DNA of 64,000 nt from Candidatus Eisenbacteria bacterium (GCA_020847735.1 JADLBL010000006.1:1-64000); one strand, 5' to 3'; positions 1 to 64,000 are shown, counted from the first letter of the stretch. The notes: a model not told the origin generated them from the letters alone. Numbers and translations are program-made.

Positions 1-2745
1 GCGGCGACGCTGACGCTCACCTCGGGCACGCTCGTCAACGCCCCCGGCGCGCAGATCAACGCGCTCGCCGGCTCCGGCGGTGCGCGCAACCTGCACGCCC
101 AGTACGACAACCAGGGCACGATCAACGTCTCGCAGAACCTGACGACGAGCCGCGCCTCGGCGGACCTCGCCAACGGCGGCACGATCAACGTGACGGGCGG
201 CAACTACACGGTCGTGCTCTCGGGCACGACGCCGTCGTGGACCACGACCGGCACGATCAACGTCGCCGCGAGCCGCACCCTGACGCTGCAGGGCGTGGTC
301 GCCGGCGGCGCCGGGATGGACTTCTTCTACGACAACGGGACGCTGGCCGGCGCGGGCACGGTGGCGCTGCTCAACTCGACGCTGCACCTGAACCGCCCGC
401 TCGCGACCTCGGCGATCGGCGTCTCCGCCTCGACCTCAGTCCTCGAGGGTCCCGACACGCTGCGCGTGGACGCCGGCGCGCCCACGCTCACCTCGTCCAC
501 GATGGACGGCCCCGTCGTCTGCTCGGCCGGCTCGCTCACCGCCACGAGCTGCGACTGGAACGGGCTGCTCGACATGCGCGCGGGCGGATCGCTCGAGATC
601 CGGGGCACGAGCACGTTCAACGGCACCTTCCAGTCGGCCCCGGGGAGCACGGTGCGCCTCATGGGGCTGTCGGCCTCGAACACGGCGCTCACCGCGACGG
701 TGCCCATGCAGAGCAACGGCCTGTTCGAGCTGGGCACGGCGGGCGCGACCGCGGCGACGCTGAGCCTGAACGGCACGTTCACGAACGGGCCGACGGGCAC
801 GCTGCGCACGCTGGTGAACGGCGGCGGCGCGCGGCAGCTGCTGTGCGCGCTCGACAACCAGGGCCTGTGCGACCTGCAGCAGACGATGTTCCTCAGCCGC
901 GCCACGTCGGCGCACGCCAACTCCGGAACGCTGCACGTCGCGGCCACGAAGACACTCACCGTGGGGGGCGCGAGCTTCACGAACACCCCGACCGGGACCC
1001 TCGCGGGCGAGGGCACGATCACGATGTCGGGCGCCACGGCGCTCGCTCAGTCGGGCACCGTGAGCCCCGGCGCCTCGCCGGGACGCCTCGCCTTCACCGC
1101 GACGAACTGGCCGTGCGCCGCGACGTCCGTCTACAACGTCGAGGTCGGCGGCGACGCGGCGGGCACCGGCTACGACCAGGTCGCGATCACCGGCGCCGCG
1201 CAGCTCGACGGCACGCTCAACGTCTCGCTCGTGAACGGGTTCCTCCCCACGCCGGGCCGCCGCTACGTGATCGCCACCTTCGCCTCGCGCACGGGCACGT
1301 TCGCGACCGTGAACGGCCTCGCGTACGGCCCGGGCCAGATGTGGACGGTCGCGTACAGCGACACCGACGTCGTGCTGCTCGCCATGGACCAGACGTGGAC
1401 GCGCGTCTTCCCGACCGGCACGCCGCCGCTCGCGCGCGACGGCCATACCGCCGTCCTCGACCCCGCGGGCGACCGCATGATCGTCTTCGGAGGCCGCGGC
1501 GACGCGGGCCCGCTCAACGACGTGTGGGTGCTCACCCACGCCACGTCGGGCAACGGCAGCCAGTGGATCGCGCTCGCTCCGACGGGCACTCCGCCCGCGG
1601 CGCGCGCCGACGCGAGCGCCGTGTACGACGCGGCGACGAACCGCATGATCGTCCACGGCGGTGACGACGCGGCCGGCACGCCGGCGCCGTTCGGCGACAC
1701 GTTCGTGCTGACCAACGCGAACGGCCTCGGCGGCGCACCGCAGTGGATCGCGCTCACGCCCGCGTCCCCACCGTCGGCACGCAGCGGGCACGGGGCCGCG
1801 TACGACGCGGCCACGAACCGGATGATGCTCTTCGGCGGCTCCACGACGCCGGGCGCCTGCGGCGGCGCGCTCGCCGACGCATGGGTGCTGGAGAACGCCA
1901 ATGGGCTGGGCGGGGCCCCGGCGTGGACCGCACTCTCGCCCGCCGGCACGCCTCCCTCGGGACGGAGGTTCGCCGGCGTCGCCTGGGACGCGGCGAGCGC
2001 GCGCCTGCTCGTCACGGGCGGCGAGGACGAGTGCGGAGCGGCGAACACCGAAGCGTGGGTGCTGGACGGCGCGAACGGGGTCTCCGGCCCCGCCGCCTGG
2101 ACCGCGCTCTCGCCCGCGTCGCCCGCGCCCGCGGGCTGGGCGCGCGCGCGCTACGCCTACGACGCGGCGTACCAGTGGACCGACGCGTTCGGCGGCACGC
2201 TGGGCGGCGGCTACGTGGACACCAGCTACGTGCTCACCGGCGCGGCTGGCGGGGGCGGCACGAGCTGGATGCGCCGCCTGTACTGGGGCACCCGCCCGGC
2301 GGCGCGCGAGCTGCACAGCATGGTCCTTTCGGACGCGAACCACGTCGCGGTCGTCTTCGCCGGGCTGACCGCGGGCGGTCGCGTGAACGACGTCCACCGC
2401 CGCGACATCGACCTCGGCGCGGTGCTCGACGTCGAGCCGCCGGTCACGCCGCCTTCGGCGCTGCCGCGGGTGACCGCGTTCGCGATGCCGCCGTCACCGA
2501 ATCCGGCGCGCGGCGACGTCGCGCTCGCCGTGGACGTCGCGCGCGACCAGCGCGTCGAGCTGGACGTGTTCGACCTCGCCGGCCGGCGCGTCGCCTCGCT
2601 GCATTCGGGGCTGCTCCAGGCCGGCCGCCACGCGTTCCGCTGGAGCGGCGCGGACGCGCGCGGCGCCTCGGCGCCGGGTGTCTACCTCGTGCGGTTCCAC
2701 GCCGACGACCGCACGCAGGTCGTGCGCCTCGTGCGGCTGCGCTGA
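1..2745 (+). CDS. Secreted kelch-repeat protein with C-terminal sorting domain (5' partial)
   Basis: The frame is open from the first base, so the N-terminus lies outside the window; 914 residues remain. The first ~400 residues are Thr/Gly/Asn-rich and low in complexity, with recurring short motifs such as NGTFTNGPTGTL, as in passenger-like beta-helical surface proteins. Residues ~460-780 hold about five kelch-type repeats built around phrases like AAYDAATNRMMLFGG and DAWVLENANGLGG, which predict a beta-propeller. The last ~85 residues, from about PPSPNPARGDVALAVDV to the C-terminal VRLVRLR, are a FlgD-like/type-A sorting domain. It is therefore probably exported and surface-attached or released. 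No catalytic residues are visible. The function is unknown; carbohydrate or protein binding is only a family-based guess. Confidence 0.85.
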   Translation, partial: AATLTLTSGTLVNAPGAQINALAGSGGARNLHAQYDNQGTINVSQNLTTSRASADLANGGTINVTGGNYTVVLSGTTPSWTTTGTINVAASRTLTLQGVVAGGAGMDFFYDNGTLAGAGTVALLNSTLHLNRPLATSAIGVSASTSVLEGPDTLRVDAGAPTLTSSTMDGPVVCSAGSLTATSCDWNGLLDMRAGGSLEIRGTSTFNGTFQSAPGSTVRLMGLSASNTALTATVPMQSNGLFELGTAGATAATLSLNGTFTNGPTGTLRTLVNGGGARQLLCALDNQGLCDLQQTMFLSRATSAHANSGTLHVAATKTLTVGGASFTNTPTGTLAGEGTITMSGATALAQSGTVSPGASPGRLAFTATNWPCAATSVYNVEVGGDAAGTGYDQVAITGAAQLDGTLNVSLVNGFLPTPGRRYVIATFASRTGTFATVNGLAYGPGQMWTVAYSDTDVVLLAMDQTWTRVFPTGTPPLARDGHTAVLDPAGDRMIVFGGRGDAGPLNDVWVLTHATSGNGSQWIALAPTGTPPAARADASAVYDAATNRMIVHGGDDAAGTPAPFGDTFVLTNANGLGGAPQWIALTPASPPSARSGHGAAYDAATNRMMLFGGSTTPGACGGALADAWVLENANGLGGAPAWTALSPAGTPPSGRRFAGVAWDAASARLLVTGGEDECGAANTEAWVLDGANGVSGPAAWTALSPASPAPAGWARARYAYDAAYQWTDAFGGTLGGGYVDTSYVLTGAAGGGGTSWMRRLYWGTRPAARELHSMVLSDANHVAVVFAGLTAGGRVNDVHRRDIDLGAVLDVEPPVTPPSALPRVTAFAMPPSPNPARGDVALAVDVARDQRVELDVFDLAGRRVASLHSGLLQAGRHAFRWSGADARGASAPGVYLVRFHADDRTQVVRLVRLR

Positions 2746-2773
2746 TCGCGGACCGCTCCGCGGTGAGGGAAGC

Positions 2774-2797
2774 GGGCCGGGAGGCGACTCCCGGCCC
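2774..2797. terminator. Perfect 10-bp hairpin with GCGA loop between convergent genes
   Basis: GGGCCGGGAG, a GCGA loop (GNRA type), then CTCCCGGCCC. It sits in the 61-bp gap between the 3' ends of the kelch gene and the LysR gene, so it could end transcription from both sides. There is no T-tract. Confidence 0.6.
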
Positions 2798-2806
2798 GAT
2801 TCGCGT

Positions 2807-3745
2807 TCAGGCGCCGCGGGACGGCGTGCGCCGCCCGGGTGACGGGCGGCCGAACAGCGACTGCTTCGCCCCCTCCGTGATCGCCGCGACCGCCGGGTCC
2901 GTCAGCCGCCGCTCGGCGCTGATCGCGAAGAACTGCTCGCGGCACTCCTCGGTCCGTCCGAGACGCGCCAGGCCGTAGCGCTCGACCGCCTCGCGCTCGG
3001 CCACCGCGGGAATCGGCAGGACACCCAGCCCGTCGGCGGCGGCGATGGTCATGAGCGCGCCGTCGTCGTACTCGGCGACCACCCGGGGCCGCAGACCGCG
3101 CTTTTGGAACCAGTGGTCGAGCGAGCGGCGCAGCGCCGTGCGCTGGGTCGGCAGCAGCATCGGAGCGCCGTCGAGCACGCGCGGGAACCGGGCGCGCGCC
3201 CCGCGGGCCAACGCCGCCGTCGCACAGAAGGCGACGCCGCACTCGCCCAGCGGGTGGTTGAACGCCCGGATGTTGAGCGAGCTGGGCGCCGGCTCGTCGG
3301 CGAGGACGAGGTCGAGACGGTGCGCGCCAAGCTGCCCGAGCAGGTCGGCGGCCGAGCCCTCGCTCGCCACGACCCGCACCGGCGGGCCGAGACGGAAGAG
3401 CGGGCGCATGAGCGCGTGGCTGACCGGCTTGGGCAGGGAGTCGGCGACCCCGATGCGCACGAGCCGCGGGCGCGTCGCGCTGGCCCGGCTCACGGCCTCC
3501 ACCAGGTCGTCGCCGAGCGCGAAGATCTCCTCGGCGTAGTCGAACACCCGGCGGCCGGCATCGGTGAGCGCCAGCCCGCGGCCCGCCCGGCGCGTCAGCT
3601 TCTCGCCGAGCTGGGCCTCCAGCGCCTTGACCTGCGCCGAAATGGTCGGCTGCGAGACGTGCAGCCGCTCGGCGGCCCGGCGCAGGCCGCCCTCGCGCGC
3701 GACCATCCAGAAGTAGCGCAGGTAGTGGAAGTTCAGAGGAGCCAC
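2807..3745 (-). CDS. LysR-family transcriptional regulator, NhaR-like
   Basis: 312 aa, the usual LysR length. Residues ~4-63 form the winged HTH, with LNFHYLRYFWMVAREGGLRR followed by AAERLHVSQPTISAQVKALE. The remainder is a periplasmic-binding-protein-like effector domain. The opening HYLRYFW and the KGRGL-like segment RAGRGLALTDAG resemble NhaR, the regulator of Na+/H+ antiport genes, rather than CysB or OxyR. The start is GTG. It is preceded at 6 nt by TAGTCT and has no Shine-Dalgarno sequence, which suggests a leaderless mRNA. It is divergent from the terC gene. A LysR-type box (3758-3772) lies just upstream of its own -10 element, so autoregulation and control of the neighbour are plausible. 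The inducer is unknown. Confidence 0.88.
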   Translation of the reverse strand: MAPLNFHYLRYFWMVAREGGLRRAAERLHVSQPTISAQVKALEAQLGEKLTRRAGRGLALTDAGRRVFDYAEEIFALGDDLVEAVSRASATRPRLVRIGVADSLPKPVSHALMRPLFRLGPPVRVVASEGSAADLLGQLGAHRLDLVLADEPAPSSLNIRAFNHPLGECGVAFCATAALARGARARFPRVLDGAPMLLPTQRTALRRSLDHWFQKRGLRPRVVAEYDDGALMTIAAADGLGVLPIPAVAEREAVERYGLARLGRTEECREQFFAISAERRLTDPAVAAITEGAKQSLFGRPSPGRRTPSRGA

Positions 3746-3751
3746 CCGCGC

Positions 3752-3785
3752 AGACTATTCGGTATCGCCTAAGCGTTCATTAGAA
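3752..3785. promoter_or_regulatory. Putative LysR box and promoter between nhaR-like and terC genes
   Basis: TTCGGTATCGCCTAA at 3758-3772 is an imperfect inverted repeat of the form TTnGG-N5-CCnAA and fits the T-N11-A rule for LysR-type sites. It abuts a minus-strand -10-like TAGTCT (3757-3752). A second small repeat, TTCATTAGAA, lies at 3776-3785. Ownership by the adjacent LysR protein is inferred from position. Confidence 0.45.
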
Positions 3786-3894
3786 AAGTCGTCATGGTCT
3801 AACCGTGCCCGCGCGGACATATTCGCCGCGACACCCGGCGCGGGCGCTCGGCGCCCCGCCTTTCCACTCAACCGCGAGGTTCCTCCTGGTATCC

Positions 3895-4836
3895 GTGCCG
3901 CTCATCGCCTGGGTCGGCTTCACGATCTTCATCTTCTTCATGCTCGCGCTCGACCTGGGCGTCTTCCACCGCCGCAGCCACAGCATCAAGGTGAACGAGG
4001 CTCTCGGTTGGACGCTCACGTGGGCGACCCTGGCCGTGCTCTTCGGCCTCGGGCTGTGGCGCCTCGAGGGACCCGAAAAGTCGCTCGAGTTCTTCACCGG
4101 CTACCTGCTCGAGCTCTCGCTCAGCGCCGACAACGTCTTCGTCATGGCGCTGCTGTTCGGCTACTTCGCGGTGCCGGAGAAGTACCAGCACAAGGTGCTG
4201 TTCTGGGGCGTGCTCGGCGCCGCCGGAATGCGGCTCGCGTTCATCCTCCTCGGCACCACCCTGGTGCGCCAGTTCGAGTGGGTGCTGTACGCGTTCGGCG
4301 TGCTCCTCGTGATCGCCGGGTTCCGGATGCTGGTGAACCGGGAAGAGCAGATTCACCCGGAGAGAAACCCGATCGTCCGCCTCATCCGGCGCGTGATGCC
4401 GGTGGCGAAGCGGTTCCACGGCGACCGCTTCGTCGTGTTCCGCGGCCGTCGCTGGTTCACGACGCCGCTCTTCATCGTGCTGCTCAGCGTCGAAGCCGCC
4501 GACCTCGTGTTCGCGATCGATTCGATTCCGGCCGTGTTCTCGGTGACCCTCGATCCGTTCATCGTCTTCACGTCGAACGTGTTCGCCATTCTCGGGCTGC
4601 GTTCGCTCTATTTCCTGCTCGCCCGCGCGGTGACCGCGTTCCGCTACCTCAAGCCGGCGCTGGGCGTGGTGCTCGCCTTCGCGGGCGCCAAGCTGCTGCT
4701 GGCGCACACCCCGTGGAAGATCGACAACATCGTCGCCCTCGGCTTCGTCGGCACGACACTCACCGCCAGCATCATCGCGTCCCTGCTGCACAGGCCGCGC
4801 GGCTCGCACGCGGGACGCGGCGGCCCCCCGGCCTGA
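3895..4836 (+). CDS. TerC/Alx-family integral membrane protein
   Basis: About 313 aa from the GTG at 3895, close to the ~320 aa of E. coli Alx. I see 8-9 hydrophobic segments. The two family signatures are present: LSLSADNVFVMALLFGYFAVP and VEAADLVFAIDSIPAVFSVT, whose acidic residues lie inside membrane segments. Alx/TerC proteins are implicated in Mn2+ export, tellurite resistance and metal loading of exported proteins; the substrate here is not shown. An upstream in-frame GTG at 3805 would add 30 residues (PARTYSPRHPARALGAPPF...) that do not look like a TerC N-terminus, so I prefer 3895. I saw no Mn-sensing yybP-ykoY element upstream. It is divergent from the NhaR-like regulator, which may control it. 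Confidence 0.88.
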   Translation: MPLIAWVGFTIFIFFMLALDLGVFHRRSHSIKVNEALGWTLTWATLAVLFGLGLWRLEGPEKSLEFFTGYLLELSLSADNVFVMALLFGYFAVPEKYQHKVLFWGVLGAAGMRLAFILLGTTLVRQFEWVLYAFGVLLVIAGFRMLVNREEQIHPERNPIVRLIRRVMPVAKRFHGDRFVVFRGRRWFTTPLFIVLLSVEAADLVFAIDSIPAVFSVTLDPFIVFTSNVFAILGLRSLYFLLARAVTAFRYLKPALGVVLAFAGAKLLLAHTPWKIDNIVALGFVGTTLTASIIASLLHRPRGSHAGRGGPPA

Positions 4837-4873
4837 CCTGGCGCCGCCCGCGGCCGCGTCCGGAACACACCTC

Positions 4874-4913
4874 GGCGCCGGGCGGAAGCAGTCGCGCTGC
4901 TCCACCCGGCGCC
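4874..4913. terminator. Long hairpin between convergent terC and giant gene
   Basis: GGCGCCGGG pairs with CCCGGCGCC. After one C/A mismatch, GGA pairs with TCC, and GCAG with CTGC around a TCGCG loop. It lies in the 99-bp gap between two convergent 3' ends and probably acts on both strands; there is no T-run. Confidence 0.6.
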
Positions 4914-4935
4914 GCCGGCTTGTGGCTGTGGTGGT

Positions 4936-7900
4936 CTATCGCAGGTGCGAGATGCGCTTCGTGAAGGTGCCCTGCGCGCTGGTCATGCGGACGAAGTAGA
5001 TGCCCGCGGCGAGCGGCCGGCCGTCGTCGTCGCGACCGTCCCACGTCAGGCGGAAGACGCCCGCCTCGCGGGCGCCGTCGGCGAGCGTGCGCACCGCGCG
5101 CCCGTCCACGCCGTAGAGCACCACCCGCACCGGCCCCGGACGAGCGAGGCCGAAGGCGATGGTCGCCTCGCCGCGCGAGGGGTTCGGGAAGGGCAGCGAG
5201 AGCATGGTCGTCGCCGGAATCTCCGGCGCCGTCTGCTCGACCGAACCCGCGAGATCCACCGGCCGGTTCCAGGCGTCCCGCGCCCGGGCCGAACCGAGGG
5301 CGATGGCCGGATCGCCGGCGGCGAGCGCCCGGAACTCGACCGTCGCGACGACCCCGTCGCCGGCGAACCCGCTCTCGCGGGCGCCGAGCAACGCCACATC
5401 CACCGCCCCGGGCTTCGGTGAGAACGCGACGCCTCCCAGCTGATCCAGCCAGGCGCCGGCATGAACGCCGACCGGCTCGGCGATGCCCTGGGTCCAGTCG
5501 AGGGCCGCCGACAGCGCCTGCACGCGGCCGGCGCCCGTGACGCGCAAGCGCACGGCGAACGTCTCCCCGGGCGAGACCTGCTTGGGCGCCTCGATGATCA
5601 GCGCATCGCGCGCGGCGCCGCCCGCCGCCGGCTTCGCCGCCAACTGCGGCTGCGGGCCGGTGCCGAAGTTGATCGCCAGCATGACCAGGTCCTCGAAGTT
5701 GATCGCCTGGTCCGGAAGCGGCAGGCCGTTCACCGAGTAGTCGCTCGTCGGACCGACGTCGAGGTAGCGCACCGGTGCGACCGCGGCGCCGGTGAAGCCG
5801 TAGGAGCCGCCGAGCGCCGTGATGTCCTCGGTGAACACCCGGTTGTTGCCGACGCCGAGCCCTTCGGGCGAGCCGTCGGCGAAATCGCCGAGCAGGTAGT
5901 TGAGCGAGGCCGGCTGGTTCGAGGGTCCCGAAACGTTGGCGCCCGCTCCGTGAACGAACGCGACGTAGTGCCAGTAGTCGCGTCCGCCGGCGCTCTTCGG
6001 AACCTGCGGAACGTTGACCTCGTCGGTCTGACCCGGCGCCGTCACGGCCGTGAGCTCCCACGGCGGACCGGGCGTCGCGCTCGCCGGCGGCGCCGGCGGC
6101 GAGCCGCTTCCGTCGCCGTAGAGCGGGTAGTCGCCGTAGCGCGCTCGATAGACCTGCACGGCCGTGCCGCCGGGGGTGGCGGTCCAGCCGAGCGTCACGC
6201 GCTCGGTGCCGTCGCCGTCGTTCCCCGTGCGGACGGTGCTCGCGGTCAGATCGGTGATCGCCGCCACCGAGACCTCGGTCACGGTCAGGACGACGTCGAA
6301 CTCGGTCGTGGCGACCCCGTCGCCGAGCCGCACCTTGAATGGATGGACGCCCGGACCCTGCGCCTCGCTGGGGGTCCAGGTGAACACGCCGCTGTTGCCG
6401 TCGATGGCGGCGCCCGCAGGTTCGCCGGAAAGGGAGAACGTCAGCGTCTGCGCCGGAAGATCGGCATCGGACCCGGTCGCCGTGAACGTGTAGGCGACCA
6501 GTTCGGGAATCGTCGCGGCCGCGGGCGCGCCACCCAGCACCGGCGCGACGTTGACCTCGGTCACGCGCAGGGTGAAGGGAGCCTCCACGAAGTCCACGCC
6601 GTCGCTGAGTCGGACCGTGAACGGGTAGTCGCCCGGCCCCTGGGACTCGTCGGGCGTCCACGCGAACGCGCCGGTGCCCGGGTTGATCGTCGCGCCCGCC
6701 GGCACCGTGCCCTGCAGCGAAAACGTCAGCGGCTGCGAAGGAATGTCCGCGTCCGAGCCGAGCGCCTGGAAGGCGTACGCGACCAGTTCGGGGATGTCGA
6801 TCGTGCCCGTCGGCACGCTCGCGAGCACCGGCGGGTCGTTCACCGGCGTCACGACGATCGTGAACGTGCGCAGTCGGCTGTCCACGCCCCCATTGGCGGT
6901 TCCGCCGTCGTCGGTGGCGGTCACCGTGATGATCGCGGTGCCCGTGGCATTCGCGGCGGGCTGGAACGTCAGCGTCCTCGTCGCGCCGGAGCCGGTGACG
7001 ACCGGGTCGGGCACGACCGCCGGATTGCCGGAAACGGCCGCGAAGCCCACCGACTGCCCCGCCTCGTCGGCTCCGCCGCCGGGGCCGACGCCGGTGATCG
7101 AAACCGCCGTCGGGCCGGGATCCTCGGAAACGGACTGGTCCGCGATGGCGTCGTAGTCCGGGCGGTCGTTGACCGGCGTGACGGTGATCGAAAACACCTT
7201 CACGGTCGCATCCACGCCGCCATCGGCGGTGCCGCCGTCGTCGGTGGCGGTCAGCGTGATGGTCACCGTGCCGTTCGCGTTCGCGGCGGGCGTGAAGTGC
7301 AGCACGCGGGCGGTGCCCGATCCCGTGATCGTCGGGTTCGGCACGATGGACGGATCGCTCGAGACCGCCGCGAACGACAGCACCTGCGGCGTCGGCCCCG
7401 CCCATTCGTCCAGCGGGCCGGCGAACACGCCCCCGAAGTTGACGTTCACCGTCCCGGGATCCTCGAGGACGGTCTGGTCGGCGGGCGCGTTGAAGAGCGG
7501 CGCGTCGTTGACCGGCGTGACCACGTGGTTCGCGACCCCCACGGCCGAGCTGAACGCCGTGCCGCCGCCGCGCGTCGTCACGCTCGCGGTGCCGCCGTCG
7601 CTGCCGCTGGTGCGGTCCCAGGCCAGCAGTTGCAGCGTGACCGTGCCGTTCCAGTCGGCGTTCGCCAGGAACCTCACGCGGTTGCCCGGCTCGTCGGCGA
7701 GCAGCAGCGCCGACGTCAGCGCGACGGCGCCGACCGGCGACCATGAGGAGCCCCCGTTCATGGAGAACTCCCAGACGCCTCCGGCGTTGGCCTGCGCGTC
7801 CGCGATCGCGATGCCGCGCTGCGCGCCGTTGTCCGGATCGCTGACCGGATCGCCGCCCGCGCCGCTCGCGAGGATCTGCGCGACCGTCGCGCCCGTCGCC

Positions 7901-9102
7901 GCAGGACCCGTGTCCTCGAGAATCGCCGGCAGCGACATCGCCGTCGAGATGTCGAGCGTCGGCGCGACATTCACCTCGTTGACCGTCACCCCGAAGGAGC
8001 CGGTGCCCGAGAGCGCCGGCGTGCCGTCGTCCTCGACGCGCACGTCGATCGTGTAGGAGCCCGGCCCCTGCGCCTCGGACGGGTTCCAGTCGAAGACGCC
8101 CGCCTCGGTCAGCGTCGCGCCGGCCGGCGGCGAACCCTGCAGGTAGAACTTGAGCGTCTGCGGCGGGGACTCGCCGTCGGTCGCCGCGAGCACGAGGTGC
8201 AGGTTCGTTCCTTCGTTGACCGTCTGCGGCGCCACCGGCGTGAGGACCGGAGCGGTGTTGGAGACGATGGTGAACACCGCGTCGCTGACGTCCGCGCCCG
8301 GGTTGCCGTTCGAATCGGTCGCCCGCACCCGCACGAGCGCGGTCGTGCTCGGCGTGTTCGGCACCGCCCACGAGTACGAGCCGTCGTTCGGCTCGCCCGT
8401 CGCGACGGCGGTCCAGCCGGAGCCGCCGTCCGTCGAGTAGTCGATGGAAACGGTCGGCACGGTCCCCGAAGCGTCGCTGGCCGACCAGGTGATGGCGTGG
8501 GTGGACTGATACGACCAGGTTTCCCCGCCATTGGGAGCGGTGACCGTGACCACGGGCGGCGTGTTGTCAATCGTCACGGACGCGACGGAGCCGGTGTTGA
8601 CCGGGAGCGGCTGGTTGTTGCAGTCGCGCATCGTCACCGACTGGATCGTGACCGTGCCCGTTGCGGCCGCCGCCGAACTGCGGACGCGGACGGTGAACAG
8701 CGTGCCGGTCTGCGACGCCGGGCCACACGAGCCGCCGAGCGTGACGCCGTCCACGGTGTAGTTGCCGCCGCCATTGGAGATGACCTGCAGGTTGGTCGAA
8801 CGTCCTCCCGCGGTGAGGAAGTCACCGAGCACGATGTCGGGGTCGCCGCCCCCGGTCGTGAGCGCGTCGAACTCCGCCGACAGCTGGATGCGCACGCTGA
8901 AGCCCAGCACGGGCGTGGTGGCGTCCCGGCTGAGGGTCACGGGGACCTGCACGGCCGGCAGCGCCGGCCCGATCGTCGTCCCGGGCGAAACCGCGTTCAC
9001 GAGCCCGGGCGTCTGCGCGAGCGCGGGACCCGCGAAGGCGACCACCGCCAGCGCGAGGGCCGACAGCGCCCCGCGAACCGGAAACTTCGAAATGCCGTGC
9101 AT
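4936..9102 (-). CDS. Giant secreted Ig/cadherin-like protein with dockerin-cohesin-sorting C-terminus
   Basis: 1388 aa from the ATG at 9102, which has a strong SD (GGGGAGGTG, 6 nt away) and opens a classical signal peptide ending in AGPALAQ. An ATG at 9165 overlaps the upstream stop as ATGA and also has an AGGTGG; it would add 21 residues, so translation may start at either. Domains in order: cohesin-like ~34-165; an Ig-like domain with PNGGETW; several cadherin/He_PIG-type Ig domains with phrases VNEGTNLHLVLAATDGES, ITVTPVNDRPDYDAIADQSV and DESQGPGDYPFTVRL; FN3-like ~965-1065 containing YGDYPLYG; dockerin-like ~1066-1147; a second cohesin-like domain ~1160-1284; sorting domain ~1295-1388 ending in TKRISHLR. 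The last four domains recur in the next gene. Likely a structural or adhesive cell-surface protein; no enzyme domain is seen. Confidence 0.85.
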   Translation of the reverse strand: MHGISKFPVRGALSALALAVVAFAGPALAQTPGLVNAVSPGTTIGPALPAVQVPVTLSRDATTPVLGFSVRIQLSAEFDALTTGGGDPDIVLGDFLTAGGRSTNLQVISNGGGNYTVDGVTLGGSCGPASQTGTLFTVRVRSSAAAATGTVTIQSVTMRDCNNQPLPVNTGSVASVTIDNTPPVVTVTAPNGGETWSYQSTHAITWSASDASGTVPTVSIDYSTDGGSGWTAVATGEPNDGSYSWAVPNTPSTTALVRVRATDSNGNPGADVSDAVFTIVSNTAPVLTPVAPQTVNEGTNLHLVLAATDGESPPQTLKFYLQGSPPAGATLTEAGVFDWNPSEAQGPGSYTIDVRVEDDGTPALSGTGSFGVTVNEVNVAPTLDISTAMSLPAILEDTGPAATGATVAQILASGAGGDPVSDPDNGAQRGIAIADAQANAGGVWEFSMNGGSSWSPVGAVALTSALLLADEPGNRVRFLANADWNGTVTLQLLAWDRTSGSDGGTASVTTRGGGTAFSSAVGVANHVVTPVNDAPLFNAPADQTVLEDPGTVNVNFGGVFAGPLDEWAGPTPQVLSFAAVSSDPSIVPNPTITGSGTARVLHFTPAANANGTVTITLTATDDGGTADGGVDATVKVFSITVTPVNDRPDYDAIADQSVSEDPGPTAVSITGVGPGGGADEAGQSVGFAAVSGNPAVVPDPVVTGSGATRTLTFQPAANATGTAIITVTATDDGGTANGGVDSRLRTFTIVVTPVNDPPVLASVPTGTIDIPELVAYAFQALGSDADIPSQPLTFSLQGTVPAGATINPGTGAFAWTPDESQGPGDYPFTVRLSDGVDFVEAPFTLRVTEVNVAPVLGGAPAAATIPELVAYTFTATGSDADLPAQTLTFSLSGEPAGAAIDGNSGVFTWTPSEAQGPGVHPFKVRLGDGVATTEFDVVLTVTEVSVAAITDLTASTVRTGNDGDGTERVTLGWTATPGGTAVQVYRARYGDYPLYGDGSGSPPAPPASATPGPPWELTAVTAPGQTDEVNVPQVPKSAGGRDYWHYVAFVHGAGANVSGPSNQPASLNYLLGDFADGSPEGLGVGNNRVFTEDITALGGSYGFTGAAVAPVRYLDVGPTSDYSVNGLPLPDQAINFEDLVMLAINFGTGPQPQLAAKPAAGGAARDALIIEAPKQVSPGETFAVRLRVTGAGRVQALSAALDWTQGIAEPVGVHAGAWLDQLGGVAFSPKPGAVDVALLGARESGFAGDGVVATVEFRALAAGDPAIALGSARARDAWNRPVDLAGSVEQTAPEIPATTMLSLPFPNPSRGEATIAFGLARPGPVRVVLYGVDGRAVRTLADGAREAGVFRLTWDGRDDDGRPLAAGIYFVRMTSAQGTFTKRISHLR

Positions 9103-9161
9103 CGGAAACACCTCCCCGGGGGAACGGGTGAAGAAACGGACGAACACGAACTTCGCTGGCT

Positions 9162-12100
9162 TCATCGGACCACCTGCACGCGCCGGGTCTGCACGACCTC
9201 CCCGGCTTCGAAGCGGACGAGATAGAACCCGGCGGGAACGGCGGCGCCGGTGTCGCCGCGGCCGTCCCACGTGACCACGTGGAAGCCGGCCGGTCGCGCA
9301 CCGTCCTCGAGGTGCCGCACGACGCGGCCGGCGAGGTCGAACACGGCGAGCCGGGCGCGCGACTCGCGCGCGAGGGTGAACGAGACCGACAGCGAGCCGC
9401 GGAACGGATTGGGGAACACCGCTCCGAGCAGGGTCGCCCCCGGAACGGCGGGCGGCCGCGGCGAGTCGGAGCCCAGCGTCACCGGGTGGTTCTGCGCGTC
9501 GCGCGCCAGGCTGCCGGCGAGGCGGACTCCCGGGTCTCCGTCGCGTACGGCGCGGAAGCGCACGATCGCGAGCGTGCCCTCACCCGAGAGGCCGGGCGCC
9601 GCCCGGCCGAACACCGCCGCGTCCACGACTCCGGGCCGCGGCGAGAGCAGGCCGCCTCCCGCGGCGGTCAGCAGGTACCCGGCGGCGATGCCCTCGGGCT
9701 GCGCGACCGTGGCATCCCACGCGAAGCGCGCCGAGACCGCGTGGACGCCACCCGTGCCCCGCATGCGCAGCTGGACTTCGAAGAACTCGCCGGCCCGCAC
9801 GTTCGCGGGGGCTTCCAGCGACAGCTCGTCGGCCTGCCACGCCACGTGCTCCGGCTGCGCCCGCGCCGCGATCGCGGGCAGCGGGACCTCGAAGTTGAGC
9901 GCGTAGAGCACCAGGTCCTCGAAGTCGAGCCGTCCGTCCGGCGTCGGGCGCGAACGGAGCCCGTAGTCCGCGGTCGGACCGACGTCGAGGCAGACGCGCG
10001 AGTCGGCCGTGCCGAAGGTCTGGCCGTACTCGCTTCCCAGCGCGGTGAAGTCGGCGATGCTGACCGTGCCGTCGCCGGCCTCGCCGGCTCCCGAGCAGAC
10101 CGCCGCGCCACTGCTGACGTCGCCGAGCAGGTAATCGAGCGTTCCGCCCGTCACGTTCGACGGGCCGGAAACGACCGAGCAGGCGTTGGTGACGAACGCG
10201 ACGTAGTGCCAGGCGTCGCGCACCGGCGGCGAATCGTCCGTTCCGGAGGCCGTGACGCCCGTCAGCGTCCAGCCCTCCGCGGCGGCGGCCGCCGGATTCG
10301 CCGGCGCGGCCGGAACCGCGCCGTGATCCGTGCGGTAGAGCGGGTAGTCGCCGAATCCCTTGCGGTAAACGGCCACCGCGTCGCCCGCCGTGACCCCGCT
10401 CCAGGTCAGCCGCACGCGCGAGCGGCCCGAGCCGGGGTTGGCGGTGGCGATGCCGGCGAGATCGGCGATGACCGCCGGCGCGCCCGCGTTGCACGCGCCG
10501 CAGGTGATGCCGACGTCGCGCAGCAGCGGAGAGCGGTCGAGCCCGGGGTTGGCCGACAGCGCCGCGGCGTACTGGACGTAGCTCGCCACCCCGCCGACGG
10601 GGTTGCCGGAAGCCGCGATCGGGGCCCACGCGCTCCAGGTGCCGTCCGGCGAGGGTGTGTCGCCCTTTCGCGCCGACATCGCCAGCGAAGTCCCCGCGGG
10701 AACGTCGGCGCTCCACGTCATCGCTCCCCACGACGAGCTCGTTCCCGAGTCGTAGACGCGCGAGGTGAACGTGCCGCTCGCGCCGTAGGGCGTCAGGCGC
10801 AGCCAGTCCACCTGCAGCACCGGGCTGGCGAGCGCGTAGTCGCTGATGCCCGGGCGCATCGGGGCCGACAGCGCCACCGCCCTGCGATCCACGCTCGCCC
10901 CGTCAATCGCGAAGATCACGCTGTCCGGGCGCCATTCGATGCGGTAGCGGTGCGCGCTGCCCAGATAGCCGGCGGCGTTGAGGACCGCGATGTCGGTCGT
11001 GGTCGCGCCGTCGTTGATGCGCGTGAAGAAGGTGTTCGGCGTGCTCGCGGTGCCGAACATCGCCCACGCCTGCGTTTCGCTCGCGAACATGCCGCTTCCG
11101 CCGGTCGTGTTGTCGCCCGCCCCGAGGCCGATGTTCTGGAAGGTCTCGCCCGCGAAGGTGGCGACGAACTCGAGGACCACCGGAACCGGAGCGGTCGGCG
11201 TCCAGCCCGCGGTGCTGGTCGGCGTCAGGCGCGCCCCGGTCACGCTCACCTGCCCGCCGGAGACGCTCGCGGTTCCGCCGGTCCACGACACGCTGGTCCA
11301 GTCCGGAGTCAGGCTCGCGCCCGAGAACTCGGCGGCAAGTACCGGCGCGAGCGCGACCTCGCCGTCGGCCTCGAACGTGACGATGGTGCCGGCGTGGGCG
11401 CCCGCGCCGAAGTCGGCCTCGGTCGCGTCGCTCAGGCACGGCTGCAGCGGCGTCGTGAAGCTGAGTGGCGCCGTCGGCGGCGCGGGGGCGATCGCTTCGT
11501 TGCCCGCGGGATCGGTGGAACGAACCCGGAACCAGTAGGTGTTGCCGGCCGAGAGCCCGGCCAGCACGAGCGAGTGCGATCGGACCGAGGCGGCGTCCGT
11601 GGCGCTGAGCGTGAGCGCGTCGGGGCTCGTCCCGTAGTCCACCCGCGAGGTCGCACGTTCGTCCGTGCTCCACACGACCGTCGCGCTCCCGCCGTCGGGC
11701 GCCGGCGTCGCGACGATTCCGGAGATGACGGGCGGCGTGAGGTCCGGTCCGGTCGAGCACGCGATCGCCACGTCGCGCAGGACGGGAGTCGCGTACGCAG
11801 GCGCGGTGCTGGAGAGGTCGGCCCGGTACTGGACATAGCGGGAGTTGGCGCCGACCGACGCGCCGCTCGAGAGCGGGTCGTAGGGCGTCCACGTCCCGTC
11901 CGGCACCGGCGTGTTGCCGGTCCGCACCGACATCGCGAGCGCCGTTCCCGGCGGAGTCGCGGCGGACCAGGTCAGGGCACCCCAGTTCACGGGGCCGCCG
12001 CCGTCGAACACGCGGCTGAGGAACGCTCCCGAGGCGGCATACGGCGTGACCCGCAGCCAGTCCACCTGGAGCGTGCCGCCGCCGGAGCCGACGTCGCTGA

Positions 12101-15100
12101 TCATCGCCACGGAGTTCGTCCCGACGGAGGCGGGCAGCGTGGTCACCAGCACGCCATCCACCCAGAAGTCGAAGCTCGCGGCGTTCCAGTCGATGCGGTA
12201 GCGGTGCGGCGATCCCAGCAGTCCGGAACCCAGCGCGACGTTCGCGCCACCCCAGGTGCGGGCGTAGAGCGAACCATCGGGCGAGCCGCTCTGGCCGATG
12301 ACGACCCACGGCGCGTTGAACGCATCGTCGGCGGCGAAGCCCACGTTCTGGTAGGCCGCCGAGGTGAACGTCGCCACGAACTCGAGCGAGCGACCTGGGC
12401 CGAAGGTCGCGACGGTCGAGGCGTGCCAGGCGTCCACCGTGAGCGCGCCGCCTGCGACCGTGGCGCTGCCGCCGCCATAGCTCGCCGCGGTCCAGGCGGC
12501 GGACAGCGACGTGCCCGCGAACTCCTCCGCGATCCCCGCGGGCTTCAGCACGACTTCGCCGTCGCCCTCGAGCGCCACCATCGTGTTCGCGTCGGGCGTC
12601 CCGAGCCCGAAGTCGGCGGCCGTCTGGTCGGCCGGGCAGGGCGCTGCGGGCGTCACGAACGTGAGCGTCGCCGGTGCGACCGGCGAGGAGGCGCCGTTGC
12701 CCGACACGTCCGCCGAGGTCACGCGGTAGTAGTACGTCGTTCCGGCCATGAGCCCGGCGAGCGCGAGCGCATGCGAGGAGACGAACGCGCCGTCGGTCGC
12801 GCTCGAGCCGAGCGAGCCGGCCGACGTGCCGTAGTCCACGCGCGAGTTCGCCGGCTCGTCGGTCGTCCACGACACCGTCGCCGATACGCCATCGCCTCCC
12901 GGCGTGGCCGATACGGCCGAGATCGCCGGCGGCGTGCCGTCGGGCGTGGCCGTGCACGCGATCGCCACGTCGAGCAGCGCGGGCGTCGTCGCGACATCGC
13001 CGGTCGCGAGGTCGGCCCGGTACTGCAGGTACCGCGCGGACGCGCCAATGCTCGTCCCGGGGGACGCGATCGCCGCGAAGGCTGACCACGTGCCGTCGGG
13101 AACCGGCGTGTTGCCGTGGCGTTCGAACATCGCGAGCGTCGTTGCGGAGGGCAGCGTACCGGTCCAGGTCGCGGTGCCCCAGGTCGCGAGGCCGCCCGCG
13201 TCGAAGACGCGAGACAGATACGATCCGGACGCGGCGAACGGCGTCAGGCGGACCCAGTCGGCCTGCAGCGGGTTGCCGCCGACCGGCCCGTCCGCGACGA
13301 TCGGGCGCATGTTCGCGGCGATCGTGCGCGCGTGCGTGGCGACCAGCGATCCGTCGATCAGGTAGCGCACCTCGTTCGCCGCCCACTCGATGCGGAAACG
13401 GTGCGGAGCGCCGAGCCAGCTGCCGGGAATCGCCTCGTTCAGCTCGGTGCCGTCGTTCGTGCGCGCCATGAGCGCGCCACCCGAGCCGGTGCTGAAGATC
13501 GCCCACGGTGCGCCGTTCAGGTCGTCGCCGAACCCGGCGTGCTGGCCGGGAGCGGTGGCATCGAAGGTCGCGGCGAACTCGACCGCGCGGCCGGGCGGGT
13601 AGTAGCCCGAGGTCGTGACGTACGCACCATCCACGCTCACGTGGCCGCCGCCCACGACCGGAGCCGCGCCGCCGTAAAGTCCGGAGATCCAGCCGGCCGG
13701 CAGGCTGGCACCCGAGAACTCGGCGCCGGCCGCGGGCGCCAGGATCAGCTCGCCGTCCGCGGTCTCTGCGACGTACGTCGCCACGCCCGGCGTCCCGGCG
13801 GCGAACTCGGCCGCCGTCGCGTCGCTCGCGCACGGCGGGCCCTGGGTGGTGAAGCTGGCGGCCGCCGAGACAAGTGGCGGTTCGGTGGCGGAGTTGGCCG
13901 ACACGTCGGCCGAGGTGACGCGGTAGTAGTAGGTGATCTCGGGCGTGAGCCCGGGCAGCGTCAGGCCGTGAACGCCGACGAATGCGCCGTCGGAGACGCT
14001 CAGCGTGAGCGCATCCGGCGCGGTGCCGTAGTCCACGCGCGAGTTCGCCAGCTCGTTCGTGTTCCAGGCGATCACGGCGCTCGTGCCGCCGACGCCGGAG
14101 GTGGCCGAGACGTTCGTGATCGCGGGCGGCGTCGCGTCGGGGCCGCTCGCGCAGGCGACGTGCACGCTCGCCAGCTCGGGCGCGACCGCCGGGTCGCCGG
14201 TCGCGAGATCCGCGCGGTACTGCAGGTAGCGAGTCGTTCCGCCGACCACGAATCCGCTCGCGGGCACCGGGGTGAACGCCGTCCAGGTTCCGTCGGGTGC
14301 CGGCGTGTCGCCCTGCCGGCTCGCGAGCTGCACGCTCGTGCCGGCCGGCAGCGTCGCGGTCCACGTCATCTCGCCCCACGTGGTCGGCGCGCCGCCGTCG
14401 TAGACGCGCGAGAGGAACGAGCCGCTCGTGACGAAGGGAGGCGCGACGCGGATCCAGTCCACCGACAGGACCGCGCCGCCCACCGTGTAGTCGCTCATCG
14501 CCACGCGCATGGGCGTGGCCGGACTGTTGGGATCGGTGTGGACCAGCGTCCCGTCCACCCGGAACTCGACGCTCGCGGCCTTCCAGTCCACGCGGTAGCG
14601 GTGCGGCGAGCCGAGCAGGCCCGCGCCGAGACCGGAATCGTAGAGCGTGCCGCCGATGTTGATCCGCGCGTACACCTGGTCGCCCGCGGTGCCGGTGCCG
14701 AACATCGCCCACGGCGGAACGTTGAAGATTCCCCCACCCCCGACCTCGTCGGTGCCGCCGCCGAAGCCGACATACTGGTGCGGGGCCGCGGTGAAGGTGG
14801 CGACGAACTCGACGGAGCTGCCGGCGCCCCAGGTGGTCGTGGCCGGCTCGGTGTTGAAGCGCACGCCGTCCACCGCGAGCAGGCCGCCTGAAGCAGTGGC
14901 GGCGCCGCCGGCGGCGAACGGGAACGCCTGCCACTCGCCGGTCGGCGGCAGCGCGGCGAAATCGGCGCCCGCCGCGGCCCGCAGGCTCAGCTCGCCGTTG
15001 CCGGTGGCGGTGACCACGATGCCCGCATCGGGCGTCCCGGCGGTGAACTGCGACTCGCTGTCGTCCAGGAAGCAGACGGACGCGGGCGTCGCGAACGTGA

Positions 15101-18100
15101 GCGGCGCGCCCGGCGGGGCCGGCTCGGTCGCGGCGTTGGACTGCGCGTCGGCCGAGGTCACGCGGAAGTAGTAGGTCGTGAGCGGCGCGAGGCCGGTCAG
15201 CGTCACCAGGTGGCTGGTGACGAGCCCGGCGTCGGTGCCGGAGAGCGCGAGCGGATCGGCCACGGTCGCGAAATCCACGCGCGAGTCGGCCGGCTCGGTC
15301 GTGGTCCACGTGACCGTGGCCGTGCCGTCGTCGTGCGGCGTCGCCACCACGTTGGTGATGAGCGGCGCGGTTTCGTCCACGTTGTACGTCGCGACGTAGC
15401 TGCCGGCGACGGCCGGGAAGAACGCGTAGGGAATCCCCTTGATCGTTTCGGTCGTGTAGGCGACCGGCGTCCCGCCGAGGGTGATGCCGGTGAACGGGCC
15501 GATGGCCGAGGCCATCGGCACCATCGCGCGCATGTTCCTCGAGCCGGCCGCGGCGGAGATGGTGAAGCTGAGCGTGTTGCCGCTCCACGCCAGGCCCCCG
15601 AACGACGAGTTGTTGCGGCCGTCGAGCCAGTCGAGCATCTGCTTCGCGGAAACGACCGGCACCCCGCGCGCCTGCGCGACGGCGACGATGTCGTTCGAGC
15701 CCTGGTGGTTGGTGTTGTCGAAGTGGAGGTTCGCGGTCAGGACGGCGTAGTAGCCCTCGGCCCCGAGCGCCCGGTTCAGGAGCTCGGTGGTCGGCGTCGT
15801 GAAGGAACTGTAGGAGTCGTCCGTCAACTGCGTGTTCGCCTGGTAACAGTCAATCAGGGTGCCGTCCTCCTTCGCGAAGCGCATCGGCAGACCCGAACCG
15901 GTGAAGTGTCCGCTCACGCCGTTGAACCATGCGTACGGCCAGTAGTAGAAGTTGGTGTCGAACCGGATTCCGTTCCGGGCCTCGAGCTCCGGAACGGCGG
16001 TGTAGTCGGTCCACGCGATGCAGTGCGTCCGGTTGGTCTGCGGCAGGGGGATGCCGGGGAAAGCGGCGGCGAAGTCGGCGCGCTGGCCGATCGCGTCCGA
16101 CTCGTACTGCGCCGCGGGCACCGATGCGCAGCCCGTGTTGATGTGCTGCGCGATTTCGAAGCCGAGGCTGTTGTAGAAGACGGCCTGCGCGTTCGTGAAT
16201 CCCGTGCCGACGAACTCGTAGCCGGTGGCGCGCACGCACTCCCAGTCCTCGAGCGAGCAGCCCACCGGGCTCTCGCTCCGGTAGATGTCGAAGCGCGGCT
16301 GCATTCCGCCGTCGCCGTGGTTGTCGCCGGTCATCACGACCGCGGCCTTGAGCCCCTTCGGCAGGTACCAGAAGCGCGGCAGCGGCATCCGGTGCAGGTT
16401 GCCGAGCGTCATGATGTTCGAGAGCAGTCGCTGCTGCTCGTCGGCCTGCGGGATCGCCACCTTGGCGAGGTCCACCCAGTCGGGTTGCGGGTCGAACGAA
16501 GCGTTGCCGTAGAACAGGTCGTCGGAACGGATCGGCGGAATTGCGCCGTCACGCTTCTGGTTCTTCCACGCCGGGTTGCCCTGGCGGGTCAGGACGACCG
16601 AGCGGGCGAGGTCGTAGGTGAACGCCACCGCCTTGCCGCCGTTTGAGCCCACGTCCCGGGTCGTCACCGCCGGGTAGGGCGTGGCGGTGGTCGCATTCGA
16701 GTAAAGGGTCGCGAGACTCGTGGCGCCACTCAGCGTGTAGAGGTCCGCCTTGCCGTGGAACTGGATCGTCTGGCCGACGATACCGGCGCCGGGCGCCGAG
16801 GCGGTGTTCACCAGCAGGTAGTCGTTCGAGAGCGTGTCGCCGACCGGGGTCACGCCCAGCAGCCCGGCCAGTTGCGCGTCGGGACGCATCGCCACCAGCG
16901 TGCCGCCCGCGGTCGTCCAGTCGGAAAGCATCGTGACCTGCGCCGCGTCGAGCGGCATCTCGCCGAGAATCACGACGTCGTACGCGGCGAGCACCGCCGG
17001 GGTCACCAGCGAGACGTCCATCGCGGTGAACGCATTGAGTCCTTCGGCGCGCAGGATCTCGACGTAGTAGCGGCTGAACGGATTGGCGGCGGCGCTGACG
17101 ACGAGGATCGGGCCGCCCGGACCCTCGGTGGGCGGCGGAGGCGGCGGATCGCTGGTGGTGAACGACCAGCTCACGTCGGCGGCGAGCGCGTTGCCGGCGA
17201 GGTCCCGGACCCTCGGGTCGGCGGCGCCGCCCTTCACGGTCGCCGTGTAGCTCGCCGACCAGGCCAGCGCGGAGATCGGCGTGAGCGTCGCCCGGCGCAA
17301 CGGGACGCTGTAGGTCACGGTCGCGGGGACCAGCGCGTTCGAACCGTCGCGCAGCTCGAACGAGGTGCCGTCCACGCTCGCGGGATCGATCGGCTCGTTG
17401 AAATCCACGCTCACCGCGGCGCCGGCGGCGACGTCGGTGGCTCCGCTCGCGGGCAACTGCGAGACGACCACCGGCGCAGTCACGTCCGGCCCGACTGAAG
17501 TCGCGAACACGACGTCCACCCAGTAGTTCGTCGAGATGTACGTCTGGTTCGGGAAGGTCGGGTTCGCCGACAACGCGTAGAGCCCGTTCGGCCCGTCCTC
17601 GCCGTCGGCGAGCGCGCGCAGCGGCGGGCTGTCCACGCCGGCCGCGAAGAACCCCGTGTCCTCGGCGTAGTACCCCGTGTTCGTGTGGTACGACGCCACG
17701 TAGGTGGTGGCCGCGGTGATCGCGACCGGCGCGCCGAACGTCACTTCCTGCCAGCCGGTCGCGGTCTCGCCGGTGAAGGTCGCGCTCGCGAGCAGCGTCC
17801 CACCGCTCGTCCACAGGCTGCCGACGTGGGTGCCGGTGTTGCCCGCGCCCTTGTAGAAGCGCACCCCCGTCACCCAGCCGTCCACCGCGGCGCGGAACCT
17901 GAAGCCGAGTTCGAGTGCCTGGGCGTCCGCGGCCGCGGCCGTGCCCGGCAGCGTCGCGGCACTCCAGACCGTGCACGGGCAGTTGAATCCGGCGACGGTG
18001 AACGTCCAGGTCGCGTCGGACGCGAGCGGGTTGCCGGCGAGGTCGGTGATCCGCGGGCTGCTCGCGCCGCCCGCGAGGCGCGCCGTATAGGTGCCGCTCG

Positions 18101-20561
18101 CGAGCGCCGCGGCCGGCACCAGCGTCGCGGTGCGCGTGTAGACGTTGTACGAGACGCTCGCGGACACGAGTGCGCTCGTCGCGTCGCGCAGCTCGAAGGT
18201 GGCGCTGGTGACCGTCGCCGGGCTCAGGGCCTCATCGAAGGTCGCGTTCACCGTCGCGGTGGGCGCGACGCCGCCGGCGCCGTTCGCGGGCGTGGTCGAG
18301 GTCACGGTCGGCGCGACCGCGTCCGGGGCCGTGGTCGTGAAGGACCACGAATAGTCGGTCGCGAGCGCGACGCCCCCGAGGTCCTTGATCCTGGGGTCGG
18401 TGACGCCGCCCACGAGCCGCGCCGTGTAGGTCGCCGACGCCGCCAGGAGCGTGGCGGGCGTCAGGGTCGCGGTCCGGCTCACCGGCTCGTAGTCCACGGA
18501 CGCCGGGACCAGCGCGTTCGTCCCGTCGCGCAACTCGAACGTGGACGTGGTGACGGTGGCGGGATCGAGCGGCTCGCTGAACGTCGCGATGATCGCGCCG
18601 TTGGTCGCGACGCCGGTCGCGTTGTTGCCGGGGTTCGTCGCCGTCACGGTGGGAGGAGCGGAGGGCGAGCCCTCGGTCACGGTGACCGCGACCACGTTCG
18701 GGCCGGAGGCGCCGGGCGCCTCGAGATTCCCGAGGTCGTCCCACGCGCGAGACTTGAGCGTCACGCTGCCGGTGACGGCCGGCGTCCACGAAAAGGTCCA
18801 CGACGTCGTGCCGGTCGCCGCCTGCCAGGTCGCGCCACCGTCCACGGACACGTCCACGCCCACCACGATGCCGCCCGCCTCGGAAGCCGTGCCGCTGATC
18901 GTGACGGCCGTCCCGGTGGGAAGCGACGCGCCGGGCGCCGGGAAACCGATGACGCTCGCGGGCGGCGTCGCGTCCGCGGACGCCGTGGCCGCGACCAGTC
19001 CGCCGCCCGTTTGCAGCGTCGCCGGCTGCGCACCCATGTCGGCGAACAGGTTCACGGTCGCCTGCTGCATCGCCAGGTTGGGCGCGTCGCTGCCCCGGTC
19101 ATGGCTGTTGTCGAGGCCCCAGGACCACTGGCACGTCCCCGCCCCGAACACCAGCGCGCCGCTGGCCCGACGCACGAGCGACAGGTGGTGCGTGTCGCCG
19201 CCGACGTTCGTGCTCGACAGCCACACACGGCCCGGCGGGTAGTGCGCGCCGTACGCCGTCTGCTCGGGATCCCATTCGTAGCCGAGCGTGCCGGGGGTGA
19301 GCGTCGCGGTCTGGCCGGCTCCGAGCAGGGCGACGCTGGTGTTCCGCCAGAAGCGCAGATCTTTGTAGGCGTCGGGTACCTGCAGCGTGCCGGTCGTGCC
19401 GTTCCAGCTGATCTGCCCGGTCAGCTCGTTCTCGGGCCGGCAGCCGTCCGCGAGCGGGAACGCGCAGCCATCGCGCCACAGGCCGGTCCAGTCCGTCGTG
19501 TTGGGGTCGCACTTGCCGCCGCAGGTGTTCTCGCCGAGCGTGCCTTCCTTGTAGCAGACCAGCGTGCGGTAGGGCGTGGAGCCGAACGCGCTGCTCTCCC
19601 AGCGCGTCTTCCAGTAGACCTCGTTGCCGCTGAAGAACGCGAGGTGCCGGCCGGCGTCACGCGCCGCCTCGACCGCGGCGCGCGCGCCTCCCGACCAGTA
19701 CTCGTCGTGTCCGACCGCGAGGAACACCCTGTGGTTCAGGAGCAGCGAGCCGTTGCGATCGGTGTCCACGTCCGTCGTGTAGGTGACGTCGTAGCCGTTC
19801 GCCTCGAGCCAGCGGACCATCGGGTACTCGGCGTTGAACAGCCAGTCCTCCTCGGCGCCACCGCCGCCGCCGCCCGCGCGGGTCACGAACGGACGGTTGT
19901 AGCTGACCTTCGTGGCGTGCCCGCCGGGATAGCCGCTGACGCTGCCGACGTAGAGGCTGTTCCCGCCGAACACGTTGTACGCCTGCCAGGTCGCATCGGA
20001 AGTCTTGAAGACCAGGTCCGACGTGCTCTCGTCGTCACGCAGCACGAATGCGATGTGGCTGGCGCCGCCGTCGTCCTCGCGCACGAGCCGCGCCAGGTAG
20101 ATGCCCGACACCGAGCCAGCCGGCGCGCTCCAGGACGCCGAAACGCTCCAGCCGCCGCAGTCCACGAGGCCGGTCACGGGATCGGCCGCGGGCACCGCCT
20201 GCACGGCGCCCGCGAAAGGCCCGAGGGTCGTGACCTTGTGGGCGCCGTCTCCGCCGTACCAGCCGAGCCGGTAGATGTCGATCCGGAACGTCGCCGCGGT
20301 GGTGCTGACCTTGAAGTCCACGGTCGCGCCGGTCGTGGCGGTGACGTTGGTGCTGATGTCGGTGGCGAACCCCTGGATGGTCGGATCGCCCGAGCCCGCC
20401 ACCTGCCACTCGCTCGCCGGGCTGCCGGGCTTGAGGTTCTCGTCGGTGATGGCGTTGCCGCGCGCGGCCGCGGGCGACAGCGAAACGAACAGGACCACGC
20501 CCAGCAGGGCCCTCGCGCAGGCCACGGCGATCGCGGATCGGTCCAGCTTCGTCACGTGCAT
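9162..20561 (-). CDS. 3799-aa secreted multidomain protein: dimethylformamidase-like, DUF4082, deacetylase-like, four FN3/LamG-type repeats
   Basis: The start is the ATG at 20561, preceded by GGGAGAGGTG. Residues 1-~32 are a signal peptide (LLGVVLFVSLSPAAARG). Domains by approximate residue: 37-510, similar to the N,N-dimethylformamidase large subunit (YRLGWYGGDGAH, LAVGHDEYWSGGARA); 534-620, Ig-like; 637-853, two Big_5-like domains (FSEPLDPATVTTSTFELRDG); 858-1020, DUF4082 (GVRFYKGAGNTGTHVGSLW); 1023-1133, a third Big_5; 1148-1400, a GATase-like region (VVILGEMPLDAAQV); 1400-1720, polysaccharide-deacetylase-like (VVMTGDNHGDG, EIAQHINTG); 1725-3354, four ~400-aa FN3 plus concanavalin-like repeats; then the FN3-like/dockerin/cohesin/sorting module, ending in RRVQVVR. 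Enzymatic activity is unproven. The stop overlaps the alternative start of the downstream giant gene by 4 bp, so the two probably form one operon. Confidence 0.87.
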   Translation of the reverse strand: MHVTKLDRSAIAVACARALLGVVLFVSLSPAAARGNAITDENLKPGSPASEWQVAGSGDPTIQGFATDISTNVTATTGATVDFKVSTTAATFRIDIYRLGWYGGDGAHKVTTLGPFAGAVQAVPAADPVTGLVDCGGWSVSASWSAPAGSVSGIYLARLVREDDGGASHIAFVLRDDESTSDLVFKTSDATWQAYNVFGGNSLYVGSVSGYPGGHATKVSYNRPFVTRAGGGGGGAEEDWLFNAEYPMVRWLEANGYDVTYTTDVDTDRNGSLLLNHRVFLAVGHDEYWSGGARAAVEAARDAGRHLAFFSGNEVYWKTRWESSAFGSTPYRTLVCYKEGTLGENTCGGKCDPNTTDWTGLWRDGCAFPLADGCRPENELTGQISWNGTTGTLQVPDAYKDLRFWRNTSVALLGAGQTATLTPGTLGYEWDPEQTAYGAHYPPGRVWLSSTNVGGDTHHLSLVRRASGALVFGAGTCQWSWGLDNSHDRGSDAPNLAMQQATVNLFADMGAQPATLQTGGGLVAATASADATPPASVIGFPAPGASLPTGTAVTISGTASEAGGIVVGVDVSVDGGATWQAATGTTSWTFSWTPAVTGSVTLKSRAWDDLGNLEAPGASGPNVVAVTVTEGSPSAPPTVTATNPGNNATGVATNGAIIATFSEPLDPATVTTSTFELRDGTNALVPASVDYEPVSRTATLTPATLLAASATYTARLVGGVTDPRIKDLGGVALATDYSWSFTTTAPDAVAPTVTSTTPANGAGGVAPTATVNATFDEALSPATVTSATFELRDATSALVSASVSYNVYTRTATLVPAAALASGTYTARLAGGASSPRITDLAGNPLASDATWTFTVAGFNCPCTVWSAATLPGTAAAADAQALELGFRFRAAVDGWVTGVRFYKGAGNTGTHVGSLWTSGGTLLASATFTGETATGWQEVTFGAPVAITAATTYVASYHTNTGYYAEDTGFFAAGVDSPPLRALADGEDGPNGLYALSANPTFPNQTYISTNYWVDVVFATSVGPDVTAPVVVSQLPASGATDVAAGAAVSVDFNEPIDPASVDGTSFELRDGSNALVPATVTYSVPLRRATLTPISALAWSASYTATVKGGAADPRVRDLAGNALAADVSWSFTTSDPPPPPPTEGPGGPILVVSAAANPFSRYYVEILRAEGLNAFTAMDVSLVTPAVLAAYDVVILGEMPLDAAQVTMLSDWTTAGGTLVAMRPDAQLAGLLGVTPVGDTLSNDYLLVNTASAPGAGIVGQTIQFHGKADLYTLSGATSLATLYSNATTATPYPAVTTRDVGSNGGKAVAFTYDLARSVVLTRQGNPAWKNQKRDGAIPPIRSDDLFYGNASFDPQPDWVDLAKVAIPQADEQQRLLSNIMTLGNLHRMPLPRFWYLPKGLKAAVVMTGDNHGDGGMQPRFDIYRSESPVGCSLEDWECVRATGYEFVGTGFTNAQAVFYNSLGFEIAQHINTGCASVPAAQYESDAIGQRADFAAAFPGIPLPQTNRTHCIAWTDYTAVPELEARNGIRFDTNFYYWPYAWFNGVSGHFTGSGLPMRFAKEDGTLIDCYQANTQLTDDSYSSFTTPTTELLNRALGAEGYYAVLTANLHFDNTNHQGSNDIVAVAQARGVPVVSAKQMLDWLDGRNNSSFGGLAWSGNTLSFTISAAAGSRNMRAMVPMASAIGPFTGITLGGTPVAYTTETIKGIPYAFFPAVAGSYVATYNVDETAPLITNVVATPHDDGTATVTWTTTEPADSRVDFATVADPLALSGTDAGLVTSHLVTLTGLAPLTTYYFRVTSADAQSNAATEPAPPGAPLTFATPASVCFLDDSESQFTAGTPDAGIVVTATGNGELSLRAAAGADFAALPPTGEWQAFPFAAGGAATASGGLLAVDGVRFNTEPATTTWGAGSSVEFVATFTAAPHQYVGFGGGTDEVGGGGIFNVPPWAMFGTGTAGDQVYARINIGGTLYDSGLGAGLLGSPHRYRVDWKAASVEFRVDGTLVHTDPNSPATPMRVAMSDYTVGGAVLSVDWIRVAPPFVTSGSFLSRVYDGGAPTTWGEMTWTATLPAGTSVQLASRQGDTPAPDGTWTAFTPVPASGFVVGGTTRYLQYRADLATGDPAVAPELASVHVACASGPDATPPAITNVSATSGVGGTSAVIAWNTNELANSRVDYGTAPDALTLSVSDGAFVGVHGLTLPGLTPEITYYYRVTSADVSANSATEPPLVSAAASFTTQGPPCASDATAAEFAAGTPGVATYVAETADGELILAPAAGAEFSGASLPAGWISGLYGGAAPVVGGGHVSVDGAYVTTSGYYPPGRAVEFAATFDATAPGQHAGFGDDLNGAPWAIFSTGSGGALMARTNDGTELNEAIPGSWLGAPHRFRIEWAANEVRYLIDGSLVATHARTIAANMRPIVADGPVGGNPLQADWVRLTPFAASGSYLSRVFDAGGLATWGTATWTGTLPSATTLAMFERHGNTPVPDGTWSAFAAIASPGTSIGASARYLQYRADLATGDVATTPALLDVAIACTATPDGTPPAISAVSATPGGDGVSATVSWTTDEPANSRVDYGTSAGSLGSSATDGAFVSSHALALAGLMAGTTYYYRVTSADVSGNGASSPVAPATLTFVTPAAPCPADQTAADFGLGTPDANTMVALEGDGEVVLKPAGIAEEFAGTSLSAAWTAASYGGGSATVAGGALTVDAWHASTVATFGPGRSLEFVATFTSAAYQNVGFAADDAFNAPWVVIGQSGSPDGSLYARTWGGANVALGSGLLGSPHRYRIDWNAASFDFWVDGVLVTTLPASVGTNSVAMISDVGSGGGTLQVDWLRVTPYAASGAFLSRVFDGGGPVNWGALTWSAATPPGTALAMSVRTGNTPVPDGTWTPYDPLSSGASVGANSRYVQYRADLSSTAPAYATPVLRDVAIACSTGPDLTPPVISGIVATPAPDGGSATVVWSTDERATSRVDYGTSPDALTLSATDAASVRSHSLVLAGLSAGNTYWFRVRSTDPAGNEAIAPAPPTAPLSFTTPLQPCLSDATEADFGAGAHAGTIVTFEADGEVALAPVLAAEFSGASLTPDWTSVSWTGGTASVSGGQVSVTGARLTPTSTAGWTPTAPVPVVLEFVATFAGETFQNIGLGAGDNTTGGSGMFASETQAWAMFGTASTPNTFFTRINDGATTTDIAVLNAAGYLGSAHRYRIEWRPDSVIFAIDGASVDRRAVALSAPMRPGISDYALASPVLQVDWLRLTPYGASGTFTSRVYDSGTSSSWGAMTWSADVPAGTSLAMSARKGDTPSPDGTWSAWAPIAASGNPVGGVASYVQYAAALSANPGLDRSPLLRDVGITCGACNAGAPAVIADLAGIATANPGSGRSRVRLTWSGVTAGDAVAVYRKGFGDYPLYRTDHGAVPAAPANPAAAAAEGWTLTGVTASGTDDSPPVRDAWHYVAFVTNACSVVSGPSNVTGGTLDYLLGDVSSGAAVCSGAGEAGDGTVSIADFTALGSEYGQTFGTADSRVCLDVGPTADYGLRSRPTPDGRLDFEDLVLYALNFEVPLPAIAARAQPEHVAWQADELSLEAPANVRAGEFFEVQLRMRGTGGVHAVSARFAWDATVAQPEGIAAGYLLTAAGGGLLSPRPGVVDAAVFGRAAPGLSGEGTLAIVRFRAVRDGDPGVRLAGSLARDAQNHPVTLGSDSPRPPAVPGATLLGAVFPNPFRGSLSVSFTLARESRARLAVFDLAGRVVRHLEDGARPAGFHVVTWDGRGDTGAAVPAGFYLVRFEAGEVVQTRRVQVVR
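10490..15390 (-). repeat. Four tandem ~1.2-kb coding repeats inside the giant gene
   Basis: Approximate units are 15385-14140, 14140-12950, 12950-11745 and 11745-10500. Each encodes an FN3 domain (PAITNVSATSG... SRVDYGT... YYYRVTSADVS) followed by a LamG/concanavalin-like domain (EFVATF... GSPHRYRIDW... LQVDWLRVTPY) and a conserved linker (SYLSRVFD... PVPDGTWSAF... RYLQYRADLATGD). The copies have diverged at the protein level, so the duplications are not recent. Confidence 0.8.
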
Positions 20562-21127
20562 CGTGCACCTCTCCCTGGCGGTTCGAAGCGGGGCCGAGGG
20601 CGCCCCGCGGTCGGAATGAAAAGCGCCCCGAGGGACAGGGCGCGTCGGTGAGCCGTGAAGTTTTCGCCGCGGCATGCGTCGCCCGCCGCCCCGGAACAGG
20701 GCGGACAAGGACGAAACCGGCCGGCTCCGTGGGGGGAGTCGGGCACTCGCATGGGCGGGTCTCCTTCCCCGTCGGAAGGAGTTGCGGCCTCGGCGTGCGC
20801 ACCGGCGGGCGGGTGGCGCGCCTCAATTCAGGCAAGCTGGTCGTCCGGCGCCCGAACTGCGAATCGCGCCCGGGCGACGCCGGAGAGCGGGGGATCGCGG
20901 TGTCGCCGCCTGCTCGATGCGACGATCAGCCTGATGCTTCGCGATGACGACGCCGGAAGTCTGAACTCGGCCTGAACTCGATGCAACGAACTTGTGAGCC
21001 CGAACGCGCCGCACGGCGGTTTCGTTCGCCTTCTTCCGCGGGATGTTTAGTGCGATGCGACTCGGCGAAGAGTGGACACAACATCGCCGGGGCGCCCGGG
21101 GAGGAAGCGCGAAGTCGTTCGGGTCGT
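20562..21127. other. 566-bp leader/intergenic region before the giant gene
   Basis: No convincing gene. Read on the minus strand toward the giant gene, it holds the hairpin CTCCTTCC/GGAAGGAG (20761-20781), a GC-rich hairpin, and a terminator-like stem followed by TTTT at 20623-20643, ending ~60 nt before the start codon. A 9-bp direct repeat, CTGAACTCG, occurs at 20961-20969 and 20972-20980. Short overlapping open frames here lack ribosome-binding sites and protein-like composition. Confidence 0.5.
20618..20643 (-). terminator. Intrinsic terminator or attenuator in the leader of the giant gene
   Basis: On the minus strand, GCGCCC, a 9-nt loop (TGTCCCTCG), then GGGCGC followed directly by TTTTCATT. 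This is one of the few stems in the window with a U-tract. It could end transcripts from the DUF4032 gene or act as an attenuator for the giant gene, whose ATG lies at 20561. Confidence 0.5.
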
Positions 21128-22339
21128 TCAGCTCCCGGACTGGAACCTGGCGACGTAGTCCTCGAGCGCGGCCTGCAACCCGACGTCGCGCTGCGCCCGC
21201 TCGGAGAGGAACCACTTGTGCTCGAGCACCTGGCAGTAGAGCTCCGCCGGGTCCGCGACGTGCTCGAGCAGCGGCGCGAGCGTCCTGAGCGCCGGCTCGT
21301 ACTGCTCGCGCTGCCAGCGGTAGGCCGCGACCGAGAGCGGCACGCTGCGGTCGAGCTCGCGCGAGAGCGTCGCCTTGAGTTCCTTGATCTCGTTCAGCAT
21401 CTGCTCGGCCTGCCGCTCGCCGACCGACAGGCCGGTCAGTCCGTGGAACTGATGCCTGTGGTAGTCGCGATCGGTGACGATGGCGCGAATGCGCAGGCGG
21501 TCCCCGCCTTCGGCCGTCTCGATCTCGACCTCCCCCACCGAGAAGCCGAGCGCGTTGAGCCGCCGGATGCGGTCCTGGATGCGCCAGTGCTCGTCACGCC
21601 CGATCATCTCGGCGCGCGTCGCTTCGGCCCACAGCGCCTCGTACTGCTCGCGGATTCGCGTGCCGGTCTGCTCGGCGTCGAGCGAGCCGGGCACCTCCAT
21701 GAAGGCCTCGAGGTCGGCGAGATCGCCGGCGACGTTTTCCTCGAGGATCATCAGGTCCTGCCGGCGCGCGCCGTCGCCCAGCGCCTCGTGATGCTCGCTC
21801 GTCTCCGCGTCCACGAGGTAGGCCTGCAGCTCGCCCGCGTCGCGGCGAAACAGCGTGTTCGAGAGCGAGCAGTCTCCCCAGTAGAAGCCGGCCAGGTGCA
21901 GGCGCACGAGCAGTCCCGCCATCGCGTCCAGAAGCCGGTCGCGGTAGCGGTGCAGCCCGGGGTTCTGGAACAGCGTGCGGTACGGAAGCGCGCCGTCGAG
22001 GAAGCGGGTGACGAGGACGCCGCCTTCCTCGCCGTCCTCGCGACGCACGCGCGCCCTTCCGACCGGCGTCACCGCCGGCATGCGGCGCTCCTCGAGCAGC
22101 GAGAGCAGCTCGTACTCGCGTTCGGCGACCGAGCCCGGCAGTTCCTTGCACGCGTACACGACCGGCCCGTAGCTCACGAACAGCACCTCGTGGCGCGAAA
22201 GCCCGCGCGGCAGCTGGACGACGCGCCGGCAGTCCTCCGCCCAGCGCGCGAGCGGCAGGTGCCAGGGCAGGTCGAGGAAGTCCGGATGACCCTGCCGGAC
22301 CTGCAGGGACCGGAGCCCGCGCTCAGGGGCCGGGTCCAC
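21128..22339 (-). CDS. DUF4032 domain protein with kinase-like N-terminal domain
   Basis: 403 aa. The N-terminal half resembles lipopolysaccharide-kinase/RIO-like folds: VVYACKELPGSVAEREYELL carries a candidate ATP-binding Lys and Glu, and HLAGFYWGDCSLSNTLFRR looks like a catalytic loop with Asp and Asn, followed by YLVDAETSE as a DFG-like metal-binding motif. The C-terminal half (LSREL... QWQREQYEPAL... LYCQVLEHKWFLSERAQRDVGL) is DUF4032. The start is GTG directly after the TAG stop of the saccharopine-dehydrogenase-like gene (TAGGTG), so the two are translationally coupled. The substrate is unknown; the family occurs widely in actinobacteria and other high-GC groups without an assigned role. 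Confidence 0.8.
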   Translation of the reverse strand: MDPAPERGLRSLQVRQGHPDFLDLPWHLPLARWAEDCRRVVQLPRGLSRHEVLFVSYGPVVYACKELPGSVAEREYELLSLLEERRMPAVTPVGRARVRREDGEEGGVLVTRFLDGALPYRTLFQNPGLHRYRDRLLDAMAGLLVRLHLAGFYWGDCSLSNTLFRRDAGELQAYLVDAETSEHHEALGDGARRQDLMILEENVAGDLADLEAFMEVPGSLDAEQTGTRIREQYEALWAEATRAEMIGRDEHWRIQDRIRRLNALGFSVGEVEIETAEGGDRLRIRAIVTDRDYHRHQFHGLTGLSVGERQAEQMLNEIKELKATLSRELDRSVPLSVAAYRWQREQYEPALRTLAPLLEHVADPAELYCQVLEHKWFLSERAQRDVGLQAALEDYVARFQSGS

Positions 22340-23398
22340 CTACTCCTCGCGCCAGGCCATGCGCACGCCGCGTCCGGCCAGTCCGTCCACGATGAAGCGA
22401 TAGGCGGCCTCGTTCCGCCCGACGTGTTCGAGCGGGTGGACTCCCGGCTCGCGCGCTCCGCCGCGCGCCAGCAGCGCGGCGGTCACGGCGGTCGTCATCG
22501 CGGTCGTTCGCGCCATCGCGGTCATCCCGGTCGCGGCGTCCCAGCGGTCCACCAGCGTCAGCCGCTCGCGCCGTCCGTCCTTCCAGCGCACGCGCACGAC
22601 CAGCGCCACCAGGTCGCGCGGCTCCGGCACGACGCACCGCGCCCGGAACTCCTCGAGAAACCTTCCGCTCTCGACCAGCGGCCGCACCTGGGCCACGTGC
22701 CCGGGCCAGCGAAGCGTGCGCTCGCACATGTTCGGCACGTCGGCGAAGGTCTCGATCGCCGTGCGCAGGCCGTCGGAGACGAACGCCTCCATCTCGCCCA
22801 CTCCGTCCACCTGCACGTTTTCCACCTGCGAGAAGACCGGCACGACCGTCGGTTTCCCGTCGCGCACGAACCGCGCGGGCCGCACGTATTCCTCGAGCAG
22901 GTCGTCGAGCGACCAGGTGACCACGTAGCCGTAGGGCCGGCTCGCGTCCTGCGCGACACCGCCCACGTCCATGACCAGCTCCTCGATCGCGCCCTGGGAC
23001 GCGGCGTGACCGGCCGAGAGGTGCGAGAGCCCGGGCGCGAGGCCGCAGTCGGGCACGATCGCCACGCCGGCGGCGCGCGCCTGCGGATCCAGAGCGAGCG
23101 GGTTCTCGGCCGCGAAGCTCACGTCCACGAGCGGACGCTTCGCGTCGATCGCCGCGCGCATCGTGGCGAAGCCGAAGCGCGAAGGCAGCGCGCCGACCGC
23201 GAGGTCGTAGCCGCTGATCAGCCGGGCCACGGCGAGCGGATCGGAGCAGTCGGTCTCGACCCACGCCAGGTTGCCGGCGTCCGGCAGGAGCGGCGCGCGG
23301 AGGTCGGCGACCTCCACACGCGCCTCGGGAAGCGAGCGCGCCAGGTCCGCGGCGATGACGCGGCCCATCTGGCCCCCGCCCAGGACGACGATCTTCAT
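22340..23398 (-). CDS. Saccharopine dehydrogenase-family NAD(P)-binding protein
   Basis: 352 aa from the ATG at 23398 (GGGAG 9 nt upstream). The N-terminus KIVVLGGGQMGRVIAADLAR is a Rossmann GxGxxG motif. The middle carries family features: DCSDPLAVARLISGYDLAV, KRPLVDVSFAAENPLALDP, and VPDCGLAPGLSHLSAGHAA, which corresponds to the GxxPGxxN-type substrate region. Family members reduce or oxidise saccharopine-like or other amino-acid adducts, or are lysine ketoglutarate reductase relatives; the substrate cannot be read from the sequence. A longer frame to 23437 adds 13 residues without a better RBS. A TAGACT -10-like hexamer lies at 23449-23444. Confidence 0.85.
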   Translation of the reverse strand: MKIVVLGGGQMGRVIAADLARSLPEARVEVADLRAPLLPDAGNLAWVETDCSDPLAVARLISGYDLAVGALPSRFGFATMRAAIDAKRPLVDVSFAAENPLALDPQARAAGVAIVPDCGLAPGLSHLSAGHAASQGAIEELVMDVGGVAQDASRPYGYVVTWSLDDLLEEYVRPARFVRDGKPTVVPVFSQVENVQVDGVGEMEAFVSDGLRTAIETFADVPNMCERTLRWPGHVAQVRPLVESGRFLEEFRARCVVPEPRDLVALVVRVRWKDGRRERLTLVDRWDAATGMTAMARTTAMTTAVTAALLARGGAREPGVHPLEHVGRNEAAYRFIVDGLAGRGVRMAWREE

Positions 23399-23474
23399 GG
23401 CACAAGACTCCCACGGGCCCGAGGCATCGGAACGCACGCGGGTAGTCTAAGGGAGGGCAGCGGCGGCGGCACTC

Positions 23475-23508
23475 GTGCGCCCCGGCGGCGGTGGCCGCGG
23501 GAGCGCAC
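23475..23508 (-). terminator. Hairpin downstream of the NHL-repeat gene
   Basis: GTGCGC...GCGCAC arms, extended by a CCGGCGG/CCGCGGG segment with two mismatches, around a CGGTGG loop. It lies 19-52 bp past the stop of the NHL gene and before the next same-strand gene. No T-tract. Confidence 0.4.
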
Positions 23509-23526
23509 GGAGCGCGGAGTGGCGGA

Positions 23527-26232
23527 TCAGTCGAGCACGACGGTGCGGCGCGTCGCTTCGAGATCTCCCTGCCTCAGCCGCAGAAAGTAGATTCCGGCCG
23601 GCACGGCCCCGCCGCGGGACAGGTCCACGACGTGCCGTCCGGCGCCGAGCGCCCCCACCGGCGTCCTCGAAACCTGCCGCCCCGCCAGGTCCATCAGCTC
23701 GAGCACCGCGGGGGCGGCGGACGGGAGCGCGAACTCCACGTTCAGCCGCCCGCCACGCGCCGGGTTCGGCCGCGATCCGCGCAGCGCGAACTCAAGGCCC
23801 GGTGCGCCCGGATCGTCCACGTCCGTCGTCTGCCCGGGCCCGACGACCGCGAACGGGCTCTGCCTCCCGTTCCGGTCCACGGCCGTCAGCTTGTAGTAGC
23901 CGCCCGGAGCTCCGGTGTCCGCGAATCCGGTGTCGGCCGTCGCCGCGATCCGATTGCCGGGGGTGGGCACGAAATCGGGCGTTGCTCCCCGATGGAGCCG
24001 GAAGGTGGCGAAGTCCGCCGCGGGACTCACGCCCCAGTGCAGGTTCGTGGCGCCGCCCGAAAAGCTCGCGGTGAACGGCGCCGGCGCCGGTGGTGGGAGA
24101 TTGTCCATGGTGTAGCCCTGTCCGGGCGCGGAATCGAGGAACGAGTACGGGTCCGCGGAGGCCGCGCGCACCATGAACGCCGAATACTCGAGCGCTGTGT
24201 TGGTGGCGTCCGCGAGCGTCGGAATCACGACGTTGTACTCGGACTCGCCGTGCGCCGGCACGGTCGCGACCCAGGTCCAGCCGGCCAGCTGGGCGGACGC
24301 GGGCGCCGCGGCGGAACCTGCGCCGGTCGCCCGAGCGGCGGGCCCGGGCAGCGGATCGTTCCGGCGGTAGATCTCATAGCCCGTGATCGTGAGCCCGGAC
24401 CCGGGCGCGTCCGCCGTGGAGCGCAGGAAACGGATCTGCGCCTGCCGGCCCTGGTCGTTCCCCACGTCCGAGACGAGCGCGACGGAGGCGGGCATCGCGT
24501 ACTTGACGACCCGCGAGTTGTTCGTGTCGGCGATGTAGACATTACCCGCCGCGTCGGCGCTGATGCCGATGGGCGCGTTGAGCTGCCCGCCGCCCGCCCC
24601 GAATCCGCCCCACCACGCGAGCGGCGTGCCGCCGCTGCTGAAGCGCACGATGCGATGGTTCGCGTAGTCGGCGACGTACACGTTGCCGATCGCGTCCGCG
24701 GTGACGGATGCCGGCCTGGCGAGCGATCCCGCCGGCGTGCCGGCCGTGGTCCAGGCGCCGAGGAAGCTGCCGTAGTCGGTGAACTGCTGTATCCGGTTGT
24801 TCATCTGGTCCACCACAAACACGCGGCCCGACGCGCTCACCGCCACGCCATAGGGGCCGTTGAACTGCCCGTTCCCGAAGCCCGGAGAACCCCACTTGAG
24901 CGCGAAAGCGCCGAGGGTCGTGAACTTCTGGATACGGGAGTTGCTGTAGTCGGCCACATAGACATAGTTCGCCGCGTCACAGGCGATGCCTGCCGGCGAG
25001 TCGAACTGTCCGTCGCCGTTGCCCGGCGTTCCCCACTGACCCAGGTAGGCGCCATTGCGCGTGAATCTCTGGATCCGATTGTTGTTTCCGTCCACGACGA
25101 AGACGTTTCCCAGGTGGTCCGCGCAGACGCTGCGTGGCCCGTCGAACTGCCCGTTGCCCGTGCCGAAGGCGCCCCACTGGGTGAGATACGCGCCCGTAGC
25201 CGAGAACTTCTGCACGCGGTTATTCTGGGTGTCGGCCACGTAGACATTGCCGGCGTCGTCGGTTCCGACGCCCCACGGGCCGTTCATCTGACCCGCACCG
25301 CCGCCGAAGGCGCCGATCGTCAGTACTGGGAGCGGCGCCCCCTCGGCAACGGGCGCACCCGCGCCGCTGAACTTCTGGACCCGGCGCGCGTCGTAGTCCG
25401 TGACATAGAGGTTTCCGGCCGCGTCGCAGGCCACATCCGATGGCGCGTTGAACTGTCCGTCGCCGTATCCGAAGGAGCCCCACTGGGTCAGAAGCGTGCC
25501 GTCCGCCGCGTACTTGAGCACCCTGGATCCATCGTGGTCGGCGACGTAAACATTTCCCATCGCGTCCAGTCCGAAGCCCCCGTCCGTGAAGTCCCCCGCC
25601 GGCAAGGGCCACGACGCGAGGTACGCGCCCGAAGGGGCGAACCTCACGACCTTCGCGTTCGTGTAGAAGCCGGGATCGAAGACCACGACATTGCCGTCGG
25701 GATCAATCTCGACCTCGCTCGGCCACCACAGGTTGGCGATGCTTCCGAACTGGCTCAGATAGACGCCGCCGCTCGAGAACTTCTGCACCCTGGCGTTGTT
25801 CGAATCCACGACATAGACGTTTCCCGCGCGGTCCACGGCCGCTCCGAGGGGGCCGTTGAATTGCCCGTTGCCGCTGCCGCTGGCGCCCCATTCGAGCAGG
25901 AGGGCGCCGGAACCGGAGTACTTCCGCACGCGGTCTCCGTCGTAGTTCACCGCGATCAGGTTCCCCGCGGGATCCAGGGCGATGCACCGGGAAATGATGT
26001 TCCAGCTCGCGAGCCGGTTGCCCATCCGGTCGTATTTCAGGATGCCGCCTTCGTCGAGGTAGACGTTTCCGAGCGCGTCCACCGCCACGTTCGTGACCGA
26101 GCCGAGTTCGTAGGGTGAGCCCCACTTGAGCTCGAACGTCGGCGTCACCGGGGCGGGGGACGGGCGCGCGGTCACCGGCACGAGCGTGGCGGCGAGCAGC
26201 AGGCCGGCCAGCGGGCAGGCGATGGATCTCAT
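23527..26232 (-). CDS. Secreted NHL-repeat beta-propeller protein with sorting domain
   Basis: 901 aa. The ATG at 26232 has a perfect SD (GGGAGG, 6 nt). Residues 1-~24 are a signal peptide (LAGLLLAATLVPVTARP). Residues ~35-560 carry about eleven NHL repeats of ~45 aa with the pattern GNGQFxxPxGVAxDAAGNVYVADxxNxRVQKFxxxG, enough for one or two beta-propellers. Residues ~570-800 contain FN3-like modules (LTITGYEIYRRNDPLPGP; FATFRLHRGATPDF). The last ~90 residues (RGSRPNPARGGRLNVEFALP to RRTVVLD) are the sorting domain seen in four other proteins here. It lies 112 bp downstream of the CHAT gene on the same strand. Propellers of this type usually bind proteins or ligands; the ligand is unknown. 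Confidence 0.87.
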   Translation of the reverse strand: MRSIACPLAGLLLAATLVPVTARPSPAPVTPTFELKWGSPYELGSVTNVAVDALGNVYLDEGGILKYDRMGNRLASWNIISRCIALDPAGNLIAVNYDGDRVRKYSGSGALLLEWGASGSGNGQFNGPLGAAVDRAGNVYVVDSNNARVQKFSSGGVYLSQFGSIANLWWPSEVEIDPDGNVVVFDPGFYTNAKVVRFAPSGAYLASWPLPAGDFTDGGFGLDAMGNVYVADHDGSRVLKYAADGTLLTQWGSFGYGDGQFNAPSDVACDAAGNLYVTDYDARRVQKFSGAGAPVAEGAPLPVLTIGAFGGGAGQMNGPWGVGTDDAGNVYVADTQNNRVQKFSATGAYLTQWGAFGTGNGQFDGPRSVCADHLGNVFVVDGNNNRIQRFTRNGAYLGQWGTPGNGDGQFDSPAGIACDAANYVYVADYSNSRIQKFTTLGAFALKWGSPGFGNGQFNGPYGVAVSASGRVFVVDQMNNRIQQFTDYGSFLGAWTTAGTPAGSLARPASVTADAIGNVYVADYANHRIVRFSSGGTPLAWWGGFGAGGGQLNAPIGISADAAGNVYIADTNNSRVVKYAMPASVALVSDVGNDQGRQAQIRFLRSTADAPGSGLTITGYEIYRRNDPLPGPAARATGAGSAAAPASAQLAGWTWVATVPAHGESEYNVVIPTLADATNTALEYSAFMVRAASADPYSFLDSAPGQGYTMDNLPPPAPAPFTASFSGGATNLHWGVSPAADFATFRLHRGATPDFVPTPGNRIAATADTGFADTGAPGGYYKLTAVDRNGRQSPFAVVGPGQTTDVDDPGAPGLEFALRGSRPNPARGGRLNVEFALPSAAPAVLELMDLAGRQVSRTPVGALGAGRHVVDLSRGGAVPAGIYFLRLRQGDLEATRRTVVLD

Positions 26233-26344
26233 CGAATGCCTCCCTCATCGAGGCGCCCCCGCGGAACGATTCCCCGGGAGCCCTGCATGAAGGGGAACCC
26301 GGGAGGTGTCCGCGAATCACAGCCGGAAGCGCCGTGCCGGAACC

Positions 26345-29068
26345 CTACCGGGAGGGTCCGCCGTCCGACCACGCTTTCGCCCGCGCCCTGTGCGGCCCAC
26401 GCGGGATCAGCCGGACCGTCGTCTCCGGGTCGCCGATCAGGACGAAGCCCGCCCAGTCGCGCAGGCGAGAATGCCGCCGCGAACGCGCGAGGCGCTGCGC
26501 GTCGCCCAGCGCATCACCCGCGGTCCGACCCTGCGCGAGCTCCGCATAGAAGTCGCGGACCATCTCGGCGGTGGCTTCGTCGCCCACCGGCCAGAGGGAG
26601 GCGATCACCGCACTGGACCCCGAAGCCAGCCACGCGGCGGCGAGCCCGGGCATGGCCTCGGATCCGAGCGCGCCGCCCGCGGATGTACAGCCCGTGAGCA
26701 CGCACAATCGGGCCGTCCGCCCGAGCCCGGCAATGCGCGCAGCCGTCAGGTAGGCCTCCTCGTTCCGGCCGCGGCCGAGCAGAAAGCCGGCCCGCCAGGG
26801 CGCTTCCGGCGAACCCCGGACGTGCGAGGCGATGTGCAGCACCTCGCGCGGGCCGAGATGCGCGAGCATCGCGTCGAGCGGTCGCCGGCCGTCGTTCTCG
26901 CGCGATTCCGCATCGGGGAAGGTTCGGATCAGCCAGCGGATCTCGCGCTCGACTCCGGCGAGCTGCCGGCCCTGTCCATCGGTCGAGCGGCTCAGCGCCA
27001 GCAGCGCGTGCGATTTCGTTTGGCGTGGCGCGGCCTCGCTCCGCGTCCGCGCCAGCAGCGTGGCCGACGCGATGATCGCCCAACGCCTCCGGACCGACAG
27101 CGGATCGCTCTCGCCCGGAATGCGGAGCATCCCGATCGGGTACTGGGCGGAACGGCCCGTCGCGAGGAGCGCGGTTCGCGAGGAACGCAGCAGATCCGCG
27201 ACTTTTCCGAACAGCTGGTCGCCGAGTGCGGCGGAGGCGGTCTCGACTAGCGCTTCGTCGGGATCCTCGGCCGCGAGAAGGTCGCGGAAGCGACGCAGGC
27301 CGGGCGACAGGCGCCTGCCTCCTGCCAGACCCACGGCACGGAGGGAATCGCGGGTCACCGCGAACAGAAACGACGTGTCCGGCGCCATGTAGAGGTCGAG
27401 AAGGATCTCGCCCGGACGCAGCACGCGGCGCTGCAGCACCGCCAGCGTCACACGCGGCGTGGCGCGTGTCCGCTCGCCGCCGCTGAGGGCATCCTCGAGC
27501 GTCCGTGCGCGAAACGTTTGCAGGGTCGAGAACGTGGACGCCGTGCGGTCCGGCGCCCTTCCGCCCGATGCAGGATCCAGCAGGAGCGCCGCGTACTGGG
27601 CGAAGAGGGACGCCGCCGCGCCGCCGAAGGCCTCGCGCCAGGAGCTTTCGCCGGGCAGGATACGGTTGCGCTCCCAGGCGGAGGTCGCGGCCCGCAGGTG
27701 CGCGAGCGCGCTGTCCCTGCGCCCCAGCGCCACGAACGCCCGGGCAAGTTCCCGCTCCCCCATGATGGCGGACGCCCCGATCGTCCCGCGGAACCGCTCC
27801 CGGGTGGCCAGAGCCTCCCGAAGCGGCGGAATCGCCGTCGCGGGATCTCCGGCATCGGTCCGCAACGCTCCGAGGGCGAGCAGGAGGCCGGCCCGGACGG
27901 CGGTCTCCATGCGTGCACCCCGCTGCGCGAGCGCGGGCTCGATCAAGGCGATGCCCTCCTTCGGCCTGCCCGCGGAGGCACGCGCGCGGGCGAGCGCCAC
28001 GACGGCATCCGCCCAGGTGCTCGATCTCACGGAATCGCGCATCGCGACCACCCGGCCGGCGAGCGAATCCGCATCGGCAAGTCGATCGGCCTCGATCCTC
28101 AGCAGGGCGAGGCTGACGAGCGCCTTGTCGAGCACGTCACGCGCACCCGCCCGACCGGCCGCGGTGACCACGGTGTCGAGCAGCGCGCCCGCCTCGTCCA
28201 CGTGTCCGATGCTGCTCAGGCATTGGGCGACGTTGGCGAGCGACATCAGCTCGTTGGCTCGATTTCCCGCTCGGCGCTGCAGCGCCGCGGCCTCCCGATA
28301 GTGCGGGATGGCCAGCGAAGGGTCGCCGTAACCGAACTCGAGGGCGCCGAGATCGTTCAACGCGTCGGCCGCGTTGCGCAGGTCTCCGGCCGCGCGCGAC
28401 TCCGTCAGCACCCGCTCGTACTCGAGGCGGGCGGCGGCCGGCCGGCCCTGCTGGAGCAACGCGTTCGCGAGCCCCGCCCGGGCGGTACGGGCCAGGTGCG
28501 CCTCCCCCGGCTCCGTGATCCGCTCGATCGCGATCCGGTAACCGCGCTCCGCCTCGCGCGCGCGGCCATCCCGCATCGCGATGAACGCGAGGCCCACCCG
28601 CGCGTAGCCCTCCATGACGCCCAGCCGGGCCAGACGCGCGAGGCGCAGCACCTCGACGTAACTGGAACCCGCCTCGGAGAATTGCTGCCGCGAGAGACTC
28701 GAGTAGGCGATCGTTCGCAGGGCGATGCACCAGAGGAGCGTGTCGCGCGAAGCGCGCAACCTCGGCAGCCAGCGCCGCGACTCGGCCTGCGACTCACCGA
28801 AGCTGCCGTCGAAGAACGCGCGCATTCCGGCACGGCGGATCTCCGCCGCCATCTCGAGATCGGTGTTCCCGGTCCTTCGGGCGACGGCGATCAGCGAGTC
28901 CATGTACGCCAGGTAGGGGGTGCGACCGCGAAACGCCAGGGAGTCGGCGCGGGCGAACTCGCGCCGGAACCGCACGGACGGCGTGGCGGCGGGCGCCGCG
29001 GAGGTCATCACCACCGGGAGCGCGGCGAATACGATGACGGCGATTCGTGTGCGCGTGAGTGTCGTCAT
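26345..29068 (-). CDS. Exported TPR-CHAT caspase-like protease
   Basis: 907 aa. The N-terminus (TLTRTRIAVIVFAALPVVMTSAAPA) is a signal peptide or anchor, so the protein probably works in the periplasm or attached to the membrane. Residues ~40-480 are TPR-like helical repeats (AERGYRIAIERITEPGEAHLA, ALNDLGALEFGYGDPSLAIPHYREA). Residues ~640-890 form a CHAT domain: EVLHIASHVRG gives the catalytic His (~749), and CVLTGCTSAGG gives the catalytic Cys (~794). IASLWPVGDEATAEMVRDFY and AGFVLIGDPE are typical CHAT C-terminal motifs. Both catalytic residues are intact. It lies 31 bp downstream of an anti-sigma-like gene and an ECF sigma gene, probably in one operon. The substrate is unknown; the membrane anti-sigma factor is an attractive candidate by inference. 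Confidence 0.9.
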   Translation of the reverse strand: MTTLTRTRIAVIVFAALPVVMTSAAPAATPSVRFRREFARADSLAFRGRTPYLAYMDSLIAVARRTGNTDLEMAAEIRRAGMRAFFDGSFGESQAESRRWLPRLRASRDTLLWCIALRTIAYSSLSRQQFSEAGSSYVEVLRLARLARLGVMEGYARVGLAFIAMRDGRAREAERGYRIAIERITEPGEAHLARTARAGLANALLQQGRPAAARLEYERVLTESRAAGDLRNAADALNDLGALEFGYGDPSLAIPHYREAAALQRRAGNRANELMSLANVAQCLSSIGHVDEAGALLDTVVTAAGRAGARDVLDKALVSLALLRIEADRLADADSLAGRVVAMRDSVRSSTWADAVVALARARASAGRPKEGIALIEPALAQRGARMETAVRAGLLLALGALRTDAGDPATAIPPLREALATRERFRGTIGASAIMGERELARAFVALGRRDSALAHLRAATSAWERNRILPGESSWREAFGGAAASLFAQYAALLLDPASGGRAPDRTASTFSTLQTFRARTLEDALSGGERTRATPRVTLAVLQRRVLRPGEILLDLYMAPDTSFLFAVTRDSLRAVGLAGGRRLSPGLRRFRDLLAAEDPDEALVETASAALGDQLFGKVADLLRSSRTALLATGRSAQYPIGMLRIPGESDPLSVRRRWAIIASATLLARTRSEAAPRQTKSHALLALSRSTDGQGRQLAGVEREIRWLIRTFPDAESRENDGRRPLDAMLAHLGPREVLHIASHVRGSPEAPWRAGFLLGRGRNEEAYLTAARIAGLGRTARLCVLTGCTSAGGALGSEAMPGLAAAWLASGSSAVIASLWPVGDEATAEMVRDFYAELAQGRTAGDALGDAQRLARSRRHSRLRDWAGFVLIGDPETTVRLIPRGPHRARAKAWSDGGPSR

Positions 29069-29099
29069 GGGCCTGGCGGCGACGTGCGCCGCCGCGGCC

Positions 29100-29804
29100 T
29101 CAGCGTAACCGAATCGCGCGTGCGGGTGTCGTCCTGATGACTGATCGCGCCCGCCATGCCTCCACCTCGACGGACATCCGCGCGTCGGGTGGCAGGGCCG
29201 CGGGCAACGAATCGCGGGGCACCGTCAGCCGGGTCGCCGTACCCGCCTCGAACCGGGCGATCGGCAGCAGCGTCGCGTCGAGGAACACGACCCGATACGA
29301 CTCGGCGCCCGGCAGCGGCGGCCACTCGAGCTCGAAGCCGTCGCCGGCCTCGCGCACGGTCCGCAGTTCGAAACCTGACGGGACCTCGACGCTGCGCAGC
29401 CTGTCGCCGCGGAATCCCGGGCGCACCCACCAGCCGATGCCCGCGGCCACCGCGACCAGCGCGAACGTGAACGCCCAGCGCCCGGCGGGCGCCCGCAACC
29501 AGTCGAACAGCCCGCGTGCCGACTCCCGAGGGAACCGACGCCCCTGTCCGCCATGGCCGGCCATTCCGGAGGCCGGTTCGCGCCGCGCTTCGAGCGCCGC
29601 GTGCAGCCTGCGTTCGAGTTCGTGGCGCGTGGAACCCAGTTCGCCCGCGGACTCCTCCGGCCGGCGTTCCCCCGTGAAGTCGGACAGCATCGCCTTGAGA
29701 GCAGAGAACTCCGGGGTCCCCTCCGCGCGGATCCGCTCGGGATCCGACTCCGGCAGGGCCAGCAGTCGCGCGAACTCGGCGGGCGAATACCCGGATGGCC
29801 TCAC
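29100..29804 (-). CDS. Putative single-pass membrane anti-sigma factor
   Basis: 234 aa from a GTG that overlaps the sigma-factor stop as GTGA, with a strong GGGGAGGG upstream; the longer ATG-started frame simply reads through the sigma gene. Residues 1-~105 are hydrophilic and helical (SPAEFARLLALPESDPERIR... RHELERRLHAALEARRE) and likely cytoplasmic. Residues ~110-127 are one membrane helix (WAFTFALVAVAAGIGWW). Residues ~140-234 are an FN3-like periplasmic domain (FELEWPPLPGAESYRVVFLD). No HxxxCxxC zinc motif is present, so it is not a ZAS-type anti-sigma factor. The anti-sigma role is inferred from topology, size and coupling to the sigma gene; I do not recognise a named family. Confidence 0.65.
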   Translation of the reverse strand: MRPSGYSPAEFARLLALPESDPERIRAEGTPEFSALKAMLSDFTGERRPEESAGELGSTRHELERRLHAALEARREPASGMAGHGGQGRRFPRESARGLFDWLRAPAGRWAFTFALVAVAAGIGWWVRPGFRGDRLRSVEVPSGFELRTVREAGDGFELEWPPLPGAESYRVVFLDATLLPIARFEAGTATRLTVPRDSLPAALPPDARMSVEVEAWRARSVIRTTPARAIRLR

Positions 29805-30394
29805 GTGCGTCCCTCCCCTTCGGCCGGGCGGAGCGCCGCCCGCAGCTTTCGCCGCGCCGTCTGCAGCAGGCCCCGGGCGCCGGTCGCGCTCTCGAGCCCG
29901 AGGATTTCGGTGATGTCCGCGACGCTCATGCCTTCGTGCGCGCGCAGCCAGATCGCGGTGCGCTCGCGTTCGTCGAGCGCCGAGTCCATGGCCGCCTCGA
30001 CCCGGCGCAGGCTCTCGGCCGACTCGTGGTCGTCCGCCGGCCCCGCGTCGCCGGCGATCAGCGTGTCCGCGTCGATCTCCGGATCCCGCAGCAGCGGGCG
30101 GCTCCTCGCGACCGTCAGGCAGCGGTGGTGCACGATGACGAACAGCCATGCCGGGAAGCGGCCCCGCGGCTCGTAGCGCGGCAGCGCCTCGAGCATTCTC
30201 AGCATGGCGTCCTGCGCCACGTCGAGCGCTTCGTCACGGTCACGCACCACGCGGCGCACCCAGCGAAGCACGCGCCCCGACCAGCGCGAGATCAGCGCGT
30301 CCACGGCCCGGCGGCCGGCGCGCCCGTTCGGATCCGCCAGGTACTCCCGGATCAGCGTCTCGTCGTCGCGATCGTCCGGAGGCCGCGGGGTCAT
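29801..30394 (-). CDS. ECF-type RNA polymerase sigma factor
   Basis: 197 aa from the ATG at 30394; the much longer open frame upstream is antisense to pnt genes and not coding. Region sigma-2 spans ~35-100, with DEALDVAQDAMLRMLEALPR and FPAWLFVIVHHRCLTVARS. Region sigma-4 spans ~138-190, with LDERERTAIWLRAHEGMSV, ADITEILGLESATGARGLL and ARRKLRAAL. There is no SD, but TACGCT lies 7 nt before the ATG, suggesting a leaderless transcript. It is the first gene of an apparent operon with the membrane anti-sigma-like gene (GTGA overlap), the TPR-CHAT gene and probably the NHL gene. Target promoters cannot be read from the window. Confidence 0.9.
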   Translation of the reverse strand: MTPRPPDDRDDETLIREYLADPNGRAGRRAVDALISRWSGRVLRWVRRVVRDRDEALDVAQDAMLRMLEALPRYEPRGRFPAWLFVIVHHRCLTVARSRPLLRDPEIDADTLIAGDAGPADDHESAESLRRVEAAMDSALDERERTAIWLRAHEGMSVADITEILGLESATGARGLLQTARRKLRAALRPAEGEGRT

Positions 30395-30832
30395 GCACCG
30401 CAGCGTATCCGATGCCCGCGGGCGCACAAGCGCCCGTTCCCGGAGGCGCGGATGGTGTCGACCGGGCAGGCCGTCGAACGCCCGGCCCGCCTGGCCGGCA
30501 TTGGAGCGGACGAGGATGTGCGCGTCCCCCGACGCGTCCAGCCAACACCGCGCTCGCCTTCCTTTCTGTCCCCCGCTGTACTGCGCCCCGCATGCGGCCC
30601 TCCACCAGGCCCCCGAAGGGGGCTCACTGCTTGATGAACGCAGCTGGCGGGCCGTAGTCACAGCCGCGGCGCGCACGCGCACCAGGCGACGCCGTCGCAG
30701 CGACTTCCCCCGGCGCCGACAAACGAAGTAGATTCCCCGATTGGTCCGACGAGAGTCGCCTCCGGAGGCGATTCCGTGGTCGGTGGGGCCCGCCCCACGA
30801 CACGTCACGCAACCTTCTTCCCAGGGTGCCGC
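30395..30832. other. 438-bp divergent intergenic region between sigma and pntAA genes
   Basis: No convincing gene. It contains a strong small hairpin, GCCCCC-GAA-GGGGGC (30609-30623), a TAGATT -10-like hexamer at about 30729-30734 on the plus strand, and two palindromes close to pntAA, listed separately. Its base composition is slightly less GC-rich around 30715-30750. Confidence 0.5.
30756..30798 (+). promoter_or_regulatory. Two palindromes in the pntAA 5' region
   Basis: TCGCCTCCGGAGGCGA (30756-30771) is a perfect 16-bp palindrome. GTGGGGC-CC-GCCCCAC (30783-30798) is a perfect interrupted palindrome 11 bp further on. Both lie between a -10-like TAGATT and the pntAA start, where an operator or a leader hairpin pair would sit. 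The cognate protein is unknown. Confidence 0.35.
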
Positions 30833-31981
30833 ATGCGCATCGCCGTTCCCAAGGAAATCACGCCGCGCGAGACGCGCGTGGCGCTCGTGCCCGAGACCGT
30901 GGCCCGCCTCGTCAAGGCCGGCCAGGAGGTCGTCGTCGAGAGCGGAGCGGGCGAGGCCGCGGGCTTCACCGACGACGCCTACCGCCAGGCCGGCGCCAAC
31001 CTCGCGCCCAGCGCGCCGAGCGCCTGCGAAGGCGCGAACATCGTCCTCAAGGTGCACGAGCCGCGGCAGAACGCCGCCATCGGCCGGCACGAAGCCGACC
31101 TCGTGCCCCAGGGGGCGGTGTTCGTCTCGTTCCTCGGCCGCGACCGGAACTCGGAAGCCGTCCAGAAGCTGGCGGCCCGCAAGGTCACCGCCTTCTCGAT
31201 GGAGATGATCCCGCGCACCTCGCGCGCGCAGTCCATGGACGCGCTGTCGTCCATGGCCGGCGTCTCCGGCTACAAGGCGGCGCTCTGGGGCGCCGGCGCG
31301 CTCGGCAAGTTCTTCCCCCTCAAGATGACCGCCGCGGGCACGATCGCGCCCGCGAACGTCTTCGTGCTCGGCTGCGGAGTCGCGGGGCTCGAAGCCCTCG
31401 CCACCTGCCGCAAGCTGGGCGCCGTGGTCGAGGCGTACGACGTGCGCCCGGCTGTGAAGGAGGAGGTCGAGAGCCTGGGCGGCAGGTTCGTGCAGATCGA
31501 ACTGGCCCAGAAGGACGTCGTCGCCGCGGGCGGCTACGCCAAGGAGCTGTCCGCCGAGGACCAGCAGCGCGTCAAGGAGCTGCTCGCGACGCACGTCGCC
31601 AAGTCGGACGTCGTCATCACGACGGCGGCGATCCCGGGCCGCAAGGCGCCGGTGCTCGTCACCGACGCCATGGTCCGGGGCATGCGGCCCGGTTCGGTCG
31701 TCGTGGACATCGCCGCCGAGACGGGCGGCAACTGCGAGGCGACCGTGCCCGGGGAGACGGTCGTCAAGTACGGCGTCACGATCATGGGCCCGCTCAACGT
31801 GCCCGCCACGCTGCCGTTCCACGCCAGCCAGATGTACTCGCGCAACCTGCATTCGCTGCTCAAGCTGATGATCGACAAGGAAGGCAGGCTCCGCCTCGAT
31901 TTCGAGGACGACATCCTTCGCGACGCGTGCATCACGCGGGCGGCGGGCGAACCCGCGGCGGCCGCCGGAAAGGCGTCATGA
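30833..31981 (+). CDS. pntAA: NAD(P) transhydrogenase subunit alpha part 1
   Basis: 382 aa from the ATG at 30833 (RIAVPKEITPRETRVALVPE), the standard length for the split alpha subunit. This is the NAD(H)-binding domain I of proton-translocating transhydrogenase. It has the alanine-dehydrogenase/PNT N-terminal domain (~1-140), the Rossmann motif VFVLGCGVAGLEALATCRKLG (~178-198), the segment AYDVRPAVKEEVESLGG, and the mobile-loop region near KYGVTIMGPLNVPATLPFHAS. With PntAB and PntB it transfers hydride from NADH to NADP+ driven by the proton gradient. The three genes overlap by 4 bp each (ATGA, GTGA). A longer frame from 30776 adds 19 residues unlike the family. Confidence 0.95.
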   Translation: MRIAVPKEITPRETRVALVPETVARLVKAGQEVVVESGAGEAAGFTDDAYRQAGANLAPSAPSACEGANIVLKVHEPRQNAAIGRHEADLVPQGAVFVSFLGRDRNSEAVQKLAARKVTAFSMEMIPRTSRAQSMDALSSMAGVSGYKAALWGAGALGKFFPLKMTAAGTIAPANVFVLGCGVAGLEALATCRKLGAVVEAYDVRPAVKEEVESLGGRFVQIELAQKDVVAAGGYAKELSAEDQQRVKELLATHVAKSDVVITTAAIPGRKAPVLVTDAMVRGMRPGSVVVDIAAETGGNCEATVPGETVVKYGVTIMGPLNVPATLPFHASQMYSRNLHSLLKLMIDKEGRLRLDFEDDILRDACITRAAGEPAAAAGKAS

Positions 31982-32286
31982 ACGAAGCCACCCTGATTCT
32001 CTACGCCATCTACATCTTCGTGCTCGCGGTGTTCGTCGGCTTCGAGGTCATCTCGAAGGTTCCGGTCCAGCTGCACACGCCGCTCATGTCGGGCACCAAC
32101 GCCATCCACGGCATCGTCATGCTGGGCGGCATGCTCGTGCTCGCGGAGGCGGCCACCCCGCTGCTGACCTGGCTGGGTTTCGCCGCCGTCGTGCTCGGCG
32201 CCATGAACCTGTTCGGCGGATTCGTGGTCACGGATCGCATGCTCGAGATGTTCAAGACGAAGAAGCCGGCCGGAGGCAAGTCGTGA
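31978..32286 (+). CDS. pntAB: NAD(P) transhydrogenase subunit alpha part 2
   Basis: 102 aa, overlapping pntAA by ATGA. It has three to four hydrophobic segments (LILYAIYIFVLAVFVGFEVI; AIHGIVMLGGMLVL; LLTWLGFAAVVLGAMNLFGG), and the phrase VPVQLHTPLMSGTNAIHGIV is the hallmark of the membrane segment of the alpha subunit. It forms part of the proton channel (domain II) with PntB. It ends in a short basic tail, KTKKPAGGKS. Confidence 0.94.
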   Translation: MNEATLILYAIYIFVLAVFVGFEVISKVPVQLHTPLMSGTNAIHGIVMLGGMLVLAEAATPLLTWLGFAAVVLGAMNLFGGFVVTDRMLEMFKTKKPAGGKS

Positions 32287-33710
32287 GCCCGAAGGTTCTC
32301 TCCGAGTTCGCCTACCTCACCTCCGCCGTCCTGTTCATCATCGGGCTCAAGTTCCTGAGCCACCCGCGGCGCGCGCGCAACGGCAACCTGCTCGCGGGAA
32401 TCGGCATGGCCTTCGCCGTGGCCGCGTCGTTCATCTTCATCTGGTGGGGCGGGCTGCTGACGGGGCACCCGGGCACGGGCACGCTCATCATCGTCGCGAT
32501 CCTGCTCGGCGGGACCCTCGGTTCGCTCGCGGCGCGGCGGGTCGCCATGACCGAGATGCCGCAGATGGTCGCCCTGCTGAACGGCTGCGGGGGCGGCGCG
32601 GCGGCGCTCATCTCGACGGTCGAGTTCGCGAACTTCATGAGCGCGAAGTCCGCCGGGCAGCCGGTGGACCCGCTCGGATTCGGCGCGACGCTGTTCGGCG
32701 GCGTCATCGGCTCGCTGTCGTTCTGGGGCTCGCTGGTGGCGTTCGGCAAGCTCAGCGGCTTCGCCGAGAAGGCCATCAACTCGCCGCTCCAGCGCATCGC
32801 CACCGTGCTGGTGACGCTGGCGCTGATCGGCACCATCGTCGTGAGCCTGGCCGCCCACGACGCCACGCCGTTCTACGCGCTGCTGGCCGTCTCCCTGCTG
32901 TTCTCCGTTCTCATGGTGCTGCCGATCGGCGGCGCCGACATGCCGGTGGTCATCTCGCTGCTCAACTCCTTCACCGGCCTCGCCGTCGCGGCGACGGGCT
33001 TCTCGCTGCAGCAGCCGGCGCTGATCATCAGCGGAACGCTGGTCGGCGCCTCCGGCACGCTGCTGACGCTGCTGATGTGCAAGGCCATGAACCGTTCGAT
33101 CATCAACGTCCTGTTCGCGGGCGTCGGAGGCGGCGCCACGGCGTCCACGGGCGCCGCCGGCAGGAGCGGGCCGGCGAAGACGACCCGCGAGATCAGCGCC
33201 GAGGATCTGGCCATGCTGTGCACCAACGTGCAGAGCGTGATCGTCATCCCCGGCTACGGTATGGCCGTGGCGCAGGCCCAGCACGTCACGCGCGAACTGG
33301 GCGACCTGCTCGCGGCCCGCGGCGTGGACGTGAAGTACGCGGTCCACCCGGTCGCCGGCCGCATGCCCGGTCACATGAACGTGCTGCTCGCCGAGGCCAA
33401 CGTGCCGTACGAGCAGCTCTTCGACCTCGAGCAGATCAACTCCGAGTTCGAGCGCTGCGACGTGGCGCTGGTCATCGGCGCCAACGACGTCGTCAACCCG
33501 GCCGCGCGCTACGACAAGTCGAGCCCGATCTACGGCATGCCCATCCTCGACGCGGACAAGGCGCGCAACATCATCGTCGTGAAGCGCAGCCTGAATCCGG
33601 GCTTCGCGGGCATTGACAACGAGATCTACTACAACCCGAAGACGTACATGTTCTTCGGCGACGCCAAGAACGCCATCGGCAAGCTGGTCGAGGCGATCAA
33701 GGCGCAGTAG
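32283..33710 (+). CDS. pntB: NAD(P) transhydrogenase subunit beta
   Basis: 475 aa, GTG start overlapping pntAB as GTGA; typical length is ~460-480. The N-terminal ~270 residues hold eight or nine membrane helices (VAASFIFIWWGGLLTG; MPQMVALLNGCGGGAAALIS; GADMPVVISLLNSFTGLAVA). The C-terminal ~180 residues form the NADP(H)-binding domain III, with VIVIPGYGMAVAQAQH, VKYAVHPVAGRMPGHMNVLL, VIGANDVVNPAAR and PILDADKARNIIVVKRS. Domain III exchanges hydride with PntAA, while the membrane part couples this to proton flow, supplying NADPH. All key nucleotide-binding motifs are intact. Confidence 0.96.
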   Translation: MSPKVLSEFAYLTSAVLFIIGLKFLSHPRRARNGNLLAGIGMAFAVAASFIFIWWGGLLTGHPGTGTLIIVAILLGGTLGSLAARRVAMTEMPQMVALLNGCGGGAAALISTVEFANFMSAKSAGQPVDPLGFGATLFGGVIGSLSFWGSLVAFGKLSGFAEKAINSPLQRIATVLVTLALIGTIVVSLAAHDATPFYALLAVSLLFSVLMVLPIGGADMPVVISLLNSFTGLAVAATGFSLQQPALIISGTLVGASGTLLTLLMCKAMNRSIINVLFAGVGGGATASTGAAGRSGPAKTTREISAEDLAMLCTNVQSVIVIPGYGMAVAQAQHVTRELGDLLAARGVDVKYAVHPVAGRMPGHMNVLLAEANVPYEQLFDLEQINSEFERCDVALVIGANDVVNPAARYDKSSPIYGMPILDADKARNIIVVKRSLNPGFAGIDNEIYYNPKTYMFFGDAKNAIGKLVEAIKAQ

Positions 33711-33715
33711 GGCGC

Positions 33716-33778
33716 GCCCGGCCGTCGCGTGTCGTCCGGCGCCTCCGGGTGCGTTTCGCGCCGGTGGTCCGGCCGGGC
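33716..33778. terminator. Nested inverted repeats between pntB and the convergent gene
   Basis: Outer arms GCCCGGCCG (33716-33724) and CGGCCGGGC (33770-33778), with inner arms CCGGCGC (33736-33742) and GCGCCGG (33758-33764). It fills the 73-bp gap between two convergent 3' ends and is probably a bidirectional terminator; no T-run. Confidence 0.5.
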
Positions 33779-33783
33779 CCGGC

Positions 33784-34131
33784 TCAGCGCGCGCCGCGCG
33801 CGTCGCGCTCGGCGCGCGCGGCGACGCCGTACAGGATGCGCGCGTTGAGCAGCGCCGCGGCCGCCGCGAGCAGGAAGCCAAGCGCGCGCAGGACCCCGGC
33901 CGGCAGGTGCGGGGCGAGGGCCTGCGCGACCAGCGCGAGTCCCGCCGACCACGGCGCGGTCAGCACCGAGAGCGCGACCGAGCCCAGGCCGCGCCGCCCG
34001 CTCGCGAGCTCGTAGAAGAGAAGCACGAAGGCCAGCGCGACCAGCGTGAGGTAGATCGCCGCGGCGCGCCGCCCCCACGAGCTGTGGGCCGGCGCGGGCG
34101 TGAGGGTGTCGGGTTCGGGGGGCAGGCTCAT
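33784..34131 (-). CDS. Small membrane protein of unknown function
   Basis: 115 aa. The ATG overlaps the stop of the Nudix gene as ATGA, which supports the start. After a proline-rich N-terminus (SLPPEPDTLTPAPAHSSWG) there are about three hydrophobic segments (AAIYLTLVALAFVLLFYELA; SVALSVLTAPWSAGLALVAQ; LPAGVLRALGFLLAAAAALL). I recognise no family. It is the last gene of a four-gene overlapping operon with the site-2 protease, phosphodiester glycosidase and Nudix genes, so a membrane or envelope role is likely, but no function can be assigned. Confidence 0.6.
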   Translation of the reverse strand: MSLPPEPDTLTPAPAHSSWGRRAAAIYLTLVALAFVLLFYELASGRRGLGSVALSVLTAPWSAGLALVAQALAPHLPAGVLRALGFLLAAAAALLNARILYGVAARAERDARGAR

Positions 34132-34805
34132 GCCTTCCGCACGCTAGCGGAGCGCGCGCGATCGCGCGACCGCGCGGCGGCGCGGCGATGCGCTCGCGCG
34201 CCGGCGGATCGCGCCGGGCGCGTCACCGGGTCGCCCGCGGGGCGGTCGCGCCGTCGCGCCGATCCGCCGCGCACACCGGCGGTCCGCCAGCGCCGCAGCG
34301 CGGCGAAGAGCGCCGGCATGTGCGCCCACGAGAAGCGCCGGCGCAGCGCCGCCAGTCGCGTCATCGGCACCCACTCGGCGCTCGCGGCGTCGTCGGCCGC
34401 CACGGGTTCACCGCGACGCCACTCGCCCACCCAGTACCAGTTCATGGTCGGGAAGCGCCCGAATCCCTTCAGCGCGTACTCGTCCCAGTGAAACGACAGC
34501 GGCTCGATCGGCCCCAGGGTCAGTCCCGTCTCCTCGCGCAGCTCTCGTCTCGCCGCCGCCTCGAGGCTTTCGCCCGACTCGACGAAGCCGCCGGGCACGT
34601 CGAGCCGACCGACCCGCGGCGGGTGCGCCCGTCGCAGCAGGAGCACCGCGTCGCCCCGGACGACGAGCAGCCCCGCGCACGGCCGCGGGTAGTCGTAGAT
34701 CAGGAATCCGCAGCGCGGGCAGCCGAACCGGCGCGGCCGGCTCGAGGTCGCGGGCCGGCGCCTCAGCGGCCGCCCGCAGCGCGCGCACGGAAAGCCGGCC
34801 TTCAC
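34128..34805 (-). CDS. Nudix hydrolase with N-terminal zinc ribbon
   Basis: 225 aa from a GTG overlapping the upstream stop as GTGA. Cys7, Cys10, Cys29 and Cys32 (CARC and CPRC) form a zinc ribbon. The Nudix box is complete, GFVESGESLEAAARRELREETGL at ~73-95, fitting GX5EX7REUXEEXGU. This layout (zinc ribbon, then Nudix) resembles the NudC/NADH-pyrophosphatase-like and ADP-ribose/nucleotide-sugar hydrolase group; the SQPWPFPxS motif of true NudC is absent. It probably hydrolyses a nucleoside diphosphate linked to another moiety. The last ~45 residues are an unusual Arg/Ala-rich tail (RRDRPAGDPVTRPARSAGAR...) beyond the fold, possibly nucleic-acid-binding or simply a high-GC extension. Confidence 0.87.
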   Translation of the reverse strand: MKAGFPCARCGRPLRRRPATSSRPRRFGCPRCGFLIYDYPRPCAGLLVVRGDAVLLLRRAHPPRVGRLDVPGGFVESGESLEAAARRELREETGLTLGPIEPLSFHWDEYALKGFGRFPTMNWYWVGEWRRGEPVAADDAASAEWVPMTRLAALRRRFSWAHMPALFAALRRWRTAGVRGGSARRRDRPAGDPVTRPARSAGARAHRRAAARSRDRARSASVRKA

Positions 34806-35629
34806 GGCGCCTCGACGGTGATCACGGCGGGCAGCGGCACCTGCGCCCCCGGCGCGCCGGCTTCGCCCTGCTTGGGCCAGCGCCCGAAGCTCGCATAGTG
34901 GTACGAGCCGCTCGCGACGACGAGCTGCGCTTCGAGGCCGCCGTCCATGCTCATGGCGTGCGTCAGGCGCAGCGGCGACTTCATGAGCAGCTCGGCGAAT
35001 CCCGCGAGCGTGTACGCGCCTTCGGTCACCAGCACCACGACGTGCCCCTCCGGGTCCTCGGCCACCGCGGTGCGGTTCGCGATGCGGGTCGTGCGCTTGA
35101 CGCGCACGCCGCCTCCGCGATCGAACAGCATGAAGGACTGCGCCACGTCGCTCCACCCGCTCTCGCGGGAGAGCGGCGAGGTCGCGAGGTCCAGCACGCG
35201 CGCATCGCGCGGGCCCTTGCCTCCCGAGGCGACCAGCGCGGCCTGAAAGCCCGGATGCACGCGGGCGGAAATGGTGTCGCCACCGCTCACGTACAGCCCC
35301 ATGTAGCGCAGGTCGGGGTAGAACTGCCCGGCGTTGAAGACGGCCAGCGCCCCGGTGGTGCGCTGCCAGTCGAGCACGCCCGGCGGCTTCGCGCGGCCGA
35401 GCTGCGACCAGTGCCGCGCGCGCACCCGCACGAGGCGGGGGTCGAGCCGCAGCGCCGCGACCGTCGCGGAACCCATCTGGCAGTACGGGCTGCCGGTGAA
35501 GGTCGCGAACTCCGCCCCGGGCTGGAGCGTCCGCCAGTGCGGGGCGCGGCCGTTCTGCCACAACACCCAGGCCGCCGCGATCGCCACGACCGGCAGGACC
35601 CAGCGGGCGTGCAGCGAACGCCGCATCAC
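34802..35629 (-). CDS. Phosphodiester glycosidase-family protein (NAGPA-like)
   Basis: 275 aa. Candidate starts are a GTG at 35629 (GTGA overlap with the S2P gene) and an ATG at 35626. A single N-terminal membrane helix (WVLPVVAIAAAWVLWQNG) anchors or exports it. Family motifs are present: FNAGQFYPDLRYMGLYVSGG, the segment VVVLVTEGAYTLAGFAELLM, and MSMDGGLEAQLVV, the conserved DGG segment. This family (formerly DUF2233) includes the enzyme that uncovers mannose-6-phosphate, as well as bacterial proteins that cleave GlcNAc or glycan phosphodiesters in the envelope. The substrate here is unknown. Its position between a site-2 protease and a Nudix gene suggests an envelope function. Confidence 0.82.
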   Translation of the reverse strand: MMRRSLHARWVLPVVAIAAAWVLWQNGRAPHWRTLQPGAEFATFTGSPYCQMGSATVAALRLDPRLVRVRARHWSQLGRAKPPGVLDWQRTTGALAVFNAGQFYPDLRYMGLYVSGGDTISARVHPGFQAALVASGGKGPRDARVLDLATSPLSRESGWSDVAQSFMLFDRGGGVRVKRTTRIANRTAVAEDPEGHVVVLVTEGAYTLAGFAELLMKSPLRLTHAMSMDGGLEAQLVVASGSYHYASFGRWPKQGEAGAPGAQVPLPAVITVEAP

Positions 35630-36714
35630 GCCACGCCCGAGTGGCGTTGCCTCGCCTCCTGCACCAGCAGCAGCTCGCCGATGTTCTCGAGCGTGAGCAG
35701 CCCGACGAGCCGGCCGCGCGCCATGACCGGAAGCGCGTTGAGCCGCGCCGCACGCATGCGGACCAGCGCGGCCTCGAGCGGCATGGACAGTTCGATCGGC
35801 TCGACGTCGGTGCGCACCAGCCGGCCGAGCGGCGCGTCGGCGCCCTCGCGCCGCAGGCCGCCCAGCAGGTCGGCGCGGCTCAGCATGCCGAGGTACTGCC
35901 CGCCTTCGAGCACCGGAAAGTCCTGCTGCTCGCCGGCCAGCAGCAGGTCCACGGCGTGCGCGATCTCGTGCCGGGTCTCGAGGCTCACGAACGCGGTCAC
36001 CATCGCGGCGCTCACCGGCAGCCCGGCCAGCGAGCTGCGGGTCTGCACGACGGCGCGCTCCTCCGCGGCGGTGATGAACACGAACATCGCGATCAGCACC
36101 AGCACCAGGTTGTGGAAGACGAAGACGCCGGCGGCCGCGAACAGCAGCGCGAACCCCTGCCCGATGAGCGAGGCGATGCGCGTGGCGCGCATGAACGGCA
36201 GGAACATCGCGAGCGCCCCGCGCAGGACGCGGCCGCCGTCCATCGGGAACGCCGGAATCATGTTGAAGACGATCATGAACACGTTGGCGAACAGCAGGAA
36301 CTCGAGCGTGCCCTCGCCCGAAGCCCGCTGCACGATCGCGTCGAAGCCCAGGTGCGAGGTGGACAACGCCAGCAGGAAGATCGCGGCGAGCACCACGTTC
36401 ACCGCCGGCCCGGCGATCGCGACGAGGATTTCCTGGATCGGCTTGTCGGGCATGCGTTCGAGGCGCGCGACGCCGCCGATCGGCAGCAGGATGATCTCGC
36501 GCGTCGCGATGCCGAACCGGCGCGCCATGAGCGCGTGGCCGAACTCGTGCAGGATCACGCACAGGAACAGCAGCAGCAGGTGCAGCACCGTGTGAAACGC
36601 GTCACGCGGGCTCGCCGACTTGATCAGCGCGACGAACGCCAGCAGCAGCAGGAAGGTGACGTGCATCTCCACGCGGATGCCGGCGAAGGTGCCGAGGCGG
36701 AGCGTCCAGCGCAT
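35626..36714 (-). CDS. Site-2 protease (M50) with two CBS domains
   Basis: 362 aa. The zinc-binding motif HEFGH is at ~56-60, inside a membrane helix (FLCVILHEFGHALMARRFG). The third-ligand motif MIPAFPMDGGRVLRG is near ~159-173. About six hydrophobic segments are seen. Residues ~220-360 hold two CBS domains (VSAAMVTAFVSLETRHEIAH... and LGRLVRTDVEPIELSMPLEA...). This SpoIVFB-like architecture cleaves membrane-embedded segments of regulators or signal peptides, with CBS domains sensing adenine nucleotides. It is the first gene of an overlapping four-gene operon. Whether it processes the anti-sigma-like protein encoded 6 kb away is speculative. Confidence 0.92.
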   Translation of the reverse strand: MRWTLRLGTFAGIRVEMHVTFLLLLAFVALIKSASPRDAFHTVLHLLLLFLCVILHEFGHALMARRFGIATREIILLPIGGVARLERMPDKPIQEILVAIAGPAVNVVLAAIFLLALSTSHLGFDAIVQRASGEGTLEFLLFANVFMIVFNMIPAFPMDGGRVLRGALAMFLPFMRATRIASLIGQGFALLFAAAGVFVFHNLVLVLIAMFVFITAAEERAVVQTRSSLAGLPVSAAMVTAFVSLETRHEIAHAVDLLLAGEQQDFPVLEGGQYLGMLSRADLLGGLRREGADAPLGRLVRTDVEPIELSMPLEAALVRMRAARLNALPVMARGRLVGLLTLENIGELLLVQEARQRHSGVA

Positions 36715-36819
36715 GGATCGAGCGTCCTCCGGTGAATGGCGATCCGGAGTCTCGCACAGCCGCGGGCTCCCGCTCCACTGGGCGGGACCCGGGAGCGCGC
36801 GGCGCGAGGCTGCGACCGG

Positions 36820-38061
36820 TCAGGCGGCGCGGCGGCGGGGAGCGCGGCGGACCGGTCCCGATTCCTCGGCGCGGCGCGCGCGACGGTAGAGCTCCTCGTG
36901 CGCGTAAACCGCCCGGTCAATGTCGAACCGTTCCATGGCCGCGAGCCGGCCGCGTTCGGCGTACTCGGCACGCCCCGCGGGATCGCGCACCAGCGCGGCG
37001 ATGGCGTGCGCGAAGGCTCCGACCGGCTCCGAGGGAATCCGCAGCCCTTCGACGCCGTGCGTGATGAGCTCGCCGATCGAGCCGGCGTCGTGCGCGACGA
37101 CCGGCAAGCCGACCGACATCGCCTGCATGACCCGCAGGCCCCCGCTCTCGGGAAGGGTGCCCGGCAGGCAGGCGACGTCGCAGGCGGCGAAGAGGGCGGG
37201 CGCGTCGGCCGCCGTCAGGCCGCTGAACACGTGCACCTGCGCGCCGAGCCCCATCTCGCGGGCTTCCGTGAGCAGCAGCTGCGGCCCGGCCGGATCGTCG
37301 GGATCGCTGTCGGGCACGATCATCTCGACACCGGGCAGGCGCGCGTTCAGCGCCACCAGCAGGTCGGACAGCGAGACGGCGCCCCGGTGCTGGCCGGCGT
37401 TGCCCAGCACCAGCACGCGCGCCGGGCGCGCGCCCGTGAGCAGCGCCGCGACGTCGGGCGAGGAGGGCGCGCCCGGCTCCGGCGTGTAGGCGAACGCGTC
37501 CACGCCCGGGCGCACGCAATCCACCGGGCGGCCGAGGCCCGCCTCGAGCCGCTCGCGCGCGGCGGCCGTGTGCGCGATCACGACGCGCGCCTCACCGCCG
37601 AGCGGGGCCCGTGCATCCATCGCGCGCAGGTGCAGCAGGCCCGCGCACGCGCCGCACTGCTCATGCGGGTGCGCCAGCGGGCACGCCGTCAGGGAGGGAC
37701 GCTGGATCAGGTCGCCGGCCGCGCACATCGGCCAGTAGCCGTGCGCGTCCAGAACCAGCGGGGATTCCAGCAGCGCCTGCAGGACCGGCTCGCTCCACGG
37801 GCCGGCCGAAGCGAGATGCACCACGTCGGGCTTCTGGCCGAGCGCCTGGAAGATGACCGGCTCGATGCCACCGGACGACGGCCTCCAGACGGCCACCCCG
37901 GGAACCTCCGGCGCGGGCGAGTCGTCCTCGGGCCAATGCGCGAGCACCGCGGTCACTCGGTGACCACGGTAGGCGAGCCGGGCCGCCAGGTCTTCCAGCC
38001 AGCTCCCGGTCTCTTCCGGGCGGGTCGCCTCGAAGCCGTCGGCGACCAGGAGAATCCTCAA
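36820..38061 (-). CDS. Glycosyltransferase family 4 protein
   Basis: 413 aa from a TTG at 38061 that overlaps the upstream stop as TTGA; RILLVADGFEATRPEETGSW is a normal GT-B N-terminus. The donor domain has VLVLGNAGQHRGAVSL and the GT4 segment LPGTLPESGGLRVMQAMSVG followed by LPVVAHDAGSIGELI (equivalent to the E-x7-E region, though the first Glu sits in PESGGL). The acceptor domain contains a Cys-rich insert, YWPMCAAGD... TACPLAHPHEQCGACAG, seen in some GT4 enzymes. It likely adds a sugar to a polysaccharide or glycolipid; donor and acceptor are unknown. The C-terminus is strongly basic (RRAPRRRAA). Confidence 0.85.
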   Translation of the reverse strand: MRILLVADGFEATRPEETGSWLEDLAARLAYRGHRVTAVLAHWPEDDSPAPEVPGVAVWRPSSGGIEPVIFQALGQKPDVVHLASAGPWSEPVLQALLESPLVLDAHGYWPMCAAGDLIQRPSLTACPLAHPHEQCGACAGLLHLRAMDARAPLGGEARVVIAHTAAARERLEAGLGRPVDCVRPGVDAFAYTPEPGAPSSPDVAALLTGARPARVLVLGNAGQHRGAVSLSDLLVALNARLPGVEMIVPDSDPDDPAGPQLLLTEAREMGLGAQVHVFSGLTAADAPALFAACDVACLPGTLPESGGLRVMQAMSVGLPVVAHDAGSIGELITHGVEGLRIPSEPVGAFAHAIAALVRDPAGRAEYAERGRLAAMERFDIDRAVYAHEELYRRARRAEESGPVRRAPRRRAA

Positions 38062-38666
38062 GCCGCGCGATCCTCGTCTTCGTCGTAGTGGTCTTCGTAC
38101 CGGTCCTCGTCGGGGACGAAACCGGACTCCATCTCGGCCAGATCTTCGAACGCCAGTTCGGGACCCGCAGCGCGGGCGTCCTCGCAGGCCGCGGCCTCCT
38201 CGGCCGTCATGCCGCCGGGAGCGTTCCAGCGCTCCTGCAGATAGGCGCTCAACGCCTGCAGGTCGCGGCGGGCGGCGCTGTGGCCGGGGTGGATCCACAG
38301 CGTGTGACGCAGCAACCGGATCGCGTCCTCGACCGCGCCGTACTCGAAGCACGCCGTGGCCGCCACGAAGAACAGCCCCGGATGATGCGGCGAGAAGGAC
38401 AGTCCGCGGAGCGCGCGCGAAAGCGCCTCGCGCGCGTCGTTGTCCTCCATCGCCGAGTAGGCGGCGCGGGCGAGGAAGCGGGCCGCCTCGGGATCGGGCG
38501 GGGAGTCCAGGCCGGGGATGTAGCAACGCAGCTCCTCGCAGGCCCGGCGCAGCGACATCGACACGAACGGATCGAGCCGCGAGGCGGGCGATGCGGCGAC
38601 ACGTTCCCCGAGGCGCGCGAACGCATCGAGGATGTCCTGCAGGCTGGGATGCTGGGAGGGCGACAC
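38058..38666 (-). CDS. TPR-like protein with acidic C-terminal tail
   Basis: About 202 aa from a GTG at 38666 with GGAG 6 nt upstream; the upstream frame to 39617 is antisense or out-of-frame to the FAD-subunit gene. Helical repeats are visible (AARFLARAAYSAMEDNDARE, LFFVAATACFEYGAVEDAIR, HPGHSAARRDLQALSAYLQE), consistent with tetratricopeptide folds. The C-terminus is very acidic (EDLAEMESGF... YEDHYDEDEDRAA). It is coupled to the downstream glycosyltransferase (TTGA overlap), so it may scaffold or regulate that enzyme. I do not recognise a named family. Confidence 0.7.
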   Translation of the reverse strand: MSPSQHPSLQDILDAFARLGERVAASPASRLDPFVSMSLRRACEELRCYIPGLDSPPDPEAARFLARAAYSAMEDNDAREALSRALRGLSFSPHHPGLFFVAATACFEYGAVEDAIRLLRHTLWIHPGHSAARRDLQALSAYLQERWNAPGGMTAEEAAACEDARAAGPELAFEDLAEMESGFVPDEDRYEDHYDEDEDRAA

Positions 38667-38803
38667 CGTCGGCTCCGGGGCTGTCGGACCCGGCCCTCCC
38701 CCTCCGGGGAGCGGCGGCGAGGTCCATGCAGGAGCGGGTATCGGCCCGGGCGCCGAAAGGCTGAACCGCGGAAACGGCCGACCGGCATGCGGGCGGCGGT
38801 CCT

Positions 38804-39694
38804 TCAGCCCCGGGAGTACCCCGGGTGGGCGGTTCGCAGGAACTGCGCGAGCAGGTTGCGCGCGACCGCCGAGCGGTATTCGCGGTCGGAGCGGATGTCG
38901 TCGATCGGCGCGATGTCCCGATCGAGCGCGGCCAGCGCCGCCGCCGCCGCCGCGCGGGACGGCGGCGAGGCGAGCAACGCCGCCTCGGCGCCGGCGGCAC
39001 GCACCGGCACGGGCGCGACGCTGCCCCACGCCAGGCGCACGAGATCGGGCGCGCTCGCACGCCCGGCGTGCAGCAGCCCGGCGAAGACCACCTTGGAGAT
39101 GCTCTGCGCCGCGCGCGTTCCGACCTTGCGGAAGAACGCCGGGGCCCCGCGCGGAGCGGGCGGCAACTCGAACGAAACGATCAGCTCGTCGGGCTCGAGC
39201 GCCAGCCGCCGGTAGCCGGTGTGGAGCGAGGCGAAGGCGATCTCCCGCTCGCCGCGCACCGAGGCGACGCGCACGAGGGCGTCGTGGGCGAGCAGCACCG
39301 GCAGCGAGTCGCCGGCCGGGGAGGCGTTCGCGACGTTGCCGCCGACGGTGGCGCGATTCTGGATCTGCGCCGCGCCGATCACACGGGCCGCCGCGGCCAG
39401 CGACGGCCAGCCCGCCGCGACTTTCGCGTGCGCGCCGAGCTCGCGAAACGTCGTGAGAGCGCCCATGCGCAGGACGCCGCCGGGCGTCACGCGCAGGCCC
39501 CGCAGGGCGGGGATTCCCGACAGGTCGAAGAAGCGCGTGGCCGTCAGGCTGCCGGCGTTCAGATAGACGTAGAGGTCGGTCCCCCCGGCGATCGGCGTGA
39601 GCCGCTCGGACCGGCACGAGTCCGCGAGCAGCCGCAGCGCGTGCGCCAGCGTGGCGGGCCGCTCGAGCGAAAGCCGCGACAGCGCCGCCTTCAC
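38804..39694 (-). CDS. Molybdenum hydroxylase FAD-binding subunit (CoxM/XdhB-like)
   Basis: 296 aa, GTG start overlapping the 2Fe-2S gene stop as GTGA. FAD-binding motifs are PIAGGTDLYVYLN (~43-55; the AGGT motif) and QNRATVGGNVANASPAGDS (~122-140; the TIGGN-type motif), followed by the CO-dehydrogenase-flavoprotein C-terminal domain (LARTA... RKVGTRAAQSISKVVFAGLL). It passes electrons from the 2Fe-2S clusters to an acceptor in a xanthine-dehydrogenase/aldehyde-oxidoreductase-type complex with the two partner genes upstream. It ends the operon; a 137-bp gap follows before the TPR-like gene. Confidence 0.92.
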   Translation of the reverse strand: MKAALSRLSLERPATLAHALRLLADSCRSERLTPIAGGTDLYVYLNAGSLTATRFFDLSGIPALRGLRVTPGGVLRMGALTTFRELGAHAKVAAGWPSLAAAARVIGAAQIQNRATVGGNVANASPAGDSLPVLLAHDALVRVASVRGEREIAFASLHTGYRRLALEPDELIVSFELPPAPRGAPAFFRKVGTRAAQSISKVVFAGLLHAGRASAPDLVRLAWGSVAPVPVRAAGAEAALLASPPSRAAAAAALAALDRDIAPIDDIRSDREYRSAVARNLLAQFLRTAHPGYSRG

Positions 39695-40332
39695 CGCGCG
39701 GCCCGCCGCCGCTTCGTGGCGGCTCCGCGCCTGCCCGTCCTCGGCGCGGCGGTCCCGCGGGCCGCCGGCTTCGGCGGCCGGCCTGCCGCGGCGCGCGCGC
39801 GTGCCCGGGTCGCGGCCGCCCGCTTCCGCTTCCCGGAGGCGGACGACTTCGCCGGCCTCGCCGGGCGGGCGGCGGCGCGCACCGCGTCCACGATCTTCTG
39901 GTAGCCGGTGCAGCGGCAGAGCGTGCCGGCGAGGGCCACGCGCACCTCGTCCTGCGACGGCACGCGGCCGCGCAACGTCGCGAGCAGCGCCGCCGAGGTC
40001 ACGACCATGCCGGGCGTGCACATGCCACACTGCGCGGCGCCCAGGTTCACGAACGAGCGCTGCAGGTTCGACAACCGGCCGTTGCGCGACAGGCCCTCGA
40101 CGGTCGTCACCTTCGCGCCGGCCGCGTGCGCCGCGGGCACCAGGCAGCTGTTCACGGGCAGGCCGTCGAGCAGCACCGTGCACGCGCCGCACTCGCCCTC
40201 GCCGCAGCCTTCCTTCGTGCCGGTCAGTCCGCACTCCTCGCGCAGGACGTCGAGCAGCCGCTTGAGCGGCGGAACGGACACGCGCCGGCGCGCGCCGTTC
40301 AGCGTGAACGTCAGGGTCACCCGTCCGTTCAT
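39691..40332 (-). CDS. Molybdenum hydroxylase 2Fe-2S subunit with long basic tail
   Basis: 213 aa; the ATG overlaps the GIY-YIG-like gene as ATGA. The first ~150 residues are a standard (2Fe-2S)2 subunit. Plant-ferredoxin-type cluster ligands are Cys43, Cys48, Cys51 and Cys63 (EGCGEGECGACTVLLDG), and the second cluster is held by Cys102, Cys105, Cys139 and Cys141 (QCGMCTPG; TLCRCTGYQ). It relays electrons from molybdopterin to FAD. Odd feature: residues ~153-213 form an Arg/Lys/Ala/Pro-rich tail (KRKRAAATRARARAAAGRP...) that normal ~160-aa subunits lack. Alternative subunits of this family include CoxS, HcrC and XdhC-type small chains; the substrate is not inferable. Confidence 0.93.
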   Translation of the reverse strand: MNGRVTLTFTLNGARRRVSVPPLKRLLDVLREECGLTGTKEGCGEGECGACTVLLDGLPVNSCLVPAAHAAGAKVTTVEGLSRNGRLSNLQRSFVNLGAAQCGMCTPGMVVTSAALLATLRGRVPSQDEVRVALAGTLCRCTGYQKIVDAVRAAARPARPAKSSASGKRKRAAATRARARAAAGRPPKPAARGTAAPRTGRRGAATKRRRAAR

Positions 40333-40874
40333 TCCCCTTCCCCTTCCTCCACGCCGCTCTCGTGCCGCAGGTTCGCGAACGGCGGCGCGCCGTACGCTTG
40401 CTCGAAAGCCGCCAGGAGCGCCGCCTCCTCGCCCGCGGCGTCCGCGCACGGTTTCCAGGCGATGGGCAGCGCGTAGGCGTCCGCGAGCTGCCAGACGTAT
40501 CGCCCTCCCCAGTGGGCCACGTTCCTGCCTTCGCCGAAGCGCAGCCAGCGCTTGATCCGCTGCTGCAGCAGGCTTCGCACCCCGGGGCCCCGTGCGCGCC
40601 CGACGTACAGCACGCACGCGCCGGCCACCCACCTCTCCGCGAGAGCCTCGCTCTTCACGTTCGGGTCCATGCCCCGCCAGAACGCGGCCGTCCCGCGCGG
40701 ATTGAAGCGCGGCGCTGCGCCGCTCTCGCGCACCATGACGTACACGCCCGTGTCGCGCGGCACGCCCGCGCAATCCTCGCGCCTCAGGTCGCGGGCGCTC
40801 ACGAACCCCTCGAAACCCGCGGCCCGCAGGGTCGCGATGCAGTCGGATCCGGCGGCGCAGGCGATCGCGCTCAC
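40329..40874 (-). CDS. GIY-YIG nuclease-like protein inside the molybdenum hydroxylase operon
   Basis: 181 aa, GTG start overlapping the Mo-subunit stop as GTGA; its own stop overlaps the 2Fe-2S gene as ATGA. A GIY-YIG-like core is visible: GVYVMVRE (~43-50) for GIY, CVLYVGRARG (~87-96) for YIG, Arg106 in LLQQRIKRWLRFGEG, and Glu149/150 plus Asn168 near the end (AFEQAYGAPPFANLR). The phrase VAHWGGRYVWQLADAY is typical of a widespread but uncharacterised subfamily. GIY-YIG enzymes cut DNA; activity here is unproven. The location between oxidoreductase subunits is unexpected and may be incidental co-transcription. Confidence 0.7.
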   Translation of the reverse strand: MSAIACAAGSDCIATLRAAGFEGFVSARDLRREDCAGVPRDTGVYVMVRESGAAPRFNPRGTAAFWRGMDPNVKSEALAERWVAGACVLYVGRARGPGVRSLLQQRIKRWLRFGEGRNVAHWGGRYVWQLADAYALPIAWKPCADAAGEEAALLAAFEQAYGAPPFANLRHESGVEEGEGE

Positions 40875-43189
40875 GCGCCGTCCCCGGCGAGCGCGCGCAG
40901 GACGCGCTCCGGCGTCGCCGGGATCTCGTCGAGCCGGCGGCCCGTCGCGTGCGCGATCGCCTCGATGACGGCCGGCGCGGGCACGTCAATGGGCAGCTCG
41001 CCGACGCCCTTGGCGCCGAACGGCCCGCCCGAGTACGGAATCTCGACGATCTCCACGTCGAGCGGCGGCGCGTCGGCCGAAGTCGGGATGATGTAGTTCG
41101 TGAGCTGGTGATTCCACACGCGCCCGTCCTTCCAGCGCACTTCCTCGAGCAGCGCCCAGCCCAGGCCCTGCAGGGTGCCTCCCTCGATCTGACCCGAGGC
41201 GAGCACCGGGTGAACGGCACGGCCGATGTCCTGCGCCGTCGTCACCCGCACCACCTTCGTCTCGCCTGTGTCGAGGTCCACCTCGACTTCGGCGGCAAGC
41301 GCCGCGTAGGCGAAACAGCCGTAGGCGTCGCCACGATAGGTCGCGTCGTCCCACTCGACCGCGGCCGGCTTCTCGTACTGCTGCTCGATCCTCAGGGCGC
41401 CGCGCTCCCGCGACCAGCGCAGCGCGACCGCGTGGAAGTCACGCTCCCCGGAGCAGGCGTGCTCGGCGAACAGCTCGAGCTTCTCCTTCATGCGCCGCGC
41501 GCAGCGCTCGAGCAGCCCGCCGACCACCATCAGCGTGCGGGACGCCACGGTCGGCCCGCTGTCGGGCACGAACGCGGTGTCGGGCACGTGGATCGCCACG
41601 CGCGTGGCCGGCAGTCCGAGCACCTGCCCGACGATCTGCGCGAACGTCGTGATGGCGCCCTGGCCGATCTCGGTGTTCGCGACCTTCACGCACGGCCAGC
41701 CGTCGGGCCCGAGTTCGAGCGCGGCCCGCGAGGCGAGCGTGACCTCGCCGCTGCCGGTGAAGCCCGCGCCGTGCTGGACGAGGGCGAGCCCGAGCCCGCG
41801 GCGCAGGCGACGACCGCCCGCCGTGGCGCGGCCGGTGCGCTCGGCGGCCGCGGCCTTCGCGTTCGCCCGCTCGAGTCGCGCGCGCGTGGCCCGCCAGCCG
41901 GCGCGCTTCAGCGTGCGCTCCAGCACCGCGTGCGCGCCGACGCTCTCGCGCAGCACCTGCCCGGTGGGCGTCACGTCGCCTTCGCGCACCGCGTTCCGCC
42001 GGCGCAGCTCGGCCGGATCCATGCCGAGTGCCGCGGCGATCCGGTTGATGTGGCACTCGAGCGCGAACAGCGTCTGCGGCGCGCCGAAGCCGCGAAAGGC
42101 GCCGTTCGGAGGCGTGCTGGTGGCGACCACGCGCGCGACGATACGCGCCGCGGGCCAGCGGTAGGGTCCGCCGGCGTGGATCGCGCCGCGCGAGAGCACG
42201 ACCGGCGAGAGCGTCACGTACGCGCCGCCGTCCAGCACGACGTCGGCCTCGAGCGCGAGCAACGTGCCGTCGCGCTTCACGCCCGCGCGCAGCCGGGTGC
42301 GCGAGGGGTGGCGCTTGGTCGTGGCGGCGATGTCCTCGAGCCGGTCGTAGGCGATCTTGACCGGACGGCCGCTCTTCCACGCCAGCAGCGCCGCGTGCGC
42401 GGCGATGATGGACGGGTACTCCTCCTTGCCGCCGAACCCGCCGCCGGTGACCGTCTGCGTGACGCGGACCTTCTCGCCGGGCAGCGCGAAGGCGCGCATC
42501 AGCGCCTCGTGCACGTAGTAGGGGCACTGCAGCGACCCGCGCACCCACAGGCCTCCCTCGGCCGTGCGCTCTGCGAGCATCGCGTTGTTCTCGATGTAGA
42601 GCTGCTCCTGGTGGCCGGTGCGGTACTCGGCCTCGATCACCAGGTCGGCGTCCGCGAACGCGGCGGCGAGATCGCCGCGCTCGATGAGGATGCGCTTGAA
42701 GACGTTGTCCTCGCCGTACAGGAGCGTTTCGGCGGCGAGCGAAGCTTCGACGGTCAGCACCGCCGGCAGCGGTTCGTATTCGACGCGCACCGCCGCGAGG
42801 GCGGCCTCGGCGCGCTCGGGGTCCTCGTGCGCGAGGAGCAGGATGGGCTCCTCGGCGTGGCGGACGAATTCCGAGGCCAGCAGCGGCTGATCGTCCTCGA
42901 TCAGGGCCACGACGTTGTCGCCGGGAATGTCGCGGTGGTCGCAGACCGTGACGCCCTTCCAGTCGAACGCCGGATCCAGCGTCACCCGCGTCACGCGCCC
43001 GCGCGCGATCGTCGAGCGCACCGTGCGCCCGTGCAGCACACCGGGCACCCTGAGGTCGTCCAGGTAGCGCGCGCGGCCCGTCACTTTGTCCGCGGCGTCG
43101 AGACGCGGCAGCGGAACGCCGACCGAGGCGGGCAGCTCGAGCTTTCGACGGGTGGTGATCTCGCGGGAAGACGTCCGGGGGCGCGCCAT
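40871..43189 (-). CDS. Molybdenum hydroxylase large (molybdopterin-binding) subunit
   Basis: 772 aa from the ATG at 43189, normal for XdhA/CoxL-type chains. Family motifs in order: RLDAADKVTGRARYLDDL at the N-terminus; QTVTGGGFGGKEEYPS (molybdopterin contact); GAFRGFGAPQTLFALE; AQDIGRAVHPVLASGQIEGG followed by TLQGLGWALLEE; and near ~730 PFGAKGVGE, whose Glu is the catalytic base. The CoxL-specific AYRCSFR loop is absent, so it is not a true CO dehydrogenase; xanthine, aldehyde or N-heterocycle oxidation are possible. No SD is present, but TACAGT lies 6 nt before the ATG, suggesting a leaderless mRNA. No XdhC-type maturation gene lies nearby. Confidence 0.94.
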   Translation of the reverse strand: MARPRTSSREITTRRKLELPASVGVPLPRLDAADKVTGRARYLDDLRVPGVLHGRTVRSTIARGRVTRVTLDPAFDWKGVTVCDHRDIPGDNVVALIEDDQPLLASEFVRHAEEPILLLAHEDPERAEAALAAVRVEYEPLPAVLTVEASLAAETLLYGEDNVFKRILIERGDLAAAFADADLVIEAEYRTGHQEQLYIENNAMLAERTAEGGLWVRGSLQCPYYVHEALMRAFALPGEKVRVTQTVTGGGFGGKEEYPSIIAAHAALLAWKSGRPVKIAYDRLEDIAATTKRHPSRTRLRAGVKRDGTLLALEADVVLDGGAYVTLSPVVLSRGAIHAGGPYRWPAARIVARVVATSTPPNGAFRGFGAPQTLFALECHINRIAAALGMDPAELRRRNAVREGDVTPTGQVLRESVGAHAVLERTLKRAGWRATRARLERANAKAAAAERTGRATAGGRRLRRGLGLALVQHGAGFTGSGEVTLASRAALELGPDGWPCVKVANTEIGQGAITTFAQIVGQVLGLPATRVAIHVPDTAFVPDSGPTVASRTLMVVGGLLERCARRMKEKLELFAEHACSGERDFHAVALRWSRERGALRIEQQYEKPAAVEWDDATYRGDAYGCFAYAALAAEVEVDLDTGETKVVRVTTAQDIGRAVHPVLASGQIEGGTLQGLGWALLEEVRWKDGRVWNHQLTNYIIPTSADAPPLDVEIVEIPYSGGPFGAKGVGELPIDVPAPAVIEAIAHATGRRLDEIPATPERVLRALAGDGA

Positions 43190-43305
43190 GCACGCACTGT
43201 AGAGGACTTTCGGCGATTCGGCATCCGCCGCGGGCCGGCCGGGCCTCGAGTTCACGCATCGCTCACGCGTCGCCGCGCGTGCGCCTTCTGCTATCGTCCG
43301 CCGCC

Positions 43306-45078
43306 GTGACGCCACTCCGTTCCGCCCGCACCCTTCGCATGCTCGCCACGCTGGCGCTGGCAGGCACGCTCGGCGCCTGCGCGCCGCACACCGGGACCAC
43401 GCTCGCCACGCACGGCAGGCGCTGGTTCGGAACGATCTCGCCGCCGCGCGCGAACGTCCTGCGCTTCAATCTCGGGGCCGAGCCCGAGCTGATCGATCCC
43501 GGTGTCACCTCGGGACAGACCGAAAGCCGCGTCTCCCGCATTCTCTTCGAAGGCCTCACCAGCTCGGACCCGCAGACGCTGCAGCCCATCCCCGGGCAGG
43601 CGTATCGCTGGGAGATCTCGGCGGACGGGCTCACCTACGTCTTCCACCTGCGGCCAGGGCTGGTGTGGAGCGACGGCCGTCCGCTCGGCGCGGAGGACTT
43701 CCTGTGGTCGTGGCGCCGCGCGCTGGCGCCCCGCAGCGCCTCTCGCGCGGCGGGCCTGCTCTACCCGATCGTCAACGCGGAGCGCTACAACCGCGGCGAG
43801 CTCGACGACTCGACCCAGGTGGGGCTCGCCGCGCCGGACGACTCCACGTTCGTCGTCCGGCTGCGCGCGCCGACGCCGTACTTCCTGTTCCTCACCTCGT
43901 ACACGACCTTCCTGCCCGTTCCCCGGCACGCGATCGAAACCTGGGGCCGCACCTGGTCGGCGCCCGGGCACATCGTCTCGAACGGCCCCTTCCTGCTGAA
44001 GGTGCACCGCCAGAACGAGCGCCTCGAGTTCGCGAGGAACCCGCGCTTCTGGGACGCGGGGAACGTGCGCCTCGACGGCATCGTCGCCTACCCGGTGGAC
44101 GACCTGAGCACGTGCGTCAACCTCTACAAGTCCGGCTCCGTGGACTGGAACCCGAGCGGCTACATTCCCTCGCCGTTCCTGCCGCTCATGCGCGAGTACT
44201 CGGACTACGTGACCGGCGAGTACCAGGGCACCTACTTCTACAGCTTCAACGTCACCCGCAAACCGTTCGACGACGTGCGCGTGCGCCGCGCGCTCAACCT
44301 GGCGATCGACCGCGAGGCCATCGCCCGCGACCTGCTCAAGGGCACGCGCCGCGCGTGGGGCCGCATCACGCCTTCGGGCTATCCGGGCTACGAGGGTCCG
44401 CCGCAGATCGGCTACGAGCCCGGGGCGGCGCGCCGGCTGCTCGCCGAGGCCGGCTACCCGGGCGGCCGCGGCTTCCCGAAGTTCTCGATCCTGTTCAACA
44501 CCAGCGAGGACCACCGCCGCATCGCCGAGGCGGTGCAGGCGATGTGGAAGCGCGAGCTGAACGTGCCGGTCGAGTTGCTGAACATGGAGTGGGGCACGGT
44601 GCAGCAGGCGACCGTCGCGCTGCGCTACGACGTCACCCGCCGCTCGTGGATCGGCGACTACCTCGACCCCAACTCGTTCCTCGGGATCCTGCGCACCGGT
44701 GACGGCAACAACCGCACCGGCTGGAGCGACCCGCGGTACGACGCGCTGCTGGACGCGGCGGCGCGGGAACTCGACGCGGCGCGGCGATTCCGGCTGCTGG
44801 CTCAGGCCGAGAAGATCGCGCTCGACGCGGCCGTCTTCATCCCCATTTATCACTACTCGACGCACGAGCTGGTCAAGCCCTACGTGCGCGGCATCTACCA
44901 CACGGCGCTCGACGTGCACCCGCTGACGCGCGTCTGGATCGACCGTGACTGGCGCGAGCACGAAGCCATCGTGGCGGCGCCCGCCTCGCGCGCCGGGCGG
45001 CACGAGGCCCGCGGCGCTCCCGGCGCGCCCGCCCCGAGCGACGGCCGTCCTCCCGCGGGCGGCGCGTGGCGGCGATGA
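43306..45078 (+). CDS. Oligopeptide ABC transporter substrate-binding lipoprotein
   Basis: 590 aa from the GTG at 43306. The N-terminus TPLRSARTLRMLATLALAG ends in a lipobox LGAC with Cys25, so it is a lipoprotein. It belongs to solute-binding family 5 (OppA/DppA): RILFEGLTSSDPQTLQPIPG, GLTYVFHLRPGLVWSDGRPL, NGPFLLKVHRQNERLEF, RVRRALNLAIDREAIARDLL and IPIYHYSTHELVKPYV. It captures peptides for the two permeases that follow (ATGA and GTGA overlaps). No ATPase genes (OppD/F) follow oppC, so these must be elsewhere. TATCGT lies 8 nt before the GTG and no SD is seen, suggesting a leaderless start. A Pro/Gly/Ala-rich tail extends ~35 residues past the domain. Confidence 0.93.
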   Translation: MTPLRSARTLRMLATLALAGTLGACAPHTGTTLATHGRRWFGTISPPRANVLRFNLGAEPELIDPGVTSGQTESRVSRILFEGLTSSDPQTLQPIPGQAYRWEISADGLTYVFHLRPGLVWSDGRPLGAEDFLWSWRRALAPRSASRAAGLLYPIVNAERYNRGELDDSTQVGLAAPDDSTFVVRLRAPTPYFLFLTSYTTFLPVPRHAIETWGRTWSAPGHIVSNGPFLLKVHRQNERLEFARNPRFWDAGNVRLDGIVAYPVDDLSTCVNLYKSGSVDWNPSGYIPSPFLPLMREYSDYVTGEYQGTYFYSFNVTRKPFDDVRVRRALNLAIDREAIARDLLKGTRRAWGRITPSGYPGYEGPPQIGYEPGAARRLLAEAGYPGGRGFPKFSILFNTSEDHRRIAEAVQAMWKRELNVPVELLNMEWGTVQQATVALRYDVTRRSWIGDYLDPNSFLGILRTGDGNNRTGWSDPRYDALLDAAARELDAARRFRLLAQAEKIALDAAVFIPIYHYSTHELVKPYVRGIYHTALDVHPLTRVWIDRDWREHEAIVAAPASRAGRHEARGAPGAPAPSDGRPPAGGAWRR

Positions 45079-45992
45079 CCACCTACGTCCTGCGCCGGAT
45101 CCTGCTGTTCGTGCCCACGCTCTGGGTGATCGCGACGCTGTCGTTCTTCATCGTGCGGCTCGCGCCCGGCGGACCCTTCCAGTCCGAGAAGGAGATCCCG
45201 GCCGCGGCCAGGGCGCAGCTCATGCGAACCTACGGACTCGACCGCCCGCTCCCGGAGCAGTACGTGCGCTTCCTCGCCAACGCGGCGCGCGGGGACTTCG
45301 GCGTTTCGTACCGTTATCCGCAGCGCCAGGTGCGCGAGATCGTCTCCGCCGGCTTCCGGGTCTCGGCCGAGCTGGGCGGCTGGGCGCTGCTGCTCGCCGT
45401 GCTGGCGGGCGTTCCGCTCGGCGTGCTCGCGGCGGTGAAGCGGAACCGGCTGGCCGATCACGCCGTCATGGGGCTCGCGCTGGCCGGCGTGTCGGTGCCG
45501 AACTTCGTCCTCGCGCCGCTGCTCGTGCTGATCTTCGCCCTGACGCTCTACTGGCTCCCGCCCGCGCTCTGGAACGGGCCGGCGAGCCGTGTGCTGCCCG
45601 TGATCGCGCTGTCGCTCATGTACGTCGCGTTCATCGCCCGGCTCGCGCGCGCCGGCATGCTCGAGGTGCTGGGCCAGGATTTCGTCCGCACGGCGCGCGC
45701 CAAGGGGCTCGCGGAGCCCGCCGTGATCGCGCGGCACGCGCTGCCGCTGGGAGTCCTGCCGGTGGTTTCGTTTCTCGGGCCCGCCGCGGCTCGCGTCGTG
45801 ATGGGTTCGATCGTGATCGAGCAGGTGTTCGCCATCCCCGGCCTTGGGCGCCAGCTCGTGGGCGCGGCCTTCAACCGCGACTACACGCTCGTGCTGGGCA
45901 TCGTGCTTTTCTACGCGGCGCTGCTGCTCGTTCTGAACCTGCTGGTGGACCTCGCCTACGCGAAGCTCGACCCGCGCGTGGAGCTCTCGTGA
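45075..45992 (+). CDS. Oligopeptide ABC transporter permease (OppB-like)
   Basis: 305 aa, ATG overlapping the binding-protein gene as ATGA. It has six predicted membrane helices beginning TTYVLRRILLFVPTLWVIAT. The inner-membrane permease EAA loop is DFVRTARAKGLAEPAVIARH (about residues 200-220), which contacts an ATPase. VSVPNFVLAPLLVLIFAL and MGSIVIEQVFAIPGLGRQL are conserved OppB features. It forms the translocation pore with OppC. Confidence 0.95.
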   Translation: MTTYVLRRILLFVPTLWVIATLSFFIVRLAPGGPFQSEKEIPAAARAQLMRTYGLDRPLPEQYVRFLANAARGDFGVSYRYPQRQVREIVSAGFRVSAELGGWALLLAVLAGVPLGVLAAVKRNRLADHAVMGLALAGVSVPNFVLAPLLVLIFALTLYWLPPALWNGPASRVLPVIALSLMYVAFIARLARAGMLEVLGQDFVRTARAKGLAEPAVIARHALPLGVLPVVSFLGPAAARVVMGSIVIEQVFAIPGLGRQLVGAAFNRDYTLVLGIVLFYAALLLVLNLLVDLAYAKLDPRVELS

Positions 45993-46903
45993 GCATCGGC
46001 CTCGCCCCCCCGGCGACCGTCGCGCAGCCCGCGGGTGAGGCACGGGCCTCGCGCTCGCTCTGGTCCGACGCCTGGCGGCGCCTGCGGCGCAACCGCGTCG
46101 CCGTCGCCTCGGGGCTCTTCCTCGTGGCCGTCTGTGCGATCGCCGCTCTGGCGCCGTGGATCCCGTTCGTGCAGGACCCGGCAGCGCAGGATCTGGCCCG
46201 CGGCGCGACGCCACCGTCGTGGGCGCACTGGTTCGGCACCGACGACCTCGGCCGCGACCTGTTCGCTCGCGTCCTCTTCGGCGGGCGCATCTCGATGCTG
46301 GTCGGGATCGTCGGCACGCTCGTCAGCCTGGCGATCGGCGTCACCTGGGGCGCGGTCGCGGGCTATGCCGGCGGCAAGCTCGACGAGCTGATGATGCGCA
46401 TCGTGGATGTGCTCTACTCGCTGCCCTACCTGTTCCTGGTGATCCTGCTGCTGGTGTTCTTCGAGCGCTCGCTGCTCATGCTGTTCGTCGCCCTCGGCCT
46501 GGTGCAGTGGCTGACCATGGCGCGTATCGTGCGCGGGCAGGTGCTGTCGCTGAAGGCGCAGGTGTTCGTCGAGGCCGCGCGCGCGCTGGGCGCCGGCGAC
46601 GGTGCCATCCTCGCCCGCCACATCGTGCCCAACACGCTCGGTCCGGTCATCGTCTACGCGACGCTGACCGTGCCGGCGGTCGTCCTGCAGGAGGCGTTCC
46701 TCTCGTTCCTCGGTCTCGGCGTGCAGCCGCCCGACGCCTCGTGGGGCACGCTCGTCGCCGACGGGGCGCGGACGATGGCGATCTTCCCGTGGCTGGTCAC
46801 GTTCCCGGGGATCGCGCTGTCGCTGACGCTGCTGGCCTTCAACTTCCTGGGCGACGGCCTGCGCGACGCGCTCGATCCCCACGACCACGGCGACGTGAGC
46901 TGA
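45989..46903 (+). CDS. Oligopeptide ABC transporter permease (OppC-like)
   Basis: 304 aa from a GTG overlapping oppB as GTGA. The N-terminal helix (RVAVASGLFLVAVCAIAALA) precedes the family motif HWFGTDDLGRDLFARVLFGG. The EAA loop is FVEAARALGAGDGAILARHI and the C-terminal signature is EAFLSFLGLGVQPPDASWG. It is the second half of the peptide permease. It ends just before an inverted repeat that may terminate the operon. ATPase partners are not encoded next to it. Confidence 0.95.
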   Translation: MSIGLAPPATVAQPAGEARASRSLWSDAWRRLRRNRVAVASGLFLVAVCAIAALAPWIPFVQDPAAQDLARGATPPSWAHWFGTDDLGRDLFARVLFGGRISMLVGIVGTLVSLAIGVTWGAVAGYAGGKLDELMMRIVDVLYSLPYLFLVILLLVFFERSLLMLFVALGLVQWLTMARIVRGQVLSLKAQVFVEAARALGAGDGAILARHIVPNTLGPVIVYATLTVPAVVLQEAFLSFLGLGVQPPDASWGTLVADGARTMAIFPWLVTFPGIALSLTLLAFNFLGDGLRDALDPHDHGDVS

Positions 46904-46956
46904 ACCCGGGCGCGCGCCGCCCTCTGCCCCGGCCGTCCCAATACGAACGCCCGGGT
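46904..46956 (+). terminator. Inverted repeat directly after oppC
   Basis: ACCCGGGCG (46904-46912) starts right after the stop codon and pairs perfectly with CGCCCGGGT (46948-46956) across a 35-nt loop. This could be a transcription end for the transporter operon; there is no T-tract and the loop is long. Confidence 0.35.
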
Positions 46957-47203
46957 GAGCACGAACGCGGCGTGTCCCCCCGTGTCGCGCCGGCCCACCC
47001 GGACGTTATTCATCGTCGTCAGCGCCGCGGACCCCCCGAAACGGCCGCGCGCGGGGAAAACCCGCGGAGGCCCTGGCCTGCCGGGCGTCCGCTGCGGGGT
47101 AGTCCCCGATTCGCAGCCGGTGTTACAGACGAACTCCTTCAGGTCGCCCTGCCGAGGTCGGGTATGCTGACGCCGACCCGGGCCTCGGCCAGGAGGATCG
47201 AAC
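46957..47203. other. Non-coding gap before the second sigma gene
   Basis: With the preceding repeat this makes 300 bp without a gene. A -10-like TATGCT lies at 47163-47168, 35 nt before the start codon of the sigma gene, and GAACTC at 47131-47136 could be an ECF-type -35 element, but the spacing is not ideal. Nothing else stands out. Confidence 0.4.
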
Positions 47204-47881
47204 GTGTCGGACATGCAGGCGGACCGGGAGCGATTGCTGGTCCGGAGGCTCCGTTCAGGCGACGAGACGGCCTTTGCCGAGCTCGTGGACTCCATGCACG
47301 GCCGTCTGCTGGCCTTCGCCCGCACCTTTACTTCGTCCCCGGCGCTGGCCGAGGACATCGTGCAGGAGACCTGGCTGGGGGTGATTCGGGGCCTCGCGGG
47401 CTTCGAGGAACGCTCGAAGCTGCGAACGTGGATCTTCGGCATTCTCGTCCGCCGGGCCCGCACGCTCGCGGCGCGCGAGGCGCGGCGTTCCGAGGTGCCG
47501 CTCAAGGCTGCCGGCGACGACGGCGAACCGACGCAGGAGTGGGTGCCGGGCGCGGGCAAGGCGGGCCTGTGGACGGAGCGGCCGGTTCCCTGGGGGCTCG
47601 AGGATCCGGCCCTGGCGCTGCGGACGGCCGAAGCCGCCCGCGTCATTCGCGAAGCCGTCGAGTCCCTGCCGCCGGTCCAGCGGCAGGTCGTCCTGCTGCG
47701 CGACGTCGAGGACGTCGGCGCCCAGGAGGTCTGTAACATACTGTCCGTCAGCGAGACGAACCTGAGGGTGCTGCTCCACCGCGGACGCGCCCGCATCCGG
47801 CGGGCCCTCGACCGTCACGTGCGGGGCGCGATGTCGGCGCAGGCGCAGCTCGCACCGCGGAATCCGGGAGAGTCGGCATGA
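47204..47881 (+). CDS. ECF-type RNA polymerase sigma factor (second)
   Basis: 225 aa, GTG start with an AGGAGG 7 nt upstream. Region sigma-2 (~20-90): FAELVDSMHGRLLAFARTFT, AEDIVQETWLGVIRGLAGFE and KLRTWIFGILVRRARTLAAR. Region sigma-4 (~150-205): LPPVQRQVVLLRDVEDVGAQ and EVCNILSVSETNLRVLLHRG. A ~50-aa linker between the two (GDDGEPTQEWVPGAGKAGLW...) is longer than usual. The partner zinc anti-sigma gene overlaps it by ATGA. This RpoE/SigR-like pairing with a soluble zinc anti-sigma factor suggests a cytoplasmic, possibly redox, signal; the regulon is unknown. Confidence 0.94.
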   Translation: MSDMQADRERLLVRRLRSGDETAFAELVDSMHGRLLAFARTFTSSPALAEDIVQETWLGVIRGLAGFEERSKLRTWIFGILVRRARTLAAREARRSEVPLKAAGDDGEPTQEWVPGAGKAGLWTERPVPWGLEDPALALRTAEAARVIREAVESLPPVQRQVVLLRDVEDVGAQEVCNILSVSETNLRVLLHRGRARIRRALDRHVRGAMSAQAQLAPRNPGESA

Positions 47882-48129
47882 CCTGCCATGAAGCCATTGA
47901 CGTCATGGGCGAGGCGCTCGAAGGCCACCTCGATGTGGCGCTGCTGCCCGGCTTCGACGCTCACCTGGCCGAGTGCCGGCCCTGCGCGACGTACTTCGAG
48001 CACCTGCAGGTTGTCCGCCGGGCGCTGCTCGAGCTTCCCGGCGAGCCCTCGACGAGCCCGCATCGCTCCGAGCTGCTCGCCGAGTACCGTCGCCGCTTCC
48101 GCACGGACGTGAAGCGACGGTTACCATGA
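47878..48129 (+). CDS. Soluble zinc-finger (ZAS/zf-HC2) anti-sigma factor
   Basis: 83 aa, overlapping the sigma gene by ATGA. Metal ligands fit the ZAS motif: Cys3, then His29, Cys33 and Cys36 in HLAECRPC (HxxxCxxC). There is no membrane helix, so it is cytoplasmic, like RsrA or ChrR N-terminal domains. In such proteins oxidation of the zinc-bound cysteines releases the sigma factor; redox sensing here is inferred from the motif. The C-terminal half (SELLAEYRRRFRTDVKRRLP) is basic and helical. Confidence 0.88.
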   Translation: MTCHEAIDVMGEALEGHLDVALLPGFDAHLAECRPCATYFEHLQVVRRALLELPGEPSTSPHRSELLAEYRRRFRTDVKRRLP

Positions 48130-48291
48130 TCTCGCCGTGTCGGGGGCCGAATCACTTCCTTCCGGGGTGTACCTTGTGCGTCCGTGCGTCGGCCCCGCGC
48201 GCATGACACGACGACTCGCGGTGATTCGCTGACCACCGAGCGGATGACGCTTGTGACGAACGACGCGGCGCCGGCTCCGCGCCACCTTCGG

Positions 48292-48306
48292 TTCCGCCCT
48301 GCGGAA
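48292..48306. terminator. Short hairpin between convergent anti-sigma and icd genes
   Basis: TTCCGC-CCT-GCGGAA in the 196-bp convergent gap. A second, weaker pairing, GGGGCCGA (48143-48150) with TCGGCCCC (48189-48196), lies on the anti-sigma side. Neither has a T-tract; the gap otherwise shows nothing. Confidence 0.35.
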
Positions 48307-48325
48307 GCCACCGCGACGCGTCCGC

Positions 48326-49606
48326 CTACATGTGCGCGACGATGTTGTCCCCGAACTCGCTGCACTTGATCTCGGTCGCGCCTTCCATGAGGCGCGCGAA
48401 ATCATAGGTCACGCGCCGGCTGCCGATCGCGCCGTCCATGCCCTTCAGGATCAGGTCGGCGGCCTCGTTCCAGCCCAGGTAGCGCAGCATCATCTCGCCC
48501 GAGAGCACGACCGAGCCCGGGTTCACCTTGTCGAGGTCGGCGTACTTGGGGGCGGTGCCGTGCGTGGCCTCGAAGACGGCGTGGCCCGTCACGTAGTTGA
48601 TGTTGCCGCCGGGCGCGATGCCGATGCCGCCGACCTGCGCGGCCAGCGCGTCCGAGAGGTAGTCGCCGTTCAGGTTGAGCGTGGCGATGACGTCGAACTC
48701 TTCGGGGCGGGTCAGCACCTGCTGCAGCGTGATGTCGGCGATCGCGTCCTTGACGATCACCCGTCCCGCGGCCACGGCGGCCTTCTGCTCGGCGTTCGCG
48801 GCCTCCTCACCCTTCGCCGCCCGGGTGCGCTCCCACTGGTCCCAGGTGTACACGCGGTCGGCGAACTCGCGCTCGGCGAGCGCGTAGCCCCAGTTGCGGA
48901 ACGCGCCCTCGGTGAATTTCATGATGTTGCCCTTGTGGACGAGGGTGACGCTCTTCAGCTTCTGCGCCAGCGCGTACTCGATCGCGGCGCGGATCAACCG
49001 CTCGCTGCCCTCGCGCGAGACGGGCTTGAAGCCGATGCCGCTCGTTTCGGGAAAGCGCACCTTCTTGTGCATCGAGGGGAAGTTGTCCTTCAGGAACGCG
49101 AGCACCTTCTTCGCCTCGTCCGATCCTTCCGCGAACTCGATTCCCGCGTAGATGTCCTCCGTGTTCTCGCGGAAGATCACCATGTCCACCTTCTCGGGGT
49201 GCTTCACGGGCGAGGGCACGCCCTGGAACCAGCGCACCGGGCGAAGGCAGACATACAGGTCGAGGATCTGGCGCAACGCCACGTTGAGCGAACGGATGCC
49301 GCCGCCGATCGGCGTCGTGAGCGGGCCCTTGATGCCGACGAGGTGGGTGCGGAACGCGTCGAGCGTTTCGTCGGGGAGCCAATTGCCGGTGGCGTCGAAC
49401 GCCTTCTGCCCCGCGAGGACTTCCTTCCAGACGATCTGCCGCCCGCCGCCGTAGGCCTTCGCGACCGCCGCGTCGAACACGCGCACCGACGCGCGCCAGA
49501 TGTCGCGGCCGGTGCCGTCGCCCTCGATGAACGGCAGGATGGGATGGCTGGGCACGACGAGCCTGCCGTCGCGCAGCGTGATGGATTCGCCCTGAAGGAC
49601 GCTCAT
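48326..49606 (-). CDS. icd: NADP-dependent isocitrate dehydrogenase
   Basis: 426 aa from the ATG at 49606 with AGGAGA upstream. It oxidatively decarboxylates isocitrate to 2-oxoglutarate in the TCA cycle. It aligns along its length with the E. coli enzyme: [93 protein letters not shown] and [16 protein letters not shown]. Ser106 in [10 protein letters not shown] is the equivalent of E. coli Ser113, the residue phosphorylated by AceK, whose gene lies 52 bp upstream on the same strand. Regulation by reversible phosphorylation is therefore well supported. Confidence 0.97.
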
Positions 49607-49658
49607 GGCTCTCGTTCTCCTCGAATGAGGCCCGCGCTCGGCGGGCGGTGCGGCGGGT

Positions 49659-51386
49659 TCAACCGGGGCCGGGCCGCAGGCGGCGCGCCGTCCGGTAGGG
49701 AAAGACGTCGATGATCTCGCCCTGGTGCAGGCGGTCCTGCATGCGCCGCCACCAGCCGGCTTCGAGCAGGTCGCCGTGCGCGGCGAGGAACGCTTCGAGC
49801 AGGTCGCCCCGGAGCCCGAGAAAGGCCCGGAACTCCTCCGGGAAGACGTCGTGTTCGCCGACAAAGTACCACGGCTCCGAGGCCACTTCCTCGTCGTCGC
49901 CGCGCGGTGCCGGCAGGTCGCGGAAGCGCACCTGGAGCAGCGGGCACAGCTCGTCGTAGTCGTAGAAGACCAGCCGGCCGTGGCGCGTGACGCCGAAGTT
50001 CTTGAGCAGCATGTCGCCCGGAAAGATGTTGGTCGCCGCGAGGTCCTTGAGCGCCTGACCGTAGTCCACGACCGCCTCGCGCGCCGCCTCGGGCGCGGCT
50101 CCGGCGAGGAACAGGTCCAGCGGCAGCAGTCGCCGCTCGGTGTACAGGTGCGCGATCACGACGCGGCCGCCGCGCAGCTTCACGCTCTCGGAAGTGTGCG
50201 TGAGCAGATCGTCGAGCAGCGCGGGATCGAAGCGTTCCGCCGGGAAATCGAGGTGCTCGAACGTCTGCGCGTCCACCAGCCGCCCCGCCCGGTCGTGGCG
50301 GTAGACGAGCTCGTACTTCTCGCGGACCTGCGCGTGCGTCACGGTCTTGGGGTACTCGAAGCGGTCCCGGATCAGCTTGAAGACCACGTCGAAGCCCGGA
50401 AGCGCGAACACCGACATCACCATGCCGCGCTTGCCGGGCGCGATCGCGAACTTCTCGTCGGTGTTCGCCAGATGTTCGAGCAGCGAGCGGTAGAGCTCGG
50501 TCTTGCCGTGGCGGTGAAAGCCGATCGAGTTCCACAGGTCCGAGACCGGTTTGCGTGGCATGATCGTCCGCAGCCAGTCCACCATCTCGCGCGGCCGCCC
50601 GGTCTCGGCGAACAGGTACGAGCGCGCGAAGCTGAATACGACGCTGATCTCGTTCTCGGTGAACAGCGCGGCATCCACGACCACGCGGCCCCGGGGATTG
50701 AGGAGCGCGATCACCAGCGGAATCGAGCCCGTGTCGAGGTGCAGGTGTCCGACCAGGTAGGCGCCCTTGCCGCGGAAGAACGCGGTGCGCGCCACCTCGA
50801 TGGCCCGCACGCGGGCCGCCGGAACCTCGGGCGGCACGGCGCGAACGAGCCGTTCGGCGTCCCCCCGCAGGTCGTCCCATGCCGCGCGCAGCCCCGCGCC
50901 CTCGAGCACGCGCCGGAAGGCCAGCGCGAGGTCGCCGTCGCACGGCACGGTGCGCGTGTGGCTCCACGGCGCGCGATACTCCCGCCGCGGAATGGCCGCG
51001 GAGACGAACTCGACCTCCGGATCCACGCCGACGGTGTGAAAGATGCGCCGGACGTTGCTGTTGAAGAACGTCTCGGCGAGCTCGGCGTAGGCCCCCGGCG
51101 TGACGAGGGATTCGAAGTTCGCGCGGATGGCGGTCCACGTGCCGCGGTCGGCGAGCCGCGCGCCGAGCAGCAGGCGCAGCCCCGTCTGCGTGCCGCCCAC
51201 GGCGTCGCCGTACAGGTCGAGCCGGCGGCCGGAGTCGCGCTGCATCGCGTGCCAGTCGCGGTTCGAGAAGTGCGCCCCCGCGACGCGCGAGAGCGCGAGG
51301 AAGCGGCGCATGTACTGCGCGAAGGAGTCGGCGATCAGCGCGGCGGCCTCGCCGGCGAGCGTCGGGTCGGTGGACGGGGTCGGCAT
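49659..51386 (-). CDS. aceK: Isocitrate dehydrogenase kinase/phosphatase
   Basis: 575 aa from the ATG at 51386, the normal AceK length (570-600). This bifunctional enzyme phosphorylates and dephosphorylates isocitrate dehydrogenase, directing carbon to the glyoxylate bypass or the TCA cycle. The regulatory N-terminal domain includes [20 protein letters not shown]. The kinase core has [20 protein letters not shown] (P-loop-like), [12 protein letters not shown] and the catalytic loop [19 protein letters not shown] followed by [12 protein letters not shown]. It precedes icd on the same strand. No SD is visible; TAGACT ends 10 nt before the ATG, suggesting a near-leaderless mRNA. No isocitrate lyase or malate synthase gene is in the window. 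Confidence 0.96.
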
Positions 51387-51669
51387 GAGCGGCCCGAGTC
51401 TAGGGCGGCCGCCATGGCCGGCCAAGAAGGGCTGGCGGAGGTGCTCGCACACGTACGGGCGCGCGGGATCCGCCCCCACCCAGCCGAGGGCGGCAGGACG
51501 GCCCGGACCCGGCGTACCGCCGGCCGCGGAAGAAGGGTGTCACCGGCGACGAAGTCCCATGACGGTTTTCCGGCGGTTCTTGCGCATATCTGGTCGTGAC
51601 GTCGCCGTCCGATTTCCGCGCCGGCGCCGAGTCGCCGAACCGTTCGAACCCACCCTGCGGGAGAACATC
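51387..51669. other. Divergent region between aceK and the propeller gene
   Basis: 283 bp. The aceK -10-like element TAGACT is at 51402-51397 (minus). On the plus side an in-frame ATG at 51559 could extend the propeller protein by 37 residues, but this stretch lacks an RBS and does not read like a signal peptide. No RNA gene is seen; the GTTCGAACC at ~51644 is not part of a tRNA fold. Confidence 0.4.
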
Positions 51670-54111
51670 TTGAGCCGACCCTTGCTTCGCACCGCGCCCG
51701 GCCGCCTGCTGCTCCGGCTGCTCCTACCGCTGTGGATCGCCCTGGGCGCCTCCCCGGCGTTCGCCCAACTGGTGGACCTCGACCTGTGGGTTCCCGATGG
51801 TGAGGTCAACGCCCTCGTCCGTTCCGGCGACACGCTCTACGCCGCAGGTCTGTTCAAGAACGTCGGGCCGTGGACGGGCGGGGCGCTGCGCTTCACGGCC
51901 GGGGCCAATGCGCCCCTCGCCAGCGCCGCCGTACGCGGCAGCGTGCACGCGATCATTCCCGATGGCTCGGGCGGATGGTTCATCGCCGGCTCGTTCGACT
52001 CGGTGGGCGGCCTGCGGCGCCAGAACCTGGCGCGGATCAACGCCGACGGCACGGTCGCCGCGTGGACCGCGAGCGCCAGCGACCGGGTGGAGTCCCTCGC
52101 GCTCGCGAACGGCGTTCTGTACGCGGGCGGCTTCTTCACCCAGGCCGGCGGTGCCCCGCGCAACCGGCTCGCGGCGTTCGACGCCGCGACGGGTGCGCTG
52201 ACGAGCTGGAATCCCAACGCGAGCGCCACCGTCCATGCCGTGGTCGTCTCGGGCGGCATCGTCTACGCCGGCGGGTTGTTCTCGACCGTCGGCCTCCAGC
52301 CCCGTTCGTGCCTCGCAGCCATCGACACCACGGGGACCGGATCGGTGACCGCGTGGAATCCGGCCGTCGCCGACACCGTGACCCAGTTCCCCGAAGTCAT
52401 GGAGCTGCGGCTCGACGGCGGCACGCTCTACGCCGGCGGTCGCTTCAACAAGCTCTTCGGCACGATCCGCAACGCGCTCGCCGCCGTGAACACCACGACC
52501 GGCGCCCTCACGGCGTGGAACCCCAACGTGGCCGGCGAGGTCGGCTGCATCGTGCCGAACGGGACCAACCTGTACGTCGGCGGCAACTTCTACATGGTCA
52601 ACGGCAACGTCTCGCGCTATTCGCTGGCCGAACTGTCGGCCACGACCGGGATCGCCACGTCGTGGAATCCGAACCTGAGCGGCTCGGTCAGCGCGCTCGC
52701 CGTCGTCGCGGGCGTTCCGTACGTCGGCGGCGGATTCCAGACCATCGCCGGTCAGTCCCGGAACTTTCTCGCCGCGCTCGATCCGCTCACGGCGGCGCCG
52801 CTGTCGTGGAACCCGATGGCCAGCGCGAGCGTGGACGTCCTCGCGGCACAGGGGACCACGCTCTACGTCGGCGGCTACTTCTGGGCCATGAACGTGCTCC
52901 TGCGCAACAACCTCGCCGCGTTCGACCTCGGCACCGGAGTCGCCACCTCATGGAATCCGAACGCGGGCAGCGAGGTCAACACCATGCTCAAGGTCGGCGA
53001 CAAGATCTACCTCGGCGGCCAGTTCACCAACGTCGGCGGCGTCTCGCGCAGCCGCCTTGCCGCGGTCCACGCCGTCACCGGCGCGGTGCTGCCGTGGAAT
53101 CCCGCCGCCAGCAGCAGCGTCAACGCGCTCGCCGCCAACGACACCACGGTCTATCTCGGCGGTCAGTTCACCACCGTCGGGGGGCAGGCCCGCAACCGCC
53201 TCGCCGCCGTGGACACGGCGGGGGGCGCCGTGCGGACGTGGAACCCGAACTCCGGAGGCGTGGTCAACGCGCTCGCGCTCGGACACGGGCGCGTGTACGC
53301 CGCCGGCGCGTTCACCACGGTCGGAGGCCTGACGCGCAACCGCATCGTCGCGCTCCACCCGGATTCGGGAACCGTGCTGACGTGGAATCCCGGCGCCGAC
53401 GGAACGGTCACCGGACTCACCGTGACGCCGAGCCGGGTCTACGCGGCGGGCCAGTTCTTCAACATCGGCGGTTTCAACCGTCCGCGCGTGGCGGTGATGG
53501 ATCCGATCACCGGACAGGCGCTGGCGTGGCGCCCCAACCCGAGCGCGCCGTGCGACGAGGTCCTGCCCATCGGCTCGCGCGTCTACATCGGCGGCACGTT
53601 CACGATGATCAGCGGCGTGTCGCGCTCGAGATTCGCGGTCGTGGACTCCGCCACCGCCGTGGCGCTTCCGTGGACCGCGAACCTCGACTTCGGCCAGGTC
53701 AACGCGCTGGCGAGCGGCGGACAGATGATCTACGTCGGCGGCCTCTTCAACAGCCTCGCCGGCGTGGCGCGCACGCACCTGGCGGCGATCCAGGATCTTT
53801 CCATCACGACGGTGTCGGTGCCGTGGTCGCGAAACACCCGGCCCGGCGTTCGCCTGGCGAGCCCGACGCCCCACCCGCTGCGCGGCCACGGCACGCTCGC
53901 GTTCGACCTGCCCGCGCCGGGCCTGGTGACGCTCGAGCTGCACGACGTCCAGGGCCGGCGCGTTCGCACGCTGGTCGCGAACGAGTTGCGTGCCGCGGGG
54001 CGCCACCAGGTCGCGGTGAACTCAGCCGGGCTGCCCGCGGGCGTCTACCACGCCCGCCTTCGCACCGCCGACGGACAGGCCTCGACCCCGGTCGTCGTGA
54101 TCGGGCGCTGA
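51670..54111 (+). CDS. Secreted delta-60-type beta-propeller protein with sorting domain
   Basis: 813 aa from a TTG at 51670 (GGGAG 7 nt upstream) that opens a signal peptide (RLLLRLLLPLWIALGASPAFAQ); an ATG at 51559 would add 37 residues. About fourteen ~50-aa repeats follow, with the pattern LYVGGQFTTVGGQxRNRLAAVDxxTGAVxxWNPNASxxVNAL, typical of delta-60/DUF5122-like surface proteins. The last ~85 residues (LASPTPHPLRGHGTLAFDLP... VVVIGR) form the sorting domain. Repeats are homogeneous and regularly spaced. Likely surface-exposed and ligand-binding; no catalytic motif seen. It is the fifth sorting-domain protein in the window. Confidence 0.82.
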   Translation: MSRPLLRTAPGRLLLRLLLPLWIALGASPAFAQLVDLDLWVPDGEVNALVRSGDTLYAAGLFKNVGPWTGGALRFTAGANAPLASAAVRGSVHAIIPDGSGGWFIAGSFDSVGGLRRQNLARINADGTVAAWTASASDRVESLALANGVLYAGGFFTQAGGAPRNRLAAFDAATGALTSWNPNASATVHAVVVSGGIVYAGGLFSTVGLQPRSCLAAIDTTGTGSVTAWNPAVADTVTQFPEVMELRLDGGTLYAGGRFNKLFGTIRNALAAVNTTTGALTAWNPNVAGEVGCIVPNGTNLYVGGNFYMVNGNVSRYSLAELSATTGIATSWNPNLSGSVSALAVVAGVPYVGGGFQTIAGQSRNFLAALDPLTAAPLSWNPMASASVDVLAAQGTTLYVGGYFWAMNVLLRNNLAAFDLGTGVATSWNPNAGSEVNTMLKVGDKIYLGGQFTNVGGVSRSRLAAVHAVTGAVLPWNPAASSSVNALAANDTTVYLGGQFTTVGGQARNRLAAVDTAGGAVRTWNPNSGGVVNALALGHGRVYAAGAFTTVGGLTRNRIVALHPDSGTVLTWNPGADGTVTGLTVTPSRVYAAGQFFNIGGFNRPRVAVMDPITGQALAWRPNPSAPCDEVLPIGSRVYIGGTFTMISGVSRSRFAVVDSATAVALPWTANLDFGQVNALASGGQMIYVGGLFNSLAGVARTHLAAIQDLSITTVSVPWSRNTRPGVRLASPTPHPLRGHGTLAFDLPAPGLVTLELHDVQGRRVRTLVANELRAAGRHQVAVNSAGLPAGVYHARLRTADGQASTPVVVIGR

Positions 54112-54153
54112 GCCGGGGCGACATGGGAGCCGGGAGGCGCCCGCGCCGGCCCG

Positions 54154-54233
54154 GTGAGCGAAGGCCTCGGTACGCGAGCCGCTCGCGGGTATTTCCAGCC
54201 CCGCGAACGGCTCCGTGGCCGGCCTTCGCTCAC
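54154..54233. terminator. Large two-part stem-loop between convergent genes
   Basis: GTGAGCGAAGGCC (54154-54166) pairs perfectly with GGCCTTCGCTCAC (54221-54233). Inside, GAGCCGCTCGCGGG (54176-54189) pairs at 13 of 14 positions with CCCGCGAACGGCTC (54200-54213). The ~80-bp structure lies between the 3' ends of the propeller and haem-binding genes. Probably a bidirectional terminator; no T-tract. Confidence 0.55.
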
Positions 54234-54248
54234 GTCCCTGCCGTGTCG

Positions 54249-54752
54249 CTACTCTCTGCCGCTCCTGCGTTCCTTCTCGAGCTTGTACTGCTTCTCGCGC
54301 TCGACGAAGACGGCGAAGGTCCTGTCGAGGCCGGCGACCAGCGCCTGCTTCTCGGCGGAGCTCAGACGCGCCTCCGGGTGTGCGAGGAGGTAGTCCGCGG
54401 GGGGCATTTCGCCCTTGGTGATGGTCTCCCCCGCCTCGCCGGCTGCGTCGGCCATGTCCTCGCTCGCCGGGTCGAACGCGGTCAGGTTGAGTTCCCCGCG
54501 GCCTTCGTCCACGTGCCGCTGGATGCGCCACGAGATCGGGGCGATGTTCGAGTACCACGGCCACTTCGTGCGATTGCTGTGGCAGTCGAAGCAGGCGCGT
54601 TCGGCAAGTTGTTTCGTGGCGGGCGAGTCGAACGCGACGAGCGCGCCGTCGGGCGGGTTCGCATGGTTGCGGCCGTAGGGCACGAGCTGGACCGCGGCGA
54701 ACAGCAGGACGGGGACGATCACGACGAGAGCGAGCTTGCTGGAACGGGACAT
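54249..54752 (-). CDS. Membrane-anchored haem-binding (cytochrome c-like) protein
   Basis: 167 aa, ATG with GGAGG 7 nt upstream. A signal-anchor helix (LALVVIVPVLLFAAVQLVPY) places the rest in the periplasm. The single haem motif CFDCH is at 54-58, followed by SNRTKWPWYSNIAPISW, the hallmark of the Haem_bd family, and MPPADYLLAHPEARLS near residue 120, where a Met could be the distal ligand. Such proteins carry one c-type haem; the electron partner is unknown. The C-terminal ~35 residues form a charged helix (DRTFAVFVEREKQYKLEKER). It is divergent from the membrane LuxR-type regulator. Confidence 0.88.
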   Translation of the reverse strand: MSRSSKLALVVIVPVLLFAAVQLVPYGRNHANPPDGALVAFDSPATKQLAERACFDCHSNRTKWPWYSNIAPISWRIQRHVDEGRGELNLTAFDPASEDMADAAGEAGETITKGEMPPADYLLAHPEARLSSAEKQALVAGLDRTFAVFVEREKQYKLEKERRSGRE

Positions 54753-54886
54753 GGCGTTGCCTCCGGGTACAGGTTGGGACGTGAACCGCGGGACCGTCGC
54801 AGGCTAGGACCCCGAGGAGATCGCGCACATCGGGCAGATGCCGTATGGTGACCGCTCAAGTCGTTGCTACGGTGGACCCCCGGCAA

Positions 54887-55462
54887 ATGACCGATCCCTT
54901 TTCGAACGAGCGCGCGGCCCGGACCCGGGCCATCGTCGCCTGGCTGCTGGTCGGCGCGGCGGTGTCGGGCACGATTGACCTCGTCACGGATTCGCCCGGG
55001 CTCTGGCGGGGCAGCCACGCGTACGTCGAGCTTTCGTTCATCGTGTTCGTGGCGGTCGCGGCGGTCCTGCTCCTGCGCGGCTGGCTCAGCACCGAGCGCT
55101 CGCTCGCCGGCGTCCGCGCGGCACTCGCCACCCGCAAGGCCGAGCGCGACCGCTGGCAGGCAGTCGCGCAGAACGCGCTGCGCGGCCTCGGCGAGGCGAT
55201 GGACCGCCAGTTCGACGACTGGGCGCTGACGCCCGCCGAGAAGGAGACGGCGATGTTTCTGCTCAAGGGCTACAGCCACAAGGAGACGGCCGGCCTGACG
55301 AAGAGGAGCGAGCGCACGGTGCGCCAGCACGCGGTGAGCGTTTACCGCAAGTCGGGCCTTTCCGGCCGCGCCGAGCTGGCGGCTTTCTTCTTCGAGGACA
55401 TGCTGCTGCCTTCGGGCGGCGGCGAAGCTCCCGGCGCCGGCCCCGCCTCACGCGAGTCGTAG
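54887..55462 (+). CDS. Membrane-anchored LuxR-type HTH regulator
   Basis: 191 aa from the ATG at 54887 (TDPFSNERAARTRAIVAWLL); an ATG at 54845 would add 14 residues but overlaps a -10-like TATGGT. Two membrane helices (~15-33 and ~48-66; AIVAWLLVGAAVSGTIDLV, FIVFVAVAAVLLLRGWL) precede a coiled segment and a LuxR-like HTH (~113-175): LTPAEKETAMFLLKGYSHKE, RSERTVRQHAVSVYRKSGL and GRAELAAFFFEDML. No receiver domain is present, so it is a one-component, membrane-tethered regulator. Signal and targets are unknown; the divergent haem-binding gene is a natural candidate. Confidence 0.85.
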   Translation: MTDPFSNERAARTRAIVAWLLVGAAVSGTIDLVTDSPGLWRGSHAYVELSFIVFVAVAAVLLLRGWLSTERSLAGVRAALATRKAERDRWQAVAQNALRGLGEAMDRQFDDWALTPAEKETAMFLLKGYSHKETAGLTKRSERTVRQHAVSVYRKSGLSGRAELAAFFFEDMLLPSGGGEAPGAGPASRES

Positions 55463-55507
55463 CGAGGTCCTGCGGCGTCGTGCGCCGCGTCCGTCGCCAC
55501 CGGGCCG

Positions 55508-56776
55508 CTAGTCGAGCGAGCGGGCGGCCGCGTCCGGCTCGCCGCGTGCGACGACGACCGCCGCGGCGAGGTCTCCGGTCACGTTGAGCGTGGTGCGGCA
55601 CATGTCGAGGAAGCGATCCACGCCGAGGATCATGCCGATGCCCTCGGCGGGAATGCCGACCATGCCGAGGATCATGACCACGACCGGGATCGAGCCGGCG
55701 GGAACGCCCGCCGTGCCGATGCCGCCGAGCACGCAGATGAACACCACGCTCACCTGCTGCGCGAGCGTCAGCGGCACGCCGTAGAACTGCGCCAGGAACA
55801 GCACCGTCATGCCCTCGAAGAGCGCGGTGCCGTTCTGGTTCGCGGTCGAGCCGAGCGTCAGCACGAAGCGGCTCACGTGGCGCGGCAACCTCAGGTTCTC
55901 CTCGGCCACGAGCAGGGCCGTCGGCAGCGTGGCGTTGCTCGAAGCGGTCGAGAACGCGGTCACCATGGCGGGTCGTATGGCCAGGAAGAACTGCCGCGGG
56001 CTTCGCCCGCCGAGCCACGCCACCAGCGCCGGGTAGACGACGAACTGATGGACCGAAAGCGCGAGCACGACCGCGAACACGTAGGCGCCGAGCTGCCACA
56101 GCACCCCGAGCCCGAGCCGGGCGGTGAGCGTGAACATGAGGCAGGCGACGCCCAGCGGCGCGACCTCGAGCACCAGCCCGAGCAGCCGCATGACGACGTC
56201 GTAGAGCCCCTGCAGCGTGTCCTCGAACCTGCGCGCCGCGTCGCCGCGGGTCATCGCGAGGCCGATGCCGAGAAGCAGCGCGAAGACCATGACCGCGAGC
56301 ATGTCGCCGTCGGCCATCGCCCGGATCGGGTTGTTCGGGAACAGCCCGACGAGGAAATCCACCCCGGTCGCGCCCGCGGCGGGCGCGGGCGGCGGCGCAC
56401 CGCTCGCCAGCGCCGAGAGCCGCTCGCGCAGCCCGGGCGAAAGTCCCGCGCCCGGGCGTACGAGGTTGATGGTCGCGACCCCGATCAGCACCGCGATGAG
56501 CGAGACCACGACCGTGTAGGCGAAGGTCTTGAGCCCGATGCGGCCGAGGTTGCGCAGGTCGCCGAGCCCCGCGACGCCCAGCGCGAGCGCCGAAACGATG
56601 AGCGGTAGGACGAGCATGAACAGCAGCCGCAGGAAGATCCTGCCGCCCGGCTCGGAGACGAGCCTCACGAACCGCTCGAGGGCGACGCTGTCGTGCCAGA
56701 GCAGGTGCGCGCCCGCTCCGAGCAATAGCCCGGCCGCCAGGCCGATCAGCATGCGCGCCGACAGCCCGCGTCGCAC
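55508..56776 (-). CDS. Dicarboxylate/amino acid:cation symporter (DAACS family)
   Basis: 422 aa from the GTG at 56776, 5 nt after the stop of the oxidoreductase gene. About eight membrane helices plus re-entrant loops. Family signatures are clear: MVTAFSTASSNATLPTALLV (serine-rich hairpin), LGSTANQNGTALFEG (the NMDGTALY-like motif), GGIGTAGVPAGSIPVVVMIL (second hairpin) and GVDRFLDMCRTTLNVTGDL (substrate and cation site with Asp and Arg). It imports dicarboxylates or glutamate/aspartate with Na+ or H+; substrate choice is not certain. Confidence 0.94.
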   Translation of the reverse strand: MRRGLSARMLIGLAAGLLLGAGAHLLWHDSVALERFVRLVSEPGGRIFLRLLFMLVLPLIVSALALGVAGLGDLRNLGRIGLKTFAYTVVVSLIAVLIGVATINLVRPGAGLSPGLRERLSALASGAPPPAPAAGATGVDFLVGLFPNNPIRAMADGDMLAVMVFALLLGIGLAMTRGDAARRFEDTLQGLYDVVMRLLGLVLEVAPLGVACLMFTLTARLGLGVLWQLGAYVFAVVLALSVHQFVVYPALVAWLGGRSPRQFFLAIRPAMVTAFSTASSNATLPTALLVAEENLRLPRHVSRFVLTLGSTANQNGTALFEGMTVLFLAQFYGVPLTLAQQVSVVFICVLGGIGTAGVPAGSIPVVVMILGMVGIPAEGIGMILGVDRFLDMCRTTLNVTGDLAAAVVVARGEPDAAARSLD

Positions 56777-56781
56777 GCCGT

Positions 56782-57990
56782 TCAGGCCTTCACCGGCAGG
56801 AGCGCGGCGCGCTCCGCCGCCGACATCGGTTTCGCGGCGCGGATCAGGTCGCGCGCCCACTCGAGCCGGTCGGGCACGTTGCACAGCAGCACGCCCCGCA
56901 CGACGTCGTCCCGCAGGTAGAAGATCACGCCCTCGCGTCCCGGCTCGGGCCACACCTCATCGCTGTCGAGGCGCGAGCTGAGCTCGCCGACACCCTCGAA
57001 GCGCAGCGATCCGATCTGGAACCCCTTGAGCGGCAGGTGGTCGTAGGTCCGGTCCGCGCCCGCCATGTTCTCGCCGACGAGCCGGCCGTGCTGCCCGGCG
57101 TGGTCGGCGCCCTCGACCCGCATGAGCTGCCCGAGCGCGAGGTAGGGAAACTCGGCGACGTCCCCCGCCGCCCACGTGTGCGGCTTCGAAGCGCGACCGT
57201 GCTCGTCCACGACGATGCCGTCGTCGGTGTCGAGCCCGGCCGCGTCGGCGAGCTCCACCTGCGCTTCGCTGCCCTGGTCCACGACCACGAGCTGCGTCGT
57301 GAGGTCGTTGCCGCCGTACGTGCGCGCCTGCACGAACCCGTGCGCTTCGTGGATCCGGACCAGGGTCTCGCCCGAGACGATCTCGACCCCCATGTCGCGC
57401 AGCACTTCCACGAGCCCGGTGCCGAGCGAGCGCGGCAGCTGCCGGTAAAGCGGCCACTCCTCGGGGAACACGAGCGTGACCTGCAGTCCGCGCGCCCGCA
57501 GCGTCCCCGCGAGCTCGACCGCCACGAATCCCCCGCCCACCACGGTCGCGTGTTGCAGCTGCTCGATCCGGCGCTGCAGGTCGAGGAAGTCCTCGAGGTC
57601 CCGGTAGTAACGAACGCTGGGCGATTCGGCCGCGCCCTCGGCGTGCAGGCGTCTGGGCCGGCAGCCCGTCGCGAACAGCAGTTCGTCGAATCCGACGCTC
57701 TCGCCACGCTCGTCCCACAGCACCCGCGAGTCGGGGTCGAGCTCGACGACTTCGCGCCGCAGGCGGACCTCGACCTGCATCTCGTCGTAGTAGGAGTCGG
57801 GGTGCACCGCCAGCGCGCCGAGATCGAAGCCCGGCGTCCAGGCGTCCTTCGAGAGGGGCGAGCGCCGGTACGGCAGGTGATTCTCGCGCGAGAACAGCAG
57901 GATGCCGCCCTCGCGGTCGCGCGAGCGAATGCCCTCGATGGCCGATGCGGCGGCGAGTCCGCCGCCGACGATGACGTAGCGGTATTGCAT
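56782..57990 (-). CDS. FAD-dependent pyridine nucleotide-disulfide-type oxidoreductase
   Basis: 402 aa from the ATG at 57990 (AAGGGA upstream). The N-terminal FAD motif is YVIVGGGLAAASAIEGI. The NAD(P)H motif is ATVVGGGFVAVELAGTLRA. The second FAD motif is TWAAGDVAEFPY. PYRRSPLSKDAW and LLFATGCRPRRL are typical of ferredoxin/rubredoxin reductases and AIF-like proteins rather than disulfide reductases; no CxxxxC redox pair is present. It probably transfers electrons from NAD(P)H to a small redox protein or quinone. -10-like TAGACT lies at 58033-58028. The symporter gene follows after 5 nt. Confidence 0.9.
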   Translation of the reverse strand: MQYRYVIVGGGLAAASAIEGIRSRDREGGILLFSRENHLPYRRSPLSKDAWTPGFDLGALAVHPDSYYDEMQVEVRLRREVVELDPDSRVLWDERGESVGFDELLFATGCRPRRLHAEGAAESPSVRYYRDLEDFLDLQRRIEQLQHATVVGGGFVAVELAGTLRARGLQVTLVFPEEWPLYRQLPRSLGTGLVEVLRDMGVEIVSGETLVRIHEAHGFVQARTYGGNDLTTQLVVVDQGSEAQVELADAAGLDTDDGIVVDEHGRASKPHTWAAGDVAEFPYLALGQLMRVEGADHAGQHGRLVGENMAGADRTYDHLPLKGFQIGSLRFEGVGELSSRLDSDEVWPEPGREGVIFYLRDDVVRGVLLCNVPDRLEWARDLIRAAKPMSAAERAALLPVKA

Positions 57991-58078
57991 GGGGTCCCTT
58001 CGGGTCGTGCGGAGGTGTCGGGCGGGGAGTCTAGACTGGCCGCTCCTCGTGCCGCCAGCGGGAGCGACTCGCGCTCCG

Positions 58079-59488
58079 TCAGACCGCCGCGCCGGGGTCC
58101 TCGGCCGTCGCCGTCGCGGCATGCCCGTGCAGCTCCGTCGCGAGGCCGCGCTTCCAGGTGCCACGCGCGGCCCACATCAGAATGGCCCCGGTGCGCACGA
58201 CGCAGGTGAGGGTGATGAGCCAGGCGATGGACTGCAGCCCGCCGCCGGTCCAGCGCGGCACGAGCATCGCGAGCGGAATGCGGGCGAGCGAGACGATCGT
58301 GTAGATCCACGAAACGGCGAGCGTGTGGCCCGAACCCATCACCGCCTCGGCCGTGACGATCTCGAGCCCTGTCGCGACCAGCGTGAGCGCGATGACGCGC
58401 ATGTAGGGCGTACCGAGCGCGAGCACCTGCGGATCCCGCGTGAACATCGCGAGGAACAGGCGCGGCCAGATCAGGTAGAGCGCGGTCAGCGCGAGCGAAA
58501 AGAGCAGCGCCCAGCGCTGACCGGTGCGAATCGTCTCCTCGGCGCGCGCCGACGCTCCGGCGCCGAGCGACTGGCCGACCATCGTCGCAGCGGCGAAACC
58601 GATCGCCGCCGAGACGACGAACTGGATCGCCTCGACACGGTTGACGATGCCGACGACCGCGACCGCCGCCGGGCCCCACTGGGAGGCCGCGCGGGTGAAC
58701 GCGATGTAGACGAGCGAGAAGAGCAGGCCGATGCTCGCCGCGGGCAGCCCCACCTTCGCCATGCCGAGCACGCGCAGCGGCGGGCCCTCCGCCGAGCGCG
58801 CGAGCGGCAGCGACGGGTGCCTTCGCAGCGCGAACGTCGCGTAGCAGCCGAGCATGACGGCCTGCGCCGCCACCGTGGCGGTCGCGGCGCCGGCCACGCC
58901 CATGCGCGGGAACGGTCCCAGCCCGTAGATGAGGACCGGCGCCAGCAGCGCGTTGAGCGTCACCGCGAACAGGTCCACGAGGAAGGGCGTGCGAGTGTCG
59001 CCGCAGGCGCGCAGCACGCTCTCGCACGACAACGACATCATGATGAGCGGCGTGCCGAGCAGCACGATGCGCAGGTAGGACGCGCCGGCCTCGACCACGC
59101 CCGGGTCGGTCGTGACGAGCGAGTAGATCGGCCGCGCGAAGAAGAGCCCCGCGACCACGCCCGCGAGGCCCATGGCCGCCGAGGCGCGCAGCCCCTTCCA
59201 GGCCGCGAGGCCGGCGCGCCGGCGCTCCCCCGCACCGACCAGCTGGCTCACGTACGCGCCGATGCCGAAGCCGAAGACGTCGTACAGCGAGAGCACCGCC
59301 CACATCACGAACACCGAGGTCGTGATGGCGGCCGTCGCGTCCACGCCGAGTCCCCGCACCCACAGCGCGTCCACCCACTGGAACGCGAGTCGCAGGACCT
59401 GCGAGGCGAGGATGGGCAGCGCGAGCCGGAACAGCGCCCGCGGCACCGGCAGGCGCAGTGAGTCGGGCCCCGCGTCCGGACCGCTCAA
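58079..59488 (-). CDS. MATE-family multidrug/cation efflux protein
   Basis: 469 aa from a TTG overlapping the CPBP gene as TTGA. Twelve hydrophobic segments in two homologous halves; the first starts ALFRLALPILASQVLRLAFQ. Family motifs include VLRACGDTRTPFLVDLFAVT with LNALLAPVLIYG (first half) and GFAAATMVGQSLGAGASARA (second half). It exports cationic compounds in exchange for Na+ or H+; the substrate is unknown. The C-terminus is a short soluble tail rich in Ala/Thr. Confidence 0.94.
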   Translation of the reverse strand: MSGPDAGPDSLRLPVPRALFRLALPILASQVLRLAFQWVDALWVRGLGVDATAAITTSVFVMWAVLSLYDVFGFGIGAYVSQLVGAGERRRAGLAAWKGLRASAAMGLAGVVAGLFFARPIYSLVTTDPGVVEAGASYLRIVLLGTPLIMMSLSCESVLRACGDTRTPFLVDLFAVTLNALLAPVLIYGLGPFPRMGVAGAATATVAAQAVMLGCYATFALRRHPSLPLARSAEGPPLRVLGMAKVGLPAASIGLLFSLVYIAFTRAASQWGPAAVAVVGIVNRVEAIQFVVSAAIGFAAATMVGQSLGAGASARAEETIRTGQRWALLFSLALTALYLIWPRLFLAMFTRDPQVLALGTPYMRVIALTLVATGLEIVTAEAVMGSGHTLAVSWIYTIVSLARIPLAMLVPRWTGGGLQSIAWLITLTCVVRTGAILMWAARGTWKRGLATELHGHAATATAEDPGAAV

Positions 59489-60219
59489 GCCGGCCGGACC
59501 TCGCGCGAGCGCTGCAGCCCGGCGATGCGGACCGCGAAGTCGCCGGAGTTCAGATCGAGCAGGGCGTGCACGAGCATCGCGGGCCAGATCGCGCCCGAGA
59601 TCCACATCACTCCGGTCAGGAACACGCCGACCGCGAAGGTCTGCAGCACGCCGCGGGCGCCCTGGTAGGCATGCGCGATCCCGAAGAGCGCCGCCTGCGC
59701 GAGCGCCGCCTGCCACCAGGCCGGCAGGAACTGCGCGAAGAGCCACAGCAGGAAGCCGCGGAAGAGCAGTTCCTCGCAGACGCCGGCGGTGAGGCAGAGA
59801 GCGACGAAACCCGGCCACTCGGCGCGCGAGGCCGGCATCAATCGTTTCACGGGCGCGAGCCGTTCCGAGAGGCGCGCGGCCACTTCCGGCGACGAGGCGA
59901 GGCCGCGGCGCTGCGCGCCGAACAGGACGGCCATGACGGCCACGCCGAGCAGCACTCCCGCCGCGCCCCAGCCCAGCGCCGGCGAGAGCGACAGCGAGTC
60001 GAGCGGGCGGCGCGTCACCAGCCACTGCAGGATCACCGCCGCCGAGAGCAGCCACTGGGTCGTGATCGCGCGCAGCCAGAGTCGCGGGCGCAGGCGTGCG
60101 GCCTCGTCTTCGCTCGCCGCGCGCAGGCGCCGCATGGCCAGCCAGGCGCGCAGCGGCAGCCCGAGGGCGAGGAGGACGAGCAGCAGCCAGTCGATCGGGT
60201 TCGGCGCGTGGGTGGTCAC
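59485..60219 (-). CDS. CPBP-family intramembrane glutamic endopeptidase
   Basis: 244 aa, GTG start at 60219. Seven to eight hydrophobic segments. The three Abi/CPBP motifs are intact: CEELLFRGFLL with Glu149-Glu150 and Arg154, FGIAHAYQG with His183, and MLVHALLDLNSG with His218. This family includes the Rce1-type CAAX protease and bacterial Abi proteins linked to membrane-protein or bacteriocin processing. Its stop overlaps the MATE start as TTGA, so both are translated together. Confidence 0.92.
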   Translation of the reverse strand: MTTHAPNPIDWLLLVLLALGLPLRAWLAMRRLRAASEDEAARLRPRLWLRAITTQWLLSAAVILQWLVTRRPLDSLSLSPALGWGAAGVLLGVAVMAVLFGAQRRGLASSPEVAARLSERLAPVKRLMPASRAEWPGFVALCLTAGVCEELLFRGFLLWLFAQFLPAWWQAALAQAALFGIAHAYQGARGVLQTFAVGVFLTGVMWISGAIWPAMLVHALLDLNSGDFAVRIAGLQRSREVRPA

Positions 60220-60559
60220 GTGGGGTGCGGCCTCGTGCGGGTTCGGCGGTGATCGGTCGGGGCCTTGGGCCGAGTCTGCGTCGGGTTCACGTTCGCCTCC
60301 GGGCGGTCACGCTCCCCGGTTCGCGTCCGACGTGCAGTCCATTCGCAGGGCCGCGGGTCGCGCGCAGACTAGCGCGAAGGCGTCCAGACTCGCCACGGCG
60401 GCGAACGCCCGCGCCGCAGCCACGCGCCGCTTCGCCCGGCGCGAGCACGCCCGCGCGCCGCTCGACACCGGCGTCGCGCGCGCTGCCGGGCGGGCGGCGG
60501 AACCTGCGGTATGCTGCAGCGCACTCACCGAACCGTGACCCGCGAACCCCGAGGCCCCC
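60220..60559. other. 340-bp divergent gap between CPBP and PLD genes
   Basis: No convincing gene; antisense frames have no RBS or protein-like composition. A -10-like TATGCT is at 60510-60515, 44 nt before the PLD start codon, and a minus-strand TAGTCT at 60371-60366 could serve the CPBP gene. No strong inverted repeats were noticed. Confidence 0.4.
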
Positions 60560-61801
60560 ATGCGTAGCTCCACCCTACTCCTGCCGCTGCTCGCGGTCGC
60601 CACGCTCGCCGCCGCGTCGATCGCGGGCGCCCAGGCGCTCCGGCTCGGCGAGTCTCGTCCGCTCGAGACCTCACTCGGCGATCCCGCCATCCCGGCGGCA
60701 CGCGACGTCTGGGTCGAGATGATCCGCGGCGCGAAACGCACGCTCGACCTCGAGCACTTCTACCTCTCCCATCGTCCGGGCGAGGCGTTGCAGCCGGTGC
60801 TCGACGAGATCGGCCGCGCGGCCGCGCGCGGCGTCCGGGTGCGGTTGCTGCTCGACGCCTCGATGTATCGCACCTACCCGATGCCGGCGGACTCGCTCGC
60901 CAGGCTCGCGAACGTGCAGTTCCGCCGCGTGGACTACCGCCGGCTCGCGGGGGGAGTCCAGCACGCCAAGTTCATGATCGTGGACGGCGGCGACCTTTGG
61001 CTCGGCAGCCAGAACCTCGACTGGCGCGCGCTCTCGCAGATCCACGAGCTGGGGGTGCGGGCCACAGATCCGGTGCTCGCGGCCGCGGCAGGCGCGGTCT
61101 TCGAGAGTGACTGGGGCGCCGCCGACACGACCGTCGCCTTCCACCCCGCCGCGTACGCCGGCCCGGCGTGGCCGCGGCGGGTCGTTCAGGCTCCGGGCGA
61201 CACCGCGGAAGTGTGGTTCGGCGCGAGCCCGCGCGCCACCACCCCGGCCGGCATTCCGTGGGACCGCGACCTCATCGCGCAGCGCATCGCCGCCGCGCGG
61301 CGCGAGGTGGACGTTCAGGTCATGCAGTACGGCGTCGGCTCGCGCGGCCGCGTGGACTCGACGCTGCACCACGCCCTGCTCGCCGCCGCCGCGCGGGGCG
61401 TCAGGGTCCGGCTCATCGCCGCCGACTGGACGCTCGGCGGGGGCAACGAGGGCGCGCTTCGCGATCTCGCGGCGCACGCCAACGTCGAGGTGAAGATCTC
61501 GCGCGTTCCCGAGTGGAGCGGCGGCTACATCCCGTTCGCGCGCGTCGAGCACTGCAAGTACATGAGCGTGGACGGCGAGTGGCTGTGGGTCGGCACCAGC
61601 AATTGGGAGCCGAGCTACTTCCTGACGACGCGCAATGTGGGACTGACGATCCGCAACGCGAAGCTGGCGGCGCAGGGCCTCGAGATCTTCGAGGCGAGCT
61701 GGAACGCGCCGACCGCGGCCGTGTGGAAGCCGGACACGAAGCTGCCGCAGCGCGCGCACGGCATGGAGGCTCCCGCGGGCATGAAGGTGTACGGGGAATA
61801 G
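60560..61801 (+). CDS. Secreted phospholipase D-like protein with two HKD motifs
   Basis: 413 aa; residues 1-~24 are a signal peptide (LLLPLLAVATLAAASIAGAQA). Two HKD motifs are intact: GVQHAKFMIVDGGDLWLGSQ (His135, Lys137, Asp142) and VEHCKYMSVDGEWLWVGTSN (His331, Lys333, Asp338), giving one shared active site as in the PLD/nuclease superfamily. The two-domain layout and signal peptide resemble PLD3/PLD4-like and cardiolipin-synthase-like members; both phospholipid and nucleic-acid substrates are possible. Its likely location is the periplasm or outside the cell. Confidence 0.9.
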   Translation: MRSSTLLLPLLAVATLAAASIAGAQALRLGESRPLETSLGDPAIPAARDVWVEMIRGAKRTLDLEHFYLSHRPGEALQPVLDEIGRAAARGVRVRLLLDASMYRTYPMPADSLARLANVQFRRVDYRRLAGGVQHAKFMIVDGGDLWLGSQNLDWRALSQIHELGVRATDPVLAAAAGAVFESDWGAADTTVAFHPAAYAGPAWPRRVVQAPGDTAEVWFGASPRATTPAGIPWDRDLIAQRIAAARREVDVQVMQYGVGSRGRVDSTLHHALLAAAARGVRVRLIAADWTLGGGNEGALRDLAAHANVEVKISRVPEWSGGYIPFARVEHCKYMSVDGEWLWVGTSNWEPSYFLTTRNVGLTIRNAKLAAQGLEIFEASWNAPTAAVWKPDTKLPQRAHGMEAPAGMKVYGE

Positions 61802-61882
61802 AGCCGGGGCTTCCCGCCGCCGCGCCCCGGCGTCGGGACCGCCGCGGACCCGGCGGTCGCCCGTCGTGGACGCGTTGCGCGG

Positions 61883-62581
61883 TCAACCCTTCGCGGAACG
61901 CTCCCGCAGCGCGACGCAACAGCATCCCTCGCGCGGGGCGAGCCTCGCCTCCACACCGGGCAGGCCGAGTCCCGAGAGCAGCCCTTCGATCAGGGCCAGG
62001 TTCATGCCGCAGATGAGCTCACGACGGTCCGCGCTGAGCGAATCGAACGGGCAATTGCCGAGAACGACCTCGCCATCGGGCGTCGTGCGCGGCTCGAATC
62101 CGCAGACACGCAGGACGCGGCTCGCGCGGGTCAGCGCGGGCCCGGGCTTTCCGCCCTCGGAGCTGTCCGCGGCGAGCCTGGCGCCCCACTCCCGTGCCGC
62201 GCGCACGAGCGACTCCCGCCGATCATCGGCCGGAGATGCCGCCAGCGCCTGCGCGAGGATGTGCGCGGCGAGCTCGTAGCGCCGCTGCGGCACGCTGAGG
62301 TCGAACTGGCCCTCGGCGCGGCGGTAGAGCTTCGACGGCCGGCCGGCGCCGGGTCCCGCGCGACCGGACAGCCTCCGAAACGAAGCGCGCAGCAGGTCCG
62401 CTTCGACCAGCTTGTCGAGGTGAAACGCCACCAGACCACGCGAGGCCCCGATGGCGCGTGCCGCCTCGTCCCTCCCGACCTCCCGGCCGAGCCGGACGAC
62501 ATACAGGTAGAGCCGGCGGCGGACCGGCTCGTCGAGGGCCGCCAGACTCTGGAGTTGTTTGGCGAAGTGCTTGGTATCCAT
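61883..62581 (-). CDS. SufR-like iron-sulfur HTH transcriptional regulator
   Basis: 232 aa. The N-terminal winged HTH (~10-85) is ArsR/DeoR-like: ARAIGASRGLVAFHLDKLVE and GRPSKLYRRAE. The C-terminal half carries the cysteine pattern of SufR-type regulators: Cys160 (VCGFEP), Cys177 (GNCPFDSLS), Cys191 (ICGMNLALIEGLL) and Cys220-222 (EGCCCVALR). Four of these could ligate an Fe-S cluster. Such proteins repress Fe-S biogenesis or redox genes according to cluster state. It is divergent from the DUF4142 and cupredoxin genes across a 123-bp region with an inverted repeat, and may control them. Confidence 0.85.
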   Translation of the reverse strand: MDTKHFAKQLQSLAALDEPVRRRLYLYVVRLGREVGRDEAARAIGASRGLVAFHLDKLVEADLLRASFRRLSGRAGPGAGRPSKLYRRAEGQFDLSVPQRRYELAAHILAQALAASPADDRRESLVRAAREWGARLAADSSEGGKPGPALTRASRVLRVCGFEPRTTPDGEVVLGNCPFDSLSADRRELICGMNLALIEGLLSGLGLPGVEARLAPREGCCCVALRERSAKG

Positions 62582-62646
62582 GGATTCCGACCCGTTCGAG
62601 GAATCGGTGCAGTGGCCCGGGAAAACTACCCGAATCGCGGCTCATC

Positions 62647-62674
62647 TCTAAACATCCGATACATTGGTTTTAGA
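62647..62674. promoter_or_regulatory. Inverted repeat between the SufR-like gene and DUF4142 gene
   Basis: TCTAAA (62647-62652) and TTTAGA (62669-62674) form an inverted repeat with a 16-bp spacer containing a -10-like GATACAT. This is the only distinctly AT-rich stretch nearby. It could be the operator and promoter region for the divergent genes; binding by the SufR-like protein is inferred from position. Confidence 0.4.
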
Positions 62675-62704
62675 CGCGATCCCAACTCAACCCAGGAGGG
62701 TGCC

Positions 62705-63298
62705 ATGGTGGAAAGAAATGAAGGCCGAATGAGCTTCAGCGGTGCGCGACGGGTGCTGGTGACGCTCGCGCTGGGTGCGGCAATGAGCATCGCGCCGTCG
62801 GCACGCGCTGAGAGTCCTGCGTCTTCGGCAGCGAACACCGCCAAACTCAGCGATGCCAACATCGCGGCGATCGTGCTGGCTGCCAACACCATCGACGTCA
62901 AGAACGGGGAACTGGCGATCGCCCGGACGCGGAACAAGTCCGTGAAGGAGTTCGCCCAGTTGATGGTGACCGATCACACTTCGGTCAACGCCAAGGCGAC
63001 CGCCCTGGCCACCCGGTTGAAGCTCGTCCCGCAGCCGAATCAGGCCAGCCGTTCCCTGATCGCGAGCACGGACTCGACCCGCAACGCGATGCGCAAGCTC
63101 TCCCGATCGGCGTTCGACCGCGCGTACGTGAACAACGAAGTGGCCTACCATCAGGCCGTTCTCGACATGCTGGACAAGACGATCGTGCCCGCCGTCGAGA
63201 ACCAGGAACTCAAGGATCTGCTCGTCGCCGTCCGCCCGGCGTTCGTCGCCCATCTCGAGCACGCCAAGATGATCCAGGCGTCGCTGTCGTCGAAGTGA
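62705..63298 (+). CDS. DUF4142 (ferritin-like helical) exported protein
   Basis: 197 aa from the ATG at 62705, with a textbook AGGAGG 7 nt upstream; the longer frame to 62261 is antisense to the SufR-like gene. Residues 1-~36 are a signal peptide (RVLVTLALGAAMSIAPSARA). The rest is a four-helix DUF4142 domain: DANIAAIVLAANTIDVKNGE, VKEFAQLMVTDHTSVNAKAT, AFDRAYVNNEVAYHQAVLDM and FVAHLEHAKMIQ. Conserved His and Glu residues could bind metal as in related ferritin-like folds. Usually linked to envelope stress; the function is unknown. It overlaps the cupredoxin gene as GTGA. Confidence 0.92.
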   Translation: MVERNEGRMSFSGARRVLVTLALGAAMSIAPSARAESPASSAANTAKLSDANIAAIVLAANTIDVKNGELAIARTRNKSVKEFAQLMVTDHTSVNAKATALATRLKLVPQPNQASRSLIASTDSTRNAMRKLSRSAFDRAYVNNEVAYHQAVLDMLDKTIVPAVENQELKDLLVAVRPAFVAHLEHAKMIQASLSSK

Positions 63299-63693
63299 AG
63301 CGCGCGGCGAACTCGAGCCGCGCCGCAGGTCATGGAAGTCCGGCCCGCCGGCGAGCGAGACTCGCCGGCGGAACCGCCATGGCCCTCGGCGCCGCGATCG
63401 TCCTGGCTGCGGGCTGCGGTCCTTCGCCCCACCGCGCTCCGGTTTCGTATCGCGTGGACATCAGGGCCATGAAGTACGAACCCGCGGTCGTGCGTGCCGC
63501 CCGGGGCGACACCGTGCGATGGACCAACGGGGACCTCGTTCCGCACACGGTCACCTCGTCCACCCGGGCGTTCGATTCCGGGAGTCTCGCGCCCGATTCC
63601 TCGTGGACGCTGGTGATCGGTCAGGACGGCGCCCTGAGCTACTCGTGCCAGTTCCATCCGGCGATGCGGGGCAGCCTCGTGGTCGCCCCCTGA
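63295..63693 (+). CDS. Cupredoxin-domain lipoprotein
   Basis: 132 aa, GTG start overlapping the DUF4142 gene as GTGA. After a long basic n-region, MALGAAIVLAAGC forms a lipobox with Cys41. The plastocyanin-like domain (~50-132) has all four type-1 copper ligands: His84 (VPHTVTS), Cys118, His121 and Met124 (YSCQFHPAMRG). YEPAVVRAARGDTVRWTNGD is the usual strand before the first ligand. It likely shuttles electrons in the periplasm or senses copper. Co-transcription with DUF4142 is common in other genomes. Confidence 0.93.
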   Translation: MKRAANSSRAAGHGSPARRRARLAGGTAMALGAAIVLAAGCGPSPHRAPVSYRVDIRAMKYEPAVVRAARGDTVRWTNGDLVPHTVTSSTRAFDSGSLAPDSSWTLVIGQDGALSYSCQFHPAMRGSLVVAP

Positions 63694-63730
63694 GAGGGGC
63701 GACCCGGCAAGGCCCCGGTCGTCTCCGCGG

Positions 63731-64000
63731 TCAGCCCGTCAGCCCGTATCGCTCGCGCAGCAGCTTCACGTGGTGCGCTTCGTGGCCCGCGATGATCGCC
63801 GCGAGTCCCCGGACGCTGACGAGAGCGTCGTTGGCGCGGCCACGGCGCGCGAGCGCCGCTTCGTCGAGGCTGCGCACGAGCGCCAGCGTGGCCGCTCGGA
63901 CGGCGGCCAGTTCCGCGGCCAGGTCGGCGAGCGCGCGGCGGTCGAAGGTCGTGAACGGCATCCACGCGTTCTCGTCGAAGCCGGGCAGGCTCGTCTGGTC
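63731..64000 (-). CDS. DinB-superfamily protein (5' part outside window)
   Basis: Only the C-terminal ~89 residues are present; the frame runs off the right edge. The sequence FDENAWMPFTTFDRRALADL, SLDEAALARRGRANDALVSV and AAIIAGHEAHHVKLLRERYG is typical of DinB/YfiT-like metal-binding four-helix proteins. The HEAHH stretch supplies the His ligands expected near the C-terminus. Family members act as metal-dependent thiol transferases or damage-inducible proteins; no specific function can be assigned. Confidence 0.8.
   Translation of the reverse strand, partial: DQTSLPGFDENAWMPFTTFDRRALADLAAELAAVRAATLALVRSLDEAALARRGRANDALVSVRGLAAIIAGHEAHHVKLLRERYGLTG

Follow-up and report, generated by a model that had tools for sequence, protein, structure and literature searches.

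Genes of the locus

The window analysed here, a stretch of 64,000 nucleotides from Candidatus Eisenbacteria bacterium, carries on its minus strand a sigma factor gene followed by three further genes in the same direction:

29801..30394, minus strand: ECF sigma factor of 197 aa with regions 2 and 4 (Pfam Sigma70_r2 1.6e-15, Sigma70_r4_2 5.4e-5)
29100..29804, minus strand: predicted single-pass anti-sigma factor of 234 aa, its gene sharing GTGA with that of the sigma factor
26345..29068, minus strand: predicted exported TPR-CHAT caspase-like protease of 907 aa (Pfam CHAT 7.7e-39, TPR_12 4.2e-16)
23527..26232, minus strand: NHL-propeller gene (Pfam NHL 6.4e-56), product apparently exported

The GTG start codon of the anti-sigma ORF sits within the sigma stop (GTGA), and the TPR-CHAT ORF starts 31 bp downstream of the anti-sigma-like gene. 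A sequence-only reading had described this arrangement, and its coordinates are all correct. The sigma protein scored 57 bits for Sigma70_r2 (cut-off 24) and 23.2 bits, slightly under the cut-off, for region 4 in Pfam; with regions 2 and 4 only at approx. 200 aa, it has the composition of an ECF (group 4) sigma factor. The NHL propeller noted in the same reading is present and looks exported, but it lies outside the module: no homologue adjoins related trios, the sole match in the collected loci was weak and distant, and the gene is probably a mere neighbour.

The genome consists of 27 contigs (3.66 Mb) with six CHAT genes and 21 Sigma70_r2 genes. No RAMP-type CRISPR effector was matched in it and no short-spaced direct repeats were found at positions 20000-40000 of the window, in line with the earlier statement that CRISPR is missing here. 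The system thus differs from type III-E CASP, which is recognised by a gRAMP/Cas7-11 effector together with a CRISPR array.

The anti-sigma protein is organised as follows:

29583..29783, minus strand: predicted cytoplasmic four-helix anti-sigma domain, residues 8-74 (AF2 helices H8-16, H22-28, H31-44, H53-74)
29427..29489, minus strand: transmembrane helix, residues 106-126 (AF2 helix H106-126; hydropathy of relatives)
29388..29420, minus strand: disordered periplasmic linker with the conserved Arg, residues 129-139 (AF2 pLDDT < 50)
29394..29396, minus strand: codon of Arg137, proposed cleavage site LR|S (Arg in 27/27 sequences of alignment A2)
29109..29360, minus strand: periplasmic FN3-like beta domain, residues 149-232 (AF2 strands; Foldseek matches to FN3)

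Neither this protein nor any of the 27 members of its family, which together form alignment A2, had a match in Pfam. The N-terminal consensus of A2, C(x)nDPRRxHxxxCPRC, follows the pattern of zinc anti-sigma domains. The zinc motif (H-x3-C-x2-C) is present in most aligned relatives; in the window protein R, T and F stand in place of H, C and C, and the ligands are also lost in its closest relatives (both L062 copies and L092; L numbers denote loci). A second alignment, A4, holds soluble or otherwise built anti-sigmas from other CHAT loci. Its profile matched RslA (1.8e-6) and RsiW (0.0026) in the PDB, and DdvA and ChrR weakly, while hhalign of A2 against A4 gave a short match across HxxxCxxC only (E 9e-5, prob 59). 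The 234-aa protein is probably the inhibitor holding the sigma factor. Sigma binding is suggested here by genetic linkage and by the predicted helical N-domain.

The TPR-CHAT protein comprises the following parts:

28985..29068, minus strand: signal peptide, approx. residues 1-28; the N-terminus reads MTTLTRTRIAVIVFAALPVVMTSAAPA
27482..28966, minus strand: TPR superhelix, approx. residues 35-529 (AF2 helical hairpins, Pfam TPR)
26429..27226, minus strand: CHAT protease domain, residues 615-880 (Pfam PF12770)
26822..26824, minus strand: predicted catalytic His749, invariant in 19 aligned triad CHATs
26687..26689, minus strand: predicted catalytic Cys794, invariant in the same 19 sequences

The protein scored 134.3 bits for PF12770 against a curated cut-off of 24, and its dyad is intact, as had been read from the sequence. 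Among all CHAT matches with a readable column, the His was retained in 132/133 and the Cys in 134/134. The AF2 model (pLDDT 86, pTM 0.81) had separase as top Foldseek match, with DdvA (8RW5, 8ROT) and Csx29/Craspase also among the top matches. In an alignment with separase, the acidic residue of its S1 pocket had no conserved counterpart among the CHATs, and no residue that would make an S1 pocket Arg-specific was identified here. By simple hydropathy scores, 51 of the 77 CHATs near a sigma gene with a readable N-terminus have a signal peptide, 41 a C-terminal TM and 30 both; the window CHAT is one of those with a signal peptide but no C-terminal TM. The export proposed in the sequence-only reading, which had counted a cytoplasmic CHAT domain as fatal to its idea, therefore agrees with hydropathy here and with the C-terminal TM of many relatives. 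The TPR superhelix would be the obvious candidate sensor.

Spread of the gene set and compartments of its products

Queries with the CHAT protein and with the anti-sigma protein matched the same places (59 relatives). When the fetched loci were searched with profiles in six frames, a gene of the anti-sigma family adjoined the sigma gene in nearly every relative, and sigma then anti-sigma was the near-constant order. Many Eisenbacteria genomes, all of them metagenome assemblies here, contain homologous trios. Two gene orders were found, with the CHAT gene either downstream of the pair (window, L062, L076, L078, L096) or upstream of it (L064, L065, L067-L071, L073, L075, L077, L079-L082, L084, L090). 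Acidobacteriota, Bacteroidota, Aminicenantes and Latescibacterota also possess sets of sigma factor, TM anti-sigma and exported CHAT, in which the periplasmic domains are unrelated; the order is CHAT>sigma>anti in Acidobacteriota and convergent in Bacteroidota. One gene set kept in differing orders points to a functional link. Gene-order conservation, on which the earlier proposal had been made to depend, is thus found among the Eisenbacteria trios and, for the set as such, in other phyla with other orders.

A scan of genome contigs with a 5-sequence CHAT alignment gave 80 more CHAT loci from Krumholzibacteriia, Latescibacterota, Acidobacteriota, Aminicenantes, Gemmatimonadetes, Bacteroidota, Ignavibacteriales and one cyanobacterium. 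Adjacency was counted with an own sigma profile, since PF04542 misses some divergent trio sigmas. A sigma gene lay no more than 3.8 kb from the CHAT domain in 50/80 loci, compared with approx. 8-10% expected, in a sample picked by similarity to triad CHATs, so that the fraction is no rate for all CHATs. These 50 were oriented 22 convergent, 22 CHAT>sigma, 4 sigma>CHAT and 2 divergent. The background beyond 4 kb in the same loci was three sigma genes in 272 kb (0.11 per 10 kb). Within the window genome itself, five of the six CHAT genes adjoin a sigma gene where approx. 0.4 would be expected; at one of its loci (L102), a TM Ser/Thr-kinase-like protein occupies the place of the anti-sigma. The association of sigma factor, anti-sigma factor and CHAT is real.

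Seven CHATs of the Eisenbacteria class have neither signal peptide nor TM (L106, L107, L110, L115, L117, L118, L119). In each of these seven cytosolic-CHAT loci, which share descent yet include at least two different types of soluble anti-sigma, the protein encoded between sigma and CHAT is soluble; such proteins and related ones make up the A4 profile. The single TM call in the L117 partner reflects a hydrophobic stretch that we assign to the zinc domain. Exported CHATs pair with single-TM anti-sigmas wherever both are readable, with mis-called partners checked by hand (L062, L077, L080, L103, L127). CHAT and anti-sigma compartments match, which would favour a proteolytic relation between the two.

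A conserved arginine ahead of the C-terminal domain

The only invariant columns of A2 are R137 and W161. The R137 column lies 6-18 residues past the membrane across the family and is followed by G (17), S (4), A (2), E (2) or D (2). The Arg, present in all 27 Eisenbacteria sequences, recurs in CHAT-linked anti-sigmas with other periplasmic domains. In Bacteroidota, where the domain is a TPR, it was found in 17/18 proteins, the remaining one having K, with G or S next in 16, although R makes up just 2.1% of the periplasmic residues of these proteins; a flavobacterial example of the site is the IT-R|S of Maribacter polysiphoniae. Acidobacteriota, with another beta-rich domain, have it in 14/16; in 12 the next residue is G or S, and both proteins lacking R in the column have R-S no more than three columns away. 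The aligned column holds R in 5/7 Aminicenantes, and the Latescibacterota case reads LVLRGDA. Three soluble anti-sigmas show GIRGAG, GVRGLA and GIRSTG before the C-terminal domain, and those of the L106 type an invariant RRA, always in this place. Four CHAT-linked anti-sigmas met later (L252, L254, L255, L262) all have the site (ISRSAA, LQRGDG, TLRSGD, AMRGND). The anti-sigmas have the motif [VIL]-x-R-[G/S] in common, located in a disordered segment ahead of the folded C-terminal domain.

R[GS] was more frequent in CHAT-linked anti-sigmas than in sigma-linked single-TM proteins without CHAT, both in Bacteroidota (16/18 vs 4/14, p=7e-4) and in Acidobacteriota (15/16 vs 4/12, p=1e-3), an enrichment that is supportive in kind since the controls are mixed families. 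R[GS] is frequent in GC-rich proteins, and the weight of the argument lies on the conservation of the column. A flexible, conserved Arg-Gly/Ser site before unrelated domains is the trace that would be expected of a common protease. The likely cut site would be the disordered linker ahead of the FN3 domain and not the FN3 domain itself.

Proposed mechanism, alternatives and relation to known systems

With moderate confidence, we read the trio as a signalling module in which the CHAT protein would act as dedicated site-1 protease, cutting after Arg137. The cytoplasmic helical domain of the anti-sigma would tether the ECF sigma factor to the inner membrane. When the TPR superhelix of the exported protein receives a signal, its CHAT domain would cut the linker after the conserved Arg (R137, LR|S), so that the FN3 domain would be released and only a short piece of the periplasmic part would stay attached to the membrane. 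A short periplasmic stub is the usual substrate of RseP-type proteases, and an RseP-like M50 protease gene is present in the window genome (C1:60937-62178). Such a site-2 protease may then cut the stub in the membrane, and clearance of the remainder would free the sigma factor. The co-encoded protease is the simplest candidate for the first cut because it is in the same compartment as the Arg-Gly/Ser site. Cleavage in the cytosolic branch would split the anti-sigma between its zinc domain and its C-terminal domain, comparable to the action of Csx29 on Csx30.

The CHAT protein might instead be an output of the sigma factor, that is, a periplasmic executioner or processing protease that is only co-regulated, with another site-1 protease cutting at the Arg. 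We regard this as unlikely. Autoregulated ECF operons do frequently include their own targets, and CHAT genes are frequently upstream of, or convergent to, sigma; yet these split and convergent orders are maintained across phyla, and a common ECF-type promoter was not found, the search for an autoregulatory promoter upstream of 21 modules giving no dyad above shuffles. Some sigma/anti-sigma pairs carry the Arg and have no adjoining CHAT, among them six of the window family (L092-L095, L097, L100), so that CHATs would have to work in trans there unless the site serves a different protease. The agreement of compartments and the higher frequency of the Arg site in anti-sigmas linked to a CHAT than in other sigma-linked TM proteins speak against a mere output.

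That the Arg is structural, serving near the membrane or as a domain cap, with CHAT perhaps cutting elsewhere, seems quite improbable. It stands directly ahead of the folded domain in every family, and in Acidobacteriota it tracks the domain and not the membrane (TM-to-R distance 19-115), as a structural residue might. However, the same R-G/S precedes domains without a common fold (FN3, TPR and another beta domain), the residue is disordered in the AF2 model, and an Arg outside the membrane contradicts the positive-inside rule.

A non-proteolytic sensor, which would bind the periplasmic domain and alter its conformation, is doubtful to a still greater degree: the catalytic His and Cys are near-invariant and the conserved Arg is held in a disordered linker, even though a TPR superhelix is a binding scaffold and DdvA (8ROT/8RW5) unites CHAT and anti-sigma in one named protein. 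Chance adjacency of common families has next to no credibility, as ECF sigma genes are numerous (21 in the window genome) but the conservation in the 50/80 loci, against approx. 8-10% expected, and at five of six CHAT genes of this genome refutes it.

The preferred reading, CHAT as site-1 protease, may extend further. Opinion could be evenly divided on whether the trios form a multi-phylum signalling class that employs an exported caspase/separase-like protease instead of DegS or PrsW, with a shared [VIL]-x-R|[G/S] site, interchangeable periplasmic domains and a cytosolic branch acting on soluble anti-sigmas. CHAT proteins are numerous in bacteria and few have a known substrate; many now receive a predicted substrate and scissile bond. 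If the model is true, several poorly studied phyla possess an overlooked site-1 protease.

The module resembles RseA-DegS-RseP and RsiW-PrsW-RasP in its membrane anti-sigma and in the proposed succession of a site-1 and a site-2 cut. The site-1 protease of those systems is a PDZ serine protease or PrsW; they are not known to have a co-encoded clan CD site-1 protease or an invariant Arg site. Separase shares the CHAT-like clan CD fold and cleaves after Arg. Unlike the window CHAT, it is eukaryotic and not exported, and its substrate is cohesin.

Csx29 cleaves Csx30, an inhibitor of an ECF sigma factor (PMC10028731), and both systems thus combine a TPR-CHAT protease, an ECF sigma inhibitor and an ECF sigma (CASP-sigma in the CRISPR system). 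An RNA-guided effector activates Csx29 (PMC10028731), for which no export is described. By contrast, the window encodes an exported CHAT and, as inhibitor, a membrane protein from a different family, and its genome lacks a RAMP effector. Csx29 is a distant relative of the window CHAT, which we count against the model. If the model holds, RNA-activated Csx29 would be a special case of a wider control of ECF sigmas by caspase-like proteases. Conserved nearby CHAT-domain proteins were also described for ECF54 contexts, where proteolytic control was proposed for sigmas without anti-sigma (PMC8999054), in contrast to the TM anti-sigma with conserved site found here.

For the exported split version, its phylum spread, the compartment matching and the Arg site, no paper was found; the DdvA structure and ECF reclassification papers were outside the search and may hold part of this. 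The sequence-only reading had offered the locus as a candidate new system. That reading is partly supported, by the conserved gene set, the predicted extracytoplasmic CHAT, the zinc signature of the anti-sigma family, the lack of a RAMP-type effector and the Arg-Gly/Ser site at the point of the linker expected for a site-1 cut, but the set is not unique to this locus and 'new' needs qualifying, since Myxococcus is known to possess a transmembrane anti-sigma that bears a CHAT. This protein, DdvA of Myxococcus xanthus (PDB 8ROT, 8RW5, 8RLZ), has a CHAT domain in which the His/Cys positions are kept, and its inactivation renders its partner ECF sigma active (PMC4374960). DdvA-DdvS and the window system thus share a transmembrane anti-sigma, a CHAT and an ECF sigma partner, but DdvA is one polypeptide of 991 aa, whereas in the window anti-sigma and CHAT are encoded by two genes.

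Modules with a kinase-like protein or without CHAT

One of the collected loci, L102 (G000:C15), comes from the same genome as the window and is a kinase variant of the sigma/anti-sigma/CHAT trio.

1610-7144: ECF sigma, transmembrane Ser/Thr-kinase-like protein and exported CHAT protein, in this order

The kinase-like protein occupies the anti-sigma position. Sigma/anti-sigma pairs of the window anti-sigma's family were also found with no CHAT gene adjoining (L092-L095, L097, L100), and these retained the Arg site, the conserved [VIL]-x-R-[G/S] of the linker proposed as the CHAT cut site. The string GTGATTC, possibly a promoter element of the sigma factor, recurs in five modules (L076, L078, L095, L097 and L100), each time within about 60 bp 5' of the module's first gene.

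Cytosolic CHAT branch

At L106, L110, L115, L119, L118, L107 and L117, a cytosolic CHAT protein follows an ECF sigma and a soluble anti-sigma factor, with two such sets in tandem at L115. These anti-sigma factors are zinc-type in most cases and end in a C-terminal beta domain with weak Pfam carboxypeptidase-regulatory-like matches.

Other genes in the window

9162-20561, minus strand: 3799-aa open frame, apparently encoding a giant secreted protein
23527-26232, minus strand: exported NHL propeller with a C-terminal FlgD_ig / Por_Secre_tail-like domain (weak Pfam matches)
35626-36714, minus strand: gene for an M50 protein resembling site-2 proteases, separated from the trio by about 5 kb
47204-48129, plus strand: further ECF sigma gene, then a very short overlapping ORF
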